Source: Bacteroidia bacterium
Lineage (GTDB): Bacteria > Bacteroidota > Bacteroidia > UKL13-3
Direction: 5' to 3'
DNA: 64,000 nucleotides
NCBI GenBank assembly: GCA_025454975.1
Contig: JALONK010000002.1
Coordinates: 62,001-126,000 of the forward strand
In this document: piece by piece, positions 1-64,000 of the stretch
How positions within the stretch are numbered: position 1 is the stretch's first letter
Layout: the number at the start of each line of letters is the position of its first letter
Notes under the pieces: generated by a model
The model's database searches: none
What the model saw: the letters and a program-made list of their open reading frames with translations, nothing else
What the model was told of the DNA's origin: nothing
Position numbers and translations under genes: made by a program

Positions 1-306
1 CATGATTTCGGCAATATTCCTCAAGGTGTTCCTGCCTCTTATACATTTATTGTTACAAATACAGGTAAGACGCCATTAATTATAACCAATGCTGCTGCTT
101 CTTGCGGTTGTACAACACCTGAGTGGACAAAAGAACCAATTAAGCCGGGTGCTAAAGGTTTTATCAAGGCTACATATAATGCTGCAACACCAGGACCTTT
201 TATGAAAACCGTTACTGTTACTTCTAATGCTTCTAGAGATGTTGTAACTTTAACTTTGAAAGGTGATGTTAAACCGGGTGCAGTTGATCCGGCTCAAAGT
301 AATTAA
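1..306 (+). CDS. DUF1573 domain protein, C-terminal part (5' end outside window)
   Basis: The reading frame is open from base 1 to the TAA at 304-306 and has no start in the window, so this is the last 101 residues of a longer protein. It begins HDFGNIPQGVPASYTF and contains SCGCTTPEWTKEPIKPG, the hallmark of DUF1573, an immunoglobulin-like beta-sandwich found in exported Bacteroidota proteins. The next gene (370-801) is a clear paralogue with the same HDFG and CGCTTPEWT motifs at the same spacing. A strong terminator follows the stop codon, so the two are probably separate transcripts. The molecular function of DUF1573 is unknown. Confidence 0.9.
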   Translation, partial: HDFGNIPQGVPASYTFIVTNTGKTPLIITNAAASCGCTTPEWTKEPIKPGAKGFIKATYNAATPGPFMKTVTVTSNASRDVVTLTLKGDVKPGAVDPAQSN

Positions 307-324
307 TTCAAATAAAACAAACAT

Positions 325-363
325 AAAACATCTCACTTACATTGGTGAGATGTTTTCATTTTT
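325..363 (+). terminator. Rho-independent terminator after first DUF1573 gene
   Basis: A perfect 12-bp stem (325-336 with 345-356, AAAACATCTCAC against GTGAGATGTTTT) has an 8-base loop and is followed by CATTTTT. It ends 6 bases before the next start codon. Confidence 0.9.
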
Positions 364-369
364 AATGAA

Positions 370-801
370 ATGAAAAAAAATCTTTTTCTTTTAATTTTTG
401 CTGTTATCTATATAAGTGCCGGTGCTCAAACCAATGCAAAGACAGATACGCTGCCTGTTATAAAATTTGAAAAAACCGAGCACGACTTTGGTAAAATTAA
501 AGAGGGTACTTTGGCCACTTACACTTTTGTGTTTTACAATACCGGCAACAGTCCGTTAGTTTTGCAAAATGTACAGGCAAGTTGCGGATGTACAACGCCG
601 GAATGGACAAGAGACCCAATAATGCCCGGTCAAAAAGGTACCATTAAAGCTGCATACAATTCTTACAACCGACCCGGAGTTTTTAACAAAACCATCTTGG
701 TGAAATCAAACGGAGGAGCTGACGTAGTACTTACCATAAAGGGCGAAGCATTAGTAAATACTCCTGAACCGGTTTCACCTGTAAGGGTTAATCCAAATTA
801 A
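370..801 (+). CDS. Exported DUF1573 domain protein
   Basis: The protein has 143 residues. Residues 1-20 form a typical signal peptide (basic MKK, hydrophobic core, cleavage after SAGAQ), so it is exported to the periplasm or beyond. Residues about 30-130 are one DUF1573 domain with EHDFG (37-41) and SCGCTTPEW (71-79, cysteines 72 and 74). The tail is proline-rich. No lipobox and no sorting domain are visible. It is paralogous to the truncated gene just upstream. The family is widespread in Bacteroidota and has an immunoglobulin-like fold. A structural or binding role at the cell envelope is inference; no enzyme motif is present. A terminator follows at once. Confidence 0.9.
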   Translation: MKKNLFLLIFAVIYISAGAQTNAKTDTLPVIKFEKTEHDFGKIKEGTLATYTFVFYNTGNSPLVLQNVQASCGCTTPEWTRDPIMPGQKGTIKAAYNSYNRPGVFNKTILVKSNGGADVVLTIKGEALVNTPEPVSPVRVNPN

Positions 802-830
802 CAAACCTATTTATTTATGATATTTATGGA

Positions 831-863
831 AACGCCTTGTAAAATTTACAAGGCGTTTTGTTT
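831..863 (+). terminator. Rho-independent terminator after second DUF1573 gene
   Basis: AACGCCTTGT (831-840) pairs with ACAAGGCGTT (848-857); the A/T bases between can extend the stem. TTGTTTTC follows. The right arm and T-run overlap the -33 element of the ald promoter. Confidence 0.85.
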
Positions 864-886
864 TCAATATTAGAGTATTACTTTTG
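857..886 (+). promoter_or_regulatory. Predicted promoter of ald
   Basis: TTTG (857-860), an 18-base spacer and TACTTTTG (879-886) match the Bacteroidota housekeeping promoter (TTTG, about 19 bases, TAnnTTTG). The implied start of transcription near 892 leaves about 20 bases before the ATG at 912. This supports 912 as the translation start and argues against the in-frame TTG at 858. Confidence 0.65.
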
Positions 887-911
887 CTCACCTTATATAA
901 AACAAAACGTT

Positions 912-2027
912 ATGATTATTGGAGTTCCAAAAGAAATTAAAAACAACGAAAACCGTGTAGGTTTAACTCCCGCAGGTGTATCTGCGTTAGTAAAGGCAGG
1001 CCATACACTTTATGTGCAAGCAACAGCAGGAAATGGTAGCGGTTTTAGTGATGAAGAATACATTAATGCAGGAGCCAAAACACTTCCAACAATTGAAGAT
1101 ATTTATGGCATCGCAGAAATGATTATTAAAGTAAAAGAGCCAATTGAAAGAGAATATCCGTTAATAAAAGAAGGTCAATTATTATTTACTTATTTTCATT
1201 TTGCTTCATACGAACCATTAACACATGCCATGATTAAAAGCAAGGCAGTTTGTTTAGCTTATGAAACAGTTGAAAAACCTGATCGCAGTTTACCATTGTT
1301 AATTCCGATGAGTGAGGTAGCAGGAAGAATGAGTGTGCAAGAAGGCGCAAAATATCTTGAAAAACCAATGGGTGGACGAGGTATTTTATTAGGTGGAGTT
1401 CCGGGGGTTAAACCTGCTAAAGTATTGGTATTAGGTGGTGGTATTGTTGGAACTCAAGCAGCAAAAATGGCAGCAGGATTAGGAGCAGATGTTTCAATAA
1501 TGGATATATCATTACCACGTTTACGTCAGTTAGACGAAATCTTACCTAAGAATGTTAAAACGGTATATTCAAATGAGTATAACGTAAGAGAAGCCATAAA
1601 ACAATCAGATTTAATTGTTGGGGCAGTATTGATTCCGGGGGCAAAAGCACCTTCGTTAATTACAAGAGACATGTTAAAAACCATGCGTCCGGGAACTGTT
1701 ATGGTTGATGTTGCTATTGATCAAGGAGGTTGTTTCGAAACTTCGAAAGCGACAACACATGAAGACCCAATTTATGTTGTTGATGAAGTAATTCATTATT
1801 GTGTTGCCAATATGCCGGGAGCGGTTCCTTATACCTCTACCCTAGCCTTAACTAATGCTACATTACCTTATGCATTGCAATTAGCAAATAAAGGTTGGAA
1901 GAAAGCTTGTAAAGAAAACAAAGAACTAGAATTAGGATTAAATGTTGTTGATGGCAAAGTGGTATATAAAGGTGTGGCCGAAGCTTTTAATCTTCCCTAT
2001 GTGGAAGTGAGTGAAGTGTTAGCTTAA
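912..2027 (+). CDS. ald: Alanine dehydrogenase
   Basis: This cytosolic enzyme catalyses reversible oxidative deamination of L-alanine to pyruvate and ammonia with NAD+. The 371-residue length from the ATG at 912 is exactly typical. The N-terminus [20 protein letters not shown] is the family signature. The substrate-side lysine lies in [11 protein letters not shown] and the catalytic histidine in [10 protein letters not shown]. The nucleotide-binding Rossmann motif is [17 protein letters not shown]. The C-terminal [20 protein letters not shown] block is also characteristic. An upstream in-frame TTG at 858 would add 18 residues, but it falls in the preceding terminator and before the predicted promoter -7 box. 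The gene appears monocistronic, with its own promoter and terminator. Confidence 0.96.
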
Positions 2028-2052
2028 CTTTATTTTCAAATAAAACTTATAT

Positions 2053-2077
2053 AAAGGCTGCCTAGGCAGCCTTTTGT
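2053..2077 (+). terminator. Rho-independent terminator after ald
   Basis: AAAGGCTGC (2053-2061) pairs perfectly with GCAGCCTTT (2066-2074) around a CTAG loop and is followed by TTGT. The sequence is a near-perfect palindrome and could act in both directions. Confidence 0.85.
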
Positions 2078-2153
2078 ATGATTGAAAGTGCAGATGGTTG
2101 ATGAATGTTGAATACCTATGAGGTTGTTATAGCATGTGCTTTTGTATTTTTTA

Positions 2154-2161
2154 TACATTTG
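2154..2161 (+). promoter_or_regulatory. Candidate -7 element of the hydrolase/kinase/regulator operon
   Basis: TACATTTG is a full match to the Bacteroidota -7 consensus TAnnTTTG, 10 bases before the ATG at 2172. No well-spaced -33 TTTG was found, so this is a partial prediction. It would give a very short leader and supports the start at 2172. Confidence 0.4.
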
Positions 2162-2171
2162 TCATCGAGTT

Positions 2172-3464
2172 ATGATTAAACAACTTATCTTTTTATGTTT
2201 ACTCACCTTTGCTATTCAGGCTTCGGCACAGCATCATTTTATTGAAACAGCCCGACAAACCTTGCAATGGTTGAATAATCGTAATTTTGACAGCTTAGAA
2301 GCTATTGTGGAGGTAAAGTCGAAAAAAGCATTATCTGCTGAGCGTATGGAGTTTATTTGGGATGATTTTACTGAGAAGTATGATTCTTTAATAACGATAA
2401 ATGAAACTAAAATAGAAGCTAATGATTCGCTTTATGTAACAGAAACACTAATAGCATTTAAGAAAAAAGAGTTTAATTATAAAGTTACCTTTAATAAGAA
2501 TAAACAGATTGTTGGTTTATTCTTTTTGAATACCAAATTACAATATGAGCCGCCTTCGTATGTTAATTCACTGACTTTTGTAGAATATAAAATTGCGGTA
2601 CCGGTTAAGAATATTCAATCTAATGGAGTACTTTCTTTACCACGTAATGTAACAAAACCACCTCTGGTTATAATTGTTGGAGGAAGCGGCCCAACTGATG
2701 CAGACGGTACTTTTGGTCCAAACAAAATGTACAAAGATTTAGCGTGGGGATTAGCATCATCAGGTATTGCTGCATACAGATATGATAAAAGAACTGCTAA
2801 TCCGTTAAACATAAAAAGAACTGCAACTTTTGGGATCAAAGATGAATACATAGAAGACATAGAAGCTATTATTAAATTATTCAAAGCGGATAATCGCATC
2901 AATTCAAAGCAAATCTGGTTGCTTGGACATAGCCAAGGCGGTTATGTAATTCCATCCATATCTAAACACATAAAAGGTTATATTTTAATGGCAGCGTCGA
3001 ACAGAAATATACCGGAAATGATTGTTGAGCAGTGTGATTATTTATTATCATCAACCAAAGAGCCAAATGCAGAAAGGGCTTATACACAACTTAGGAGCAA
3101 AGCTATTTATACTAACAAAATTACTTCCGTTAATAAGGTGTATAACGACTCCCTTATTGATGGTGTAACAGCTTATTATATCATTAGTGAGCGGAAGTTA
3201 AATCCAGTACCTTTTATCCGAAAAAACAAAAAGCCATTATTGGTTATACAAGGTGCTCGTGATTATCAGGTAACAACTAAAGACTTAGACAGATGGCGTG
3301 AGGTTATTCCTTCATCAACTCCAAATGAAATAAAGGTATATGAAAACTTAAATCACCTATTTATGTCAGGAAAAGGATTAAGCAAACCTGATGAGTATTT
3401 AAAACTTAATCATATCGAACAACAGGTTATTATTGACATTACAACATTTATAAAAACACATTGA
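2172..3464 (+). CDS. Exported alpha/beta hydrolase with DUF3887-like N-terminal domain
   Basis: The protein has 430 residues from the ATG at 2172. Residues 1-20 are a signal peptide (MIKQLIFLCLLTFAIQASAQ). Residues about 20-115 resemble the DUF3887 domain often placed before S33-type hydrolases. The hydrolase core follows: the oxyanion-region motif VGGSGPTDADG, the nucleophile elbow GHSQGG (Ser254), Asp364 in GARDYQV and His395 in NLNHLF form a complete catalytic triad. It is probably a periplasmic esterase or peptidase; the substrate cannot be read from sequence. An in-frame start 36 bases upstream is possible but would spoil the signal peptide. The stop codon overlaps the TTG start of the next gene (TTGA), so hydrolase, sensor kinase and regulator are probably co-translated. 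Confidence 0.9.
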   Translation: MIKQLIFLCLLTFAIQASAQHHFIETARQTLQWLNNRNFDSLEAIVEVKSKKALSAERMEFIWDDFTEKYDSLITINETKIEANDSLYVTETLIAFKKKEFNYKVTFNKNKQIVGLFFLNTKLQYEPPSYVNSLTFVEYKIAVPVKNIQSNGVLSLPRNVTKPPLVIIVGGSGPTDADGTFGPNKMYKDLAWGLASSGIAAYRYDKRTANPLNIKRTATFGIKDEYIEDIEAIIKLFKADNRINSKQIWLLGHSQGGYVIPSISKHIKGYILMAASNRNIPEMIVEQCDYLLSSTKEPNAERAYTQLRSKAIYTNKITSVNKVYNDSLIDGVTAYYIISERKLNPVPFIRKNKKPLLVIQGARDYQVTTKDLDRWREVIPSSTPNEIKVYENLNHLFMSGKGLSKPDEYLKLNHIEQQVIIDITTFIKTH

Positions 3465-5287
3465 GATTAAGATTTACTATAGTACTTTTATATTGCACAT
3501 TATGGCAACTGCCATTGTTAAAAGCAATAGATATAGATAGTTTAAAAATTGCATTAAATAAAGAATCTAATGATTCGATAAAGGTGCTACAGTATAACCT
3601 ATTAGCCAAACACGTTAGAAATACAAACTTGGCAGAAGCATTAATTTATGCAAAAGAAAGCTATATGCTGGCCAATAAAATTAAATACTATGACGGTGCT
3701 GCAACAGCAAGTGATATAATAGGTGTTATATATTTAAACAATGCAAATTATAAACAAGCTCTAAGGCATCATCTGATAGCCATTAATTTATTTGAAAAAA
3801 CAGGAAACCAAAAAGGTATAGCATTTGCCTATAATAATATGGGGGCTGTATACAACTATTTAAAAGACTATAAAAAAGCAGAGCAATTTTATTTAAAGTC
3901 ATACCGAATAAAAGAACAACAAAATTTAAGAAAGGAGTTAAGTAGCACACTTATAAATTTAGGAAATGTTAAAATGTATCAAGATAGTTTAGATGCATGT
4001 ATAGCCTATTATGAGCAAGCATTAAAAAATTCGATTACATTCAACGACAGTAACAATATTTCAATTTGCTTAACTAATCTTGGTGAAGCATATTATGATA
4101 AAAAAGACTGGCAATTAGCCAGGATATGGTATATGAGCGCCTTGCCAATAGTTGAACAAATGAAATATTCGGGGCTATTAGCACAATGTTATTTTGGACT
4201 TGCAAAGATTCATGACGAAATAAGAATTTATCCTGAGGCCGAGTTATATTATTTAAAAGCATTGGATATTTGTAAAGACCAAGGGTTGCGTAGAATTCAG
4301 TTAAACATATTTAAAAGTTTAGCCAAACATTACGAAATAACAGGTAATTTAAATCAAGCAATTACCCTCTATAAAAACTATATATCACTTAACGACACCA
4401 TTTACTCAAACGATTTAGCACGACAAATTAAAGAAATGGAAGTTTTATTTGAGGTAGAGCGAAAAAATAAACAGATTGAATTATTAAATAAAGATAAGGC
4501 CATAACAGACGCACAATTAGCTAACGAACACTTATTAAGAAATGTACTTACAGGCAGTATTGCACTTGTTATTTTAATAATGCTGTTTTTGCTGAGAAAT
4601 GTTTTATTAAAGCAGCGAATTAACAAGGTACTTGCTGATAAAAACACAGAGATAAGCATACAGCAAGAAGAAATTGCTCGTCAGAACGAACAACTTCAAT
4701 CATTTAATGCCGACTTACAAAAAGAAAATATTTATACCAAGTTTGAAGTATTAAAAAACACGGTAAATCCGCACTTCTTATTCAATTCGCTTGCAGCATT
4801 GTCAGCTCTAATGGTAAAAAACAAAGATGAGGCTCAGCAATACATGAGCAAATTTGCAAGGATGTATAGAAAATTATTAGAGAAGGAACAACGCAATGTA
4901 ATTCCCGTGAATGAAGAAATTGAGTTTGTAGAAGAATATATAAGTTTACAAAATGTTAGGTTTGGCGGAATGATAAAATGGCGATTTCAACTGGCAAATA
5001 TTACGAGTTTAGTTATACCCCCATTTACTTTGCAATTATTAGTTGAAAATGCAATTAAGCATAATGAGGTAAGCGATTTAAAGCCACTACAATTATTATT
5101 AACAGAGAATACCGATTATTTGATACTGACAAACAACCTGAATCCAAAGTTATTTGAAGAACATTCAACCGGAATTGGACAAAAAAATATATCGGAAAGA
5201 TTTCAATTAATCAGCGAAAAAGAACCTAAATTCGAATCTACAGAAACTGAATATATTGCTTACTTACCAAAATTAAAAGCGACTTGA
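3461..5287 (+). CDS. TPR-containing sensor histidine kinase, LytS/YehU type
   Basis: The protein has 608 residues and starts with TTG, overlapping the previous stop codon as TTGA. Residues 1-22 form a signal peptide. Residues about 25-330 are tetratricopeptide repeats (for example AFAYNNMGAVYNYLKDYKKAEQFY), which would lie in the periplasm. One membrane helix (about 363-386) follows, then a coiled coil. The His_kinase domain has the phosphoacceptor in VNPHFLFNSL (His438). The ATPase domain has the N-box LLVENAIKHN (Asn530) and a TGIGQKNISERF glycine box. This family pairs with LytTR regulators, and the next gene is one. The TPR region probably senses a protein or peptide ligand; the upstream exported hydrolase may process it (inference). 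Confidence 0.92.
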   Translation: MRLRFTIVLLYCTLWQLPLLKAIDIDSLKIALNKESNDSIKVLQYNLLAKHVRNTNLAEALIYAKESYMLANKIKYYDGAATASDIIGVIYLNNANYKQALRHHLIAINLFEKTGNQKGIAFAYNNMGAVYNYLKDYKKAEQFYLKSYRIKEQQNLRKELSSTLINLGNVKMYQDSLDACIAYYEQALKNSITFNDSNNISICLTNLGEAYYDKKDWQLARIWYMSALPIVEQMKYSGLLAQCYFGLAKIHDEIRIYPEAELYYLKALDICKDQGLRRIQLNIFKSLAKHYEITGNLNQAITLYKNYISLNDTIYSNDLARQIKEMEVLFEVERKNKQIELLNKDKAITDAQLANEHLLRNVLTGSIALVILIMLFLLRNVLLKQRINKVLADKNTEISIQQEEIARQNEQLQSFNADLQKENIYTKFEVLKNTVNPHFLFNSLAALSALMVKNKDEAQQYMSKFARMYRKLLEKEQRNVIPVNEEIEFVEEYISLQNVRFGGMIKWRFQLANITSLVIPPFTLQLLVENAIKHNEVSDLKPLQLLLTENTDYLILTNNLNPKLFEEHSTGIGQKNISERFQLISEKEPKFESTETEYIAYLPKLKAT

Positions 5288-6018
5288 AGTGTATCATAGT
5301 TGAGGATGAAATACATGCTGCCGAACACTTGCAGTATATGTTATCGAAGCTTAGCCATCACATTGAAGTGGTTAAGGTTCTAAATTCGATAAAATCAACT
5401 GTTAGCTTTTTATTGCAACAACAAGTTGATTTGATTTTTATGGATGTGCAGTTGGCTGATGGAAATAGTTTCGCCATTTTTGATAATATTGAAATCACCA
5501 CACCTGTAATATTTACTACGTCCTACGACAATTTTGCATTACAAGCATTTAAATTAAATAGCATTGCATATTTACTTAAACCCATTGACGAAAAAGAACT
5601 AAAACAAGCATTGGATAAATATGAAATGTTAACCCATCAATACCAATATTATAATGATTTAGGAAGATCGCTTCATCCCTATCAAAAGAAGTTTTTATTG
5701 GAGCAAGGGAATCAAATTATTGTATTAAACGATACTGCAATAGCTTACATTGGACTAATAAATAAACATGTATTCATAACCAATACTAATGGTCAACAAT
5801 ATCTGTTTAACAGCACACTCGACAAGCTGGAACACCGATTAAATCCTGAATTATTTTTTCGCATCAACAGGCAATTTATTATAAATAAGCAAGCCATTTC
5901 CGAAATGATAAATGAAACGCGTGGACGAGTAAAAATTATTACGTGTCCGCCTTCGAAGGAAGAAATGGTTGTAAGTATTGAGCGCGCTCCCGACTTTAAA
6001 TCTTGGATTCGGATGTAG
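5284..6018 (+). CDS. LytTR-family response regulator
   Basis: The protein has 244 residues and starts at a TTG that overlaps the kinase stop codon (TTGA at 5284-5287), the second such junction in this operon. Residues 1-120 are a receiver domain with the acidic pocket VEDE, phosphoacceptor Asp54 (LIFMDVQLADG) and conserved Lys in LLKPID. Residues about 140-242 are a LytTR DNA-binding domain (FLLEQGNQIIVL ... FFRINRQFIINKQAI). It is almost certainly the cognate regulator of the upstream kinase and acts as a transcription factor in the cytosol. The likely target is near, possibly its own operon or the giant surface gene that follows 142 bases downstream, but no paired LytTR repeat was recognised there. 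Confidence 0.93.
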   Translation: MKCIIVEDEIHAAEHLQYMLSKLSHHIEVVKVLNSIKSTVSFLLQQQVDLIFMDVQLADGNSFAIFDNIEITTPVIFTTSYDNFALQAFKLNSIAYLLKPIDEKELKQALDKYEMLTHQYQYYNDLGRSLHPYQKKFLLEQGNQIIVLNDTAIAYIGLINKHVFITNTNGQQYLFNSTLDKLEHRLNPELFFRINRQFIINKQAISEMINETRGRVKIITCPPSKEEMVVSIERAPDFKSWIRM

Positions 6019-6160
6019 ATTATATTTCATACTCAGCCACATATTTTACACGTTCAGTGGTTTAAATGGAAAATCTTATACACATATAAATTAAATTTAA
6101 AACCTAATTTTTTAGTTTATTTTAACCTCCATTTAGAATTCTAATTACAACTTAATAAAA

Positions 6161-9100
6161 ATGATAACAACAATTACTCAATTAATTTTGCGCACCAAAT
6201 CATGGTTGATGGCTTTATTAACTATTACCACATCAATGGTTTCGTATGCTCAAGTTAACGTTACAGCCACATCCGGCACCCTAAGTCAGTCTTATCCCAC
6301 AATAAAACAAGCCTGTGATTCAATAAATTCAGGCTATCACATGGGAATTATTACCATTGGTATTTCATCAAATACAATTGAAACGGCAACAGCTACACTT
6401 GTTGGAAGCGGAACTGGCGCTGCATCCTATCGCACCATTCTTATAACACCAACAGGCGGGGCTACAAGGGTTATAACAGGTAATTTTAATGGCCCTTTGA
6501 TTGAACTTAATGGAGCTGATTCAATAACTATTAACGGGTTAAATACAGGCGGTAATAACTTAGTGTTACAGAATACAAACATCGGTAGTTTAGCAACTGT
6601 GCTCCAGCTATCCGCTGATGCTCAGGCCAACAATTGTATACAAACCACATTTAAAGGTTCAGGGGTTGGAACAAGCATTGGTGTAATAACCTTCACATCA
6701 GGTATACTTACAGGTAACGATAATAACAACATTATTAACTGTACCATTGAAGAGTCATCAGGGGGTAACCCTTCGAATGGAATTATTTCAATTGGTAGTA
6801 CCACAGCAGGACTTGAGAATAGCAACAATTACATAGGTTTTAATTCGGTGGCCAACTTCTTTAATGCTACCGCAAGCAGCAATGGTATATTACTTGGTGC
6901 AGGCAATACCAACAATACCATTACAAATAACCGGTTGTTTCAATCAGCCACCAGAACATATACTATTGGAGCAACTCACCGTGCGATTGGAGTTTTATCC
7001 GGAAATCAAAACAGGGTTGATTCTAATATCATTGGATATGCCTCACCAACTAAAACGGGAATTTATACAATGGCAGGTACTGTAATTTCTCGTTTCATCG
7101 GCATTGAATTACAAGTAGGTTCAACAGTTGCATCTTCTGTACAAGGCAATGAGATTGCTTCTATATCATTAAACACCAGTTATAATGTTGCTACAGGATT
7201 TTCTTCATTAGGAGGAATTGTAATCACCGGTGGCAGCGTTAACATAGGAAACTTACAAGGTAATATTATTGGAAGCACAACAGGAACGGGCTCGATAACC
7301 GTTAATTGCTCTTCATCAACTTCGGGAGCTGTAGGTATTAATGTAGCAACAACCGGAGCTGTTAATATTCAAAATAATACCATTGCTTCAATTGCAGCAG
7401 TTCCGGCTACAAGCACCATCGTTACAGTTATTCTAGGAATTAATATAAGTGCCGTTGCAAGCTCATTAATAATTCAAAACAATACAATAGGTAATAATTC
7501 AGCCGACAATTTAAGTGCGGGTGTATTGGGAGTAACAACTGCTAATTCTCAGGCAGTAGGAATACTTTTTACATCTACCCCTAATTTAAACACCATTACT
7601 GGCAACACCATTCAAAATTTGTCTTCATTCGGGACCGGAGTAAGCGGTTTTGCACGAGGAATAGCTACAGGAACCAGTGGCGTTACAGGCGCAGATATGA
7701 TTATTACTAATAATACAGTTAGTAATATTACAGGATATGGACCTCTTGCAAATATAGGTAGTGGTTTATTGGCTGTAACCGGTATACATTGTTTATCACC
7801 TAGTACATATAACATTAGTGGTAATACCGTTTTTAATATAAGATTTTTGGGAGTAGGCACTACACAAATTAACGTAGGTGGTATAATTGTAGCAGCCGCC
7901 ACAACAGCAATTACAACAACAAACAAAGTTCATGGCAATACTATTTATGGAATTGTAAATAATGGTTCCGGCACATCACTCACTGCTCCTTCAGTAGCCT
8001 TTGGTATAGGTATCCGTTCTGGCAACAACGTTATTGAAATTGCTAATAACATGATTTCTTTGGGTAGTGGTCAATCAACCAATACTACATTTATAGGTAT
8101 CTATGGAAATCATGGTTCGTCACCTAATCCGGTGGTTAATATTTATCACAACACTATTAATATTTCAGGCACAGTGAGCTCAGGAGGTCTGCCTAGCTTT
8201 GGTATTTTTAGAGGTGATTTTTCTACTACGGCAAGAACAATGTCGTATGATATAAAAAACAACATCATTACTAATACGAGAAGCGGTGGAACTGGAAAAC
8301 ATTATGCTATTTCAAATGGATTTGGAGCTACAACACCAAGTAGCGTTGGTTGGGGGCCGGGAAATAGTGATAATAATGTTTTGAATGCTGATAGTTTGAC
8401 CATTGGCGCTTGGGGTAGTACCGATTATACCATGGCAGGTTGGAGAGCAATCTCTACATGCGACCTCAACAGTTATTCAAGAATTGCTGTTGCCTATGTT
8501 AATGCTGCAAACAACCTGCGTTTAAACATGGGCACCAATGTTACGGCAATAGAATCAGGTGGAACAGTGAATACAGGTATAACTGTTGATATTGATAACC
8601 AAACCAGACCGGGGCCTGTAGGATCTATAAATGGAGGAGGCATAAAACCAGACATCGGTGCTGACGAATTTGATGGCACACCATTAGATTTAATCGCCCC
8701 TATAATTACTTACAACAACCTTTCTATTGCATGTAATACAGGTAACCGAACCGTGAGTGCTTCAATTGTTGATATAACCGGAGTAAACTTAACTGGTACA
8801 TTAGTTCCCAGAATTTATTATAAGAAAAATTTCTTAGGTACTTGGTTTTCTCAACCCGGCAACTTTGTGTCGGGAAATAGTAAAACAAGCAATTGGGACT
8901 TTACCATCGTTAGTGCAGATATGGGAGTTTTAAACACCTTTGATTCGGTATACTATTTTATAATAGCACAAGACAGCGGTGCTTCTGCTGTTAATGTTGG
9001 TTCGATGCCTAATGGTGCAGTAGCATCTAATGTGAATACTATAACCTCCTTTCCAAGCATCAACAATAGTTATGTTATCGGATTTAATTTCAATGGTAAT

Positions 9101-12100
9101 TACACTTTAAATGGAGGGTTACCAAACTCATCAACCAATTTCCAAAATTTATTTGAATTACAAAGAGCATTATCTAATGGTTGTATTTCAGCAGCTAGTG
9201 AAGTAGACTTTAATGCTGCTTCCGGGCCATATAGCGGCGCCTTAAATATTAATGCCTTGATTGGTTCAAGCCCAACAAATATTCTGCGTTTAAATGGGAA
9301 TGGTAGCGTTATTAATCATACACCTGTAAACGATGCTCGGCATATCATCAGATTAAATGGTGCAGACTATATCAATTTCTCAAACTTTACTATTAATGGT
9401 TTATCTACCGACTTCGGATGGGGATTTCATTTATTAAATGAAGCTACTAATGATTCAATAATCAATTGTACCATCAACCTATCATCAGTAACCAGCACTA
9501 CGGTTGACAATAGTGCCTGTATAGCTGCATCTGCATCTTCTACAGATATCAACCTAGGCGGAAATAATACCAGAAACTTAACAGTTATCAATAGTAAACT
9601 TATCGGTGGTTATCAATCAGTGGTAATTAATGGGGCAGCAACCCAAGCTTCTTACTATAATCAATTTATTAACGATACCATTATGGATTTTTATTCCATA
9701 GGAATTGAGCTTACAAATAATGATAGCACAATTATTAGGAATTGTGACATAAGCAGAATGAATAGGGTTATAGTAACTACTTTTGAAGGTATTGAGCTTG
9801 GTGTAGGTAATCGAAAAGTTTGGATAAATGCGAATAGGATACACGATTCTCATAATTCAGCAACTACTCAATCAGGTACAGCTTATGGTATTTTCTCAAC
9901 TGGTAACGACGCTCCAATTGGCGGAGAAAATGTGATAACTAATAATTTGATTTATAATTTAAATAGTTTAACCGGAATAATTTATGCGATTTATAATTCA
10001 GGTTCCGATGGTGTAAGGTACTTGCATAATACCGTAACACTAACTCATGCCGCAGCAACTTCCGGTACTACACGTGGTTTTTTTCAAACAACTTTAGCAA
10101 GCAACATTGAATTTAGAAACAACCTGATTTTTATTTCGAGAGGTGGAACAGGTGTTAAGCATTGTGTTTATTTTGGAACAACTACCAGTAGTATTATCGC
10201 TAATCATAATAACTATTATTTAAATGCCCCTTCCGGAACCAACTCAATAGGATATTATGGCTCTGATTTTGCAACCTTGAATGATTGGAAAACAGCAAAC
10301 AGTAATGCATACGACCAACAAAGCAGGAATAATAATCCTGCGTTTGTTTCTATTGCAAATGATAACTATACCCCAACCTCATCCGGAATGAACAATGGCG
10401 GAAGTGCTTCTTCTATTCTTACAGATATTTTAGGAAGTACAAGAAGTGCAACTACTCCTGATATCGGTGCGTTTGAGTATTCGCCACCACCTTTAGATTC
10501 GCGTATTAATTGGGTTGGGCCTGTTGCACCTTCAACTTCGGGAACACAAACCATTACAGTAAGTGTAACGAATATATCATCGGCAGCCGTAACTATTACA
10601 GATTTAGAATTGGCTTACACTGATGGCAGTACAACTCAAACACAAACGTTTTCTAACTTAAATATTACCCAAGGAGCAACACAACAACTTAGCTTCTCGA
10701 GCACCTATAACTTCACTACCTCAACAAATTTTACTGCATATATTTCATCTGTTAATGGTGGATTAGATGGTAATCAAACCAATGATACCATTCGTCAAAG
10801 TTTATGTCCGGCTTTCGCAGGCGGAACATACACCATTAATAATGCCCTTCCAACTGGAGGCAGTAACTTTGCGAGTTTTTCAAGCGCATTTGCTGCATTA
10901 AGCTGTGGAATAAGCGGACCTGTAATCTTTAACGTTGATCCGACCAGTGGCCCTTACACTGAACAAGTAGTGATACCTGAAATAGCAGGCATTACAGCAA
11001 GCACGCCAATTACTGTTAATGGTAACAACCGAACGTTACAATTTACACCAACTACGGCAGCTCGTCACATCATTCAAATTAATGGAGCAGATTACCTAAC
11101 CATTAAAGATTTAAATATAGTAGGTTTAGCAACCGACTTTGGATGGGCAGTACATTTAACCAATGGCGCACAATTTGATTCACTCATCAACTGTACAATT
11201 AATTTAAATGCAGTTACTTCAACAACTGTTGATAATAGTGCTTGTATTGTAGCATCATCTTCAACAACCGATATTAATGCAGGAGGTTTAAATGCCGGAA
11301 ATTTTACTGTGAAAGGTTGCACTTTAATTGGTGCTTATCATGGTATTATTTTAAATGGAAATGGTAGTAGCACAACCAACAATAATAAAGTATTGAATAA
11401 TGTTATACGCGATTTTCATGCTATAGGTGTTGAATTTACACAACTTGATAATTCGATGATTGCCTATAATGATATTAGCAGAGCAAATAGGGTTGCCGTT
11501 GGATCATTTGAAGGTATAACTATTGGCAGTGGAGTAAGGAATGTTAGGGTAAATGCGAATAAGATTCATGATACCCATAATAGTGCAACTACACAATCCG
11601 GACTTGCCTATGGTATTTATTCAACCGCCAGCGATGCAGTTGTAGGACAAGAAAATATTTTCAGTAATAATGTTATTTATAATTTAAACTCACTAACAGG
11701 AACTGTTTATGGAATTTATAATAATGGTTCTGATGGTGCACATTATTTCTATAATACTGTTGACATTAGTAATACCCTTTCAACTGCGGGCTTAGCCAGG
11801 GGTTTTTATCAATTGAGTGCTGCAAGTAATATTGTGTTTAGAAACAATATTGTTACCATTGGCAGAGGTGGATCCGGTGCAAAAAATTGTATTTATTTAG
11901 GAACAACTACCTCAACTGTTGTCTCAAATAATAATTTACTAACCATGAATTCAACTACGGGTACGGTTGGTGTTGGATATTTCGGAAGCAACTTTGTTAG
12001 TTTGAATGATTGGAAAACTGCAAACAGCTCAGCCTACGACCAATTAAGTATCACAGGCGACCCACTATACAATAGCGCAACTAACTTTATAGTTTTACCG

Positions 12101-15100
12101 GGCTCACCTGCAATTGGCGCCGGCGTACCGATTTCAGTTGTTACAACCGACCATTTGGATGTGAACAGGGGAACAACTACAACCACCGTTGGAGCTTATG
12201 AAAATGGTGGCGATTTTATCCCCCCTACTATTAATTTTGTTGCATTAAGTAATACCTCTTCAACAAATAATAGAGTATTAACAGCCTTTGCTAACATTAC
12301 TGATATAACTGGAGTAAATATTACAACTAATCGCCCGCGAATCTATTATAAGAAAAGCACAGACGCGAATGCCTATAATGGCAATACTTCAAGCGATAAC
12401 GGTTGGAAATATACAGAGAGTACAAATACATCCAGCCCTTTTAACTTCACTATTGATTATTCTATATTATTCGGTGGTGGTGTTTTACCAAACGATGTAA
12501 TCAATTATTTTGTGGTAGCACAGGATATTTCTCCAAATAATTTAGTAGGTGTCAGCTCTGGTACTTTTGCAACTAACCCTGCAAATTCAAACCTTACTTC
12601 CGCTGCATTTCCAATAACCGGAGTAACAACTTCTTACACAATTGTTCAGTCGTTATCGGGCACTTACACCGTAGGTAGCAGCAATCCTGTGTATCCTAAC
12701 TTAAATGCAGTGGCGGCAGACTTAGCGGTTAAAGATGTAGTTGGACACGTAATTTTCGAATTGCAATCAGACTATAATGGAGTAAATGAAATAACACCTA
12801 TTAACTTTCCTGCCTTTAACTCAAGCAGCGGAAACTGGACAGTTACCATTCGTCCTGCGGCAGGTGTATCAAACAGAGAAACTTCAGGTTATCCGAATTC
12901 AACAGCGGGAGTAATTATTTTAAACGGTGCAAACAGATATACCTTAGATGGTCGTGCAGGTGGTATAGGAACCACCTCTGATTGGTTAATTCGTGCCAAA
13001 AGAGGAGTTTCATCTTCTGTTTCGGCAGCAGTTGAACTAATTAATGGAGCGCAAAGGAACACCATCACTTACCTTACCATGGAAAGTGATAATACGTCAA
13101 CTACAAGTGGAGTTGTTGAAATTTTAGGTACGAATAACTTAGTTGGAAATAGCTTTAATCTAATCACTAATAATATTATTCGTTCACGTACTGATTCCGC
13201 GGGAGTTGCAGCAATTGGTATTTATTCGGCCGGAAACGCAAGTAACTTTAACGACAGTAATATCATTACTAATAATCAAATATTAGATTGGAATACCGCA
13301 GGTGTCCATGTTACATCAGTTGGTAATGGAATTAATTGGCGAATCACTAATAACAACTTCTACATGACTTCAACGCGTTCAGGCGCACAAACCTCTATTC
13401 GCTTCGAAGCGGGTGCTAATTCAACCGGTTTAAGAATAACAGATAACTTTATCGGAGGTAGTGCTATCAATGCAGGAAGTGCGGCATGGGTCAATACCGG
13501 AAATATTGCTTTTAGGGGAATTGTTTGTTCAGCTTCAACTTCTGATAGTGCTATCATAACCAACAATGTAATTCAAAACATTGTTCTAACCGGAGGTACG
13601 GGAACATTTACAGGAATAGAAATGACAGGTGCAAGGGCTTCAATAAGAAACAATACTATTGGGCATGCGACTACTGCCAACAGCATACAAACTTCTCAAT
13701 TAGGAATCATTACCGGTATTTGGTTTAATAATTCGAACAACAGCGGCACCATACGCAACAATATAATTTCAAATCTATCGTCAACAGGCAATACTACCGC
13801 AGTTGGCGTTAATGGAGTTAGAATTACCTCAGGAGTTACTACCGTACCTTTGCTAATAAATGGTAATACCATTTCAAACATTACTGCCGCGAATCCAACA
13901 ACTGCAAATACTACTGCCTCATTGGTTGGAATTCTAAGTATCTATGCCGGTATCCAACAGGATATTTCAAACAACACGATTTCAAACCTAATCAATGTAG
14001 CGAATGCTTCTACCAATGTATTTGGTATTAATGTAACAAACACAGCAGGGGCTGGAGTTATTCAATCAAACACAGTAAATAACTTAGACAATAAGAGTGG
14101 AAATGCGAATGCTCAAGTAGTAGGCATTCATTTGGATCTTGGTTCTTCGTGGGTAGTTAGAAACAACATGATATCATTAGGATCGTTAATAGATTCATCT
14201 TGCATTGTAAGTGGTATTCAAGATAAAACAACAGGAACCAATAACAGCATCTTCCATAACACGGTGCTTATTTCTGGTGTAGCAGTTTCATCAAGTGCAA
14301 CAAATAGTTTTGGCTATAGAAGAACAACAACCTCAACAAGTAATGTTCGCAACAATATTTTCATGAATACACGTACAGGTGGTATTGGTAATTATGCCAT
14401 TGGTAATGTATCAACCTCACCTTCTACCGGTTGGTCGGCAAACTTTAATGTTTTACAAACAAACAATGCATCAACAGGATTGTGGAATACTACACCACTT
14501 GCATTTGCAAATTGGAAAACTACAAGTTTACAAGATAGTTCATCCATACAATTAGCTGTACAATTTGTATCAACAGATAACCTGCACCTAACTTCAACCA
14601 GTATTGGTAATATGCAGTTAGCAGCACCATTAATTAATTCGGTTGTAGTTGATTTTGATGGAGAGGTAAGAAATACCTTTGCTACTTATATGGGGGCAGA
14701 TGAAATTCCTGCTAACCCATTACCGGTTAAACTAAGCCTATTTACAGCAAACAGGTTAAGTGATGATGCAGTTTTAAATTGGCAAACTACTTTTGAAAGG
14801 AATTCAAATCGTTTTGAGATTTTAGCATCTACAGATGGAAATACTTTCGAGCAAATAGCAACAGTTAAAGCGAAAGGTAATAGTACAACAATAATAAACT
14901 ACAGATTTACTCATGTGGATGCGAAATCATTTGCAGGTACATCCGGTATAGTTTATTATCAACTAAAAAGTATTGACAACAGTGGAAATTTCGAATACTC
15001 AAAAGCGGTTTTAGTTAAATTTGATAACACACTTACAACATTCGAAATTTATCCTAATCCGGCCCAATCAATGGTAAACATAAAATACCATGAGAGTAGT

Positions 15101-15265
15101 CCGGCTGTGGTACAAATTATCAATATGAATGGTGTTGAGTTAAGCTCGTTCAACATTCAACAAAACACAACAATTGATATTTCAAATTTACCTGAAGGTA
15201 CATATTTAATAAAGGTAATCAGTGGTGGTGAAGTTGCAATTAAGAAATTAATTAAGTTAAATTAA
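6161..15265 (+). CDS. Giant beta-helix surface protein, T9SS type A cargo
   Basis: The protein has 3034 residues. A signal peptide ends at MVSYAQ (residue 31). Most of the chain is Asn/Thr/Ser/Gly-rich, with hundreds of short turns such as IxNNTIxxI, typical of right-handed parallel beta-helices. It is divided into blocks that each close with an IGADEF/IGAFEY/VGAYEN/MGADEI motif. Two blocks (977-1440 and 1552-2015) are an in-register duplication. An all-beta linker lies between them. Residues about 2850-2955 resemble the FN3-like domain common before sorting signals (LNWQTTFERNSNRFEI). The last about 75 residues (FEIYPNPAQSM ... GTYLIKVISGG) are a T9SS type A sorting domain. It is probably displayed on the cell surface as an adhesin or polymer-binding protein; no catalytic motif was seen. 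Confidence 0.93.
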   Translation: MITTITQLILRTKSWLMALLTITTSMVSYAQVNVTATSGTLSQSYPTIKQACDSINSGYHMGIITIGISSNTIETATATLVGSGTGAASYRTILITPTGGATRVITGNFNGPLIELNGADSITINGLNTGGNNLVLQNTNIGSLATVLQLSADAQANNCIQTTFKGSGVGTSIGVITFTSGILTGNDNNNIINCTIEESSGGNPSNGIISIGSTTAGLENSNNYIGFNSVANFFNATASSNGILLGAGNTNNTITNNRLFQSATRTYTIGATHRAIGVLSGNQNRVDSNIIGYASPTKTGIYTMAGTVISRFIGIELQVGSTVASSVQGNEIASISLNTSYNVATGFSSLGGIVITGGSVNIGNLQGNIIGSTTGTGSITVNCSSSTSGAVGINVATTGAVNIQNNTIASIAAVPATSTIVTVILGINISAVASSLIIQNNTIGNNSADNLSAGVLGVTTANSQAVGILFTSTPNLNTITGNTIQNLSSFGTGVSGFARGIATGTSGVTGADMIITNNTVSNITGYGPLANIGSGLLAVTGIHCLSPSTYNISGNTVFNIRFLGVGTTQINVGGIIVAAATTAITTTNKVHGNTIYGIVNNGSGTSLTAPSVAFGIGIRSGNNVIEIANNMISLGSGQSTNTTFIGIYGNHGSSPNPVVNIYHNTINISGTVSSGGLPSFGIFRGDFSTTARTMSYDIKNNIITNTRSGGTGKHYAISNGFGATTPSSVGWGPGNSDNNVLNADSLTIGAWGSTDYTMAGWRAISTCDLNSYSRIAVAYVNAANNLRLNMGTNVTAIESGGTVNTGITVDIDNQTRPGPVGSINGGGIKPDIGADEFDGTPLDLIAPIITYNNLSIACNTGNRTVSASIVDITGVNLTGTLVPRIYYKKNFLGTWFSQPGNFVSGNSKTSNWDFTIVSADMGVLNTFDSVYYFIIAQDSGASAVNVGSMPNGAVASNVNTITSFPSINNSYVIGFNFNGNYTLNGGLPNSSTNFQNLFELQRALSNGCISAASEVDFNAASGPYSGALNINALIGSSPTNILRLNGNGSVINHTPVNDARHIIRLNGADYINFSNFTINGLSTDFGWGFHLLNEATNDSIINCTINLSSVTSTTVDNSACIAASASSTDINLGGNNTRNLTVINSKLIGGYQSVVINGAATQASYYNQFINDTIMDFYSIGIELTNNDSTIIRNCDISRMNRVIVTTFEGIELGVGNRKVWINANRIHDSHNSATTQSGTAYGIFSTGNDAPIGGENVITNNLIYNLNSLTGIIYAIYNSGSDGVRYLHNTVTLTHAAATSGTTRGFFQTTLASNIEFRNNLIFISRGGTGVKHCVYFGTTTSSIIANHNNYYLNAPSGTNSIGYYGSDFATLNDWKTANSNAYDQQSRNNNPAFVSIANDNYTPTSSGMNNGGSASSILTDILGSTRSATTPDIGAFEYSPPPLDSRINWVGPVAPSTSGTQTITVSVTNISSAAVTITDLELAYTDGSTTQTQTFSNLNITQGATQQLSFSSTYNFTTSTNFTAYISSVNGGLDGNQTNDTIRQSLCPAFAGGTYTINNALPTGGSNFASFSSAFAALSCGISGPVIFNVDPTSGPYTEQVVIPEIAGITASTPITVNGNNRTLQFTPTTAARHIIQINGADYLTIKDLNIVGLATDFGWAVHLTNGAQFDSLINCTINLNAVTSTTVDNSACIVASSSTTDINAGGLNAGNFTVKGCTLIGAYHGIILNGNGSSTTNNNKVLNNVIRDFHAIGVEFTQLDNSMIAYNDISRANRVAVGSFEGITIGSGVRNVRVNANKIHDTHNSATTQSGLAYGIYSTASDAVVGQENIFSNNVIYNLNSLTGTVYGIYNNGSDGAHYFYNTVDISNTLSTAGLARGFYQLSAASNIVFRNNIVTIGRGGSGAKNCIYLGTTTSTVVSNNNLLTMNSTTGTVGVGYFGSNFVSLNDWKTANSSAYDQLSITGDPLYNSATNFIVLPGSPAIGAGVPISVVTTDHLDVNRGTTTTTVGAYENGGDFIPPTINFVALSNTSSTNNRVLTAFANITDITGVNITTNRPRIYYKKSTDANAYNGNTSSDNGWKYTESTNTSSPFNFTIDYSILFGGGVLPNDVINYFVVAQDISPNNLVGVSSGTFATNPANSNLTSAAFPITGVTTSYTIVQSLSGTYTVGSSNPVYPNLNAVAADLAVKDVVGHVIFELQSDYNGVNEITPINFPAFNSSSGNWTVTIRPAAGVSNRETSGYPNSTAGVIILNGANRYTLDGRAGGIGTTSDWLIRAKRGVSSSVSAAVELINGAQRNTITYLTMESDNTSTTSGVVEILGTNNLVGNSFNLITNNIIRSRTDSAGVAAIGIYSAGNASNFNDSNIITNNQILDWNTAGVHVTSVGNGINWRITNNNFYMTSTRSGAQTSIRFEAGANSTGLRITDNFIGGSAINAGSAAWVNTGNIAFRGIVCSASTSDSAIITNNVIQNIVLTGGTGTFTGIEMTGARASIRNNTIGHATTANSIQTSQLGIITGIWFNNSNNSGTIRNNIISNLSSTGNTTAVGVNGVRITSGVTTVPLLINGNTISNITAANPTTANTTASLVGILSIYAGIQQDISNNTISNLINVANASTNVFGINVTNTAGAGVIQSNTVNNLDNKSGNANAQVVGIHLDLGSSWVVRNNMISLGSLIDSSCIVSGIQDKTTGTNNSIFHNTVLISGVAVSSSATNSFGYRRTTTSTSNVRNNIFMNTRTGGIGNYAIGNVSTSPSTGWSANFNVLQTNNASTGLWNTTPLAFANWKTTSLQDSSSIQLAVQFVSTDNLHLTSTSIGNMQLAAPLINSVVVDFDGEVRNTFATYMGADEIPANPLPVKLSLFTANRLSDDAVLNWQTTFERNSNRFEILASTDGNTFEQIATVKAKGNSTTIINYRFTHVDAKSFAGTSGIVYYQLKSIDNSGNFEYSKAVLVKFDNTLTTFEIYPNPAQSMVNIKYHESSPAVVQIINMNGVELSSFNIQQNTTIDISNLPEGTYLIKVISGGEVAIKKLIKLN
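9089..10480 (+). repeat. Beta-helix module, copy A, inside the giant surface gene
   Basis: A 464-codon block from FNGNYTLNGGLP to DIGAFEY. Landmark codons (VDNS at offset 414, HNSATTQSG at 762, WKTANS at 1197) fall at identical offsets in copy B (10814-12205). Similarity is clear in protein but diluted in DNA, so the duplication is not recent. Confidence 0.85.
10814..12205 (+). repeat. Beta-helix module, copy B, inside the giant surface gene
   Basis: A 464-codon block from FAGGTYTINNALP to TVGAYEN. It has the same length as copy A and carries VDNS, HNSATTQSG and WKTANS at the same offsets from its start (414, 762, 1197). A 333-base segment encoding an all-beta linker domain separates the copies. 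Confidence 0.85.
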
Positions 15266-15280
15266 TCTATATCGATTACA

Positions 15281-15317
15281 AAAAGCCGTTATGCAACATG
15301 TGTAACGGCTTTTTTTA
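15281..15317. terminator. Bidirectional terminator between the giant surface gene and lnt
   Basis: AAAAGCCGTTA (15281-15291) pairs with TAACGGCTTTT (15303-15313) around an 11-base loop. T-runs lie on both strands, so it can end both the rightward surface gene and the leftward lnt gene, whose stop codon lies inside the element. Confidence 0.9.
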
Positions 15318-16973
15318 TTTCCTTTTATTAAAGTAAAAAGTAGAAAATGCCGGGAGTTTTAAAAATTTTCCGGTGAACAACATTATTAAATAAAAGCAAC
15401 TGAAAATTAGTGCCCATTTACTTAACCAATCACCATTACGAGTAAAAAAAGTTTGATATTGATTGATACTTACTTTGTATTTTAAAGCTGCTTCAGTCCA
15501 CCACGAACTTTCCTTTAAAACATTACCTTCATCATCAATAAATCCACTTATTCCGGTATTAGCACTTCTAGCCACAAACCTGCGATTTTCAATGGCACGT
15601 AAAGAAGCATAATTCATGTGTTGACGATAGCCGGGAGTATTACCCCACCAACCATCATTGGTAATCACACAAAGCAAGTTTGCACCCTTCTTAACATAAG
15701 ATGCTACATACTCCGGAAATACACTTTCGTAACAAATAATTGGCGCAATTTGAACATAATTATTAACTGGAAAATTTTTAGACTCCTTATCCATCCCTAA
15801 ACTTCCACTTGTTCCGCCAAGATTAATGGTAAGCCATTCAACATGTTTCATTAATCCGGCAAATGGCATACGTTCAACACCCGGTACTAAAATACTTTTA
15901 TGATAAAATTGATAATCGGCCGATTGGCCTTGTGCAATAAACAAAGCGGTATTATAAACATCATAAAAACGATTACCTTCAAACACTCTGGCGGTTGAAG
16001 ATATTTCTTCCCCGGGTTTAAATTCTTTATAGGTGTCGGCTCCTGATAAAATTGCTGTTGCCGGCCATTTATTTCTAAATAAATTTAGTAGGTGAATGGT
16101 TGTTTCATATTGCAAATCGCGTTCATTTAAATTTCCAACTAAGGAAGTTTCAGGAAACGCCACTAATTGAACAGTTGAATCCATTACTGCATTGGCCACC
16201 TTAAGCATTTTTTCGGTTTGTGCCTCGGGAGTCATTCCATTAAACTTATCCTTGTATGGGTCAATATTGGGTTGAACAACAACCACATTTAAATCAGCAA
16301 TGTGTGCACCATTTTTAAACTCGCGATAGTCGGCTAAAACCCAATATGATAGAAATAACGGTGTAAATATTTTAAAGAATACAAAATGAAAGCCTTTGCT
16401 TAGCTTTTGTTCACGAGTAAAGTTATTCCATTGTAAATAAAGCAAAAAAATGGCACGATTACACCAAAGCACCCATAATGAACCACCCGCCACTCCAGTG
16501 TATTCGTACCATTGAACAATGTTTGGCACTTTTGCAAACGCATTACCTAAAATTAACCAAGGCCATTTAACTTCCCAGTGTTGGTGTATATATTCCATAG
16601 CAAGCCACAACCAAATAAATGACCAAATGGTGTGAGGTGATTTATGTTTGGATGTGATTAAATGCATGAATATAAAAGGCAAATTCATTACAGTTGTATT
16701 GATGAGTAATGCCATAATAGCACCATATTCGCTAGCATTCCAAATCCACCAAGTTGTACCTGCATTGAACAGAAAAAAATAAATAAACCCATATAACCAT
16801 GCATATTGACTTCCGAGTTTATGACTTATAATCTCTTTATTTATTAAAAATAACGGTACAAAAGCAACAAAAATCAAGGGGAATAAATAAGCCAAGTGCC
16901 AAGCCGGTATAGCTAAACAAGCTCCACCAATAGCGTATTGTATTAACTTTACATGTATCTTATTCGCACTCAT
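15315..16973 (-). CDS. lnt: Apolipoprotein N-acyltransferase
   Basis: This inner-membrane enzyme adds the third acyl chain to the N-terminal cysteine of lipoproteins, using phospholipid as donor. The protein has 552 residues. Residues 1-215 carry about six to seven hydrophobic segments, including the family-typical EYIHQHWEVKWPWLILGNAF. Residues about 228-500 are a carbon-nitrogen hydrolase domain with the triad Glu275 (FPETSLVG), Lys359 (YHKSILVPGVERMPF) and Cys414 (PIICYESVFP). A final hydrophobic stretch (about 525-545) closes the protein. The length is slightly above the usual 510-540. Several lipoproteins occur in the window (18087, 28080, 45890), so substrates are plentiful. The gene stands alone and is divergent from the PorV-like gene. 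Confidence 0.95.
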   Translation of the reverse strand: MSANKIHVKLIQYAIGGACLAIPAWHLAYLFPLIFVAFVPLFLINKEIISHKLGSQYAWLYGFIYFFLFNAGTTWWIWNASEYGAIMALLINTTVMNLPFIFMHLITSKHKSPHTIWSFIWLWLAMEYIHQHWEVKWPWLILGNAFAKVPNIVQWYEYTGVAGGSLWVLWCNRAIFLLYLQWNNFTREQKLSKGFHFVFFKIFTPLFLSYWVLADYREFKNGAHIADLNVVVVQPNIDPYKDKFNGMTPEAQTEKMLKVANAVMDSTVQLVAFPETSLVGNLNERDLQYETTIHLLNLFRNKWPATAILSGADTYKEFKPGEEISSTARVFEGNRFYDVYNTALFIAQGQSADYQFYHKSILVPGVERMPFAGLMKHVEWLTINLGGTSGSLGMDKESKNFPVNNYVQIAPIICYESVFPEYVASYVKKGANLLCVITNDGWWGNTPGYRQHMNYASLRAIENRRFVARSANTGISGFIDDEGNVLKESSWWTEAALKYKVSINQYQTFFTRNGDWLSKWALIFSCFYLIMLFTGKFLKLPAFSTFYFNKRK

Positions 16974-17043
16974 CGTTAAAAAACTGAAAACATTTGCAAA
17001 TTCAACGCTTTAAGGTGCAAATCCAAATAATCATTATTTAACA

Positions 17044-18087
17044 ATGCAAAAACTAAAAAATGCGTTTAATTTGCCACTCGGAATGCAACTTAAGAAAACA
17101 ATTTTATCAATACTTACCATAGGTTGTGGATTAGCACAAGCACAGGTATTGCCATCTTTTGGTGATTCACGAAGTGGAAGTACCGGTATGCAATTTTTAA
17201 AAATAGCACCTGATGCCCGCTCGCTTAGTATGGGAGGAGCTTATGTAGCCATTAGTGATGATGCAGCTTCAATGTTTTGGAATCCTGCAGGAATCACCCA
17301 ATCAGATACGGCTAAACTACAAGTTCAAATAGGTAATACCCAGTATTTTGGAGATATTCAGGCAAACTTTGCAGGTGTAATTTTTAAAAGCAGTGAACAT
17401 AATTATTGGGGTTTTCAGGTGTTTAATATGAATTACGGCACCATGAAAGAAACTACCGAATTTGACCCATTAGGTACCGGAAGAACTTTTGCAGTTAGTA
17501 ATTATCACCTTGGTTTAACCTTTGCTAAAGTATTAACCAACAATTTCAGTTTTGGTGTAAATACCCGTTATGCTAACGAAGGTTTTCCCGGTGTTCAAAT
17601 ACATAATGTTTTGTTTGATTTAGGATTAAGGTACAATGTTGGGGTAAAAAATGCAAAGTTTGGAATCGCTTTCAATAATTTTGGATTTAACGTTCGTCCT
17701 GACGGTGAAGCACAACTATTAAAATTTAGTGGACCTACCGATATCACTACCTTTTCAACGGTAACTGTTCCCGGAATGTTTAGAATTGGTGCAGCATTCG
17801 ATCCATTAATCAGTAGAATGCATAATGTTACTGTTGCTGCTCAATTAAACCATCCTACCGACAATAATGAAACCTATTCATTTGGTGGCGAGTATAATTT
17901 TAAAAAGTTGTTGTATGGTCGTCTTGGGTATGAGTTTGGAACAGATGAAAATTACCGCGCACCATCAGCGGGTTTTGGATTGCGATTAAGACGTAATTTT
18001 GGCGGGTTAAATATTGATTACGGTATTCTTGCACAAAACCGCCTAGGCAATATTAATAGAGTTACAATAGGCATTTTAATTAAATAA
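17044..18087 (+). CDS. PorV/PorQ-family outer membrane beta-barrel protein
   Basis: The protein has 347 residues with a signal peptide ending near AQAQ (residue 34). A second in-frame ATG at 17083 gives a shorter, more typical signal peptide (MQLKKTILSILTIGCGLAQA) and may be the true start. The mature N-terminus GDSRSGSTGMQFLKIAPDAR leads into SMGGAYVAISDDAASMFWNPAGI, the signature of the PorV/PorQ (UPF0164-like) family, a FadL-like outer membrane barrel. Alternating strands continue to the end. Family members shuttle T9SS cargo to the sortase or assist secretion; whether this copy does so is inference. It lies between two T9SS cargo genes and overlaps the next lipoprotein gene by one base (TAATG), which suggests a shared function. 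Confidence 0.87.
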   Translation: MQKLKNAFNLPLGMQLKKTILSILTIGCGLAQAQVLPSFGDSRSGSTGMQFLKIAPDARSLSMGGAYVAISDDAASMFWNPAGITQSDTAKLQVQIGNTQYFGDIQANFAGVIFKSSEHNYWGFQVFNMNYGTMKETTEFDPLGTGRTFAVSNYHLGLTFAKVLTNNFSFGVNTRYANEGFPGVQIHNVLFDLGLRYNVGVKNAKFGIAFNNFGFNVRPDGEAQLLKFSGPTDITTFSTVTVPGMFRIGAAFDPLISRMHNVTVAAQLNHPTDNNETYSFGGEYNFKKLLYGRLGYEFGTDENYRAPSAGFGLRLRRNFGGLNIDYGILAQNRLGNINRVTIGILIK

Positions 18088-19313
18088 TGCAGATGAAAAA
18101 CACTTTAATAATTATCTCGTGTTTGATAAGCGCATACTGTTTAACAGGTTGCGGTAGTAAAGATGACGATCAAACAAATGATATTTTTAAACAAGGGAAA
18201 ATAGACCCTAACCTTATTCCAAATCAAGTAGGTTATGTCCCTGTGTTTCCATATTTTACAAATTTCATTAATCCTGTTGATGTATTTGTTGGGTACGATG
18301 AGATGGTTTATGTGATTGACGATAATGGTTTAAATATTTTAGACCAAACCGGAAAGCGTGCCGCAATTATTCCTATTCCCGGAGCCGTTGAAGTTACTCA
18401 AGACCGACGTTTACAAGTTTACGTAGCAGGCAGGGTTGTGTTTGAAGGTAAAGAACGAGCTGCTGTTTATCGTTTAACGAATACAGCATCTGGTAACTAT
18501 AGTTTTGTTGATACCTTAATGCATCCTTTTAACGACCAATCAAGAGCTTTTAATGGCTACAGGTTCGAGGATGGTGTTGATAATCTAGTGCAATTTACAG
18601 GCTTAGCAACCTTGCACGACAACACTTTATACGTTGCCAGAACCGGTCCGCGTAACGACCCTAATTCATTTGTTCGCCCGGATAATGGTGTATTGGTATT
18701 TGATGCGGCCGGAACCAATATTGGTTATTCGGTTGGATTAAACCCTAATAACTCGAGCTTACGCTCGGCAGTTGGACTTACAGGCATCGCTACATATTCG
18801 GCACCACCTCAACGATTACAAGGGATGTCGACAAGCAAAAGTTTTATGCTGACTCAAGGTATTCAGGAACGTCAAATTGAATATCGTTCGTTGGTAATTA
18901 ATGTTTTTGATGACCCGGAATTAGGCACTCAGTATGCTGAAACACCCACTTTTTTAAACTTTGACAGATCTAAAGCCAACCGATTTTTATACGAAAGTTT
19001 CAGGTTTAAAAAACCTGAAGATTGTTTCATCGCTCCTGATAACTTAGGTTATATGTTTGTGGTTGATTCGGAAACTGATTCATTATATGTATTCACTCCT
19101 CAAGGATTCGAAGGTGTTAACCCCCCTGCGAACTCAGGACTTACCAAACAAGTAAATGTATCATTTGGAGGTAAAGGTAAGGATGGAAGCAGTGCAGGTC
19201 CGTTTAGTTTTAATAACCCTTCCGGAGTTTGTTACTACCGACAAATGATTTTTGTTGCCGATAAAAATAATAACCGCATTTGCAGATTTATGCTAAGTAC
19301 GGATTTAGAATAA
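18087..19313 (+). CDS. Lipoprotein with NHL/beta-propeller-like repeats
   Basis: The protein has 408 residues. The start ATG shares one base with the previous stop codon; a second ATG two codons on (18093) is equally plausible. A lipoprotein signal ends LTGC (Cys22), followed by a Gly-Ser-Lys-Asp-rich tether. The body has repeated segments in the style of NHL propellers: VDVFVGYDEMVYVIDDNGLNI, PEDCFIAPDNLGYMFVVDSE, and FNNPSGVCYYRQMIFVADKN near the C-terminus. It is probably anchored in the outer membrane. Its job is unknown; translational coupling to the PorV-like barrel suggests that the two proteins form a complex. The gene ends 12 bases before the convergent PKD giant. Confidence 0.82.
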   Translation: MQMKNTLIIISCLISAYCLTGCGSKDDDQTNDIFKQGKIDPNLIPNQVGYVPVFPYFTNFINPVDVFVGYDEMVYVIDDNGLNILDQTGKRAAIIPIPGAVEVTQDRRLQVYVAGRVVFEGKERAAVYRLTNTASGNYSFVDTLMHPFNDQSRAFNGYRFEDGVDNLVQFTGLATLHDNTLYVARTGPRNDPNSFVRPDNGVLVFDAAGTNIGYSVGLNPNNSSLRSAVGLTGIATYSAPPQRLQGMSTSKSFMLTQGIQERQIEYRSLVINVFDDPELGTQYAETPTFLNFDRSKANRFLYESFRFKKPEDCFIAPDNLGYMFVVDSETDSLYVFTPQGFEGVNPPANSGLTKQVNVSFGGKGKDGSSAGPFSFNNPSGVCYYRQMIFVADKNNNRICRFMLSTDLE

Positions 19314-19325
19314 ATCAAATCCTGT

Positions 19326-22300
19326 TTACCTTAATAAGGTAACATTACCTTCTCGAATAAATTTATTACCGGAAACAAAACTTCCTTCAACAATCCATAC
19401 ATAAACATCACTTGCACATGCGCGCCCTCCTGTTTCGCCATTCCAAGCTTCGTAAGGATTATTAGTTTTGAAAACTAATTTACCCCAACGGTCATAAACC
19501 CTAAATTCATACCCTTCTAAATTTATACCGGTGTAAACCGGAATAAAAACATCATTTACATTGTTGCCATCAGGAGTAAAGGCAGTTGGTACAAATATAG
19601 TTGCCGCATCATCAACCGTAATAGCATTAATCACTGTTGATGAATCAGTACAGTTAAATTCGTTAAATACAACCAACTTCAGCGTATATCTACCTGCCCC
19701 GCTAAAACGGTAGGATGAATTTACATTGGTATCAGTAAAGATTATGTTGTTTAATGAATCAAATAAGTACCACCTGTTTACCACAGCATCAAATGAAGTA
19801 TTGGTAAATGTACTTATGGCTTCGGGTAAAAATATAGTTGATGGATTGATAGTAAAACGCGCCCTCGGCAAATCATGCACAATAATACTATCTACCTTTT
19901 CTATTGTTGAATCACCACCGGGACCGTAAGCAATTAATTCAACCGTAAATTTATCATCACGTGTGTAAGTCTTGGTAGGATTTTCTTCAGTTGATCTTGT
20001 TCCATCGCCGAAGTCCCAACGATAAGCAGTTGCATATTGACTCTCATTTATAAATTGAACAGTAAGTGGTCGGCAACCTTCTTTAGGAAACATGCTGAAC
20101 GCAGGAATTGGCTTACGAGGCATTACCCTTATACTTCTAAAGGCGGTATCCTTGCAACCTTTATCGGTTTCAATAATTAACCTCACCAAATAATTTCCCG
20201 AATCAGTATATTGATGTTGTGGATGTTGCAAAACAGAACTCGAGCCCGGAAATCCATCGCCAAAGTTCCATTGATGCGACAAAGTGCCGGAGCTAAGTAA
20301 TGAAATATCTGTAAATCGAATATTCGCATCAGGCATTTGAGCGATAGGCGGATTGGCTATAAATTGCGCAGTAGGTACTTCATGAATATTAATATAGGCT
20401 GATTTTACAGCAGTATCTGAACATCCGGTTGCTGCATAAGCTATCAACCTTACTTCGTATGCACCTGTGTTTACATATTTATGCGTTGGATTTATTTGAT
20501 TGGTACCTCCTCCATCGCCAAAAAACCAGAAATAACTTGAGGCATTGGTTGAACGATTGAAAAATGTGACATCTAAATTTGCACAACTTTGGGTAACATT
20601 AGCATCAAACTCAGCGCTTACCAAAGGGTTAACAACAATGGTGGAACTACTTGTGTCGCGACATCCATTAATGGTTGTGGCTATTAATCGGGGTTGATAT
20701 AAAGTATCGCCATTTGATTTGCTTCTGTAATAATGCACCGGAACAAACAATGTTGATTGTTGTCCATCACCGAAACGCCATTGATAGGTAGAAGCTCCTT
20801 GTGAAGTATTCAAAAACCGATATTCTGCAGTATCACACCTAAGTGTTTTTGTTGCACTGAACTGTGAAACAGGTAAAGGATAAACTACAATATTATTTTT
20901 AGCGGTATCCGTACAACCTGCGTTTGAGTATGCTCTTAGCGTTACCGGATAAATGCGGTTTACATTTAACAACGGGTTGTCAAATAACTTGGTCGGATTA
21001 GCAGCGGTATCAGTTGAACCATCACCAAAATCCCAATCATACCTTACTCCTCTTAAGCCAGTATTATTAAAGGTAACGGTGTATGGCGAACAACCGGGAG
21101 GTATGTGCACAAATCTTGCATCCGGATTAGGATTTAAGGTTACCGGACGTATGAATGTATCTCGGCATCCATAAGGAGATGTTGTAACCAGCCTAACTTG
21201 AAAAACGGTATCACGAGTTGGTGAGCCTACAAAGAACCTAAGCGGATTTACTGCTGTTGATGTTGTGCCGTTTCCAAAGTTCCACTGGTGTGTAGTGCCA
21301 CCTAATGATGAATTAAAAAAAGTAATGTTTCCATTGCCACAGATACTGTCATGTGATGGAAGAAAATCAGCCACTGGATTATATCTGGCAACAATGGTAC
21401 TTCTCGCGGTATCACCCCAACAACCAAATACCGATTGGGTAATCATACTAACAACATAAGCAGAATCAAAAACATCATAAGATAAAAAGCGGTGGGATGG
21501 ATTGAAGCGCATTGATGTATCGCCATCATTAAAATCCCAGTAATACCTGAAGCCAAGTTGTGATGTATTATTAAATTGAACCTGTAAAGGCCCACAGCCT
21601 GCATTCACAGAAGGCACAAATGAAGTTACGGGATTAGGACGAACAGTAATAAAACGAGAAGTTGTATCAACACAACCGTGTTCGCTTGTGGCTGTTAGTA
21701 GAACCCGATAAGAAGTATCTGCTAAAATTTTTGCTAAAAAAACAGCCTGTGGTTCAGTATTAGTTGAAGTTAATCCGTTGCCAAAGTTCCAATTAAATGT
21801 CATATCAGCAACAGTCCCGGTATCGTTAGGGTAAGATTGATTTAAAAACTGCACTTGTAATGGTCCACAACCCGCATTGGTACTTGGAGTGAAAAATGCA
21901 ACCGGTTTAGGATATACCCGCACTTGCTGAAGTGTTGTATCGCTACAACCATGTTCACTAAAAGCAATTAGTCGAATTTGATATATGGAATCGTTAACAT
22001 TAGAAGCAATAAAAGTTGAAGTGGGCTGAGCAATTGTTGAAGTAAGTCCATTACCAAAATTCCATTGAAAATTCATGATTCCAATTGAGCCTGTATCGTT
22101 TGGAATTGATGTGTTGTTAAATGTGGTTTGGTGCGGGCCACAACCCGCAGGATTAACTGCTGTAAACCTTGACAATGGCTGAGGGAAAACTCTTATAGAT
22201 TGATTCGATGTATCGCTGCAACCAAAACGTGATGTTGCAATTAACCTTATGGTATAGTTGGTATCTTGTGAGTTTGAAGGCTGTAAAGTTACTGATGGTT

Positions 22301-25300
22301 GAGCAAGTGAAGAAGTTTGGTTATTGCCGAAATTCCAATTAAAACTCATGTTGCTTATATTTCCTCCAAAACGATGCACAGAAGTATTTGAAAAATTAAC
22401 GGCTAATGGACCACAACCTGCATTAATTGATGGAGAGAAAACACTGATTGGTTTGGGAAATACGCGCACTGTTTTGGTAATGCTATCGCTGCAACCCGGA
22501 CCATTTTCTGCAATTAATTTTATGGTAAAAACAGAGTCGTTATTAATTGATGCAGGATAAACAGCAGTTGCATTTACATTTGTTGATTGAGTACCATTAC
22601 CCAAATTCCATCGGTAAGAAATTCCATTTGGAGTGGTGTTTAAAAACTGAACAGCTAAAGGCCCACATCCACTATCTCTACTGATTGTAAAATTCGGTAC
22701 GGGATTAGACAAGGTTCTTACTGTTTGGACTGCTGTATCAGGCCGGCAATTAAACTGATTAAATGCAACCAAAGAAACCAAAAACTGTTGATTACTTAAA
22801 CTAACAGTGGTATCGCTTCGGTTGGTTAAGGTAGAAGTAGGTTCACCATTAACAAGCCATCTGTAGGTGTTCGCTTTTACCGATTGATTGGTAAAGGTAA
22901 AAAGTTTAGGTGCACAACCAAAGGTGTCATTCATAACAAATCTTGCTTCGGGTAATGGCCTGGAAATTACCGTACGAGATACTGAGTCACGGCATCCCTG
23001 CAATGTTATGCCTAACAGTTGCACAGTAAAAGTGCCCGAATCACTGTAAATGTATGGGAATGGACCGGTCGCATTTAAAATTATATCACCCGAGCCATCA
23101 CCAAAATTATAGCGATAAATGAAGGCACCAACACTGGTATTATTAAAAGTAAACGTATCACCTGCACATAATGCACTTTGCGAGTTGAGTTGGATAAGCG
23201 GAGTGGTGTTTACTATAGTGTTAATGCTATCGGTATTGGTACAACCATTATTAGTTGTAACGGTTAGCTTAGTTCGAAATGTACCGGCAGAGGGGAATAT
23301 AAAACTAGGATTTCTAGTCGTGCTATCAATAATGCCATCGTTATTAAAGTCCCAAGCCCATTGAGTGATGTTCCCGGACGCAACAACTGAGCTGTCTGTA
23401 AATCGGGTTTGTTGACCCGTACAGGCTAAGCTTCTGAATAACCTTGCATCAGGGTTAGGATGTACAACATAATTTTGGGTTATGGCAGTTGAACATCCAA
23501 CATTATTTTCAGCATAAAAACTTACCGAATATGTACCTGTTGATGGAAAACGATAAACAGTATCTTCAACGCGGGCGGTATCGCCAGTTCCGAAAGTCCA
23601 ACGAAATGCAGTTAAGGTTGCCGGAGCCGCTGTGTTTGCTGTACCATTAAATGAAACTATGCCTCCATTACATATTGATGTTGGGGTAGGTGAAATAGAA
23701 ATTGTTGGTGAAGATTTAACAGTAACGTTAACCATTGCTGTATCTCGACAGGTTTTATCAGTTGTAATTTCCAGAATAGCCGTAAATGTTCCACTGGCAG
23801 GATAAGTATAGTTAACTGATGCTGCGCCATTAGGAATACTATCGCCATTGCCAAATAACCAACGGTAACGAGTAATAACATCGCCTGTGGCCAATGTTGA
23901 ATTGCTATTAAAATTAGTGGCACTACCTCTACAAACTGTACCGGCTGTAAAAGATGCAACAGGTAAAGTACTTACAGCAATATTTACGATTTGCGAATCA
24001 ACACCACAAGTATCCCGCACTACTAATTTAATTTGGTAATTACCGGTAAGGTTAAAAGTTACAGGTGTTGGGTTTCTAAGTGTTGAAGTTTGACCGTTAC
24101 CAAAATCCCAAAAGAAGGTAGCATTGTTACTAATATTTACGGTATTATTAGTTGGTGAAATGGTGTGAGGTACACAACCGGAGGAAACATTACCAATATT
24201 CACAGAAGGTTTAGCAAACACCCGCACGGTATCTCGAACAATTACATTATTGGCACAGGTATTACTCACTTGTAAGCTCACAACATAGGTACCGGGATTA
24301 TTGAATGTTCTGTTTTCAATAAGATTAGTTCCAGTTCCGGGTGTTGTTCCGGGAAAAGTCCACACCCTTGAATTTCCAATACCTAATGAGGTGTCATTAA
24401 CGGTAATGGTTAAAGGTGCACAGCCAAATTTTGGTGTTAGAGTAAACCCCGGAACCGGAGGTCGGTTAATCAGTACTGTTGTAAAAGTGGTATCGCTTCC
24501 GCAACCATTACTATCAATAAGCATAATGGTATATGGGCCTAAAGAAGGAAATGTATGTGTTTGCGGGCCTTTACTTGTAATCCATCCTGTATTCGTACCA
24601 TCGCCAAAGTCCCAATAATAATATCGCGTTCCTGTGATACAATTATCTTCCGACGAATTGCCAAAAGTATAGGTTAACGAAGGTGCACATAAATTTGTTG
24701 GTGGATTAATTCGTGCCACATCCTTATCAAAAATTAATACGGGAGAAATGGTAAATACAGATGCATTATTAGCACCTGTATTACAATTGGTGTTAATGGC
24801 AGATAAAGAAACAGTATAAACACAATTTCCTGTTGGGCTAGGCAAATAAGTATGGGTAATGGGCTGATTGGCTTGAGTCCAATCGCGAGTAACAATGGTT
24901 CCATCACCAAAATTCCAAGTAAAAATTGTACCGGGCAAAGCAAACTGCGTTGTATCTTGAAAGGTAATGGTATGAGGTGCGCATCCTGCAAGTTGGCCGG
25001 CAGGAAGTGGTTTAATGGAAGTACTCACCGGCCTCATATTAATTACAGTACCTCTTATGGTATCAGTACAGCCGCCATTAACGGTAACTATGCGAATCGG
25101 GAATAATCCAAGAGTAGTGTAAGTGTGGTTAACCGTGCTGCCAATGGGTAATGATGCCCCGCTATTGTTTGGGGTATTATCACCCCAAATAATTGTATAG
25201 TTGTTTAACACCGCATTTGAGCTAACCTGAATACTATAATTGGATGATTGTAGTGGATTAATTATACAGTTACTCCAACGAGGGTTGAATGTAAAAGCAC

Positions 25301-25670
25301 CAAACCCATCAAAAATTAAAGCTGCACCCGAAGTAATGGTAACTGTTTGTTGAATAGAATCGCGACAGCCGCCAGGCGTGCGAGACACCATTCGAACTGT
25401 ATAGGTACCCGGACCCGGAAAGGCATAATTGAAAGGTGTAGTTCCAAAGGTACTATCAACACGAACGCCATCAATACGCCATAAATAAGTTGAAGTAGCA
25501 GCTAATGAACCTGTTGAAGTATTGGCAAAGGAAAAGTATGATGGTACATTACAACCATTTTGAGCTGGCACATTAAAACTCAGGCTTAGATTGGCACATC
25601 TATTTTGAGCACTAACCTGAAAAATAATTAAGGGCAAGCACAGGGTAAGGTATAATCGCAATAGTTTCAT
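19326..25670 (-). CDS. Giant PKD-repeat surface protein, T9SS type B cargo
   Basis: The protein has 2114 residues from the ATG at 25670. An upstream in-frame ATG (25721) would add 17 residues ahead of a clean signal peptide (MKLLRLYLTLCLPLIIFQVSAQ) and is less likely. About 23 tandem PKD-like domains can be counted, each near 80-95 residues, with WxFGDG/WNFGNG turns. Most carry one cysteine at the start (GCGP, GCAP) and one near the end (GCSDT, GCRDT). The last about 90 residues (PTAFTPDGNNVNDVF ... YDRWGKLVF ... GNVTLLR) form the gliding-motility-associated C-terminal domain, a T9SS type B sorting signal. Proteins of this design are long surface fibres, often adhesins. No enzymatic domain is visible. 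Confidence 0.93.
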   Translation of the reverse strand: MKLLRLYLTLCLPLIIFQVSAQNRCANLSLSFNVPAQNGCNVPSYFSFANTSTGSLAATSTYLWRIDGVRVDSTFGTTPFNYAFPGPGTYTVRMVSRTPGGCRDSIQQTVTITSGAALIFDGFGAFTFNPRWSNCIINPLQSSNYSIQVSSNAVLNNYTIIWGDNTPNNSGASLPIGSTVNHTYTTLGLFPIRIVTVNGGCTDTIRGTVINMRPVSTSIKPLPAGQLAGCAPHTITFQDTTQFALPGTIFTWNFGDGTIVTRDWTQANQPITHTYLPSPTGNCVYTVSLSAINTNCNTGANNASVFTISPVLIFDKDVARINPPTNLCAPSLTYTFGNSSEDNCITGTRYYYWDFGDGTNTGWITSKGPQTHTFPSLGPYTIMLIDSNGCGSDTTFTTVLINRPPVPGFTLTPKFGCAPLTITVNDTSLGIGNSRVWTFPGTTPGTGTNLIENRTFNNPGTYVVSLQVSNTCANNVIVRDTVRVFAKPSVNIGNVSSGCVPHTISPTNNTVNISNNATFFWDFGNGQTSTLRNPTPVTFNLTGNYQIKLVVRDTCGVDSQIVNIAVSTLPVASFTAGTVCRGSATNFNSNSTLATGDVITRYRWLFGNGDSIPNGAASVNYTYPASGTFTAILEITTDKTCRDTAMVNVTVKSSPTISISPTPTSICNGGIVSFNGTANTAAPATLTAFRWTFGTGDTARVEDTVYRFPSTGTYSVSFYAENNVGCSTAITQNYVVHPNPDARLFRSLACTGQQTRFTDSSVVASGNITQWAWDFNNDGIIDSTTRNPSFIFPSAGTFRTKLTVTTNNGCTNTDSINTIVNTTPLIQLNSQSALCAGDTFTFNNTSVGAFIYRYNFGDGSGDIILNATGPFPYIYSDSGTFTVQLLGITLQGCRDSVSRTVISRPLPEARFVMNDTFGCAPKLFTFTNQSVKANTYRWLVNGEPTSTLTNRSDTTVSLSNQQFLVSLVAFNQFNCRPDTAVQTVRTLSNPVPNFTISRDSGCGPLAVQFLNTTPNGISYRWNLGNGTQSTNVNATAVYPASINNDSVFTIKLIAENGPGCSDSITKTVRVFPKPISVFSPSINAGCGPLAVNFSNTSVHRFGGNISNMSFNWNFGNNQTSSLAQPSVTLQPSNSQDTNYTIRLIATSRFGCSDTSNQSIRVFPQPLSRFTAVNPAGCGPHQTTFNNTSIPNDTGSIGIMNFQWNFGNGLTSTIAQPTSTFIASNVNDSIYQIRLIAFSEHGCSDTTLQQVRVYPKPVAFFTPSTNAGCGPLQVQFLNQSYPNDTGTVADMTFNWNFGNGLTSTNTEPQAVFLAKILADTSYRVLLTATSEHGCVDTTSRFITVRPNPVTSFVPSVNAGCGPLQVQFNNTSQLGFRYYWDFNDGDTSMRFNPSHRFLSYDVFDSAYVVSMITQSVFGCWGDTARSTIVARYNPVADFLPSHDSICGNGNITFFNSSLGGTTHQWNFGNGTTSTAVNPLRFFVGSPTRDTVFQVRLVTTSPYGCRDTFIRPVTLNPNPDARFVHIPPGCSPYTVTFNNTGLRGVRYDWDFGDGSTDTAANPTKLFDNPLLNVNRIYPVTLRAYSNAGCTDTAKNNIVVYPLPVSQFSATKTLRCDTAEYRFLNTSQGASTYQWRFGDGQQSTLFVPVHYYRSKSNGDTLYQPRLIATTINGCRDTSSSTIVVNPLVSAEFDANVTQSCANLDVTFFNRSTNASSYFWFFGDGGGTNQINPTHKYVNTGAYEVRLIAYAATGCSDTAVKSAYINIHEVPTAQFIANPPIAQMPDANIRFTDISLLSSGTLSHQWNFGDGFPGSSSVLQHPQHQYTDSGNYLVRLIIETDKGCKDTAFRSIRVMPRKPIPAFSMFPKEGCRPLTVQFINESQYATAYRWDFGDGTRSTEENPTKTYTRDDKFTVELIAYGPGGDSTIEKVDSIIVHDLPRARFTINPSTIFLPEAISTFTNTSFDAVVNRWYLFDSLNNIIFTDTNVNSSYRFSGAGRYTLKLVVFNEFNCTDSSTVINAITVDDAATIFVPTAFTPDGNNVNDVFIPVYTGINLEGYEFRVYDRWGKLVFKTNNPYEAWNGETGGRACASDVYVWIVEGSFVSGNKFIREGNVTLLR

Positions 25671-25736
25671 GAACTTAATAGCCCCAAACAAAAATAGGCA
25701 TTTATTACAAAAATCGCCCATTCATACCAAAATAGT

Positions 25737-26384
25737 TCACTTTTTTTTCGTTACCATTAGTCCGTCTCTGATGGGAAGCAAGAGTGGTTCTACACGTGGG
25801 TCTGATTTTATTTTTTTGTTAAGTTTATCAAGCAGTATGGTGTCTTTATCTTTTTGAAGTGATAATTCATCAATTACCTTACCACTCCATAACACATTAT
25901 CCAAAATAATAATAGCTCCGGCTGATGAATGTTTTATGGCAAGTTCATAATATTTATCGTAGTTAGGTTTATCTGCATCAATAAATATTAAATCAAATGC
26001 ATGTGGTAAAGTAGGGATAATATTAGCAGCATCACCAACAATAAACTGTATCTTATTTTCAAATCCTGCTTGTTTCACAACCTGATAAATATGTTCTTCC
26101 TGTTCAGGATTAATATCTATAGTAATCAGTTTCCCATCCGGCTTTAAACCTTCTGCCAAACACAGTGCAGAATATCCTGTGTAGGTGCCAATTTCGAGTA
26201 TGAATTGTGGTTGAACTAATTTGCTGATAAAACTTAATACACGACCTTGAAAGTGGCCGCTTAACATACGTGGTTGCAATACATTTGCAAATGTGTAGCG
26301 AGTAAGTTGCTTTAACACTTCCGGCTCTTCACCTGAATGATTGTCGCAGTATTGTTGAATTTCATCTTTAACAATATTATACAT
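25737..26384 (-). CDS. Class I SAM-dependent O-methyltransferase
   Basis: The protein has 215 residues and matches the catechol O-methyltransferase-like family (Methyltransf_3). The SAM-binding motif is ILEIGTYTGYSAL, the acidic residue after strand 2 is in LITIDINPEQ, and the metal/substrate region is FDLIFIDADKPNYDKYYE followed by IILDNVLWSGKV. It is cytosolic. The substrate is unknown; relatives methylate catechols, caffeoyl-CoA or tRNA wobble uridine (TrmR). The start overlaps the end of the vanZ-like gene by 8 bases, so it is the last gene of a pgk - vanZ-like - methyltransferase operon. Confidence 0.92.
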   Translation of the reverse strand: MYNIVKDEIQQYCDNHSGEEPEVLKQLTRYTFANVLQPRMLSGHFQGRVLSFISKLVQPQFILEIGTYTGYSALCLAEGLKPDGKLITIDINPEQEEHIYQVVKQAGFENKIQFIVGDAANIIPTLPHAFDLIFIDADKPNYDKYYELAIKHSSAGAIIILDNVLWSGKVIDELSLQKDKDTILLDKLNKKIKSDPRVEPLLLPIRDGLMVTKKK

Positions 26385-26760
26385 GCTGTCTTTTTTTTAT
26401 CACTAAAACATAAGTAATTATACATCCAAGTGTATTAGCTAACATATCAAAAAAATCATACGACCTGCCAACAAACCACCATTTCTGAAGTCCTTCAATT
26501 AAGGCGCCATAACAGGCTGCCAATAAACACCAAAAAGTAATTGACAAACGGGTTAATGAGTTTTTAGAGCCATATGCTTTAATAAACAGCCAGGCCTGAA
26601 TACCAAATAATAGCGCATGTATTGGTTTATCATAACTAAACAAATCAGACAGTTTTAGCTGTGCCAGTGTTGACGGTTGCGCACCGCACGCAAACAAAAT
26701 AAATGCTGCCCAAATAATAGGTGCTGTATAGCTTGCTGTTAGTTTGTTAAACCAATTCAC
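26377..26760 (-). CDS. VanZ-like family membrane protein
   Basis: The protein has 127 residues with four predicted membrane segments. The family motif YDKPIHALLFGIQAWLF and the pair YGALIEGLQKW and DFFDMLANTLGCIITY identify the VanZ-like superfamily. VanZ itself gives low-level teicoplanin resistance, but most relatives are uncharacterised, so no resistance role is claimed. The gene starts 9 bases after the pgk stop codon and overlaps the methyltransferase gene, so it is part of that operon. Confidence 0.88.
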   Translation of the reverse strand: MNWFNKLTASYTAPIIWAAFILFACGAQPSTLAQLKLSDLFSYDKPIHALLFGIQAWLFIKAYGSKNSLTRLSITFWCLLAACYGALIEGLQKWWFVGRSYDFFDMLANTLGCIITYVLVIKKRQHV

Positions 26761-26769
26761 AACTAATAA

Positions 26770-27987
26770 CTAATTAGTTAAGATTGCTTGAATACCCGGG
26801 AGTTCCTTACCTTCAAAATATTCTAATAAAGCTCCACCCCCGGTACTTACATAACTTACTTTATTTTCAAATCCAAATTTAGCAACAGCAGCAGCACTAT
26901 CACCTCCACCTATCAGGCTAAATGCGCCATTTTCGGTTGCCTCTGCCACTGCAATGGCAACTTGTTTTGTTCCGTTTTCGAAAGAACTCATTTCAAAAAC
27001 CCCCATTGGACCATTCCATAAAATGGTTTTCGATTGTTTAATTACATTCGCATAATCATGAGCAGCCGCCGGTCCAATATCAAGGCCCATCCAACCCGAC
27101 TCAATCTGTTTGTTATCGCATACTTTAGCATTGGCCTCATTACTAAATGCATCCGCTACAACACTATCAACAGGAAGCATTAAATTAACCCCTTTTGCTT
27201 TAGCCTTATCAATCAAACTTAAACAAAGCGATAAGCGATCTTCCTCACAAAGGCTTGAACCAATTTCATAACCCATAGCTTTTAGAAAGGTATATGCCAT
27301 ACCACCACCTATGATTAGGTTGTCAACTTTATCAATCAAGTTTTCAAGTATCAGTAGTTTATCACTTACTTTAGCCCCGCCTGTAATCGCAGTAAATGGT
27401 CGAACAGTTTCGTTCATTACTTTCTTTGCATTTGCAACTTCTTTAGCCATTACGTATCCGAAACATTTTGCACCGGGGAAAAATTGTGCAATTACAGCAG
27501 TGCTTGCATGGGCACGATGAGCAGTACCAAATGCATCATTAACATATACATCACCGTATTTACTTAATCTTTCGGCAAAACCTGGATCGCCCTTTTCTTC
27601 TTCTTTATAAAAACGCAGGTTTTCTAAGATTAGAATTTCACCGGGTTGTAAATTATTTGATAAAGCAGCAGCTTCTTCACCTAAACAATCATCTGCAAAA
27701 TGTACAGTTGCTCCGGTTAACTCAGCGGTGCGACTCACCGTATGTTTTAACGTATGTTTTTCTATATCTAAACTTCCATCTTCTTTCAACTTTTTTAACG
27801 GTCTACCTAAATGACTCATTAGGATACAAGAACCTCCATCATTCAAAATTTTCTTAATGGTTGGAATAGTAGCTTTAATTCTTGCATCATCAGTAATTTC
27901 AAGTGTTTTTTTATCTAGCGGTACATTAAAATCAACCCTAACTAAAGCCTTTTTTCCGGCAAAATTGATAGCATCAACTGTTTTCAT
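26770..27987 (-). CDS. pgk: Phosphoglycerate kinase
   Basis: This glycolytic enzyme transfers phosphate between 1,3-bisphosphoglycerate and ADP in the cytosol. It has 405 residues from the ATG at 27987 ([20 protein letters not shown]). A longer frame reaching 28104 runs back through the predicted promoter and into the divergent lipoprotein gene and was not used. Substrate-binding residues lie in [18 protein letters not shown] and [12 protein letters not shown]. The nucleotide-binding region contains [19 protein letters not shown] and GGGDSAAAV, and the C-terminus has [19 protein letters not shown]. It is the first gene of a three-gene operon with a vanZ-like and a methyltransferase gene, an unusual grouping. 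Confidence 0.97.
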
Positions 27988-28026
27988 TGTTTTTATTCTG
28001 TTGGAAGGTTTGTAATAATAAAGTGG

Positions 28027-28034
28027 CAAAAATA
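28027..28034 (-). promoter_or_regulatory. Candidate -7 element of pgk
   Basis: On the minus strand the bases read TATTTTTG, a full match to TAnnTTTG, about 40 bases before the pgk ATG at 27987. No good -33 TTTG was found at the usual spacing. Confidence 0.4.
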
Positions 28035-28079
28035 GTTTTTTGTATCTACTTTGTACGTGATTTTTGTTTAGATACTGAT

Positions 28080-28526
28080 ATGAAACTAAAACAATCAATA
28101 CCATTCTTATTGGCTATATTGATGTTTACAGCATGTTCAAATAAAAAAGAAAAAATGCTGATGAAACGTTGGTATGTGGGAGATGTTCGTTTTCCGGCCT
28201 TAAGCAGCGATGTATTAAAAAGTGATACTATGCAAGGTAATTTAATTGACAGGCAGAGGGCTGCATTAAAAGACATCATGATGAAAAATTTATACGAATT
28301 TAAAGATGATGGCACCTACATAACCGGGAATGCTATGGGTACAACCACCGGTAATTGGAAATTAAAAAGTAATGGAATTTTGTTTTATGGAGAAAATGAA
28401 AAGGGTGAGGAAAAAGAAAAAATAATTCCATTCAGCCACTTAAGTGATGACAGTTTGGTTATTCAATTAAAAAATGACCAAACCAGCTATCAAATTGAGT
28501 TATTGCTACTACCAACCGAACAATAA
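28080..28526 (+). CDS. Small lipoprotein, lipocalin-like
   Basis: The protein has 148 residues from the ATG at 28080. An upstream frame back to 27987 would place 31 unlikely residues before the signal and overlap pgk. The signal peptide ends with the lipobox FTAC (Cys19), then SNKKEK. The body ([13 protein letters not shown] ... [12 protein letters not shown] ... [14 protein letters not shown] ... SDDSLVIQL) resembles small lipocalin-like domains in which a mutant or full-length reporter strand order is W-x-FxxDGtY-GxW-l. This is a pattern judgement. It is probably anchored in the outer membrane; the ligand is unknown. It is divergent from pgk. Confidence 0.8.
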
Positions 28527-28574
28527 AACACCTAAACCAAATTAATTTTTTATTGTTACTTAATAAAAAAGTTT

Positions 28575-29051
28575 ATGGCACGCGCTTCTCAGTTTATTAT
28601 TGATGCATTACGTAAAACCGCAACTCAATTAAGCCAAGGAAAACCTTATGAATGGGGACACATGGGAAACTGTAATTGTGGTAACTTGGCTCAAACCGTT
28701 CTTAACATGACAAAGGCTGAATTACACCGGTATGCGATGGAACGTCCGGGTGATTGGAACGAGCAACTTAATGATTATTGCCCAAGCAGTGGTTTACAAA
28801 TTGATCAAGTAATTTTCAGCTTATTGGAAAAAGGGTTTTCAACCGACGACCTTCAACAATTAGAGCGGCTAAGCAACCCGGAAATAATGAGTAAATTTAA
28901 ACCATTATATGGGGAGCCAATTTTTAATAAGAGAGAACATGTAATTGCTTATATGCAAATTTGGGCAGATTTGTTGGAAGAAAAATTATTGGGTAATATA
29001 TCGCTTGAGAAGTTATCAGCGCCTGCGGAGTTAGCTTATAGTAAGGTTTAA
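28575..29051 (+). CDS. Conserved protein of unknown function
   Basis: The protein has 158 residues with no signal peptide or membrane segment. I do not recognise a named family. A short region near the N-terminus is striking: KPYEWGHMGNCNCGNLAQTV (residues about 23-42), with two cysteines, one histidine and a conserved-looking glycine pattern that could bind metal or form an active site. A third cysteine is in NDYCPSSG. The rest is helical and charged. It stands 48 bases after the lipoprotein gene and overlaps the end of the convergent flavoprotein gene by 4 bases. It is called a real gene because of its length, ordinary codon use and in-context spacing. Confidence 0.75.
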   Translation: MARASQFIIDALRKTATQLSQGKPYEWGHMGNCNCGNLAQTVLNMTKAELHRYAMERPGDWNEQLNDYCPSSGLQIDQVIFSLLEKGFSTDDLQQLERLSNPEIMSKFKPLYGEPIFNKREHVIAYMQIWADLLEEKLLGNISLEKLSAPAELAYSKV

Positions 29052-30271
29052 GGCTTTCCGGCGTTTATGCCGGCTATATAGCCTGTTGTCCATGCCGCCT
29101 GAAAATTAAAACCGCCGGTAATTCCGTCAATATCCAATACCTCTCCGGCGAAAAATAATCCCTTCACTTTTTTACTTTCCATATTTTTCATGTGCACATC
29201 ATCCAAAAGTAATCCACCACAAGTTACAAACTCATCTTTAAAGGTGGTTTTGCCTTTTGCCGAATAAGTATCGTATAACAGAACATCAACTAAAGCATTA
29301 ACTTCAGCTTTCGAAATATCAGCCCAATTTTTGTCAGCATCAACCCCGGCTTTTTCGAATAAGTAATCCTGAAGGCGCTTACTTAACTGATGGTAAGGGA
29401 ATAAATTTCGCATGTGTTTAGCCGGATTAGCGGCTTTAAGATTCATTAGTTCGTTCCTCACCATATCCTCCTTTTTATCGTTAAGCCAATTAATTACACA
29501 ATTAAACTCGTAGTTTAAATCGGCCAATTCACGCGCTGCATAGGATGATAACTTTAACACGGCCGGGCCACTTAAGCCCCAATGCGTTATTAATAGCGGA
29601 CCTGAAAATTCATATTTTGTATCCTGAATTTTTACCTTTACCGACTGCACACTAATTCCCATCAACGAAGTAATAGGATGGTCGGGAAGATTAAATGTGA
29701 ACAATGAAGGTACCGGACTTGAAATATGATGCCCAAGCCTTTTTAACCAATCAAAACCCTCAGGTTTGGCATAACCACCTGTTGTAACAATTACTCTGTC
29801 GGCATGAATTTTTTCCCCTTTAGATGTTTCTAAAACAAATCCATTAGAAAGTTCGGGTACAATAGCTTTGATATCTGTATTTAAAACAATATTAATTCCC
29901 AACTGAGATGCTTCATTTAATAAACAATCTGCAATGGTTGATGAAGTATCCGTAACAGGAAACATCCTTCCATCCTCTTCAGTTTTTAATTTCACTCCTC
30001 TTTGTTGAAACCATTGAACAGTATCAGTAGTAGTAAATCTAGAAAAGGCACTTTTTAAATGTCGTTCGCCCCTAGGATAAAATCCGGCTAACCTATTATT
30101 TTCGAAACAGGCGTGTGTAACATTACACCTGCCTCCTCCCGACACTAATACCTTACTTAAAAGTTTTGAGGTTTTTTCATAAATAATAACCTCATTATCT
30201 GTATTGGCTTGAGCGGCATGTATTGCAGCAAAAAAACCTGCCGCTCCTCCTCCTATAACTGCTATTTTCAC
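29048..30271 (-). CDS. BaiN/HI0933-family NAD(P)/FAD-dependent oxidoreductase
   Basis: The protein has 407 residues. The N-terminal dinucleotide-binding motif IGGGAAGFFAAIHAAQ is followed by the family marker KVLVSGGGRCNVTHAC, EDGRMFPVTDTSSTI and a second nucleotide region VIVTTGGYAKPE. The C-terminal FFAGEVLDIDGITGGFNFQAAWTTGYIAG completes the HI0933/YhiN-like flavoprotein fold. Members of this group include the bile-acid reductase BaiN, but most have no known substrate, so only the broad class is claimed. It is cytosolic. A minus-strand TATTTTTG at 30276-30283, 5 bases before the ATG, could be a -7 box for a nearly leaderless transcript. Confidence 0.93.
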   Translation of the reverse strand: MKIAVIGGGAAGFFAAIHAAQANTDNEVIIYEKTSKLLSKVLVSGGGRCNVTHACFENNRLAGFYPRGERHLKSAFSRFTTTDTVQWFQQRGVKLKTEEDGRMFPVTDTSSTIADCLLNEASQLGINIVLNTDIKAIVPELSNGFVLETSKGEKIHADRVIVTTGGYAKPEGFDWLKRLGHHISSPVPSLFTFNLPDHPITSLMGISVQSVKVKIQDTKYEFSGPLLITHWGLSGPAVLKLSSYAARELADLNYEFNCVINWLNDKKEDMVRNELMNLKAANPAKHMRNLFPYHQLSKRLQDYLFEKAGVDADKNWADISKAEVNALVDVLLYDTYSAKGKTTFKDEFVTCGGLLLDDVHMKNMESKKVKGLFFAGEVLDIDGITGGFNFQAAWTTGYIAGINAGKP

Positions 30272-30347
30272 GGGGCAAAAATAATTAATTTATCTAATTA
30301 CCTTAATTTTACTGTTTTAACATAATTTCGGATAAAATGTTCATGTT

Positions 30348-31538
30348 ATGAAAAAGGTTTCGCTCTTAGTTGTTTTATTGGCTTTTATTAGTAAATGTTT
30401 TGCTCAAGTAAGTTTTAAGCATTTTCAAACCCTTGATGAAATGCTTAATGCAGCAAAAGAAGAACAGAAGTTTATTTTTATTGATGCATATACTGATTGG
30501 TGTGGTTGGTGTAAGGTGCTTGATCAAAAAGTATTTTCCGATAAATCGGTAGGCGATAGTATACATCGTTATTTTATTCCGGTTAAAATGGAAATGGAAA
30601 AAGAAGAGCTGGGTTATATAATCTCCCTTAAGTTTGCTGTTAATAGTTATCCTCAGGCCCTTATTATTAATCCAAACGGCGAATTAGTGGATATAATTAA
30701 TGGATATTCCCCTCTTGAAAACTATAAAAAATCGCTGACCGATGCCATTGCTAAAACAAAATCAAAGGAGATTATTAAAGGTTATTCAAACAATTATAAG
30801 TTAAAGTATCCCAACTTTTATGTGAAAGGATTTAAATCGCCTAGCCATAAAAAAGAATTAGTTGACAGCGTTACCGTGAATAAGTTTTTAACCCAACAAA
30901 AAGATTGGAATAATGAAGTGGTATGGAACATTTTAAATAAACATGGATATAGCTTAAATCAGTTGAATAAGAATAAATTTAACACACAACTTAATGCATA
31001 CAAAGCTTTATTTGGCGACGAAAGGGCAACACAAGTGTATATGAGAATCTTTAATAAAGATTTTGATTTATTGTTATTAAATCCTGATGAGGACTCATTT
31101 AAGTTAACCTTGGCACAATACCTTAAACCATTAAATAACAATTGGTGGTATCAATATTATTTTACTTCATCTTATTACGAGAAGCATAATAATTATGCCG
31201 CACTAACCTATTTAACTGATAGCGTTATAAAACATACCGAATTAAAAGAATACACAAATCAAATTAATGAAACAGCTTGGAATTTATATAAAACATGTGA
31301 TGATAAGGCGTTGCTTAAAATTGCAATAAACTGGATGAAAGATTATGTACTATTAAATGACCCGGCATATAATTTTATTGATACTTATGCAGCATTATTG
31401 TACAAGACTGGAAATTATACAGCCGCAAAAAACCAAGCCTTACTTGCAATTAAAGTTGGGAAAGCAGATGGTGAAGATGTGGCCGGTACTGAAAAACTAT
31501 TGCTGAAAATTGAAGAGGCTTTAGCATCACCAAAATAA
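30348..31538 (+). CDS. Exported thioredoxin-fold protein
   Basis: The protein has 396 residues with a signal peptide (1-20, ending KCFAQ). Residues about 25-135 form a thioredoxin-like domain with the active site TDWCGWCK (Cys52, Cys55) and the cis-proline region VNSYPQALI (Pro102). CGWC is typical of the DUF255/thioredoxin_7 type rather than classical CGPC thioredoxin. The C-terminal 260 residues are helical and look like degenerate TPR repeats (ALLYKTGNYTAAKNQALLAIK). It probably acts as a periplasmic disulfide reductase or isomerase; partners are unknown. It is divergent from the flavoprotein gene, with a promoter-like TAATTTCG at 30323-30330. Confidence 0.87.
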   Translation: MKKVSLLVVLLAFISKCFAQVSFKHFQTLDEMLNAAKEEQKFIFIDAYTDWCGWCKVLDQKVFSDKSVGDSIHRYFIPVKMEMEKEELGYIISLKFAVNSYPQALIINPNGELVDIINGYSPLENYKKSLTDAIAKTKSKEIIKGYSNNYKLKYPNFYVKGFKSPSHKKELVDSVTVNKFLTQQKDWNNEVVWNILNKHGYSLNQLNKNKFNTQLNAYKALFGDERATQVYMRIFNKDFDLLLLNPDEDSFKLTLAQYLKPLNNNWWYQYYFTSSYYEKHNNYAALTYLTDSVIKHTELKEYTNQINETAWNLYKTCDDKALLKIAINWMKDYVLLNDPAYNFIDTYAALLYKTGNYTAAKNQALLAIKVGKADGEDVAGTEKLLLKIEEALASPK

Positions 31539-31666
31539 ATTTTTTACCCTTAGCTTTTAATCAGATTCAACTGATTTAAAAAAACATGTCGGATAATCTA
31601 TAAATTAACATGAAGGTTATCACTAAAATCTATGATGTATGCCCTGATTATGCTGGATTTTTAGCC

Positions 31667-31674
31667 TAAATTTG
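31667..31674 (+). promoter_or_regulatory. Candidate -7 element of the four-gene signalling operon
   Basis: TAAATTTG is a full match to TAnnTTTG, 26 bases before the ATG at 31700. The -33 position has CTG instead of TTG, so the -33 match is weak. Confidence 0.45.
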
Positions 31675-31699
31675 ACTTACTTTACGACCAAAGTTGAAG

Positions 31700-32824
31700 A
31701 TGAATCCAAATCTAATTATATCAGAATCTACCCTTAGGGCTATTTTTAATGACGCAGTTGATGGGATGATTGTAATTGATGAAAGAGGAATTATCCAAAC
31801 CACTAATCCTGCAGTGTCTAAATTATTTCAATATTCGGATAAAGAAATGACCGGAAATAATATTAGCATGTTAATGCCTGAACCCGACAAAAGTAACCAC
31901 GACAAATATCTTGAACATCACAATAAAACCGGGGAAAGAAAGATTATTGGGATAGGAAGAGAGGTTTATGGGAGAAGAAAAGATGGAAGCTTGTTTCCAT
32001 TTTTTTTAAGTGTGAGCGAGGTGTTTTTAGATGACGGGAAAAGAATATTTGCCGGTGTGTTGAGAGATATTTCTGATTTAAAAAAGGCACAATTTGAATT
32101 GGAAGAATACATGCGTAACCTTGAACAAGCAAATAAAGATTTAGAAGAATTTGCATATATCTCATCGCATGATTTACAAGAACCACTTCGTAAAGTGCAA
32201 GCCTTTGCCGACAGGCTTCAAAAAAGTGATGATACATTATTGAGTGAGGAAGGCAAAGATTATTTGCAACGAATTATTAATGCATCAAATCGTATGCAAA
32301 GGCTTATTAATGATTTGTTGGAGCTTTCAAGAATCTCAAGCAAAGGTGGTAAAACTACTCCCACTTCATTAAATAAAGTTATAAAGGATGTATTAGAAGA
32401 TTTAGAACTATTAATCAGTAGAAACCAAGCTACCATTAATTGCGATGATTTACCTGTTGTACTAGCAGATGATACTCAGATGCGACAGTTGTTTCAAAAC
32501 CTGATAAGTAATGCTATAAAGTTTAAGCGTGATGATGTAGCTCCTGTAATTAACATAAGTATTGATAAGGATGCTGCTGCACGAGAAACCTATCCATTTC
32601 ATATCATTGCTATATCCGACAATGGAATTGGTATTGAAGAAAAATATACCCATAAAGTATTTACAATTTTCCAGCGACTGCATGGGGCCAAGTATGAAGG
32701 TTCGGGAATCGGCCTGGCTGTTTGCAAAAAAATTGTAACCAGGTTAGGAGGTAAAATAACATTAAGCAGCATTCCCGGAGAGGGAACTACATTTTATATA
32801 CAATTAAAGAAATCTAATTTATGA
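31700..32824 (+). CDS. Soluble PAS sensor histidine kinase, FixL-like
   Basis: The protein has 374 residues from the ATG at 31700 (a TTG two codons earlier is possible). Residues about 10-125 are a PAS domain of the FixL type: MLMPEPDKSNHDKYL and GIGREVYGRRKDGSLFP. The FixL heme-ligand histidine aligns with His67, and the FixL FG-loop arginine (R220 in Bradyrhizobium) with Arg87, while the other arginine (R206) is His73. A coiled coil precedes the HisKA domain with phosphoacceptor His157 (SSHDLQEPLRK) and an ATPase domain (NLISNAIKFK, DNGIGIEEKY, GSGIGLAVCKKI). No membrane segment exists, so it is cytosolic. The stop codon overlaps the next ATG (ATGA). Heme binding is inference from the motif. 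Confidence 0.9.
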   Translation: MNPNLIISESTLRAIFNDAVDGMIVIDERGIIQTTNPAVSKLFQYSDKEMTGNNISMLMPEPDKSNHDKYLEHHNKTGERKIIGIGREVYGRRKDGSLFPFFLSVSEVFLDDGKRIFAGVLRDISDLKKAQFELEEYMRNLEQANKDLEEFAYISSHDLQEPLRKVQAFADRLQKSDDTLLSEEGKDYLQRIINASNRMQRLINDLLELSRISSKGGKTTPTSLNKVIKDVLEDLELLISRNQATINCDDLPVVLADDTQMRQLFQNLISNAIKFKRDDVAPVINISIDKDAAARETYPFHIIAISDNGIGIEEKYTHKVFTIFQRLHGAKYEGSGIGLAVCKKIVTRLGGKITLSSIPGEGTTFYIQLKKSNL

Positions 32825-33279
32825 AAGCAGATTCTAAAACAAAAAGTATTCATATTTTAATGGCTGAGGACGATGAAGAGGATAGAATGCTTGCTCAAGA
32901 TGCTTTACGCGAAAGTCGTTTAAAAAACACCTTACATTTTGTAGAGGATGGTGAATTATTAATGGATTATCTATTAAGTAAAGGGCGTTATACTGATGCT
33001 GAAAAATATCCTGCACCGGGTATTATTCTGCTCGATTTAAATATGCCTCGCAAAGATGGTCGAGAAGCACTTAAAGAAATTAAATCGCATGAATTGTTAA
33101 AACGCATACCTGTGGTGGTACTTACAACTTCTAAAGCTGAGGAAGACATTATAAAAAGTTATGACCTTGGTGTAAATTCATTTATAACCAAACCGGTAAC
33201 TTTTGATGGATTAATTAACGTTATGAAAACCTTAGGAACGTATTGGTTTGATATTGTTGAATTACCCATAAAACAATAA
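32821..33279 (+). CDS. Single-domain response regulator, Rcp1-like
   Basis: The protein has 152 residues and is a lone receiver domain: acidic pocket MAEDDEEDRML, phosphoacceptor Asp72 (ILLDLNMPRKDG), Thr in VVLTTSKAEED and Lys in FITKPVTF. The insertion LLSKGRYTDAEKYPAPG before the phosphorylation strand is typical of the Rcp1-like receivers that accept phosphate from soluble PAS or phytochrome kinases. It has no output domain and so likely relays phosphate or inhibits a partner. The ATGA overlap with the upstream kinase points to that kinase as its donor. Confidence 0.93.
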   Translation: MKADSKTKSIHILMAEDDEEDRMLAQDALRESRLKNTLHFVEDGELLMDYLLSKGRYTDAEKYPAPGIILLDLNMPRKDGREALKEIKSHELLKRIPVVVLTTSKAEEDIIKSYDLGVNSFITKPVTFDGLINVMKTLGTYWFDIVELPIKQ

Positions 33280-33286
33280 ATAAGAA

Positions 33287-35293
33287 ATGAATGAAAACTG
33301 TCGTATTTTATTGATAGATGATGATGAGGAAGATTATATCATTACCAAACATTTGCTGCGAAGTATTCCGGGGAAGAAGTGTGAGGTACAGTGGGCAGTT
33401 TCATTCGACGAGGCTACGCCATTTTTAGACCAGTCGGATATATTTTTGGTTGATTATCGTTTAGGGGCAGAGAATGGTTTAGATATTATCAAAAAAATAA
33501 AACAGATAAATGGAGAAGTTCCGGTTATTTTGTTAACCGGTTTATCTGATAAACACATTGATGAAGAAGCCTTAAAGGCGGGAGCATACGATTACTTGGT
33601 AAAAGGTAAAATTGATGCCGAACAACTCGAACGTACCATTAGGTATGCTCTTGAACATGCAAATCATTTGCGTGAAATTAAACAGTTAAATACGGCACTT
33701 GAAAAAAGAGTAACAGAGCGAACTTCCCAATTAACCAAAGCGATAGAAGAACTTGAACAAGCTAATGAATTACTTGCCCGACAAATTGAGGAAAATAAAA
33801 AAGCTAGAGAAGAACTTGAATACCGAGAATTTCTTTTACGCGAAACTCAGCGTGTAGGTAAATCCGGCGGATTTGTTTGGAATATACATGATAATAGCGT
33901 TGACTATGGACATGTATTTACCGAACTTATAGAAACTACTCCGGGAACTTTAGCCAATACACTTGATGGATTAAAAAGTATCATACACGAAGATGACATC
34001 AAGAAATTCAACCAGTTTTGTGAACAAGCAAAACACGCCCAAAAAATTGAACCCATAGAATTAAGATATGTATTACCTAATAAAAAACTAAAGTATGTAT
34101 ACCATGAAGGTAAAATTTATTCTAACCTTTCTGATAAATCATCATATCTGATCGGTTTTACTCAAGATATATCACAACGTAAAATTGCAGAGCAGGAGCT
34201 TTTTAAATCGCAACGCATGTTGGAAGCTTTGGCAAAGAATTATCCAAATGGAGTAATCTGTTTATATGATAAATTTTTACGTTGTGAATTTATAGAAGGA
34301 AAGGAATTAGAAACGCTTAAACTTGGTAAAATTGACTTTTTAGGCAAAACAGTATTCGAAACGTTCAGAGATGATACAGCGGGTATTCATGATGAATATT
34401 TTAGACGAACTCTGCTTGGTGAAAACGCAGTATATGAAGTAATTTACGCAGATAATAATTATTTGATTCATACAACGCCATTAAGAGACAACCTTAACCA
34501 GATTGAACGAATTGTAGTAGTAATGTTAAACATTACTCATATTAAAATGGCTGAAGAGCAAATTCGACAAGCTCTTGATAAAGCTACAGAATTAAGTGAT
34601 ATGAAATCACGTTTTATTTCAATGGCTTCGCACGAGTTCCGAACACCGTTAAGTACTATACTATCATCAGTAAATTTAATGTCGAGATATTTTGAAAGTG
34701 CTGATGAAATAAAATTTAAAAAGCATACGGTTAAAATTAAATCAGCGATAACTAACCTCACAGAAATTTTAGAATATTTTCTTTCGGTGGAAAAGCTCGA
34801 CGCCGGACATTTTCATATTAACCCTGAAATGTTTGAAATGGTTGCGTTTATTAAACAACACATATATGATGTTGAAGACATAAAAAAACCAACCCAAACC
34901 ATCACTTTTGAATCAAACGTAAATGAGGCTGAGGTTTATTTTGATAAAAAAATTATCCGTGCCATCCTTCAAAACCTTATTTCGAATGCACTAAAATATT
35001 CATTTGATAACGGAGTAATATTAATAACATTTAATTTAAACTTACACAACTTCGAGATTCAGGTTAAGGATTCAGGTATAGGCATTCCACAAGAGGAACA
35101 ACGACATTTGTTCGAACGATTTTACCGTGCAAAAAATGTATCAAATATTGAAGGAACCGGAATTGGCCTTAACATGATTAAACGATATATTGATTTATGT
35201 AACGGAAAAATACAATTTACCAGCGAAACCAATAATGGTACAACGTTTACCGTTACCTTACCACGTGAACAACTTGTAACTAAAAATAATTAA
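33287..35293 (+). CDS. Receiver-PAS-PAS hybrid histidine kinase
   Basis: The protein has 668 residues and no membrane segment. Order of domains: N-terminal receiver (about 5-120, Asp56 in FLVDYRLGAENG); a coiled coil (125-185); PAS-like domain (about 185-300); second PAS-like domain (about 303-425); HisKA with His449 (ASHEFRTPLSTI); ATPase domain (NLISNALKYS, DSGIGIPQEEQ, GTGIGLNMIKRYI) to the end. A receiver at the N-terminus means this kinase is itself controlled by phosphorylation, so it probably stands in the middle of the relay, taking input from the upstream kinase or receiver. It starts 8 bases after the Rcp1-like gene. Confidence 0.92.
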   Translation: MNENCRILLIDDDEEDYIITKHLLRSIPGKKCEVQWAVSFDEATPFLDQSDIFLVDYRLGAENGLDIIKKIKQINGEVPVILLTGLSDKHIDEEALKAGAYDYLVKGKIDAEQLERTIRYALEHANHLREIKQLNTALEKRVTERTSQLTKAIEELEQANELLARQIEENKKAREELEYREFLLRETQRVGKSGGFVWNIHDNSVDYGHVFTELIETTPGTLANTLDGLKSIIHEDDIKKFNQFCEQAKHAQKIEPIELRYVLPNKKLKYVYHEGKIYSNLSDKSSYLIGFTQDISQRKIAEQELFKSQRMLEALAKNYPNGVICLYDKFLRCEFIEGKELETLKLGKIDFLGKTVFETFRDDTAGIHDEYFRRTLLGENAVYEVIYADNNYLIHTTPLRDNLNQIERIVVVMLNITHIKMAEEQIRQALDKATELSDMKSRFISMASHEFRTPLSTILSSVNLMSRYFESADEIKFKKHTVKIKSAITNLTEILEYFLSVEKLDAGHFHINPEMFEMVAFIKQHIYDVEDIKKPTQTITFESNVNEAEVYFDKKIIRAILQNLISNALKYSFDNGVILITFNLNLHNFEIQVKDSGIGIPQEEQRHLFERFYRAKNVSNIEGTGIGLNMIKRYIDLCNGKIQFTSETNNGTTFTVTLPREQLVTKNN

Positions 35294-35300
35294 TAGAATA

Positions 35301-36359
35301 ATGAAAAAGATATTATTAATAGAAGACAACTTAGATGTTAGAGAAAACATCGCTGAAATATTAGAAATGGCAGGCTATGAGGTATCTGAAACATCAAATG
35401 GAAAAGAAGGGGTTATTAAAGCTAAACAATTCAATCCTGATTTGATTATATGCGATATTATGATGCCTGAATTGGATGGTTATGGGGTATTAAATATTTT
35501 ATCAGCCGACCCAAAAACAGCATCTATTCCCTTTATTTTCTTAACAGCTAAAGCCGAAATTACTGATATTAGAAAAGGAATGAATATGGGCGCAGATGAT
35601 TATATCACTAAACCTTTTGAAGATGCCGAATTATTAAAAGCAATTGAGGTAAGACTAGGTAAAATGAATACCCTCAAGAAAGATTATTCGCCTTCGGTTG
35701 AAGGAATAGAAGATTTTATTCAAAATGCACAATCTATTGATGATTTAATAAATACGTCGAAGGATAGAAAACGAATGGTGTTTAAAAAGAAACAACCGAT
35801 TTATTCAACAGGAAATATTCCAAGAGGAATTTATTTTATTGAGAAAGGCTCGGTAAAAACTTATCTTACGAATAAGGATGATAAAGATTATATCTCACAC
35901 ATTTATGGTGCAGGTGAATTTTTTGGTTATTTATCTTTATTGGAAGACCAATCATATTCCGATAATGCCGAGGCATTAGAAGAAACAACTGCTTATTTTA
36001 TTCCGAAAGACGACTTTTTTGATTTAGTTACAAAGAATAGATTAATCTCACAACAATTTTTAAAAATATTAACGGGTAATATTATTGAAAACCACGAACG
36101 TATGCTGCAATTAGCTTACAATTCGGTTAGAAAAAGAGTTGCAGAAGGATTATTATTTTTAGAAAATAATTATAACCCTAATAAAGAAACACCTTTTACA
36201 TTTACCGCCAATCGTCAAGACTTAGCCAATATCGTTGGAACTGCTACCGAAAGTGTAATTAGAACTTTGTCTGATTTTAAAGATGAAAAGTTAATTGAAA
36301 TTAAAGGCAGCCATATTACCATCTTAAACAGGGAACGTTTGGTGAACATGAAAAATTAA
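35301..36359 (+). CDS. Response regulator with CRP-type DNA-binding domain
   Basis: The protein has 352 residues. Residues 1-120 are a receiver (IEDNLDVREN, Asp52 in LIICDIMMPELDG, Lys in YITKPF). Residues about 150-265 are a cyclic-nucleotide-binding-like barrel (GIYFIEKGSVKTYL, GEFFGYLSLL). Residues about 270-345 are a Crp-type helix-turn-helix (TANRQDLANIVGTATESVIRTL). It therefore couples phosphorylation to a CRP/FNR-like DNA-binding output. It has only one cysteine, so an FNR-type iron-sulfur cluster is excluded. It is the terminal gene of the signalling operon and is the obvious transcription factor of the pathway. Its targets are unknown. The stop is 8 bases from the convergent membrane-protein gene. 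Confidence 0.92.
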   Translation: MKKILLIEDNLDVRENIAEILEMAGYEVSETSNGKEGVIKAKQFNPDLIICDIMMPELDGYGVLNILSADPKTASIPFIFLTAKAEITDIRKGMNMGADDYITKPFEDAELLKAIEVRLGKMNTLKKDYSPSVEGIEDFIQNAQSIDDLINTSKDRKRMVFKKKQPIYSTGNIPRGIYFIEKGSVKTYLTNKDDKDYISHIYGAGEFFGYLSLLEDQSYSDNAEALEETTAYFIPKDDFFDLVTKNRLISQQFLKILTGNIIENHERMLQLAYNSVRKRVAEGLLFLENNYNPNKETPFTFTANRQDLANIVGTATESVIRTLSDFKDEKLIEIKGSHITILNRERLVNMKN

Positions 36360-36367
36360 TAATACTA

Positions 36368-38275
36368 TCACGCCAAACGTGAAAATGGCTTTTTAGACTG
36401 AGGAAAATCAACACCCATTGCAAAAGCAGTGATTAATCCGAACATACAGGCAAATATTACATCCTTTATTTGTAAATTCATGTTGGTTTGCGGTAATGAT
36501 GAACTGTTCATCATGGTAAAACCTATACCAATCAAAACAAACACTATGGCAAACCATTGATAAATACGTAAGCCATTCCAATACTTAGTTTGACTTTCAC
36601 CTCGGTAGTTTTCTTCAATAAAACGACCAATACCTGATAAAATAAAATAGGTGCCGGTAATTAATGAAGAAGAACATCCCTCATAATACATTCTTGAAGT
36701 AAACGCAAGAATTAATATTTGCATCATCAATGAATAAAACGGAGTAGCATGAATTATTACACCGTGCATTCCGCTAATTTTAACTACTCTTGATTGTGGG
36801 TGTGTAACCCTTATTAATAATCCATTATTATTGTGCGCTTCACAACCATGGCAACAGCCCTGACTAACACATCGCAAACGACCGATGGCAACAATGGCCG
36901 GAGCCGCAATACTTATAGCAGCCATTAAATCAAAAACAGATATCTGCTTATATGAGGCCATTATAACTAGTGCAACTGCGCCACCTAAAATTGCACCAAA
37001 ATAACCAAACGGCCGTTGTAAGGCTGTACTTCCTTCAATCCAACGTCCCCAAATAGCGCCACCGGCAAGAGTTGCGCAGCCTGTAATGATTATCAAACCA
37101 TGATCATGTAATATTGAAAACAAAATCAGATATCCTGTTGAGGCTGCTAAAAATGGAAACACAGCATGATGCATAATTCTGAATGAACCAACCTGAGTTG
37201 CATTCCAACTATTGGCTAATTTCTCTACCAGTATTGACAACCTTTTCCATAAATAATCGTAATTCCTAGCCACCAAATAAAGCAAATAGCCGACAGCTAA
37301 ATCAAACACTGCATGCATGGCAGTAAACCAACAAGCAATGGTAGCCAACCAAGCATAAACCAATAAAAAATTGCGTGCGCCTTTATACTTCAAACCATAA
37401 ATATAATAGGCTGTAAACACCCAAAATACATGAAATGAAGGTAAACAAGCCCAAACAGCATCAACTTGTTTTTCAAACCGTATCCAATCAGCAAAAAATC
37501 CATCAGGTGTTGTTACATCTGCTACTGCAACAAAAGGAAATGCCCACAAAATTAAACCCCCTATTATAGTTCCGATCCACGACATAAAGACAAATTTCCT
37601 AAGTAACATGCGGTTGGAAACCAATACAGGAACCATAGCAACAAAAGGATAAACTAAAGAATACAAAATAATAAAAGCAGGAAAAACTTTAACGGATTTA
37701 GGGGTTAGGTAGGTATTAATTGGTTGATTTGAAGGCCCAAAATAAATTGCACCTTCATATACTATTAACCATGGTACAAAAGCCATTAACGCAATAAGAA
37801 TTCGATTAGACACTGTTACTTTATCACTATCAAATAATGCTTTATAAAAGTTGGTGTGATAGTTAGTGGGCTGATAAATCTTTTGAATGTGAGCATTTTC
37901 AAATCCATAAACAAGTGCTAAACAACAGAGCGCAATAATTGGTGAAACATACCAAAAACCGAAAGGAATGGATTGCCAAATAAAAAACCCAAATACCAAT
38001 AACACGAATCCAACATAAATAGGATGTTTAAACCAAGCATATAGGCCATTATTAACTAAGAATTTGGGAGGATAAGCATTCATGGGCAAACCTTTGCCTT
38101 GAATGAATAGTTGAAGCATAGCAATGCTTATAAATAGCATACCTATTACCATAAAACAAATGCCTATACTTTCATCAAAAGGTACATCACGATTAATTTG
38201 AACTGAACTTCCCCAATACCAAATAAGTAATGGAATCCCAATGGTGAATATAAGTGCATACAGGAATTTGCCCAT
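36368..38275 (-). CDS. Multidomain membrane protein: methyltransferase-like, PAP2-like and Lgt-like modules fused
   Basis: The protein has 635 residues and many membrane segments. Residues 1-170 resemble isoprenylcysteine/phospholipid methyltransferases: NNGLYAWFKHPIYVGF (His84, Pro85) and an acidic YGFENAHI (Glu126). Residues about 195-345 resemble PAP2/inositol-phosphoceramide-synthase enzymes: LPSFHVFW (His282) and TAMHAVFDLAVG (His321, Asp325), the paired histidine and aspartate of the family. Residues about 365-635 resemble prolipoprotein diacylglyceryl transferase: GRLRCVSQGCCHG (465-477), ATPFYSLM and GIGRFIEENYRGE (Arg551). The usual PxQLYE glutamate appears as Ser. All three relatives act on lipids at the membrane, so a lipid-modifying enzyme is likely; reaction and substrate are unknown. 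It starts 3 bases after the upstream gene. Confidence 0.8.
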   Translation of the reverse strand: MGKFLYALIFTIGIPLLIWYWGSSVQINRDVPFDESIGICFMVIGMLFISIAMLQLFIQGKGLPMNAYPPKFLVNNGLYAWFKHPIYVGFVLLVFGFFIWQSIPFGFWYVSPIIALCCLALVYGFENAHIQKIYQPTNYHTNFYKALFDSDKVTVSNRILIALMAFVPWLIVYEGAIYFGPSNQPINTYLTPKSVKVFPAFIILYSLVYPFVAMVPVLVSNRMLLRKFVFMSWIGTIIGGLILWAFPFVAVADVTTPDGFFADWIRFEKQVDAVWACLPSFHVFWVFTAYYIYGLKYKGARNFLLVYAWLATIACWFTAMHAVFDLAVGYLLYLVARNYDYLWKRLSILVEKLANSWNATQVGSFRIMHHAVFPFLAASTGYLILFSILHDHGLIIITGCATLAGGAIWGRWIEGSTALQRPFGYFGAILGGAVALVIMASYKQISVFDLMAAISIAAPAIVAIGRLRCVSQGCCHGCEAHNNNGLLIRVTHPQSRVVKISGMHGVIIHATPFYSLMMQILILAFTSRMYYEGCSSSLITGTYFILSGIGRFIEENYRGESQTKYWNGLRIYQWFAIVFVLIGIGFTMMNSSSLPQTNMNLQIKDVIFACMFGLITAFAMGVDFPQSKKPFSRLA

Positions 38276-38278
38276 AAG

Positions 38279-39052
38279 TTATGGCCATAGCGCCCTTTCA
38301 AATATAGTTTTAAATTGCATTTCCCATAAATTCACTTTAGCGTGAGCAATTCCAACAAATTTTTCTTCTGTAATACGAAAGGCCTTAATTGGGAATAAAT
38401 ATTTCAGTATGGATAACGTTTTAAATATGGTTTTTCCTACCTCACCCCTGCGTAACGGAGTGGCCTTTTGTAACGAACATGAGGTTCCATCTGCCAAGAA
38501 TAGGTCATTCAATTCAATACTGGAAACTTGTTGTTCTTTCCCATTTAACCATGCTTTATGTATTGGGTGTTTTCCTTTCCAAACAATCCAAACCAAATGA
38601 TTATGAGAATTAATTGCCCTCCCCCAATACAATTCCTTTATGGGTAGTTTCCATGGTGCTATTGTAGTTTCAAGCACTTCGGCATAACCTAAACCTTTAT
38701 AAGTTTTTCCTTCAATTATTACTTCTGCATCGCATAACGGAGCAAAACAATCCCAACTTACCAAATTTGCACCATCCCTATATAATTCTTGTGGATCAAT
38801 AGGTTTATCCAAAGGGTTCCAACTTCCTTGCAATTCATCAAAGCTTATCTTGAAGTTTGATTCTTTTTTTAAGGATAGAGGCTTGTTAAACCTATTAACC
38901 TCTGTATAAACACCCAAGTTACTTTTTAAACAATACCCGGAGTAAGTAAATTGAATTATACCCCATTTAATTTTAGCCACATAAACAATAAGATGTTCAT
39001 TGTTGTCTGTTTGTAAATCGGCATAATACTTTTGAGTATAGAAACTGGGCAT
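38279..39052 (-). CDS. Protein of unknown function, possibly lipocalin-like
   Basis: The protein has 257 residues with no signal peptide. It is rich in tryptophan and aromatic residues and predicted all-beta: IIQFTYSGYCLK, GLGYAEVLETTIAPWKLP, ELYWGRAINSHNHLVWIVWKG. The GYAE and LxWGRA spacing is reminiscent of the lipocalin-like hydratases and AttH group, which handle carotenoids or other hydrophobic molecules, but I cannot establish homology by eye. It is separated from the multidomain membrane protein by 3 bases and from the upstream unknown gene by 35 bases, so all three are probably one operon. A binding or carrier role for the lipid handled by the downstream enzyme is inference. Confidence 0.75.
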   Translation of the reverse strand: MPSFYTQKYYADLQTDNNEHLIVYVAKIKWGIIQFTYSGYCLKSNLGVYTEVNRFNKPLSLKKESNFKISFDELQGSWNPLDKPIDPQELYRDGANLVSWDCFAPLCDAEVIIEGKTYKGLGYAEVLETTIAPWKLPIKELYWGRAINSHNHLVWIVWKGKHPIHKAWLNGKEQQVSSIELNDLFLADGTSCSLQKATPLRRGEVGKTIFKTLSILKYLFPIKAFRITEEKFVGIAHAKVNLWEMQFKTIFERALWP

Positions 39053-39087
39053 AAGAATGATTGAAAAAGTGCTGTATAATCTTAGGG

Positions 39088-39654
39088 TTAACCAAGGCGT
39101 TTCTGCATGGTTTGAGTAACCGAGTTAAACAATTGTTGGGGCGACAATTTACGCCAATTTAGTGCATTTAATTCGCCACCAAAAACTAAATAAAAATCAA
39201 TATTTGCCTGGGTAAACTCATCAAGTACATGTTGTTGAAAATTAATTGCGGCAATCCAACCATCTTCCAATTCTTGAAACCACTCTTCATAATAACAATC
39301 ATCACTACAATGAAAATTAAGCACATTTTCACCTATCAATATAAACCGATTGACACCCTCAGCCATTAACACTTCCGCTATTTCGCGTTTAAACATCATC
39401 ACATCATTATGTATGGCATCATTCCATTCCCCGATAAGTTCAATAATTGCGTATCCTTCACGATAATCAGCATAAAGAATTTTTATATACAATGTAGGTG
39501 AGCCAAATTCGTCCCATTGAGGGTGTATAAGGTAATTATATATGCGATTGCTATACTCAAACTCACTGTACTCACGATTATAAAAAGGTGATAATCGGTC
39601 ATCTTCTGCCCGGTACAAATCACGCCACCTGTAAAACGGTTCTATATCCTGCAT
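39088..39654 (-). CDS. Conserved Bacteroidota protein of unknown function
   Basis: The protein has 188 residues from the ATG at 39654 (MQDIEPFYRWRDLYRAEDD). A frame extending to 39744 would run through the predicted promoter and was rejected. It is acidic, soluble and aromatic-rich: SPFYNREYSEFEYSNRIYN, HPQWDEFGSPTLYIKILYAD, IELIGEWNDAIHNDVM, FILIGENVLNFHCSDDCYYEEW. The high conservation I recall for these blocks across Bacteroidota suggests a real, widespread family, but I know of no assigned function. It is the first gene of the likely operon with the unknown and multidomain membrane genes. The promoter -7 box ends 5 bases upstream, so the mRNA may have almost no leader. Confidence 0.82.
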   Translation of the reverse strand: MQDIEPFYRWRDLYRAEDDRLSPFYNREYSEFEYSNRIYNYLIHPQWDEFGSPTLYIKILYADYREGYAIIELIGEWNDAIHNDVMMFKREIAEVLMAEGVNRFILIGENVLNFHCSDDCYYEEWFQELEDGWIAAINFQQHVLDEFTQANIDFYLVFGGELNALNWRKLSPQQLFNSVTQTMQKRLG

Positions 39655-39658
39655 CCCA

Positions 39659-39689
39659 CAAATGTAATTACTGATTGAATAAGGACAAA
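39659..39689 (-). promoter_or_regulatory. Predicted promoter of the 39654-36368 operon
   Basis: On the minus strand TTTG (39689-39686), a 19-base spacer and TACATTTG (39666-39659) match the Bacteroidota consensus exactly. Transcription would start at or within a few bases of the ATG at 39654, so a leaderless mRNA is possible. Confidence 0.65.
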
Positions 39690-39722
39690 TAAAAAACAGG
39701 GAGTAAAATGCCCTTTTAACAC

Positions 39723-39752
39723 TTTGATTACTCAAGTAAAACACTATTTTTG
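39723..39752 (+). promoter_or_regulatory. Predicted promoter of metK
   Basis: TTTG (39723-39726), an 18-base spacer and TATTTTTG (39745-39752) match the consensus. The start of transcription would be near 39758, leaving a leader of about 39 bases before the ATG at 39797. No SAM riboswitch is visible in so short a leader. Confidence 0.65.
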
Positions 39753-39796
39753 CCAGCTATAAATTAACTTTACACTTAAAAACATAAATATAAAGC

Positions 39797-41050
39797 ATGT
39801 CGTATTTATTTACATCAGAGTCTGTGAGTGAGGGACACCCGGACAAAGTAGCCGATCAGATTTCGGATGCGTTAATTGATCATTTTTTGGCGTTTGATCC
39901 AGATTCAAAAGTAGCTTGTGAAACCTTAGTAACTACAGGTCAGGTTGTACTTGCCGGTGAGGTAAAATCAAAGGCTTATTTAGACGTTCAAAGCATTGCC
40001 AGAGATGTAATCAAGAAAATAGGTTACACCAAAAGTGAGTATATGTTTGAAGGTAACTCATGCGGTATTTTAAGTGCAATTCATGAACAATCTGCTGATA
40101 TCAACCAAGGAGTTGACCGCAAGAAAAAACAAGACCAAGGCGCAGGCGACCAAGGTATGATGTTTGGATATGCCACCAATGAAACAGAAAACTTAATGCC
40201 TTTAGCTTTAGATTTAGCTCATGGTATTTTATTGGAGTTAGCCGCTTTAAGAAGAGAAAACAAAGGGATTAAATATTTACGTCCGGATGCCAAAAGTCAG
40301 GTTACCTTAGAATACGACGACAATAACAAACCGGTACGAATTGATTCGATTGTAGTTTCTACTCAGCACGATGATTTTGACACTGAAGCTAAAATGTTAG
40401 CTAAAATTAAAAAAGATATTGTTGAGATATTAATTCCTCGTGTTAAAGCGAAGTACAAAAAATACGCTCATTTGTTTAACGACAAAATTAAATACCATAT
40501 TAATCCTACAGGTAAGTTTGTAATTGGTGGACCGCACGGTGATACCGGATTAACCGGAAGAAAAATTATTGTTGATACTTACGGAGGAAAAGGAGCACAT
40601 GGTGGTGGTGCATTTTCAGGTAAAGACCCTTCGAAGGTGGATCGTTCGGCAGCCTATGCAACACGTCATATTGCTAAAAATTTAGTTGCAGCCGGTGTAT
40701 GTGAAGAGGTGTTGGTTCAGGTTTCTTATGCTATTGGTGTGAAAGACCCAATGGGAATTTATGTAAACACCAACGGAACTGCAAAAGTGAAATTAACAGA
40801 TGGACAAATTGCGAAAATAGTTGAAAAGATTTTTGACATGACTCCTTACGGAATTGAAACACGTTTAAAGCTACGTAATCCAATTTATAGTGAAACTGCA
40901 GCTTATGGACACATGGGTAGAAAGCCTGAAACAGTAACTAAAACTTTTATCGCACCTGATGGTAAAAAAATCAGCAAAAAAGTTGAATTATTTACATGGG
41001 AGAAATTAGACTACGTTGACAAAGTGAAAAAAGCTTTTAAGATAAAATGA
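39797..41050 (+). CDS. metK: S-adenosylmethionine synthetase
   Basis: This cytosolic enzyme makes S-adenosylmethionine from methionine and ATP. It has 417 residues, slightly longer than the 384 of E. coli, in keeping with Bacteroidota orthologues. The ATP-binding motif is [15 protein letters not shown], the signature hexapeptide region is [13 protein letters not shown], and [21 protein letters not shown] and [19 protein letters not shown] are the other conserved blocks. It has its own promoter and terminator and is convergent with oxyR. It supplies the cofactor for the methyltransferases elsewhere in the window. Confidence 0.98.
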
Positions 41051-41073
41051 TCACAAATAACTATACTCAAAAC

Positions 41074-41104
41074 AAAGCCGCATGTTCATCACATGCGGCT
41101 TTTA
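41074..41104. terminator. Terminator between metK and oxyR
   Basis: AAAGCCGCATGT (41074-41085) pairs perfectly with ACATGCGGCTTT (41091-41102) around a TCATC loop, followed by TTATATTTTT. A weaker T-run on the minus strand may also end oxyR transcription. Confidence 0.9.
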
Positions 41105-41138
41105 TATTTTTATAATAAATCTATTAAATGTTTTGGAG

Positions 41139-42080
41139 TTAATTTAACTCAACCACCACACGTTCCCTATCCTTTTTCATTTTATCCGGAACTGCATTTA
41201 ACAACGAGGTTGTAAAACTTTCAATCAATTGTCGTTTTAAATCTACCCGATGAGTAACCACACTAATTTCTCTTACAGGTTCAGGACGTTTAAAATACCT
41301 AACCCGTTCCATTTGTTCATCATTAAAATCAAAGATACTTAACTCAGGTAAAATGGTTACACCGTTATTCATTTCAACCATACGTTTAAGGGTTTCTAAA
41401 CTTCCTGTTTGGTATTGAAATTGTTTGTTTTTAGAAACACCTTTACCACCTTGACATAAATTTAAAACCTGGTTACGTAAACAATGTCCTTCATTTAGTA
41501 TCCACGTTTCAGCAGCATCAATATCATCATGCGACAATGTTTTTTTGTTGAATAATTTATTATCATCGCTAACATAGGCCACAAGAGGTTCATAAAACAG
41601 AGGCGTATATTGTAAATATCCTGCCTCGATTGGTGTTGCAAGAATACCACAATCCAATTGATCGTTTTTAAGCTGTTGTAAAATTTGTGCAGTAGTAATT
41701 TCAGTAATCTCTAAATTAACTTTAGGATGTTTCTTCATAAAATCAACCAGAAATAAAGGTAAGATGTATGGCGCTATAGTTGGAATAATACCTACACGTA
41801 ATACACCGTTTAGTTCACCTTTGCGTTGCTCGTTAACCATTTCTGACAAACGACTGCATTGCTTTAGAATTTCTCTGGCTTGTTGAATTACCCTAATACC
41901 AACTTCGGTTGCAACAACCGGTTGCCTGCTCCTGTCGAAGATACGTATGCCGAGTTCCTTTTCAAGTTTTTGAATTTGCATACTTAAAGCTGGTTGACTA
42001 ACCGAACATTTTTCAGCAGCAGTTAAAAAATTACCATGGGTGTCAACTGCAATGATGTATTCAAGCTGAGTAATTGTCAT
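41139..42080 (-). CDS. oxyR: Hydrogen peroxide-inducible regulator OxyR
   Basis: The protein has 313 residues and is a LysR-type regulator: N-terminal winged helix-turn-helix (TAAEKCSVSQPALSMQIQKLEKEL) and a substrate-binding-like domain from about 92. The redox pair is intact: EGHCLRNQVLNLC gives Cys200 and Cys209, the same spacing as Cys199 and Cys208 of E. coli OxyR, which form a disulfide on peroxide exposure. It is therefore called OxyR rather than a generic LysR protein. No peroxidase or catalase gene lies in the window. A minus-strand TAGTTTTG at 42086-42093 lies just before the ATG and could be a -7 box. Confidence 0.93.
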   Translation of the reverse strand: MTITQLEYIIAVDTHGNFLTAAEKCSVSQPALSMQIQKLEKELGIRIFDRSRQPVVATEVGIRVIQQAREILKQCSRLSEMVNEQRKGELNGVLRVGIIPTIAPYILPLFLVDFMKKHPKVNLEITEITTAQILQQLKNDQLDCGILATPIEAGYLQYTPLFYEPLVAYVSDDNKLFNKKTLSHDDIDAAETWILNEGHCLRNQVLNLCQGGKGVSKNKQFQYQTGSLETLKRMVEMNNGVTILPELSIFDFNDEQMERVRYFKRPEPVREISVVTHRVDLKRQLIESFTTSLLNAVPDKMKKDRERVVVELN

Positions 42081-42318
42081 ATCAACAAAACTAATTAAAA
42101 TAAATACAAAATAGGTTTGGTTGATATTAATCAGATTTGAGAGGTAAGGTTAGGTTGTAGCAGAATTGCTTTTGAGTTAAACTAATAATCAATATTAGCT
42201 TCAACTACCAATATACATCAGGTTATGATTAGTATGCTCGAATCAATACAATTGCTGGCTAACAAACATGCTTATTAATTAAACTTAAGTTACAATAAAC
42301 CTTAGCCATAATAATAAA

Positions 42319-42356
42319 CTAAAAAGATGCAATAAATAGTTTACTTATTGCATCTT
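42319..42356 (-). terminator. Terminator of the S74/lipoprotein/T9SS operon
   Basis: AAGATGCAATAA (42324-42335) pairs with TTATTGCATCTT (42345-42356). Read on the minus strand, the stem is followed by TTTTTAG. It starts 8 bases after the stop codon of the 902-residue protein. The rest of 42081-42318 shows no gene or clear site. Confidence 0.85.
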
Positions 42357-42363
42357 ATAACAT

Positions 42364-45072
42364 TTAGTTCATCATTAATCTATGTGTTGATACCCCTTGA
42401 TTTGTTTCTACTTTGATGATATAAACGCCCTTACCAAGTGACAGATTTGATAAATTACTCTGATGCTTTCCTTTGGTGAGTATATTATCTGATGATAATT
42501 CGCCTATTAACTTACCTGTTAAATCAAAAACACTTATATTAATATAAGAATCATTTTCTAGAGTTGTTTCAACAAGCACATGACCATCTGAAGCCGGATT
42601 AGGATAAATCATTGTTATATTTTTATTTATACTTTCATTTTGTTTCAGTTCAACACTATTATCCTTTTTAGCTGCCTGATTTGCCTTGTATTTATTAGCA
42701 TTATTACAAAAAGTAGCATCAATAGTAGTGGGTTGTATTTTCGTTTGACTACAGCTACTCGGTAATCCAATTTTAAGTGAAACAGTCGGTGAAATTTCAG
42801 CCCCTTCTTCAACAATTATTTCCTTTCCGGCTAAAATAATTACTTCTACACCCGGGTCGCAACTGATTTTACCTTTTATTGTGATTTCTTCCCAAGCAAA
42901 GATGGTTTCATTAGCAGTGAAGTGTCGGTTTTCGATAACTCTTTCGTCTGGTGACGATAATACTTCAAAATCAGGAGACAGAAGTAAATTTTGATTAATT
43001 CCGTTACCTTCAACTTCAAAAGTTCTGGTTTCGAAATGAACAATATCGTTCAGTCCTGACATATCAGGTTTATTGAACCTGTAAACAATATTCTTCTTAA
43101 GATAGGTACTAACAATCCTTGGTTTCGACCTTCGTAAATCGCTAAAGATATCCTCTAATCTGGATGGTAAATCAGAGAGCTTTATGCTATAAGTTCTATC
43201 TTTTAGCATAATATTTTTAGCGCTCTCTTTTAAGGTGAATTGCATATCGGCTAAAAATGCTGAAAAACATTCTATAGGCATAAACTCACTCATAAATACT
43301 GTAATAATTTGACCGAATTGACCACGATATGAATATGCCTTCTTCAAATTTTTAGAGTTTACCTCCCAATCGCCTGTGTTCCCGTAGAAAAGTTTTTCAT
43401 AACCTTCAACTTCAACAATCCAAGCAGCATCCATAGTTGTTGCTTCTCTATTAATTTTAGCACTTGGATTAAAAGTAAATGACAGTTGATGATTTAATTT
43501 TAACAATTCGCCCGGTGAATAAGTAAAGGAATTGGTATATGCCCCAACTGTATCGTAGTGAAAGGTATTATAATCTGTTTGTCTCTCACGTATTAAGGTT
43601 ATTGATATCGGCTCTTCCTTTTCATTATGCCTGGCTATTTCTTTTTGAGGAGTTTTTAACATGGCGTATAAACCTAAGGCTTGGTTGTAAACAGGATATG
43701 AAAACCGTTCATTATTAGTTAATGAATTAAGTTTTGTGTAATCTAAATCGGTTTTATAACTACCAGGTGTAAACATGTTAAAAGTAAAGCCGTTTAAAGC
43801 TGTGCTTGAGGTCAACTGTCCGGTGAGGGTCATCTGGGCCTGTATAAGCATGGGAGGGCTTTTGGTTTTTTTGTCGCTCTTAAAAGGCATGCTGGCAAAG
43901 CCAACAAACTTACTTAATGTTTTTAATGATTTCCATGGCTTTTTGGTTGATAATACGAAGTCAACTCCAAATTGTGCTACATCGGCTACAACCTTACTAG
44001 CGTCATTCACATCATCAAAGATGTTTGATTTACCGGCTAACTTACTAAAGTCACGCTCCATTTGACCATAGTTTTTATACTCTAAGAGCCCGTTTTTAAC
44101 TTCATTCGGAAAATTAGACTGTTCATTCTTAAATAAGCTTAACAACCGATCAGTATTAATGGCGTCTCTGGCACTTAACATTTGGGAGGTGCCTTCCAAA
44201 CGCCTATATAAATTAATATTTGCGCTTTTTATTCCGTTTAATTTAAAATCAAGCCTAGATTCGAAATAACAAACACAAGGATCATAACTGATATTAAAAT
44301 CAGCCATTGAAAAGTGTTCAATTCTATATGTGGTTTGGGAAGGAGATGCGGTTCTTAAAACTATTGTTGGCTTATCTAACGCCTGATCCAATCCGTTATA
44401 GTTACGAAAAAGCGAAGCGACTTGATTTCTATCCGAAAATTCTATTACAGATTCCAATTCATTATAATTATTACCAACTACCCTAGGGGCAAAAAACCAG
44501 CGTAACATGCCTGTATATCGGTTGTACAAAATAAAATTAGCGGGAGTATTAATACTAGCCATTGCTCCTCTAACAGGCGTTGTGCCGTCGGATTCATAAC
44601 CATCATACTTCCAAAGCAGTTCCCAGCCATGCTCAAAACTGGTAATATCCATTTCCTCAGTCAACCTATGTACATTACTAAAATCAGTTTGTGAATTGAG
44701 AAATAGTAATAAATTAAAGTTATCTTTTAGATTAACATGACTCAAAAAAGGCTCATCATCAAAATACGGATTTATAAAATAAAGCTCAGTTAGCTGGCCT
44801 TGATTATAAAAGTTGTTATTGTCAAAATATCGAATTCGACCTTTCCAATTACCAAATTGTGTAATATAATCCATCCAATTAAAACGATTCCGCATGGTAA
44901 ACCACTCCGTATTTTGTGGTGCAAAGGGATTGGTTACAATTGGGGTAATTCGTTCGCAAGGACCTTGCCCATTATGAGGGGTGTTTTCCGGAGTATTTTC
45001 TTCAGTTGTTTGTGCCATTGCTGCCAATCTAACTAAACAACAAACACTTATAAGTAACAAATATTTTTTCAT
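42364..45072 (-). CDS. Large secreted protein with T9SS type A sorting domain
   Basis: The protein has 902 residues with a signal peptide ending near AAMAQ (residue 21). The middle (about 30-800) is not a family I recognise. It has mixed character, with a hydrophobic amphipathic region about 360-400 (NDASKVVADVAQFGVDFVL ... FASMPFKS). Near 745-780 a segment (ITIKGKISCDPGVEVIILAGKEIIVEEGAEI) is the short beta-stack often found before sorting domains in 3-coordinate-repeat cargo. The last about 80 residues (MIYPNPASDGHVLVET ... LGKGVYIIKVETNQG) are a type A sorting domain. It is the last gene of a three-gene operon, starting 2 bases after the lipoprotein stop codon. Confidence 0.88.
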   Translation of the reverse strand: MKKYLLLISVCCLVRLAAMAQTTEENTPENTPHNGQGPCERITPIVTNPFAPQNTEWFTMRNRFNWMDYITQFGNWKGRIRYFDNNNFYNQGQLTELYFINPYFDDEPFLSHVNLKDNFNLLLFLNSQTDFSNVHRLTEEMDITSFEHGWELLWKYDGYESDGTTPVRGAMASINTPANFILYNRYTGMLRWFFAPRVVGNNYNELESVIEFSDRNQVASLFRNYNGLDQALDKPTIVLRTASPSQTTYRIEHFSMADFNISYDPCVCYFESRLDFKLNGIKSANINLYRRLEGTSQMLSARDAINTDRLLSLFKNEQSNFPNEVKNGLLEYKNYGQMERDFSKLAGKSNIFDDVNDASKVVADVAQFGVDFVLSTKKPWKSLKTLSKFVGFASMPFKSDKKTKSPPMLIQAQMTLTGQLTSSTALNGFTFNMFTPGSYKTDLDYTKLNSLTNNERFSYPVYNQALGLYAMLKTPQKEIARHNEKEEPISITLIRERQTDYNTFHYDTVGAYTNSFTYSPGELLKLNHQLSFTFNPSAKINREATTMDAAWIVEVEGYEKLFYGNTGDWEVNSKNLKKAYSYRGQFGQIITVFMSEFMPIECFSAFLADMQFTLKESAKNIMLKDRTYSIKLSDLPSRLEDIFSDLRRSKPRIVSTYLKKNIVYRFNKPDMSGLNDIVHFETRTFEVEGNGINQNLLLSPDFEVLSSPDERVIENRHFTANETIFAWEEITIKGKISCDPGVEVIILAGKEIIVEEGAEISPTVSLKIGLPSSCSQTKIQPTTIDATFCNNANKYKANQAAKKDNSVELKQNESINKNITMIYPNPASDGHVLVETTLENDSYINISVFDLTGKLIGELSSDNILTKGKHQSNLSNLSLGKGVYIIKVETNQGVSTHRLMMN

Positions 45073-45074
45073 GT

Positions 45075-45890
45075 CTAGTTGATTTTAACTCCTGTGAAGG
45101 TTCTATTTTTCTTGATGAAATTTCCTGAATTTAAAGTACGATAATTTTGTCTAATGGTATAGGTCCCACCATTTTTAAATACTCCTAATACGACTTTACC
45201 ATCACAATCTGTACCCCCTCTTTCAAATGCAACGTTGGTATAATGTATTACCGGCGATGAAAATCGTTCGTTCACCGTATCTTTACACCCTCTTGGCACT
45301 CCAAACACCTTTATAAAGCTTCGTTCAAAGACTTCATTGTAGCTATGCCTCAGTACTACGGTGTACATACTGTCTGGTTTGTCGTCATCACTGCCATAAT
45401 ACGTGCCTTCCCAACTAAGTGTCTCATTAAGCTTCATGAAATAAAACCTTCGAGTTACCGTATCCACACCATCATCATTAGGGTAGCAGTTTGTATTCGG
45501 TTTGCGTTTTACAATCAAGCGGACACTAAAATTTCTACCCCGTAAGTTATCCGGAAATACCACGTTAATCTGTTTACTATAACGAGGTTCTATTTCACTG
45601 CCCACTTGCCAGATAAAACTATCCGCATCTTGTATTATGGATTCAAAATAAATACTGTTGTTATAACAAGTGTCTGTATCTATTAAAAAGTCTGTATTTG
45701 CATAATGAACCATGTCAATATAAGTGGCCTCCTTAATTGTAAACGCTGCACTAGTAGGCTGCTCATCAATACACGGGTTGTAATTGTCACAATCAGAATT
45801 GCGGGGATCATCACAATCCTTGCAACTTTGAAGAAATGATGACAAGAATAAAACACCAACAAAAGTTAGTGTATAATAAAGCGCTTTCAT
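45075..45890 (-). CDS. Lipoprotein of unknown function
   Basis: The protein has 271 residues from the ATG at 45890. A GTG at 45899 would add three residues and overlap the upstream gene; the ATG is preferred. The signal peptide ends FLQSC (Cys23), followed by an aspartate- and cysteine-rich stretch (KDCDDPRNSDCDNYNPC). The body is predicted beta-rich and PKD-like at first (FIWQVGSEIEPRYSKQINVVFPDNLRGRNFSVRLIVKRK), then of lipocalin-like character (SWEGTYYGSDDDKPDSMYTVVLRH). It is anchored in the membrane, probably facing outward. It is translated between the S74 protein and the T9SS cargo with gaps of 1 and 2 bases, so the three are likely made together. Confidence 0.82.
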   Translation of the reverse strand: MKALYYTLTFVGVLFLSSFLQSCKDCDDPRNSDCDNYNPCIDEQPTSAAFTIKEATYIDMVHYANTDFLIDTDTCYNNSIYFESIIQDADSFIWQVGSEIEPRYSKQINVVFPDNLRGRNFSVRLIVKRKPNTNCYPNDDGVDTVTRRFYFMKLNETLSWEGTYYGSDDDKPDSMYTVVLRHSYNEVFERSFIKVFGVPRGCKDTVNERFSSPVIHYTNVAFERGGTDCDGKVVLGVFKNGGTYTIRQNYRTLNSGNFIKKNRTFTGVKIN

Positions 45891-45891
45891 A

Positions 45892-46575
45892 CTAATCACG
45901 TTTTTGTTTCAACAATTCTATTTCTGCTTTTAGGGCTTCAATTTGTTGTTGCTGCGCTTTTATGCCTTCAATCAATACAGGAATTAAGCCAATATAGTTT
46001 ACACTTAAGTTGCCTGTTTCTTCTTCGGTACGTACCAATGATGGAAAAATTTCTTGTAACTCTTGGGCCATTACTCCCATTTGGTTTTTGCCTAATGATA
46101 ATAATAAAGGTTTCATAGCGGGTAAACTGTTGCGGTATGCTTCTTCATTATAATCATAACTGTAACATTTAATTCTGCTGATTGCATTCAATGCTTCAAC
46201 GCCAACTAATGGCTTAATATTCATTTTAAACCTTCTATCACTCACCTGGTGTAAAGTGGTATAATAAATATTATTAATATGTCCTTCGAAAAAACGAACA
46301 CCGGGTGTGCCAAGCAATACTGAGTTACCCCATTGTGGTATGAAACTGGTTAAATTAAAACTTGAACTCCATTGATAATTACCGATTGAAATGCCGCTCA
46401 AGGCAGGTTGCTCTATAAAATAAGAACGACCCAAAATAGCCACTTTCTCTGTTTGATTGGTGTTTACCGAAGGATAACCAATTGAAATATTGTTACCGGG
46501 AACTACTCTTAATTGAGCATGACTTTGAGTAATGGTAGTTGTAATGAACAGCAATACAAAAATGGTTTTTTTCAT
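45892..46575 (-). CDS. Exported protein with S74 intramolecular chaperone (tail-fibre) domain
   Basis: The protein has 227 residues with a signal peptide (1-21). The central part (25-105) is a short beta-rich stem. Residues about 108-225 form a peptidase S74/intramolecular chaperone auto-processing domain: SDRRFKMNIKPL (Ser112, Lys117, the usual Ser-Lys pair), KNQMGVMAQELQEIFPSLV, VNYIGLIPVLIEGIKAQQQQIEAL and a C-terminal coiled coil. In phage tail spikes this domain trimerises the fibre and then cuts itself off. Here it sits on a small exported protein and heads an operon with a lipoprotein and a T9SS cargo. Whether it still cleaves is unknown. It is divergent from an XRE regulator. Confidence 0.88.
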   Translation of the reverse strand: MKKTIFVLLFITTTITQSHAQLRVVPGNNISIGYPSVNTNQTEKVAILGRSYFIEQPALSGISIGNYQWSSSFNLTSFIPQWGNSVLLGTPGVRFFEGHINNIYYTTLHQVSDRRFKMNIKPLVGVEALNAISRIKCYSYDYNEEAYRNSLPAMKPLLLSLGKNQMGVMAQELQEIFPSLVRTEEETGNLSVNYIGLIPVLIEGIKAQQQQIEALKAEIELLKQKRD

Positions 46576-46630
46576 GTTGTTGGTGTTATTTAGTATGACG
46601 CTGCAACATTGGTAAAAAAAACTTGAATTT

Positions 46631-46650
46631 ATATCGGATATATCCGATAT
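46631..46650. promoter_or_regulatory. Perfect 20-bp palindrome, candidate operator
   Basis: ATATCGGATATATCCGATAT is identical to its reverse complement. It lies in the 117-base divergent region between the S74 operon start (46575) and the XRE gene start (46693), and another ATATCC half-site lies at 46662-46667. It is the kind of site that dimeric XRE regulators bind. Confidence 0.55.
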
Positions 46651-46692
46651 TGGTATTGAAAATATCCATAAACTATTATAGTATTAAATTGT

Positions 46693-46935
46693 GTGAACCT
46701 AGCGAAAAGAATAAAATGTATACGCCAGTCCAAACAACTAAGTCAGTTAGATATGTGTGATAAACTTGAAGTTTCTCAATCAACATACAGCGGTTATGAG
46801 TCGGAAGCAGGTAATCTTTCTTTTAATACCATAAATAAAATTGCCTTGGCATTAGGTTGCAATGTAAATTTCTTATTAGATGTGAAGTCGGAATGTTATG
46901 ATGAAGAAGCTTGGAAAACTTTGCCTAAAATTTAA
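46693..46935 (+). CDS. Small XRE-family transcriptional regulator
   Basis: The protein has 80 residues and starts with GTG. It is almost entirely a Cro/C1-type helix-turn-helix: IRQSKQLSQLDMCDKLEVSQSTYSGYESEAGNLSFNTINKIALAL (about 10-54), then a short tail. No partner toxin is adjacent, so a toxin-antitoxin role is not supported. It is divergent from the S74 operon with a perfect 20-bp palindrome between them, so autoregulation and control of that operon are plausible. It ends 6 bases before the convergent hydrolase gene. Confidence 0.85.
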   Translation: MNLAKRIKCIRQSKQLSQLDMCDKLEVSQSTYSGYESEAGNLSFNTINKIALALGCNVNFLLDVKSECYDEEAWKTLPKI

Positions 46936-46941
46936 AACAGA

Positions 46942-47694
46942 CTAAACCCCCTCCATAAACCTACGTACATGCGACGCCAGTAATTGCGCCTCTTCTAAAT
47001 GCCCCATGTGTCCGCTATTCTTAAGATAAGCAACATACGCTTGTTTACATAGTGTTGCCTGATTAAACATTACTTCTTCAGGTATTAATGAATCATATTT
47101 CCCAATGCCAAAGAAAACAGGAACTGATAAAGTTGATAACAATGCGGTATGGTCTTCTCTGTTTTTCATGGCTGTTAATGCCAGTATTAAACCTTCATTG
47201 GTGAAAGTTGAAACTTCATTAACACATGCCTCGATAGCTAACTTATTTGATTGATTATAAAATAACGGGGGTATAAAATTTGTTGCATACACTTGTGCCC
47301 CGTTAGTTTGGATAAATGAAACAGCTTGTTCGCGTTTTAATTTACGCTCTGAAGAGTCGGCAGCAGCAGTGCTATGTAACAAACCTATGGCTGCAAATTG
47401 GCCGGGGTATTGCCTTGCATAAGCTAAGGTTACGTATCCGCCCATGCTATGCCCAATGATAATAGGTTTTTCTAACTGTAGCGCCTTAAACAACTGATGA
47501 AGTTCTTTTGCGATACTTTCCATTGTTGTATCCTCAACCAACGTTGACCCTGCAATTCCCGGCAAGTTAGGGGTAATTACATCATAACTGTCATGAAGCA
47601 ACAACACCTGCTCGTTGAAGCAGGTGTTGTTTTCGCAAAAGCCATGAATTAGTACAAGCGGACGGCCTTGGCCTTTTCTGTTGTACGTTAACAT
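46942..47694 (-). CDS. Alpha/beta hydrolase
   Basis: The protein has 250 residues and belongs to the soluble alpha/beta hydrolase fold. Visible are the oxyanion motif LVLIHGFCEN, the nucleophile elbow IIIGHSMGGYV (Ser83), an acidic residue in FFGIGKYDSLIPEE and the catalytic histidine in KNSGHMGHLEE (His229). The sequence has the general character of small esterases and BioH/MenH-like enzymes, but no subfamily marker decides the substrate. It starts 5 bases after the PpiD-like stop codon and is probably the second gene of that operon. Confidence 0.92.
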   Translation of the reverse strand: MLTYNRKGQGRPLVLIHGFCENNTCFNEQVLLLHDSYDVITPNLPGIAGSTLVEDTTMESIAKELHQLFKALQLEKPIIIGHSMGGYVTLAYARQYPGQFAAIGLLHSTAAADSSERKLKREQAVSFIQTNGAQVYATNFIPPLFYNQSNKLAIEACVNEVSTFTNEGLILALTAMKNREDHTALLSTLSVPVFFGIGKYDSLIPEEVMFNQATLCKQAYVAYLKNSGHMGHLEEAQLLASHVRRFMEGV

Positions 47695-47699
47695 GTATG

Positions 47700-49814
47700 T
47701 TAAAATTTGTAACGATTATCCACTACATTTCTCAACTCTTTTAACGTTTCGAAAGTAGCATATTCAACTCTATTTGATAACTGGGTTTGAACCTCGTTGC
47801 GATAGATGGTAAAATCTTTAATTTCCGGAGCTTCAACAACACTATTTATCACGAAAATATAAACTGCATTATCACCTTCTACCGGACCTGAAATTTTGCC
47901 TTTTGTAGCAGTGCCAAATAAGGTTCCTACCATTTTGTTATCGGGACCAACGTAAGCAATATTATTGTTTTCAAAAGTTTGGTTGGTTAAAGGTGTAACA
48001 CTTAATTGTAGTTTTGATGCAATAGCTTGAATATTTGCAGCACCTGCCATTGCCACTTTTGCTTTTTCTAATAACTGCTCAGCTTTTTTAGACTTGCGGT
48101 AATCGGTTTCAACTCTTGATTTAGCAGTTTCAAAATCGGCTTTTCCTTTTTCACGTATATTAGTTAACACAGCTACCACAAATTTATCTCCTAAAGTAAA
48201 CACTTCTGAAACCTGATCTTTTTTGGCATTAAACGACCAACGCACCATCTCACGAGCATCAGTTAATCTTCCACCAACTTGTTTGTCGTTTTGACGAACA
48301 TATTCTGCAGTAAAAATATTATATCCATTTTCAGTTGCTTTAGCTTTGAAAGTTTCCAAATTTGAAACAGCGGCAACAAACGAACTGGCATTGTTATAAG
48401 CACCACCTACCGTTGCATCACTAGGTAAAATGCCTCTGCTAACTACGCCTGCACAAACAAGTTTATTTGACTTGTCTTCTGTTACTTTTATAATATGGAT
48501 ACCAAATTGTGTTTTAACAATTTTTAAGTCACCCTTTTTACCTGCGGCTACAGCGTCTTGAAATTCCTTTACCATGTCGCCTTGTATAAACCATCCTAAA
48601 TCACCACCTTTTGATGCAGTACCGTCGGTTCCATATTGTGCAGCCATTGCACCAAAATCAGCGCCTCTGCGGATTTGATTTAATACATCTGTTGCTTTTT
48701 TCATGGTTGCAGCAGTGTCGCCATTATCTATTTTAAATAAAATGTGACTTGCGCGCATTTGAAATAAACTATCAGTTTTGGTTCCAATAATTTTGTAAAT
48801 ATTGTATTTACCCTCTGAAAATACTGGGCCAATGATGGTTCCAACCGGTTCGCTGAATAAACGACCGGCAATTTCTTCGGGATATTGCTTACGATTTTTT
48901 GCAGTTGGATCAAATGGTACTTCACTGTTTGCATTAACATATAAGGTATCGTTTGCTGCATTAGCAAATTGAGTCACTTGTTCGTCGGCCCACTTCTTTG
49001 CACTTGCGCTATCTTGAGCACTGGCAACTGCATCAAAAATGATAAACTCTAGTCTTCTTGAATCTTCACGTTCAGCATATTTTTTCTCGTTTTTCTTCAT
49101 GTACGACATTAATTCTGATTCCTCAGCTTTGATTGTACTATCAGCAATACTAAAATAGTTAAGCGCGATTGCATCAGCATTTATTGCACGTGAACGGTTT
49201 TTATACAACGCTTTAGCCTCAAGCGATGTAGCATATACCCCTTTTTTAATTAAGGCATAATATTTTTTGCTTTCAGTTTCTTTTAATAAACCATCTTCAA
49301 ATGCCAACCATTGTTTTTTAGCTTCAGGTTCATTGCGTGTTTCAAGGTCTTTTAAAAATCGAATAACTAATGTGCGATCAAATTGACCGGTTTGTTGATT
49401 TTGGAAAATTGGTGCCGATTTTATTTGTGGATGTGGATCTTCACCTTGAACTAAATCAAATAATTCATCTTCTGTTACTTTTATTCCAAGACCTTCAAAT
49501 TCAGAACTCATTACACCATCCATAATCATTTGACTCCAGGTTTGTTCACGAACCATGTCAATAGTATTTTGGTCCATCTGCCCATCAGGCCCCATTTGCG
49601 CGCGTGCTGCCTCTGTGTTTTTTGCTACTTGTGCTTCAAACGACTTATAGCTTATTGCTTCGCCATTTATTTCTCCAACATCAGTGCTTTGTGAGCCACC
49701 AAATAACCTACTGTTATTTTGTAAGGCATCTGTAATAATAAACAAGGCTAATGCACCGCCAACGAATACAATGGCTAAACCTGACCTTCTTCTGATTTTT
49801 TCTAATATAGACAT
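47700..49814 (-). CDS. PpiD-like membrane-anchored peptidyl-prolyl isomerase
   Basis: The protein has 704 residues. A basic start and one membrane helix (MSILEKIRRRSGLAIVFVGGALALFIITDAL, about 12-30) anchor it in the inner membrane with the rest in the periplasm. A SurA_N/PpiD_N-like chaperone region follows (VGEINGEAISYKSFEAQV ... WSQMIMDGVMSSEF). A parvulin domain lies near 345-440 (MRASHILFKIDNGD ... YGTDGTASKGGDLGWF ... VKTQFGIHIIKV). The C-terminal part (about 450-700) is a second chaperone or inactive parvulin region. It probably helps outer membrane and exported proteins fold, which fits the large secretome of this window. No RBS-like sequence is obvious before the ATG. Confidence 0.93.
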   Translation of the reverse strand: MSILEKIRRRSGLAIVFVGGALALFIITDALQNNSRLFGGSQSTDVGEINGEAISYKSFEAQVAKNTEAARAQMGPDGQMDQNTIDMVREQTWSQMIMDGVMSSEFEGLGIKVTEDELFDLVQGEDPHPQIKSAPIFQNQQTGQFDRTLVIRFLKDLETRNEPEAKKQWLAFEDGLLKETESKKYYALIKKGVYATSLEAKALYKNRSRAINADAIALNYFSIADSTIKAEESELMSYMKKNEKKYAEREDSRRLEFIIFDAVASAQDSASAKKWADEQVTQFANAANDTLYVNANSEVPFDPTAKNRKQYPEEIAGRLFSEPVGTIIGPVFSEGKYNIYKIIGTKTDSLFQMRASHILFKIDNGDTAATMKKATDVLNQIRRGADFGAMAAQYGTDGTASKGGDLGWFIQGDMVKEFQDAVAAGKKGDLKIVKTQFGIHIIKVTEDKSNKLVCAGVVSRGILPSDATVGGAYNNASSFVAAVSNLETFKAKATENGYNIFTAEYVRQNDKQVGGRLTDAREMVRWSFNAKKDQVSEVFTLGDKFVVAVLTNIREKGKADFETAKSRVETDYRKSKKAEQLLEKAKVAMAGAANIQAIASKLQLSVTPLTNQTFENNNIAYVGPDNKMVGTLFGTATKGKISGPVEGDNAVYIFVINSVVEAPEIKDFTIYRNEVQTQLSNRVEYATFETLKELRNVVDNRYKF

Positions 49815-49938
49815 GTTATTTTATGTTGTTTAATTTAATTAAGCGAGCGAAAATAAATTTGTTATTGCTATAAAGCAACAAATTTTGATTGGTTCTACCG
49901 GTTTAAAATCAAATCTTTGTATTCCAGCAAGGTTAAAC

Positions 49939-50670
49939 ATGACAGAAAATTTAATTGTTAAAAATAATACGCAAACCATATTCCTCATTCCCAACTATTT
50001 ACATGAAAGCAATCCACATTCATTTCTTCCTGATTGGGTGAAACTGTCGGTACACCACCTGCAACATTTTATTGTTGAAACTGAAAAAGATGCGCGAGCT
50101 TTATTAAAAAAATTGCAATTATCTGCTCCTCAATCCGATTTTATTATCTTAAATTGGAACGAACATAGTAAGCCCGAAGAAATTAAAGAGATTGAAAAAA
50201 TGCTAGCATCAGGTGTTGATATTGGTATAATCTCGGATGCCGGACTTCCATGCATTGCCGACCCGGGTGCTGAAATAGTACGGCTTGCACACCAACGCGG
50301 AATTAAAGTTAAACCTTTACCGGGGGCTTCAAGTATTTTTATGGCATTGATGGGCAGTGGTTTTAATGGCCAATCATTTATTTTTCATGGATATTTACCA
50401 ATTGATAAAATTGAACGAAGTAAAAAAATTAAACAAATGGAGCTAGATGCCCGCAAATCAGGCATCACCCAAATTTTTATGGAAACACCTTACCGTAATT
50501 TAAAGTTACTTGACGATTTGGTTCAATTCCTAGCACCAGATACTAAAATATGCATCGCAGCAAATATTAGTGCAGCAGATGAATTAATTAAAACAGCAAC
50601 TATAGCCTACTGGAAAAAAGAGCTGCCTGCAATTCATAAACAACCAGCAATTTTCATTATCGGGAAATAA
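49939..50670 (+). CDS. RsmI-like SAM-dependent methyltransferase (tetrapyrrole methylase fold)
   Basis: The protein has 243 residues from the ATG at 49939. A TTG at 49885 would add 18 poor residues and is rejected. The tetrapyrrole methylase fold is shown by GVDIGIISDAGLPCIADPGAEIVRLAHQRGIKVKPLPGASSIFMALMGSG and FIFHGYLPIDKIERSKKI, both hallmarks of RsmI, which 2'-O-methylates C1402 of 16S rRNA. The N-terminal SAM motif differs from classic RsmI (NYLHESNPHSFLPDW replaces the usual GNLxD), so this may be the Bacteroidota paralogue of RsmI with another target. It is divergent from ppiD and convergent with sucA. Confidence 0.88.
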   Translation: MTENLIVKNNTQTIFLIPNYLHESNPHSFLPDWVKLSVHHLQHFIVETEKDARALLKKLQLSAPQSDFIILNWNEHSKPEEIKEIEKMLASGVDIGIISDAGLPCIADPGAEIVRLAHQRGIKVKPLPGASSIFMALMGSGFNGQSFIFHGYLPIDKIERSKKIKQMELDARKSGITQIFMETPYRNLKLLDDLVQFLAPDTKICIAANISAADELIKTATIAYWKKELPAIHKQPAIFIIGK

Positions 50671-50700
50671 AAAAAGCAGGCAATAAATGTCTGCTTTTAT
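50671..50700. terminator. Bidirectional terminator between the RsmI-like gene and sucA
   Basis: AAAAGCAG (50672-50679) pairs with CTGCTTTT (50691-50698); a G-T and a C-G pair extend the stem. A-run and T-run flank it, so it can act on both strands. Confidence 0.85.
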
Positions 50701-50723
50701 ATTGTTGAATTGAGTGTATTTAT

Positions 50724-53441
50724 TTAGCTAAATGCTTCGTCAACTATCTGGGCTTGTTCTTTGGCGTGTACCTTACTAAAGCCTGTTGCCGGAGAGGCAC
50801 TTGCTTTTCGTGAAATCAAACGCAATTTAAAATTCTCTTCTCGCCTTAACATATATGTCCAACTTCCCATATTCTTAGGTTCTTCTTGTACCCAGAAAAA
50901 GTCAGCTTTAGTATATTTGGCAAATATTGCGTCCATTTCCTTTTCAGGCATAGGGTATAATTGTTCGATACGTACAATAGCCACATCTTTTCTATTATCT
51001 TTTTGCTGACGTTCCAATAAATCGAAATATACTTTACCTGAACAGAATAATACTTTCTTTACCTTTTTGGTATCAACAAAATCATCATCAATTAATTGTT
51101 GAAATTTACCTTTGGTAAAATCTTCCAATTTACTTGTGCATAACGGATGACGTAGTAAACTTTTAGGTGTCATAAACACCAAAGGCAAGCGAGTTTTGCG
51201 ATGCAGTTGACGTCTGATTGCATGAAAATAATTAGCAGGAGTTGTGATATTACACACCTGAAAATTCCAGTTGGCACATAGCTGTAAAAATCTTTCAAGC
51301 CTTGCTGATGAATGTTCAGGACCTTGACCTTCATATCCATGTGGAAGCATTAATATTAAACCACTATATGTTTTCCATTTAGCTTCGGCACTACTGATGT
51401 ATTGGTCAATAATAATTTGAGCTCCATTTGCAAAATCACCAAATTGTGCTTCCCAAATAGTTAGTGCATCAGGTGTAACCATACTGTAACCGTATTCAAA
51501 TCCTAAAACAGCATATTCAGAAAGCAAAGAATTATAAAATTCGATGGAAGCTTTTTTGTTTTCTTTAAGATTGTCAAAAATATTGTAGGACACTTCGCTG
51601 TCTTCTTGTTTAATTATGGCGTGGCGATGCGAAAAAGTTCCGCGCTCAACATCTTGTCCCGACATACGTACGGGGAAGCCTTCATTTGATAAGGTTGCGT
51701 AAGCCATTAATTCGCCCATAGCCCAATCATAATTGTTATTAGCAATCATGTTTTTTCTATCCTTAAATAACTTTTCAACCTTGTTAAATGCTTTGAACCC
51801 TTCCGGAATACCTGTTAATTGATCGGCCAAATGAAGAAATGTTTTTTCATCCACAGCGGTTTCAGGTTGTTTATCAAAATCCTTATCCGTTGCACTGTGA
51901 AATCCGTCCCAAATATCATGGATAAATGAATTTACCGGGGATGCTTCTGATGCTTTGGCACTTTCCAACTTCTCTTGTAACATTGCCCTGAATTCCTTTT
52001 CCATTTCTTTAGCTAAATCAGCTTCTACAGAACCGGCGCTCAATAATTTTTGGTTATAAATTTCGCGCGGATTTGGATGTGATGCAATGGCTTTATATAA
52101 TACCGGTTGAGTAAATCTTGGTTCATCACCTTCATTATGTCCATACTTACGATACCCTAATAAATCAATGAATACATCAGTATTAAATTCTTGTCGGTAT
52201 TCCATGGCCAATTTAATGGTATGAACTACAGCTTCAACATCATCGGCATTTACGTGGAATACCGGGCTTAATGTAGTTTTAGCTACATCTGTGCAATAGG
52301 TACTGGTGCGGGCATCTAAGTAATTTGTTGTGAAGCCCACTTGGTTATTGGTAACGATATGTACACTTCCACCCACATTATATGCTCGTAATCCCGCCAT
52401 TTGAACCATTTCATATACCACACCTTGGCCGGCAATTGAAGCATCCCCGTGAATTAAAATAGGTGTGATTTTTTTGAAATTACCTTCAAGTTTCTTATCC
52501 AATTTTGCCCTCGTGATACCTTGTACAACAGGGGCAACAGTTTCGAGATGCGAAGGATTTGGCGATAAACTTAACTCAACCTTTTTACCGGTTTTTGTGG
52601 TTAAGGAAGTAGCGTAACCTAAATGGTATTTAACATCACCTTCAAACAAAGCTTCCTCAAAAGCTTTTCCTTCAAACTCTTTAAAAATTTGTTCGTGTGT
52701 TTTATTTAAAATATTAGCCAACACATTCAATCGCCCGCGATGGGCCATACCAATAACATACTCTTGAACTCCTAATTCGGCTCCATACTGTATAAGTTCA
52801 TCCAAGGCCGGAATTAAGGTTTCAAGTCCTTCTAAAGAAAATCGCTTTTGGCCGACAAACTTGGTATGTAAGAAGTTTTCAAAAACAACCGCTTCATTTA
52901 ACTTATGAAGAATGCTTCGCTTTTGTTCAATATTAAGTGTGGGAATATTACGCCCTCCCTCCATTTTTTTCTTGAGCCACTCTACCTTTTTAGGTTCTCG
53001 AACATAAACAAACTCTGCTCCTATACTTTGACAATAAGTTTGTTCAAGTAGGGCAATAATATCTTTTAGTTTAGCAGGGCCTAAACCTACATCAACACCT
53101 GCATTAAAAGTTTTATCTAAATCTTGAGGTTCTAAGCCAAAGTTTTTATAGTCGAGTGTTGGTTCGTATTTTCTGCGCTCGCGTACAGGATTGGTTTTAG
53201 TAAAAAGATGTCCCCTCGACCTATATCCATGAATTAAGTTCAATACCTTAATCTCTTTAAGTGCATCATCAGATACAATACTTTTGCTGCTGTTCCCGTT
53301 AAACTTTTGCTGCCCTAGTTCAAAGCCTTCGAAAAACTTTTTCCAGCCATAATCAACTGAATCATGATTAGTGAGGTATTGTTGATATAAATCGTCTATT
53401 GCGCTTACATCAGCATTAGAAATATATGAAAATTTATCCAT
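50724..53441 (-). CDS. sucA: 2-oxoglutarate dehydrogenase E1 component
   Basis: This thiamine diphosphate enzyme decarboxylates 2-oxoglutarate as the first component of the TCA-cycle dehydrogenase complex. It has 905 residues from the ATG at 53441 (MDKFSYISNADV). A frame to 53483 adds 14 residues and is less likely. Conserved blocks: YLxxHDSVDYGWKKFFEGFE at the N-terminus, EYVIGMAHRGRLNVLANIL, ILIHGDASIAGQGVVYE, VHIVTNNQVGFTT, HVNADDVEAVVHTIKLAMEYR, RKYGHNEGDEPRFTQP and MLPHGYEGQGPEHSSARLERFLQL. No sucB (E2) follows; the gene stands alone, so E2 must be elsewhere. A TTGT-rich divergent region separates it from the next T9SS cargo gene. Confidence 0.97.
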   Translation of the reverse strand: MDKFSYISNADVSAIDDLYQQYLTNHDSVDYGWKKFFEGFELGQQKFNGNSSKSIVSDDALKEIKVLNLIHGYRSRGHLFTKTNPVRERRKYEPTLDYKNFGLEPQDLDKTFNAGVDVGLGPAKLKDIIALLEQTYCQSIGAEFVYVREPKKVEWLKKKMEGGRNIPTLNIEQKRSILHKLNEAVVFENFLHTKFVGQKRFSLEGLETLIPALDELIQYGAELGVQEYVIGMAHRGRLNVLANILNKTHEQIFKEFEGKAFEEALFEGDVKYHLGYATSLTTKTGKKVELSLSPNPSHLETVAPVVQGITRAKLDKKLEGNFKKITPILIHGDASIAGQGVVYEMVQMAGLRAYNVGGSVHIVTNNQVGFTTNYLDARTSTYCTDVAKTTLSPVFHVNADDVEAVVHTIKLAMEYRQEFNTDVFIDLLGYRKYGHNEGDEPRFTQPVLYKAIASHPNPREIYNQKLLSAGSVEADLAKEMEKEFRAMLQEKLESAKASEASPVNSFIHDIWDGFHSATDKDFDKQPETAVDEKTFLHLADQLTGIPEGFKAFNKVEKLFKDRKNMIANNNYDWAMGELMAYATLSNEGFPVRMSGQDVERGTFSHRHAIIKQEDSEVSYNIFDNLKENKKASIEFYNSLLSEYAVLGFEYGYSMVTPDALTIWEAQFGDFANGAQIIIDQYISSAEAKWKTYSGLILMLPHGYEGQGPEHSSARLERFLQLCANWNFQVCNITTPANYFHAIRRQLHRKTRLPLVFMTPKSLLRHPLCTSKLEDFTKGKFQQLIDDDFVDTKKVKKVLFCSGKVYFDLLERQQKDNRKDVAIVRIEQLYPMPEKEMDAIFAKYTKADFFWVQEEPKNMGSWTYMLRREENFKLRLISRKASASPATGFSKVHAKEQAQIVDEAFS

Positions 53442-53535
53442 GTTTAAGTATTTGGAAATCGCTGCGAAGATACGTTTTAACAATAGAAAAACGTATAAAT
53501 ATGGCAGGTTGTTTAATTGATGTAAATCAGAATTT

Positions 53536-53543
53536 TATGTTTG
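53536..53543 (+). promoter_or_regulatory. Candidate -7 element of the 1310-residue T9SS cargo gene
   Basis: TATGTTTG is a full match to TAnnTTTG, 46 bases before the ATG at 53590. A TTG at 53517-53519 is spaced by 16 bases, shorter than usual, so confidence is limited. Confidence 0.35.
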
Positions 53544-53589
53544 ATTTTAGATAAAAAGCTTTAATTTTATAGATTCAAATAATGGAGTT

Positions 53590-56500
53590 ATGAAATATCT
53601 TTTACCGGTTTTTATATTGTTAACCTATTCATTATGCCTGAATGCCCAAAATATTACTAACTATACCCTGACTTCAACAAGCGGGCAGTATATTCCTATC
53701 ACAGGTGGGGTTCAACTTACACCTACCCATGGTGACTTTGATGAAGGATTTTATGCTAATATTCCTATTGGATTTGAATTTGTATATATGGGACAAGTGT
53801 ACTCCACTACATTTGCATCCACCAATGGTTTTATTGGCTTTGGTTTTTTTAACACATCAACTGTTTATAATTCAGCAAATAATAACCTTGGAATAAGTTC
53901 TTTTTTACCGGTGGGTCGACCATTTATAGCTCCATTATGGGATAACCTAGACATGGATAGTTCAACCGGAGCAGCGTTTATTTATCAAACATCAGGTAAT
54001 GCACCTAATAGAGTATTCACGGCTGAATGGCGAAATGCCGAATGGAATTGGTTTGCGAATGCATCAGTAATTTCTATTCAATTGAAACTTTACGAACGAA
54101 CAGGGGCCGTTGAATTTATATATAGAGATGAGCCAAATGCTGCATTATCGCCATCAGCAACTATTGGTATTGGCGGATTCAACAATACGGAGTTCTTATC
54201 GTTAAATAACACCTCATCTAACCCTTCTGTTAGCAGTACAACTTCCTTTAACGGATTAAATAACAAACCGGCCAACGGACAAACGTATACATTTACGCCG
54301 CCAGTACCTCCGAACCCTACCACTTTCAGTACCTCATTGGTTCAAGCTACCAGACTTACGGCAAATTGGGCCTCAGTATTCGGTGCAACAAGGTATGCTG
54401 TGTATTATTCTACTGATAATGTAAATTTTCAATTTGGAGGCATAACAAGTTCAACTCAACTTCCTATTTCCGGTTTAACACCAAACACTTTGTATTATCT
54501 GCAGTTATACGCAATATCTGAAGGTGGGTTTTCTACTATTCCTGCTACAACACAAGTTACCACCTTATCAGGTGCATTAAGTGGCACCTATAATATTCCG
54601 GGCACATGGAATAACATAACTGCCGCATTAGACTCCATTAAATTAGTAGGGATTGGAGGACCCATCATTTTAGAATTACAACCAAATTATTCCTCAACAA
54701 ACGAAAGATATCCTATTACATTTTCCGACAGTTTAGGCACAAGTAGTACAAACCCACTAACAATAAGACCGGCTGCGAATGTAACATCACCTTTGAATAT
54801 AGAACCAACATCAATTGTAAATTCAACAATTAACTTTTTTGGTGCACGATCAATAATTTTAGATGGAAGAGCAGGAGGAACAGGTACATCAGGAATGTTA
54901 ATGGTTAGAACAAACTCGTTTAATGAGGCTATTGCTTTTAACGGATTTAACAGACAGACGATCGTTCAACATTTACGAATCTTACCAACTAGCACCTCAT
55001 TAAGCAATAATGTTGGAGTATATATTGAACTTAACTTTTCTAATTCCCAAAACCAACAGCAATCGAATGGAGAAATTACCATTCAAAATTGTGTTATCGG
55101 TGATAGTAATATGTTTTCAACCTATGGGATTTATTCAATAGGTTGGAATCTGAACGCCCTAGTCAGTTCTATAAATATTGAAAACAACTTTATTTTTAAT
55201 TGTGGTTTCTCAAATTCATCCAGTGTAGGCGCCGCCATATATCTTAGTATGTCTAATAATATACATAATAGCGTGTGGAATATAACAGGTAATCATATTT
55301 ATAATTTACTTCCTTTGGGTGGCTCATTTAATGTTCAAACGTATTATGGTATTTACTCAAATGCCAGGTTCAATCGAATCAACAATAATTACATTGGTGG
55401 GTCAGCTCCATTTTGCGGTGGATCACCACTTGAGATTGGACCTGTATCTGCAAACAATTCAATTGCGGCGATTTTCTGCCAAAACAACAACAATAATGCG
55501 TGGTCATCCATACAAGGTAATACCATTAACAATATCTTTTGGCCAACCTCAGGTACAACTCCATTTACAGGTATTTTTGTGCAAACACAAACAGCATTTG
55601 TAGGTGATACAATTGGCAATATAATAGGAGATACAACAGGAGTTTATGGTATTTTTGCATTAAGCCAAAACCAAAGTATAACTACCCCTAACAATTATGG
55701 GATTAGAGTTAATGCAACAAATTCGTTAATTATTAAATCTAATATCATTTCCGGAATTAATTCAAGTGGTACAACCAATAACTTTGCCGCTAGTTTTACC
55801 GGTATTTTAGGTCAAAATGCCATTAACGCATCCATTCTTGATAATACCATTGGAAGTGTAACCCATGCCAACAATATCAGATGTGGATCTACTGCTCCAA
55901 CAGGATCACAACAACTGATAGGCATTCAATTTGGTTCAACCGGCGCCGGTGTACATCAAATCAATAACAATACCATATCCAACCTAACTAACCTTAATAT
56001 TTCATCTAATACACAAAACTATGTTTGTGGTATTTCGGTTACCTCCAATACCAATTCATTCATTGAATCGAACAATATTTTTAATTTAAGTTCTGCAAGC
56101 ACCAACCCTTCTGTAAATAATTTTAGTGCCGTTACCGGTATTTTGTTAAATTCTATTTCAGGAAGCTCTTCTATCACCGCAAACAAAGTGTACGCTTTAA
56201 GAAATACAGGAAACAATTCTTCCGGCCGAATTAGTGGTATAACTTCAGCTTCAACAAGCGGAAATCCAACACAGGTTGAGGCTAATTTAATTCATAGCTT
56301 TACACATTCATCACCTTCAATTCAAGCTTCACAGGTTGCCATTCATATGCAAGACGGAAACTTAAATGTGGCAAATAATATGATTAGGTTAGGTATTGAC
56401 GGGAGTGGAAACTCAATTGCCCAAGCCATTAATTTAATAGGCATTTTAAAGGCTACACCATTAATTGGAAGGGTACATCACAACACAATATTTATTGGTG

Positions 56501-57522
56501 GAACAGTAACTTCAACTGCTAACATCAACACCTATTGTATCAGAAAATTAAATGATGGTAATGATGAATTTGTCAATAATATTTTTGTTAATCAACGAAG
56601 TAATGCAACTACCGGTGGTAAACATTATGCGATAGGATTAAATACGCCTAACAATTTATTATGCGATAGAAACCTGAACTTTGCTCCTTTAAATGGAGGA
56701 AGATTATTTCAACTAGGGACAAGTGATTTTAACACCAAATTTAGTTGGTTTTTACAAACCGGATTTGACGAAAACAGCGATAGTACTTCTATTGCCTTTA
56801 TTAATGCTACCGGAAGCACTTCTCAACTTGATTTACATTTAAATGCAACCATTCCTACCAAAGCAGAAGGCAATGGTGGTCCAACCTTTGTAACCTTAGA
56901 CTTTGACAGAAGTGACAGGAGTAGCTTAACTCCGGTAGATATTGGAGCTGATGCCGGCAATTTCATCAGTGTAAATATTACACCTGTTCCTGTAAAATGG
57001 TTATCGGTTGCTGCTGTAAAAAATGGTGATAATATCTTAGTTCAATTTTCTGTTACTAATGAAATTAACACTTCTTATTACCAAATTGAACGAAGCAAAG
57101 ATGGAAAACAATTTGAAATCGTTGGAACCCTTAAAGCATCCGGTAGAAAAAGCATTAAAAGCAATTACGTATTTACGGATGTAAATTTAATATGTGAAAC
57201 TTATTTCTACAGGGTTGTACAAGTTGATTATAATGGTGATTTTAGTGTATCACCAACAACTAAGGTTGATTGTTTAAATGGCTATAACATACAGTTAATT
57301 CCTAATCCGGCAAATGATGAGTTAACAATTTTTATTGGGAGCGAAATTGATGCTGCTGTTTTAATTACAGATGTTGCAGGCAATCCAATTTATTCAAATC
57401 AATTATTAAATCTACAAAAAATACAAATAGACACCCGCAACTGGGCAACAGGAATGTATTTTGTTAATGTTAGCTCTTCATCCGGAACAGTTAGCAACAG
57501 TAAGCTTATGATTAAACATTAG
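53590..57522 (+). CDS. Fibronectin type III/beta-helix surface protein, T9SS type A cargo
   Basis: The protein has 1310 residues with a signal peptide (1-20, ending LCLNAQ). Residues about 20-235 are a beta-sandwich of the kind seen in Bacteroidota surface proteins (GFEFVYMGQVYSTTFASTNGF). Residues about 240-325 are a fibronectin type III domain (SLVQATRLTANWASVFGATRY ... GLTPNTLYYLQL). From about 330 a beta-helix region begins with SGTYNIPGTW, TIRPAANV and ILDGRAGG, a module shared with the giant gene at 6161. Residues about 1130-1225 are an FN3-like pre-CTD domain (FSVTNEINTSYYQIERSKDG). The last about 75 residues (IQLIPNPANDELTIF ... WATGMYFVNVSSSSG) are a type A sorting domain. It probably acts as an adhesin or polymer binder; no enzyme motif is seen. 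Confidence 0.92.
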   Translation: MKYLLPVFILLTYSLCLNAQNITNYTLTSTSGQYIPITGGVQLTPTHGDFDEGFYANIPIGFEFVYMGQVYSTTFASTNGFIGFGFFNTSTVYNSANNNLGISSFLPVGRPFIAPLWDNLDMDSSTGAAFIYQTSGNAPNRVFTAEWRNAEWNWFANASVISIQLKLYERTGAVEFIYRDEPNAALSPSATIGIGGFNNTEFLSLNNTSSNPSVSSTTSFNGLNNKPANGQTYTFTPPVPPNPTTFSTSLVQATRLTANWASVFGATRYAVYYSTDNVNFQFGGITSSTQLPISGLTPNTLYYLQLYAISEGGFSTIPATTQVTTLSGALSGTYNIPGTWNNITAALDSIKLVGIGGPIILELQPNYSSTNERYPITFSDSLGTSSTNPLTIRPAANVTSPLNIEPTSIVNSTINFFGARSIILDGRAGGTGTSGMLMVRTNSFNEAIAFNGFNRQTIVQHLRILPTSTSLSNNVGVYIELNFSNSQNQQQSNGEITIQNCVIGDSNMFSTYGIYSIGWNLNALVSSINIENNFIFNCGFSNSSSVGAAIYLSMSNNIHNSVWNITGNHIYNLLPLGGSFNVQTYYGIYSNARFNRINNNYIGGSAPFCGGSPLEIGPVSANNSIAAIFCQNNNNNAWSSIQGNTINNIFWPTSGTTPFTGIFVQTQTAFVGDTIGNIIGDTTGVYGIFALSQNQSITTPNNYGIRVNATNSLIIKSNIISGINSSGTTNNFAASFTGILGQNAINASILDNTIGSVTHANNIRCGSTAPTGSQQLIGIQFGSTGAGVHQINNNTISNLTNLNISSNTQNYVCGISVTSNTNSFIESNNIFNLSSASTNPSVNNFSAVTGILLNSISGSSSITANKVYALRNTGNNSSGRISGITSASTSGNPTQVEANLIHSFTHSSPSIQASQVAIHMQDGNLNVANNMIRLGIDGSGNSIAQAINLIGILKATPLIGRVHHNTIFIGGTVTSTANINTYCIRKLNDGNDEFVNNIFVNQRSNATTGGKHYAIGLNTPNNLLCDRNLNFAPLNGGRLFQLGTSDFNTKFSWFLQTGFDENSDSTSIAFINATGSTSQLDLHLNATIPTKAEGNGGPTFVTLDFDRSDRSSLTPVDIGADAGNFISVNITPVPVKWLSVAAVKNGDNILVQFSVTNEINTSYYQIERSKDGKQFEIVGTLKASGRKSIKSNYVFTDVNLICETYFYRVVQVDYNGDFSVSPTTKVDCLNGYNIQLIPNPANDELTIFIGSEIDAAVLITDVAGNPIYSNQLLNLQKIQIDTRNWATGMYFVNVSSSSGTVSNSKLMIKH

Positions 57523-57653
57523 TTTAAACTATAACATTATTTGTTGATGGTAACTGTATAATGTGTTTTGATTTGATTGGCTTCAATAACTTAAAATTGT
57601 ACATCTGTTTTTTGATTGCTATAAATGAAAGCAAAATTATAAAACGAGAAAAT

Positions 57654-59702
57654 CTAGTTGGTGGTGTGCGATAATAATGGTAAATGTATGGTAAACGTAG
57701 TACCTTGTCCTACCTTACTTTGAACATGAATTACTCCGTTATTTTTCTCTACAAATTCTTTGCATAATAATAATCCAAGTCCTGTCCCTTTTTCATTACC
57801 GGTGCCTAAAGTAGAAGGGTTAACACTTTTACTAAACAACTTCTGCATGTTTTCTTCGCTAATCCCAACCCCTGAATCAGTAATGGAAATAATTACAGTA
57901 CGATCTTCATCAACTCTTCCATGAATATGAATACTTCCATCAAATTCAGTAAATTTTATAGCATTAGAAATTAGGTTACGAAGTACCAAATTCATCATAT
58001 CAATGTCCGCATAAGCTTCTATATTGTTGTTGCATGAAACAGTGGTTTGAATGTTTTTATAACTTGCATTTGCAGCCAGCAAGTTTACATTATCCTCAAT
58101 TAAGTTTTTAACTGAAAACAACTGCGGATTATAATCAACGCCTTTAATTTGCATTTGTGCCCACACCAACAAATTTTCTAATAAGTCAATTGTATTATCA
58201 ACTGATGAGGCAATTTGTGTGCTTAATTCCTTATAGCTTTCATCAGGTATGTAATCAGGATTGGAGGTTAGGTTAAAATAAAGTTTCATCGTGGTTAGGT
58301 TATTCCTTAAATCATGTGAAATGATGGAAAAAAACCTGTCTTTAACTTGGTTTAATCTACCTAATTCATCTTTTTGTTTTTCAATAGCATTATTAATTTG
58401 TTCGAGTTCATTTTTTTGCGTACTCAACTTTCTGTTCAAACGGGTGATACGCTGAGCGGTAACAAACATTACTAAAGCTAATATGGCAACAACAATTGCA
58501 ACAAATATTAAAGAATTGGTTTTAAAACGTTCTTGTTGCAACTCGGCCATTAATAATGCTTGTTGCCTTTGTTGTTCAATAAATTGTTTTTCACTTTTTT
58601 CATTTTCATATCGCAGTTGATAATCCGCTAATTGTTTTAATATTCTATCATTATACAACGAATCTTTTATAAGTTCACTTAGGCTACTAAATGTTTTTGC
58701 TTTGTCCGGTTCTTTTGTAAGTTGATATAACCGTGCTAAGGTTTCATACGCTTGCTCTAACTCAATTTTTAAGGATGCACTTTTTGCGATTGATTCGGCA
58801 GCTTTCGCTGATTGAATAGCTTTATCATACAAATAAATTTTCTCATAACTAAGTGCTATACCGTTTAAGGCGCTTGCCTGCATTGGTAAAATTTTTAACT
58901 CCTTAGCCTTTCTAAAGCCCGATTCGAAATAGTTTACAGCTTGTTCATGTTTATTTGATTCGGCACTTAAAATACCTAGTTGAATTAATGTTGATGCTTG
59001 CCCGGCACTATTATTTAATTCATTATACAATTGGAGCGACTTAGAAAAATACTCTTTTGACTTACTATAATTCTTTTGCCTTAAATACAACTTTCCTGCA
59101 TGGTCATATGCCGTTACTGTGCTAAACTTATCACTGCTAGCCTCATGTATGGCAAGTGCTTTTAAGTTATACTCCAACGATTTACTGAAGTTGTTTTGCT
59201 TGTCGTAAATTTCAACTAAGCCCGAATAAACGCCAATAAGACTTTGTATGTCGTTTGATTTTTCGTAATACCTTAACGCTTGTAAATAATTAGATAATGC
59301 ATCACTTAAATTTCCGGAAATAAAATAGGTGCTGCCTAAAGCTGTTTCCGCTTGTGCCACTCTTTTTTCGTTTCCCGATTTTTCGGCAAGCATAAGCCAA
59401 CGCTTATATGAATCAATGGCTTTGGGCATATTACCCGATCTAAAATGTAAGTTCCCCAACAAAATTACGGCAGCCAATTGTTGTTCATCAGAAACACTTT
59501 TATCTAATGCTGATTGTGCAAATTCAATGGCACGTAAGGTATTTTGTCCGGCTACAATTTGAGCAATCGATAAATAAATCTCTGATTGTTTGTCGAGCGG
59601 AGTTCTGTTTGCTACCTGCAATAAACTATCAATACCTGATTGTTGTGCAAAACAACAAGTAGTAAGTATAACTAAAAGTAAACCTGTCAGGAGTCTAACC
59701 AC
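57654..59702 (-). CDS. TPR-containing sensor histidine kinase
   Basis: The protein has 682 residues and starts with GTG, 4 bases after the stop codon of the response regulator; an AGCAGG sequence just upstream may help start it. Residues 1-20 are a signal peptide, 25-345 tetratricopeptide repeats (periplasmic), and about 394-413 a membrane helix, followed by a coiled coil. HisKA has its phosphoacceptor in SIISHDLRNNLTTM (His463). The ATPase domain shows LRNLISNAIKFTE, ITDSGVGISEENM and GTGLGLLLCKEFVEKN. Like the kinase at 3461 it has periplasmic TPRs, but its catalytic core is of the classical HisKA type, not the LytS type. Its partner is the upstream OmpR-type regulator. Confidence 0.93.
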   Translation of the reverse strand: MVRLLTGLLLVILTTCCFAQQSGIDSLLQVANRTPLDKQSEIYLSIAQIVAGQNTLRAIEFAQSALDKSVSDEQQLAAVILLGNLHFRSGNMPKAIDSYKRWLMLAEKSGNEKRVAQAETALGSTYFISGNLSDALSNYLQALRYYEKSNDIQSLIGVYSGLVEIYDKQNNFSKSLEYNLKALAIHEASSDKFSTVTAYDHAGKLYLRQKNYSKSKEYFSKSLQLYNELNNSAGQASTLIQLGILSAESNKHEQAVNYFESGFRKAKELKILPMQASALNGIALSYEKIYLYDKAIQSAKAAESIAKSASLKIELEQAYETLARLYQLTKEPDKAKTFSSLSELIKDSLYNDRILKQLADYQLRYENEKSEKQFIEQQRQQALLMAELQQERFKTNSLIFVAIVVAILALVMFVTAQRITRLNRKLSTQKNELEQINNAIEKQKDELGRLNQVKDRFFSIISHDLRNNLTTMKLYFNLTSNPDYIPDESYKELSTQIASSVDNTIDLLENLLVWAQMQIKGVDYNPQLFSVKNLIEDNVNLLAANASYKNIQTTVSCNNNIEAYADIDMMNLVLRNLISNAIKFTEFDGSIHIHGRVDEDRTVIISITDSGVGISEENMQKLFSKSVNPSTLGTGNEKGTGLGLLLCKEFVEKNNGVIHVQSKVGQGTTFTIHLPLLSHTTN

Positions 59703-59706
59703 CCTG

Positions 59707-60417
59707 CTAAGCTACTGAACTTTCTATTAATTTAAAGCCCGAACCATGAATATTTGTAAGTTGAATGGATTCGTCTTCCTTAATCAGTTTTCTTATTTTA
59801 TTGATGTACACATCTAAATTACGTGCTGTGTAATAATCATCTCGGCCCCATACTGCCAACAGTATTGAATTACGTGTGATCAGGCTGTTTTTATTTTGAA
59901 TGAACAATTTAAGTAATTGCGCCTCTGTTCCACTTACGTGCTTTTCAACACCATTAACCTGAAGTAAGTGATTGGTAACTTGTAATAAAGTAGTTCCAAT
60001 TTTAAACTCTTCGTTTGGAGCAGCCACCGGCTGTTCAGCGTAACTTGTGCGCTTTAAAATTGCTTTCATTCTCGCCAGCAACTCGTCTAAATTAAAAGGC
60101 TTGGTTATGTATTCGTCGGCTCCAAACTCAAAACCCTTAATTTTATCCTCTTGAGATGAATTAGCCGTTAAAAACATAATAGGTACAATATTATTTCGCT
60201 CCCTGATTCGCTTTGCTAAATCAAATCCATTTAGCTTGGGCATATTCACATCCAAAATACATAAATCAAAGCGTTCTGTTTTAAATGTTTCCCAGCCCTC
60301 CTCACCGTGCTTACATAATTTAACCAAGTAACCTTTCGATTTTAAATTCTCTTTTAACAACAAACCCAAGGTTTGTTCGTCTTCTACGAGCAGTATGTGA
60401 TAAGGTTGTTCAGACAT
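59707..60417 (-). CDS. OmpR-family response regulator
   Basis: The protein has 236 residues from the ATG at 60417 (MSEQPYHILLVEDE). A frame to 60441 adds 8 residues but starts within the predicted -7 box. Residues 1-120 are a receiver with Asp56 (LCILDVNMPKLNG) and Lys in EYITKPFN. Residues about 140-233 are a winged-helix trans_reg_C domain (TEAQLLKLFIQNKNSLITR ... AVWGRDDYYTARNLDVYINKIRKLI). The sequence is close in style to the RprY regulators of Bacteroidota. It precedes and is co-transcribed with the TPR kinase. Confidence 0.94.
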   Translation of the reverse strand: MSEQPYHILLVEDEQTLGLLLKENLKSKGYLVKLCKHGEEGWETFKTERFDLCILDVNMPKLNGFDLAKRIRERNNIVPIMFLTANSSQEDKIKGFEFGADEYITKPFNLDELLARMKAILKRTSYAEQPVAAPNEEFKIGTTLLQVTNHLLQVNGVEKHVSGTEAQLLKLFIQNKNSLITRNSILLAVWGRDDYYTARNLDVYINKIRKLIKEDESIQLTNIHGSGFKLIESSVA

Positions 60418-60440
60418 GAGGTGTTGATTTAGATAGAACA

Positions 60441-60448
60441 CAAATTTA
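60441..60448 (-). promoter_or_regulatory. Candidate -7 element of the response regulator/kinase operon
   Basis: On the minus strand the bases read TAAATTTG, a full TAnnTTTG match, 23 bases before the ATG at 60417. No -33 TTTG was found at the usual spacing. Confidence 0.4.
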
Positions 60449-60598
60449 TCTAAAAAACATTTTTACGGTAATTTGTTATTCTTTTAACTTCACTGTTATT
60501 ATTAATTTTTTCTAAACATCACTCATTTACATCTTAGTTATTAAGGGTTTAAAAGAATGATAAAATTTTCTTAATAATGATTGTACATTCGTAACAAG

Positions 60599-61456
60599 AT
60601 GCAAAAATTAAAGCAAACCCTTATTTTATTCAGGTTTCACTTTTCAATATTGCTGATGCCGGTGTTTTTATTTGCCATCAGCCAAACCACAAAACCAATC
60701 TGGTGGCAAACGATACTAGGATTCTTCATTTTACATCTGTTGGTATATCCTTCAAGTAATGCATTCAACAGTTATTATGATCGAGATAAAGGAAGTATTG
60801 GCGGATTAAAGAACCCGCCGGCCATTACTTCATGGGTTTATCCCTTAACCATCATATTTGATAGTCTTGCAATAGTTCTGAGTGCACTTATTAGCATTCA
60901 ATTTGCCCTAATGGTTATTGGTTATATTATTGCCTCAAGAGCCTACAGTGCTAAAAATATCCGGCTGAAAAAAAATCCTTTGTTATCATATTTGGTCGTG
61001 TTTATTTTCCAAGGTGGATACACCTATATTATGTCGCAAATGGCCGCAGGTGATCTTCATTTGGTGAGTGGTTTTTACGGATTGCAAGCTGCTTCATTTT
61101 TAATTGGTGGTGTTTATCCCTTAACTCAAATCTATCAACACCGGGAAGATGCCGAGAGAGGTGATATAACCATTAGTATGAAACTTGGTTTAAAGGGAAC
61201 ATTTAGGTTAAGCACTGTTATGTTTATTCTGGCAGCCATATTTTTATATATGCATTTCGCTTCAAATTATAAACTCTTTCATTTTTACCTCTATTTATTG
61301 TTTTCAGCTCCTTCTGCTGCTTATTTACTTTGGTGGATGAAAAACACTAATCGTTCACCTCAATATGCCGACTTCACTTTTACCATGATTATGTCAACAT
61401 TATCTGCGGTAAGTATGAATATATATTTTACTATTCTTTTGTTTTTGAATCATTAA
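60599..61456 (+). CDS. UbiA-family prenyltransferase
   Basis: The protein has 285 residues from the ATG at 60599 (MQKLKQTLILFRFHFSILLM); a TTG at 60581 is possible but less likely. About eight membrane helices are present. The first prenyl-diphosphate-binding motif is NAFNSYYDRDKG (Asp61, Asp63), and the second acidic motif is YQHREDAERGD (about 179-190). UbiA enzymes transfer an isoprenoid chain to an aromatic acceptor in the membrane. It is followed after 2 bases by a type III polyketide synthase, which typically makes such aromatic rings, so the two probably work in one pathway. A TACATTCG sequence at 60584-60591 is a near match to the -7 box and would make a nearly leaderless mRNA. Confidence 0.88.
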   Translation: MQKLKQTLILFRFHFSILLMPVFLFAISQTTKPIWWQTILGFFILHLLVYPSSNAFNSYYDRDKGSIGGLKNPPAITSWVYPLTIIFDSLAIVLSALISIQFALMVIGYIIASRAYSAKNIRLKKNPLLSYLVVFIFQGGYTYIMSQMAAGDLHLVSGFYGLQAASFLIGGVYPLTQIYQHREDAERGDITISMKLGLKGTFRLSTVMFILAAIFLYMHFASNYKLFHFYLYLLFSAPSAAYLLWWMKNTNRSPQYADFTFTMIMSTLSAVSMNIYFTILLFLNH

Positions 61457-61458
61457 AC

Positions 61459-62547
61459 ATGCCTACAATTACAGGTATATCAACTTCAACTCCAATATTT
61501 GGATTAGAGCAAAAAAAAGTAGCTGCTTTTATGCAAGGCTTCTTTAAACACAACAGTGAGCTGCAAAGAAGAATTCCAATTTTATACGATCGTACAGGTA
61601 TTGATAAACGTTACTCTTGCATTCCGGATTTTTTAAAAGAACACGTGGGTGCCGAATTGTTTAGTGATGATATTGCCATGCATCCTAATGTTGATAAAAG
61701 GATGGAGCTTTACACAAAACATAGCTTACCCTTAGCCACTGAAAGCATAATTAAAGTATTAAACAAAACTAATACACACAAGCACGACCTTACCCATTTA
61801 ATTACTATTTCATGCACGGGAATGAGCGCTCCGGGCTTAGACTTACAAATAATTGAAGCGCTTCAGCTTCCTTTGCATATTCAGCGAACTTCTATAAATT
61901 TTATGGGATGTTATGCCGGAGTTCATGGGTTAAAACAAGCTTATCAAATTGCAAAAGCAGATCCTGACGCTAAAATTATGTTGGTGAGTGTGGAACTATG
62001 TTCTTTGCACTTCCAACCATTTGATGATTACGATACCATAACTGCAAATGCAATTTTTGCTGATGGTGCAGCCGCCACTATTATTGTAGGCGATAATATA
62101 AAACATTCATCAGGTAATGCTTTATCTATACATAATTTTTATAGCGAAGTTTATAATAAAGGCAAACAAGATATGGCATGGCATATCTCATCAAAAGGTT
62201 TTATTATGACTTTGTCGTCATACATTCCAATGCTTATAGGTGAATCTATTGCACCACTACTAAATCGGGCTTTTCAGCATGCCGGAATAACTCAAAAAGA
62301 CATTCAAACTTGGGCATTCCATCCGGGTGGTAAAAAAATTATCACCACCATTCAACAATCTTTAAACCTGGATGAAAATGACGTGCGATTTTCTAACGAG
62401 GTACTTAAAGATTACGGTAATATGTCGTCAGCTACCATTTTCTTTGTATTAGAAAAAATAATGCAACAATCTCAACCCGGTTACATATTTGGCGCTGCAT
62501 TTGGCCCGGGGCTAACCATGGAAACCTTCACATTTAGTCAACAATAA
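61459..62547 (+). CDS. Type III polyketide synthase
   Basis: The protein has 362 residues, a typical length for bacterial chalcone-synthase-like enzymes. The catalytic triad is intact: Cys151 (FMGCYAGVHGL), His288 (WAFHPGGKKI) and Asn321 (DYGNMSSATIFFVLE), with spacings 137 and 33 close to the 139 and 33 of plant chalcone synthase. Other family motifs are LITISCTGMSAPGLD and GAAFGPGLTMETF at the end. Such enzymes condense malonyl-CoA onto a starter acyl-CoA to give pyrones or resorcinols. The chain length and starter cannot be read from sequence. It begins 2 bases after the UbiA gene stop, so the product is likely prenylated. Confidence 0.94.
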   Translation: MPTITGISTSTPIFGLEQKKVAAFMQGFFKHNSELQRRIPILYDRTGIDKRYSCIPDFLKEHVGAELFSDDIAMHPNVDKRMELYTKHSLPLATESIIKVLNKTNTHKHDLTHLITISCTGMSAPGLDLQIIEALQLPLHIQRTSINFMGCYAGVHGLKQAYQIAKADPDAKIMLVSVELCSLHFQPFDDYDTITANAIFADGAAATIIVGDNIKHSSGNALSIHNFYSEVYNKGKQDMAWHISSKGFIMTLSSYIPMLIGESIAPLLNRAFQHAGITQKDIQTWAFHPGGKKIITTIQQSLNLDENDVRFSNEVLKDYGNMSSATIFFVLEKIMQQSQPGYIFGAAFGPGLTMETFTFSQQ

Positions 62548-62549
62548 AC

Positions 62550-64000
62550 TTACAGCTTAGCTGCAACCACTGCTATCTTTTTTATTTCTTTAACCTCTCC
62601 ATTGGTAGCAGTAATGGTAAAATGAATTAGGTAAATGCCGGGTGGCACCAAATTATCATTGTTGTTTGTGCCATCCCAAAAAATAGAACCTGAAAAGCCC
62701 AACAATTCACCCTTCATCATTTTTTTCACCTCTATTCCCGATGAGTTATAAATGCTCATACTACCTAAACAATCGAGCATATCAAGCTTGTAAGAAATTT
62801 CCATCACATCATTATAGCCATCTCCATCAGGAGAAATCGTTTGTGGATGCACTTGTAACAGTTGCGCAGAAGTGTTATAATTTATGTATTGTGAATTTTG
62901 ATAGGTAGGTGTTGCATACCCCACAGATGCCGAGGCACTAAGCCAATTTGTAACATTTGAGACAGGTTTTTGCCATTGTATTCGTTCTAAGCTTACCCCG
63001 TTATCATCATCAATCCAACTGCTATGCATGTCTTTGGTGTAGTTAAACTCTTCAAGTATTTTTCCTTGTTGATTTAATATAACCACACAACCCTTGTCGT
63101 CGGGAAATGAAGGTAAACTTACATCAATTAAGTGCTCGGGATAGCGACAATAATATTGGGATTGTATTAGCTTCACATTACTGCACAATACCAAATATGT
63201 TTGAGGTGATAGTAAACGGCCGTTTGGTGCTATCATTATCACATCTTTTAATATACCGTTTTCATCTCTTGTTGCTACCCCTACATGAGCCAAATTGATA
63301 TATTTATCAGTTGGGTTGTATATCTCTACGAAATCAACTCCGCCACTGGCAGGATTAAACAATAATTCGTTTATAATGATTCCGGATTCGACAATTGGTT
63401 CAGGAAAAGCAAACGTTACAGGATTGATTAATGTTGAAGTGTTTCCGGCACAATCCTTTACACTATCCAGCTTTAATTGATATACCTGATTTCGGCTTAA
63501 TGTATCAGGTAAAGCTAACATGATCTCAGTATACATTGGTACCACGCCTGATGCATTAAAAGTTTTTTCATTCCCATTCAACATTAACTTCATTTGCTTG
63601 AAGGTTAAAAAAGTATCAAGTGGCTCATCAAAAGTTAGCCTAAGTAATTGTTGATTAATAGGAAATACTTGTTGCAATTCAGGAGATTTTTGATCGGCAA
63701 ACACCCTTTTCACACTATTAACACGTGCGGGTGTGCCACCTGTTGGATGAATTGATGCAAGCCAATTTTCGGGTAAGCATGGATTTCGGGTGTCCATCTT
63801 TTCAAGTGAAAATCCTCCTTCCTGCTTAAACGCATCTCTGTATGATTGTTGATTATATGTTATCGCATGAATGATTCGCCCTTGTTTGTCGGATAAAGTT
63901 ATTTGATCTTCTTCATTGCCTAATGAAGGGAAATTTGATATGCCTAAAACAGTAATCTCGTTGAATAATGAAGCTGAAGCAGTTGAAGTAATTAATACGA
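62550..64000 (-). CDS. Lamin-tail-domain surface protein, 5' end outside window
   Basis: The frame stays open from the stop at 62550 to the right edge, so the N-terminus is missing; an internal ATG at 63797 is not taken as the start because the upstream frame encodes clear family sequence. That upstream part (FNEITVLGISNFPSLGNE ... SYRDAFKQEGGFSLEKMD) and IIINELLFNPASGGVDFVEIYNPTDKYINLAHV are two lamin-tail domains (calcium-binding beta-sandwich of secreted proteins). Between them is a Big_5/SbsA-like Ig domain (INQQLLRLTFDEPLDTF). The C-terminal part (PQTISPDGDGYNDVMEISYKL ... NLVPPGIYLIHFTI) is FlgD-Ig/CHU-like. It is probably a secreted, cell-surface protein; enzymatic activity is not evident. 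Confidence 0.88.
   Translation of the reverse strand, partial: VLITSTASASLFNEITVLGISNFPSLGNEEDQITLSDKQGRIIHAITYNQQSYRDAFKQEGGFSLEKMDTRNPCLPENWLASIHPTGGTPARVNSVKRVFADQKSPELQQVFPINQQLLRLTFDEPLDTFLTFKQMKLMLNGNEKTFNASGVVPMYTEIMLALPDTLSRNQVYQLKLDSVKDCAGNTSTLINPVTFAFPEPIVESGIIINELLFNPASGGVDFVEIYNPTDKYINLAHVGVATRDENGILKDVIMIAPNGRLLSPQTYLVLCSNVKLIQSQYYCRYPEHLIDVSLPSFPDDKGCVVILNQQGKILEEFNYTKDMHSSWIDDDNGVSLERIQWQKPVSNVTNWLSASASVGYATPTYQNSQYINYNTSAQLLQVHPQTISPDGDGYNDVMEISYKLDMLDCLGSMSIYNSSGIEVKKMMKGELLGFSGSIFWDGTNNNDNLVPPGIYLIHFTITATNGEVKEIKKIAVVAAKL

Follow-up and report, generated by a model that had tools for sequence, protein, structure and literature searches.

In the window, that is, the whole stretch of 64,000 nucleotides analysed here, a single gene on the minus strand (36368..38275) encodes a membrane protein of 635 amino acids and 18 predicted transmembrane (TM) helices in which a PEMT-like, a PAP2/IPC-synthase (IPCS)-like and an LGT-like module are joined. 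These three modules are real, and the protein belongs to a conserved family that combines known folds in a new arrangement, has a probably inverted LGT module and is accompanied by an unnamed partner family. The tri-modular protein probably makes a lipid hitherto undescribed. Architecture, conservation, operon, partner fold and the fact that one clade has lost its PAP2 residues are all computed observations; new relative to the initial annotation are a conserved partner gene and the predicted inversion of the LGT module.

The open reading frame at 36368-38275 (-) starts with ATG and contains no internal stops. The initial annotation had described one chain of 635 residues, without a frameshift, carrying motifs of three enzyme types, and both the ORF check and the alignment placed every one of these motifs at the residues given there. 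Module 1 (residues 1-150, 37826..38275, minus strand) is PEMT/ICMT-type methyltransferase-like by the Pfam PEMT match and a weak ICMT profile match; it has four TM helices and the HPIY motif at residues 84-87 (38015..38026, -). Module 2 (residues 155-354, 37214..37813, -) is PAP2_3/IPC-synthase-like by the PAP2_3 segment match and Foldseek; it has six TM helices, with PSFH at residues 279-282 (37430..37441, -) and HxxxD, comprising H321 and D325, at residues 321-325 (37301..37315, -). Module 3 (residues 369-621, 36413..37171, -) is LGT-like by Pfam, by the Foldseek match to 5azb and by the charge control described below. It contains GRLRC (465-469) and CCHG (474-477), which belong to the LGT signature equivalent GRLRC...GCCHG at residues 465-477 (36845..36883, -), and GRFIEE (550-555), which overlaps RFIEENYRGE at residues 551-560 (36596..36625, -), the segment that aligns with R239/E243/R246 of E. 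coli Lgt. The module borders proposed earlier (1-170, 195-345 and 365-635) are close to the elements of the AlphaFold2 model.

Searched as a full chain, the protein matched Pfam LGT at residues 423-588 (E 6.6e-18, over the cut-off) and PEMT at residues 37-135 (E 9.9e-7, 29.6 bits against a cut-off of 25), while ICMT stayed below the Pfam cut-off. PAP2_3 passed its cut-off only when the segment 190-350 was isolated (29.4 versus 27 bits, E 8.7e-7); it was matched in 17/17 sampled members with intact motifs, with a best E-value of 9e-19. In 54 aligned full-length homologues, LGT and PEMT were detected in all and PAP2_3 in 37, and the order of the modules was constant. Each of the three segments is therefore matched over a Pfam curated cut-off, none being left without a match, and the profile searches (Pfam, NCBIfam) placed the whole chain in no known characterised family. 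The scores against the NCBIfam equivalogs of true Lgt were far lower than required (TIGR00544, 40.7 versus a cut-off of 118.9; NF000778, 46.2 versus 334 bits).

The AlphaFold2 model of the tri-modular protein, built from the 54-sequence alignment, reached a pLDDT of 90.4 and a pTM of 0.91. Its top Foldseek matches in the PDB were E. coli Lgt (5azb), followed by IPC synthase/AUR1 (9vj4/9ivc) and SMSr (8ijq), each with a probability of 1.00, although for this multi-module query the E-values were only 1e-3 to 0.1. This supports the LGT assignment and the IPC/sphingomyelin-synthase type of the PAP2 module. The profile search of solved structures returned Lgt at 3.9e-8, AUR1 at 0.065 and, weakly, the ICMTs (5vg9/4a2n) at 0.004. 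A profile was required for this, the single protein giving no matches in a phmmer search of the PDB.

The pattern of conservation among the 54 members is strongest in the LGT module. G465, R466, R468, C469, G473, C474, C475, H476 and G477 of the signature equivalent are invariant (54/54), as are R551, F552, E554, E555, R558, G559 and E560. In the profile alignment the equivalents of E. coli Lgt R143, R239, E243, R246, G142 and G154 are invariant, while other residues essential in that enzyme are replaced: H103 by F/Y, N146 by C, G145 by R and Y235 by S/N/T. The roles of H103, R143, N146, G154 and R239 of E. coli Lgt have been described (PMC4728403, PMC13251419), and N146C occurs in distant Lgts, that of Leptospira having C at this position (PMC13251419). 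As several essentials are replaced, diacylglyceryl transfer by the module is not assured. In the HPIY region of the PEMT module P85, Y87 and G89 are invariant and H84 is present in 51/54; G124 and E126 are invariant or nearly so. Most members retain HPxYxG, E126 and FG, but the downstream tyrosines (Tyr-x-x-Tyr after FG) are absent, so that the use of SAM is putative. The window protein has the H-H-D set of PAP2 (H282, H321, D325); H282 and the H and D of HxxxD are present in 41/54 members and lost in 13/54. The PAP2 C1 motif KxxxxxxRP was not found, column 253 being R in 31/54 and D in the window protein. Linker residues between the modules are conserved as well, e.g., NSWxEWRxGxVRIINHG. The window protein itself has a long branch and alterations at near-invariant positions (E359A, W360T, Q411R), which mark it as a divergent member.

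Within a sample of 395 Bacteroidota genomes that included the window's own, the full-length protein was found in seven others, and a PEMT+LGT version devoid of PAP2 in one; none of the remaining genomes sampled from the genus and family of the window's host had the tri-modular protein, and the plasmids searched for it gave no match. Scanning genome contigs with the single tri-modular sequence yielded no matches, while a scan with an alignment profile, on a sample of one genome per species, yielded at least 132 loci. Eighty of these were retained, and in nearly all of them the match covered the greater part of the chain, at about 30-38% identity. The profile scan extended the range of the protein beyond Bacteroidota, the homologues being distributed over Bacteroidota, Ignavibacteriota, Acidobacteriota, Planctomycetota, Pseudomonadota, Gemmatimonadota, Verrucomicrobiota and Zixibacteria. 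Their patchy occurrence and a family tree in which phyla are intermingled suggest horizontal transfer. In Paenimyroides tangerinum the operon is found on two contigs (L048, L049) whose loci are equal in length and match, as would be expected from a recent duplication or from redundancy in the assembly.

Directly upstream of the fused gene, across a 3-bp gap and in the same operon, lies a gene for a partner protein of 257 amino acids with a lipocalin-like AttH/CrtC fold (38279..39052, minus strand). Of the 78 loci whose sequence extends far enough, 74 have a same-strand homologue of the partner upstream of the fused gene, as a rule only tens of bases away, and strong matches to the partner and to the fused (or PEMT+LGT) protein occurred in the same 9 of the 395 Bacteroidota genomes. 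The 18 partner members searched belong to no significant Pfam or NCBIfam family, one member reaching NCBIfam CrtC at E 0.013, so that the identity of the partner was resolved by structure and not by sequence families. The model (pLDDT 92.6) has a confident CrtC/AttH/Diels-Alderase lipocalin-like fold; its best solved Foldseek matches were pericyclases, AttH, kievitone hydratase and 25-phosphosteroid lyase (E ~1e-6 to 4.6e-8, TM-score at most 0.68). A hydrophobic segment resembling a signal peptide was seen in 0/44 members, and the partner is thus probably cytosolic; it could be a carrier rather than an enzyme. A further minus-strand gene, lying upstream of the partner (39088-39744, -), has no Pfam match and is not in the families common to the loci. 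Elsewhere in the window, three very large genes (6161-15265, +; 19326-25721, -; 53590-57522, +) encode proteins with C-terminal signals for type IX secretion (Por_Secre_tail, CHU_C); one of them has many PKD domains, and a 3034-aa protein among their products showed no further Pfam domain at E 1e-4.

The orientation of the modules in the membrane was assessed from loop charges by the positive-inside rule. The family-averaged K+R content alternates over the 18 helices with both ends inside. The HPxY loop (+3.35), the linker (+3.15) and the GCCHG head loop (+3.22) are assigned to the cytoplasmic side and the PSFH (-0.93) and HxxxD (-0.76) loops to the periplasmic one. The catalytic faces of the PEMT and LGT modules are accordingly predicted to be cytoplasmic and the PAP2 active site periplasmic, with the loops 528-539 (slightly positive) and 554-574 (slightly negative) being weak points of the prediction. 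Twenty-four stand-alone LGTs, encoded in the window's genome or in those of its relatives, served as the control; in them the positive charge resides in the loops opposite to those of the fused LGT. Over four loops the K+R count per protein is 0-4 in the fused and 7-17 in the stand-alone proteins, with no overlap; because the controls have a far longer version of one of these loops, the equal-length loops after helices 3 and 5 provide the fairer comparison. The loop of 11 residues that follows LGT helix 3 has 0.15 K+R in the fused versus 2.4-3.7 in the stand-alone proteins, and the loop after helix 5 has 0.98 versus 3.2-3.3; the net charge of the head loop is +3.2 versus 0 or -5.05. The PEMT+LGT relative without PAP2 has a charge pattern like that of the fused proteins. 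In E. coli Lgt, which conforms to the positive-inside rule, the catalytic side is periplasmic (PMC4728403). Judged by these charges, the LGT module is probably inverted relative to ordinary Lgt and faces the cytoplasm.

The gene content of the operons varies with the state of the PAP2 module. PAP2-intact loci usually consist of the partner and the fused protein alone, and no conserved neighbours besides the partner were seen in them. The 13 PAP2-dead members form one clade (SH-aLRT 98) and all have N instead of Q before GCCHG; most operons of this clade also contain an ABC ATPase and an ABC-2-type permease. The ABC genes are present in about 11 of 15 PAP2-dead loci versus two PAP2-intact loci, and since the PAP2-dead members are a single clade, this anti-correlation is not independent evidence. 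In seven PAP2-dead loci there is a gene resembling squalene/phytoene synthases, with intact DDIVDGD and DxxED-type motifs; the Pfam match of this family is weak and below the cut-off, and it adjoins PAP2-dead members only. Examples are L113:4947-5807, L102:4967-5836, L036:7162-8073 and L117:6977-7861, and the family has a conserved start, MRxRVFKHMLxTRGWKYRxFLRYLRFFKY. That several PAP2-dead operons contain it suggests a link to isoprenoids. The idea that a prenyl synthase belongs to the system in general was considered and rejected, the gene being absent from the PAP2-intact genomes tested. The PEMT+LGT fusion without PAP2 (L037:8967-10628, also in L013) has GCCYG and the usual YxxY after the PEMT motif, with the partner nearby and an ABC ATPase adjoining; it is possibly an ancestor-like form of the tri-modular protein. 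PAP2 is thus dispensable, its catalytic residues being lost in 13/54 members and the whole module lacking in this relative.

The invariant PEMT and LGT modules and the near-constant, probably cytosolic partner, all predicted to be at the cytoplasmic face, make the synthesis of a methylated lipid the most economical reading, and we give a probability of roughly 0.4 to a two-gene lipid-building system. The substrates, products and reaction order that we infer for it are as follows. The cytosolic lipocalin-like partner would bind or convert (cyclise or hydrate) a hydrophobic small molecule, which the membrane protein would then modify on the inner leaflet. There the flipped LGT-like module, with phosphatidylglycerol or a similar molecule as the donor, might attach a diacylglyceryl-type group to the non-lipoprotein acceptor that the partner provides, and the PEMT-like module might methylate the product using SAM. 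The PAP2/IPC-synthase-like module would then remove a phosphate or transfer a head group on the periplasmic face; one clade would have lost this step and acquired an ABC exporter. The outside PAP2 and the exporter may be alternative routes to finish or move the product. More tentatively, we envisage a widely transferred pathway in which an inverted Lgt-methyltransferase fusion and a new lipocalin-like family make a novel class of methylated, possibly isoprenoid-linked glycerolipids on the cytoplasmic leaflet, PAP2 or the ABC exporter serving as the outward step. The initial annotation had proposed that one head group is moved or modified in three steps. The three modules are present, but sequential catalysis on one head group is not supported, because PAP2 is dispensable and is predicted to lie on the membrane face opposite to PEMT and LGT.

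Among the other explanations, the tailoring of isoprenoids or quinones is unlikely. In this reading a polyprenyl or terpenoid compound would be cyclised or hydrated by the partner and methylated by PEMT, PAP2 would deal with prenyl phosphates, and the LGT fold would alkylate with a prenyl or other non-PG donor. The partner shares its fold with hydratase/pericyclase-type proteins, the CrtC match of one member (E 0.013) pointing the same way, and the squalene/phytoene-synthase-like gene of the PAP2-dead operons has acid-rich motifs; this gene, however, is missing from the PAP2-intact genomes tested, the PAP2 module is nearer to IPC/SM synthases than to prenyl-diphosphate phosphatases, and the LGT fold is, to our knowledge, known only for diacylglyceryl transfer. 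That same likeness to IPC and sphingomyelin-synthase structures, together with the Pfam PEMT match, speaks for a remodelling of phospholipid or sphingolipid head groups, with PEMT methylating an amino head group, PAP2 moving it in the manner of IPC/SM synthases and the LGT fold serving chiefly to bind lipid. We hold this to be improbable, as it is the LGT residues that are most conserved and the PAP2 residues that are lost in a clade, and the partner gene would be left unexplained.

An accessory role in lipoprotein maturation, in which the fused Lgt lipidates lipobox cysteines and adds extra modifications, would agree with the LGT family match and with the C at the N146 position that is shared with the distant Leptospira Lgt (PMC13251419). 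The replacement of H103 and the predicted cytoplasmic catalytic face make it very unlikely, and no gene for a lipobox substrate was seen in the operon. Ordinary lipoprotein maturation has its substrate cysteine presented at the periplasmic side and would be excluded by a cytoplasm-facing LGT module. The window's genome has, moreover, two more LGT-family proteins, a GCCYG paralogue and a 388-aa protein of a type common among relatives, the latter being probably its working Lgt. That unrelated membrane proteins were joined by chance or during assembly, a reading for which the modest score of the PAP2 segment was the only favourable point found, has a negligible probability: the same fusion, with its conserved linker residues, is carried by independent genomes in 54 aligned members across phyla, which refutes it.

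If the synthesis of a methylated lipid by the two-gene system is the correct reading, this would be the first case known to us of an enzyme with the LGT fold that acts at the cytoplasmic side and has no part in lipoprotein maturation, and its product would be a bacterial lipid made by many phyla and hitherto unrecognised. Family proteins labelled "prolipoprotein diacylglyceryl transferase" from their Pfam match would then be misnamed. A two-gene operon with an unnamed partner family leaves the product open to direct genetic testing, and members of the family are found in the cultured genera Neisseria, Akkermansia, Chitinophaga, Labrys and Arenibacter. The initial annotation knew of no enzyme described with this architecture, which agrees with the open-licence literature, in which we found no description of it, weak evidence as such an absence is; the nearest match there, on the lipocone superfamily, contains no description of the PEMT+PAP2+LGT architecture.

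We know of no link of the tri-modular protein to isoprenyl proteins or phosphatidylcholine. Its module 1 shares G-x-G-L-P...PP...HPxYxG and E...FG with the PEMT/isoprenylcysteine methyltransferases (PF04191; 5vg9, 4a2n), but the second half of their usual SAM region is not recognisable in it. Module 2 has a six-helix PAP2 core with H-H-D like that of IPC synthase AUR1 and SMSr (9vj4, 9ivc, 8ijq), from which it differs by its remote sequence (E 0.04-0.08) and by the disappearance of the catalytic residues in one clade. The partner has its fold in common with AttH/CrtC/pericyclase lipocalin-like proteins (2ich, 7e22, 6kaw, 7a0q, 9g4c), yet it is about 257 residues long versus 320-380, shares 7-11% identity with them and, unlike AttH/CrtC, has a conserved set of its own (K8, D12, Y24, W100, Y123, W143, W155 and E252). 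Module 3 has the same fold as E. coli Lgt (PDB 5azb; PMC4728403), which is a stand-alone enzyme facing the periplasm, whereas module 3 is fused to two other modules and predicted to face the cytoplasm. The signature nearest in form to its GRLRC...GCCHG is the GRLGC...GCCYG of the stand-alone GCCYG-type LGT paralogues, e.g., L135 (G000:C14:45640-46368) in the window's genome; these, however, are free of any fusion and have the ordinary orientation by loop charge, while module 3 is fused and, by the same measure, probably inverted.

Follow-up and report, generated by a model that had tools for sequence, protein, structure and literature searches.

Within the window, a stretch of 64,000 nucleotides from a Bacteroidia bacterium, two adjacent minus-strand genes (genes 2 and 3) constitute, as judged from sequence comparison, a conserved pair, and every one of their domains is predicted to fold like a known lipid enzyme. 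We consider it somewhat probable that the two genes are a module that has spread horizontally and that acts at the cytoplasmic membrane to make or remodel a lipid.

Gene layout, promoter and the neighbouring gene 1

Three minus-strand ORFs encode proteins of 188, 257 and 635 residues (genes 1, 2 and 3, respectively). The first-pass annotation had described them as one operon, and its account of the layout agrees with the ORF coordinates: the genes share a strand, with 35 bases between genes 1 and 2 (39053-39087) and 3 bases between genes 2 and 3 (38276-38278). A terminator scan revealed no terminator-like site between the three genes, again as claimed; on the minus strand such sites lie within gene 3 (37325-37307) and at its end (36382-36368), and the scan gave four sites in total versus a mean of 4.3 in shuffled sequence. 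The consensus promoter that had been placed in front of the operon was likewise found. An exact match (TTTG-N19-TAnnTTTG; minus strand, 39659-39689) to the Bacteroidota promoter consensus (TTTG...TAnnTTTG) ends 4 bases before the ATG of gene 1 and is the only such match at these three genes, but it is its position that speaks for it, because the three matches in the window are at chance level (3.81 expected). Another of these matches lies in the same intergenic region and is directed at metK, and a scan for sigma-70 promoters was uninformative (27 matches versus 30.7 in shuffles).

In a survey of 30 gene 1 loci, where the start was located in 29 and not found in one, a -7 box was present within 45 nt upstream of 20 of the 29 starts, own genome included. 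Since the loci with this box belong mostly to genomes that lack genes 2 and 3, the promoter is gene 1's own; it is probably now read through into, and drives, genes 2 and 3.

Gene 1 (P0001, 188 residues, minus strand, 39088-39654; 218 residues if an alternative GTG upstream of the ATG serves as start) encodes a class-wide conserved protein that is present in 80 of 97 genomes of the class, own included, while genes 2 and 3 are absent from all 96 relatives of the window genome. It thus occurs without the pair in 79 of the 96, gene 2 neither adjoins nor follows it in any of 29 relatives examined, and no gene 1 homologue was found in our census of loci that encode the gene 3 fusion (the best 80 of 132 candidate loci). 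That genes 1, 2 and 3 are a single functional operon, in which gene 1 would act as a regulator or partner, is suggested by the short gaps on one strand, the missing terminator and the promoter match before gene 1 only; we regard it as very improbable in the face of the relatives that carry gene 1 without the pair and of the 80 loci, all of which carry the pair's fusion without an adjoining gene 1. Inclusion of gene 1 in the system thereby falls, and the predicted co-occurrence of three families is reduced to that of genes 2 and 3. Judged by these distributions, gene 1 is an older resident and a common neighbour, unrelated to the pair and outside the module.

On the other side, 3' of gene 3, lies a response-regulator gene that has a match in 10 of 21 genomes (own included) and in none of eight same-genus genomes. 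The GC content of genes 2 and 3 (0.33-0.39 in 600-base windows) is not distinct from that of the flanks (0.30-0.38), and composition therefore gives no sign of recent transfer.

Distribution of the gene 2-gene 3 pair

The pair was found scattered over at least eight bacterial groups, and its carriers include cultured strains of Chitinophaga, Arenibacter, Christiangramia, Labrys and Akkermansia, as well as Neisseria. In 76 of the 80 fusion loci (best 80 of 132), the fusion gene has a gene 2 homologue upstream and on its own strand, within 300 bases in 65 loci and with two genes in between in nine; two of the 80 loci, L060 and L061, are contigs of one strain. The same order was seen in all seven other full-length Bacteroidota genomes. 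Pairwise identities of gene 2 and gene 3 correlate across 69 loci (r 0.84, a value in which shared descent is not controlled). P0003, the product of gene 3 in the window, forms a long branch (1.64) in the family tree, and its tree position and origin are therefore unsure; searches of plasmid records returned no match to P0003 or to the Labrys fusion.

Three clusters recur with the cassette: an ABC ATPase, an ABC permease and squalene-synthase-like proteins. Both Asp-rich motifs are present in six of the seven squalene-synthase-like neighbours, the seventh being a fragment. These genes, along with the folds described below, fit the lipid or isoprenoid theme that had been suggested from the window sequence. 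Elsewhere the module is found beside a P450 and a PLP decarboxylase (G462) or close to a DAG kinase and an acyltransferase (L123). In L126, a decarboxylase gene that precedes gene 2 resembles lysA (TIGR01048, 2.4e-70, below its cut-off) and may be an ordinary lysine gene.

Predicted folds of gene 2 and of the triple fusion

Gene 2 (P0002, 257 residues, minus strand, 38279-39052) is predicted to encode a soluble, cofactor-free hydratase or cyclase with the double-lipocalin fold of the CrtC/AttH/Diels-Alderase group. Its AF2 model (pLDDT 94.4) matched 7dmn (VIA Z 22.0), AttH (2ich, 19.7), 25-phosphosteroid lyase (19.2) and kievitone hydratase (18.3), whereas the next fold after the double lipocalin reached only Z 6.7. 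As in this group (Z 18-22), two lipocalin-type barrels span residues 1-257; by contrast, the members with solved structures are longer by about 65-120 residues and share only 8-12% identity with gene 2, whose partner is a membrane fusion. Profile comparison with hhalign gave a probability of 95.8 to DA_N-type proteins and of only 8.7 to PF07143-type relatives, and in all 72 gene 2 members no Pfam family, the CrtC and lipocalin-like models included, scored above chance level. The all-beta, lipocalin-like character that the first-pass annotation had read from gene 2 is thus seen in the predicted structure, while its statement that genes 1 and 2 match nothing is correct as far as Pfam and NCBIfam go, where both gave nothing above chance, but not for the fold of gene 2.

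The proposed acid of CrtC is D268, with W283 and W285 in the active site (PMC12402844). In A5, two Trp residues follow D194 at those same distances (+15 and +17), and Glu125 of gene 2 (codon at 38678-38680, minus strand) aligns with D194. On this mapping, made by spacing and not by alignment of CrtC itself, gene 2 would keep the acid position, with Glu for Asp, and one active-site Trp (W143 for W285), whereas W283 would be replaced by L141. Across 72 diverse members, six polar positions (D12, Y24, Y123, E125, R145 and E252), the candidate general acid Glu125 among them, are either invariant or conserved to at least 90%. A carrier or regulator, as had been proposed for gene 2, is possible, but conservation at the putative acid position of the CrtC type speaks for an enzyme.

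Gene 3 (P0003, 635 residues, minus strand, 36368-38275) is a membrane triple fusion of lipid-enzyme domains, as first annotated, according to Pfam PEMT and LGT matches, an 80-row family alignment and fold comparison of its AF2 model (pLDDT 92.0, pTM 0.92). Searched directly by sequence, the PDB returned no match for P0003, A4 or A7 and only a chance match for A3 (E 0.48). Domain 1 (residues ~10-144; 37844-38248, minus strand) is of the ICMT/PEMT-type SAM methyltransferase class (PF04191, 9.9e-7, 29.6 bits versus a cut-off of 25) and matches ICMT 5vg9 with VIA Z 11.8 (130 aligned, 3.1 A), a value which, like those of the PAP2 matches of domain 2 (13.5 at most), lies in the range common for helical bundles. 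Pfam backs both calls, that of PAP2 in relatives only. Besides the fold and the Pfam match, domain 1 has HPxY and Glu126 in common with ICMT/PEMT enzymes; it differs from them in a conserved GxGLPMNAFPP stretch and in its place at the N-terminus of a fusion.

Domain 2 (residues ~150-345; 37241-37828, minus strand) is of the PAP2_3 type and closest to sphingomyelin and inositol-phosphorylceramide (IPC) synthases, with VIA Z 13.5 to 8ijq (182 aligned, 4.0 A), 13.1 to 9vj4 (182 aligned, 3.5 A), 12.5 to Aur1 (9ivc) and 10.5 to PgpB. The PAP2_3 Pfam model is silent for P0003 and reaches up to 1e-15 in relatives (1e-15 in L059). With these synthases the domain shares the fold (Z 12.5-13.5) and the H-H-D triad (H282, H321 and D325 in P0003), which is intact in 66 of 84 family sequences, two duplicates included; unlike them, it is internal to a fusion, and one clade of the family no longer has its site.

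Domain 3 (residues ~351-592; 36500-37225, minus strand) is of the Lgt type (PF01790, 6.6e-18, 65.3 bits versus a cut-off of 24.9; VIA Z 18.1 to E. coli Lgt 5azb, 228 aligned, 3.2 A), although it fell short of the NCBIfam Lgt equivalog cut-offs (46.2 of 334 and 40.7 of 118.9 bits). In the same genome, C5 and C14 carry standalone genes of the Lgt family. Apart from its fold, domain 3 resembles Lgt at R143, R239, E243 and R246, described as the PG-binding and catalytic network of the E. coli enzyme (PMC4728403), which align with R466, R551, E555 and R558 of gene 3 when the numbers are matched by eye; both of the essential arginines, R143 and R239, thus have a counterpart. It differs in being the C-terminal part of a fusion and in a variant signature (RxRCxxxGCCHG) that ends in GCCHG. 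E151, which takes part in PG selection, is replaced by Cys474, and the donor of the domain may therefore not be PG.

Known members of the Lgt and ICMT folds both modify cysteine, and an Lgt-like enzyme has been proposed to act on MYXO-CTERM cysteines (PMC11980579); gene 3 could by analogy lipidate and carboxyl-methylate protein cysteines, as a membrane counterpart of CaaX processing in which Lgt-type thiol transfer precedes ICMT-type methylation. We hold this to be distinctly unlikely, given that such a pathway needs neither a PAP2 domain nor a CrtC-type partner, that the Lgt signature is changed at E151 and that the genes recurring with the cassette are those of the transporter and the squalene-synthase-like proteins and not of a protease or target protein.

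Loss of the PAP2 site and the proposed role of the pair

Most PAP2-degenerate members form one clade (16 rows, support 100), of which 11 of 16 have the permease; most members thus come with an ABC transporter and some also with a squalene-synthase-like enzyme, whose genes are restricted to this clade. Among the 64 of the 80 loci with at least 2.5 kb upstream (duplicate L061 dropped), the triad is intact in 52 without and one with a permease and degenerate in three without and eight with one (Fisher p 3e-7). Permease was not found in the PAP2-less loci L108, L110 and L129, nor in L119, L122 and L127, which have short flanks. We rejected a rule that couples loss of PAP2 to gain of the transporter, since the pattern comes mostly from one clade and L097 (2.2 kb upstream and hence outside the count) and L104 combine an intact triad with a transporter. 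PAP2 loss and the ABC transporter are associated in one clade.

Gene 2 is kept where the PAP2 site is lost, which bears on whether it might be a non-catalytic carrier from which the PAP2/SMS-type domain receives a lipid that resembles ceramide or diacylglycerol. The precedent would be yeast Svf1, which has two lipocalin domains and is proposed to carry ceramide (PMC10583516), and which may in this way supply sphingolipid synthesis; the AttH paper connects the fold to PF08622 (PMC2954199). The middle domain of gene 3 indeed matches an SMS-related protein, an IPC synthase and Aur1 more closely than it does PAP2 phosphatases. We nevertheless consider a carrier unlikely, because the conservation of the six gene 2 residues across 72 members is unusual for a mere carrier and gene 2 persists in loci without a PAP2 site. 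Neisseria and Labrys, which carry the module, are not known as sphingolipid makers, which also counts against a carrier.

In the enzymatic reading that we prefer, the soluble gene 2 protein would protonate a double bond in an isoprenoid-type chain, with Glu125 as candidate acid, and the substrate would thereby be hydrated or cyclised, as by CrtC and kievitone hydratase. The ICMT/PEMT domain of gene 3 would then methylate the intermediate with SAM, the synthase-type PAP2 domain (H282/H321/D325) could take off a phosphate head group or exchange it for another, and a diacylglyceryl or similar group may be moved by the Lgt-type domain, which keeps the PG-cleaving arginines. An isoprenoid substrate is an extrapolation for the window's own pair, the squalene-synthase-like genes being confined to the clade without the PAP2 site.

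We tentatively propose that the pair might make, in at least eight groups, methylated lipids of an undescribed class that contain an isoprenoid and either stay in the membrane or are secreted, and that in this pathway a cofactor-free hydratase or cyclase feeds a single polypeptide for methylation, head-group exchange and diacylglyceryl transfer, and that the variant made by the clade without the PAP2 site could be exported by the ABC transporter. No description of the module was found in open-licence PMC text. Four lipid-enzyme folds are joined here in two polypeptides, and their recurrence in at least eight groups points to a lipid chemistry for which that same text held no assignment. The pair could lead to a new lipid and show the Lgt and CrtC folds at work beyond lipoproteins and carotenoids.

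Gene content and distribution of the locus

The window covers 64 kb of contig C33 in a genome of 3.44 Mb (98% complete) that its genes and named relatives place in Bacteroidota, and three minus-strand ORFs in it encode proteins of 188 (gene 1, 39088-39654), 257 (gene 2, 38279-39052) and 635 residues (gene 3, 36368-38275). The lengths and gaps reported for them in the first-pass annotation were confirmed exactly, and a terminator scan revealed no terminator-like sites between them. The proposal that all three form one system failed at gene 1, a bystander of genes 2 and 3: it has homologues in 80 of the 97 genomes searched (its own counted), and gene 2 was the next gene in none of 29 relatives examined across about 1.5 kb on either side. 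Full-length gene 1 homologues from other genomes are 43 to 73% identical, mean column identity reaches 80% in a 13-row alignment, and no relative was found in Pfam or the PDB. Upstream, a match to the Bacteroidota-type promoter consensus (TTTG-N19-TAnnTTTG, 39659-39689, minus strand) ends 4 bases before the ATG of gene 1; three such matches occur in the window, no more than expected by chance over its whole length. Since the -7 box precedes 20 of 29 gene 1 starts, promoter and gene 1 belong together. Two of the three matches lie in the divergent metK/gene 1 intergenic region (39654-39797), one towards each gene.

Elsewhere in the window, what we take to be a UbiA-type prenyltransferase ORF lies 2 bases ahead of a presumed type III polyketide (chalcone) synthase ORF (60581-62547, plus strand), possibly a prenylated polyketide pair, and a 2131-residue ORF (19326-25721, minus strand) presumably encodes a surface protein of repeated PKD domains with a gliding-type C-terminal tail.

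Genes 2 and 3 form a separate unit. Searches of the 96 relatives gave no full-length copy of either gene; the gene 3 matches there were standalone Lgt or methyltransferase pieces, and the single gene 2 match covered 68 residues. The full triple-domain fusion encoded by gene 3 occurs in 8 of 395 genomes sampled from the phylum (own counted), and in all seven others the gene immediately upstream is a gene 2 homologue (E 1e-35 to 7e-19). A fusion-alignment scan of 84,980 species genomes gave 160 pattern matches, 132 of them relatives, and the best 80 relatives were kept (L060 and L061 come from a single strain, on separate contigs). Of these 80 loci, 76 have a same-strand gene 2 homologue upstream: at most 300 bases away in 65, beyond two intervening genes in nine, and at other distances in L130 and in L107, whose fusion ORF is broken. 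The remaining four (L101, L121, L128, which lies at a contig edge, and L129) yielded no such homologue. In a Cardiobacteriaceae bin (L082:6220-6979) the homologue is split into two ORFs by a frameshift or sequencing error.

The fusion tree spans Bacteroidota, Acidobacteriota, Pseudomonadota, Planctomycetota, Ignavibacteriota, Gemmatimonadota, Zixiibacteriota and Verrucomicrobiota, and supported branches split Pseudomonadota and Acidobacteriota; horizontal spread of the module is the natural reading. The window copy has no visible donor: the relatives that match it best are 38% identical, and its branch is long and unsurely placed. Every part of the module belongs to a known fold; open-licence PMC full text yielded no description of their combination, of the two-gene unit or of its spread.

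Predicted activity of gene 2

None of 72 gene 2 members matched a Pfam family. In the highly confident AF2 model (pLDDT 94.4), 226-238 of the 257 residues align with the double-lipocalin group, with Z 20-22 for the Diels-Alderases Fsa2, CghA, Phm7 and relatives, 19.7 for AttH, 19.2 for 25-phosphosteroid lyase and 18.3 for kievitone hydratase; the next fold scored 6.7. A first profile of gene 2 homologues reached a few proteins of 340-440 residues in other Bacteroidota genomes, four of which a larger profile recovered at 1e-10 to 5e-9, and two of three scanned (L141, L142) match the Pfam Diels-Alderase N-terminal domain, DA_N. Profile comparison of gene 2 with five of these longer proteins gave a probability of 95.8, aligning GLGYAE to GSGYHD. 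The longer proteins carry Trp at +15 and +17 from the Asp, just as W283 and W285 follow D268 in carotenoid 1,2-hydratase (CrtC). There, according to PMC12402844, D268 is the proposed proton donor to the terminal double bond, and the tryptophans are proposed to stabilise the carbocation. The candidate acid of gene 2 is Glu125, which at least 90% of members share; by spacing, W285 corresponds to the invariant W143 and W283 to L141. Because PF07143-type proteins compared weakly with gene 2 (probability 8.7), we do not name it CrtC; we infer a hydratase or cyclase that works by acid catalysis without a cofactor. That gene 2 would instead serve as a carrier, by analogy with Svf1-Aur1, has lower odds.

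Domains of the gene 3 fusion

Pfam detects PEMT and LGT in gene 3, and the middle part of its relatives is PAP2_3 (1e-15 in L059). The model (pLDDT 92.0, pTM 0.92) resolves three domains, the first ICMT-like (Z 11.8), the second sphingomyelin/IPC-synthase-like (Z 13.5, 13.1 and 12.5, with PgpB lower at 10.5) and the third Lgt-like (Z 18.1). Among 84 sequences, two duplicates included, 66 carry the triad H282, H321 and D325. R466, R551, E555 and R558 align, by eye, with E. coli Lgt R143, R239, E243 and R246, which hold and activate phosphatidylglycerol according to PMC4728403; E151 of E. coli Lgt is, also by eye, replaced by Cys. As these binding residues are kept and E151 is Cys, lipid-diacylglyceryl chemistry is likely and the donor head group may differ, judging from sequence. 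The window genome holds two further Lgt-family genes (L148:5599-6375 and L149:1723-2880), a GCCYG-type standalone paralogue on C14, which has the same Cys, and a divergent one on C5 with Asp at this position by eye (GRIGCQLSGDGDWG).

Module variants and proposed chemistry

A 16-row clade with support 100 has lost the PAP2 motifs, and 11 of its 16 members have an ABC permease, mostly with the ATPase, beside the module; a permease also occurs outside this clade, in L097 and L104. A squalene/phytoene-synthase-like gene lies upstream of the module in six of the best 80 of 132 loci and in genome G134, all within the PAP2-loss clade. Each complete copy has both Asp-rich motifs; Pfam scores were under cut-off (0.017, 3.6e-4), and the G134 copy had no Pfam match. 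In Ginsengibacter hankyongi (L129:5977-8875) such a gene stands immediately 5' of a PAP2-less fusion, with no gene 2 homologue found nearby. In another Bacteroidota genome (G462, L150:6417-12860), a gene 2-like gene, a cytochrome P450, a PEMT-LGT fusion without PAP2, an ABC ATPase, an ABC permease and a PLP decarboxylase run in one direction, likely a biosynthetic cluster, and in L128 a sulfotransferase lies 3' of the fusion.

In the scheme we propose, gene 2 would act on an isoprenoid-type double bond, substrate and product being guesses; gene 3 would then methylate, remove or exchange a head group and also perform a diacylglyceryl-type transfer, in an order that is likewise guessed. A model in which the module modifies protein cysteines has lower odds. 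Judged by its variants, which bear on the substrate, the module resembles a biosynthetic core to which genes for tailoring and export are added, closer to lipid or natural-product synthesis than to protein modification.
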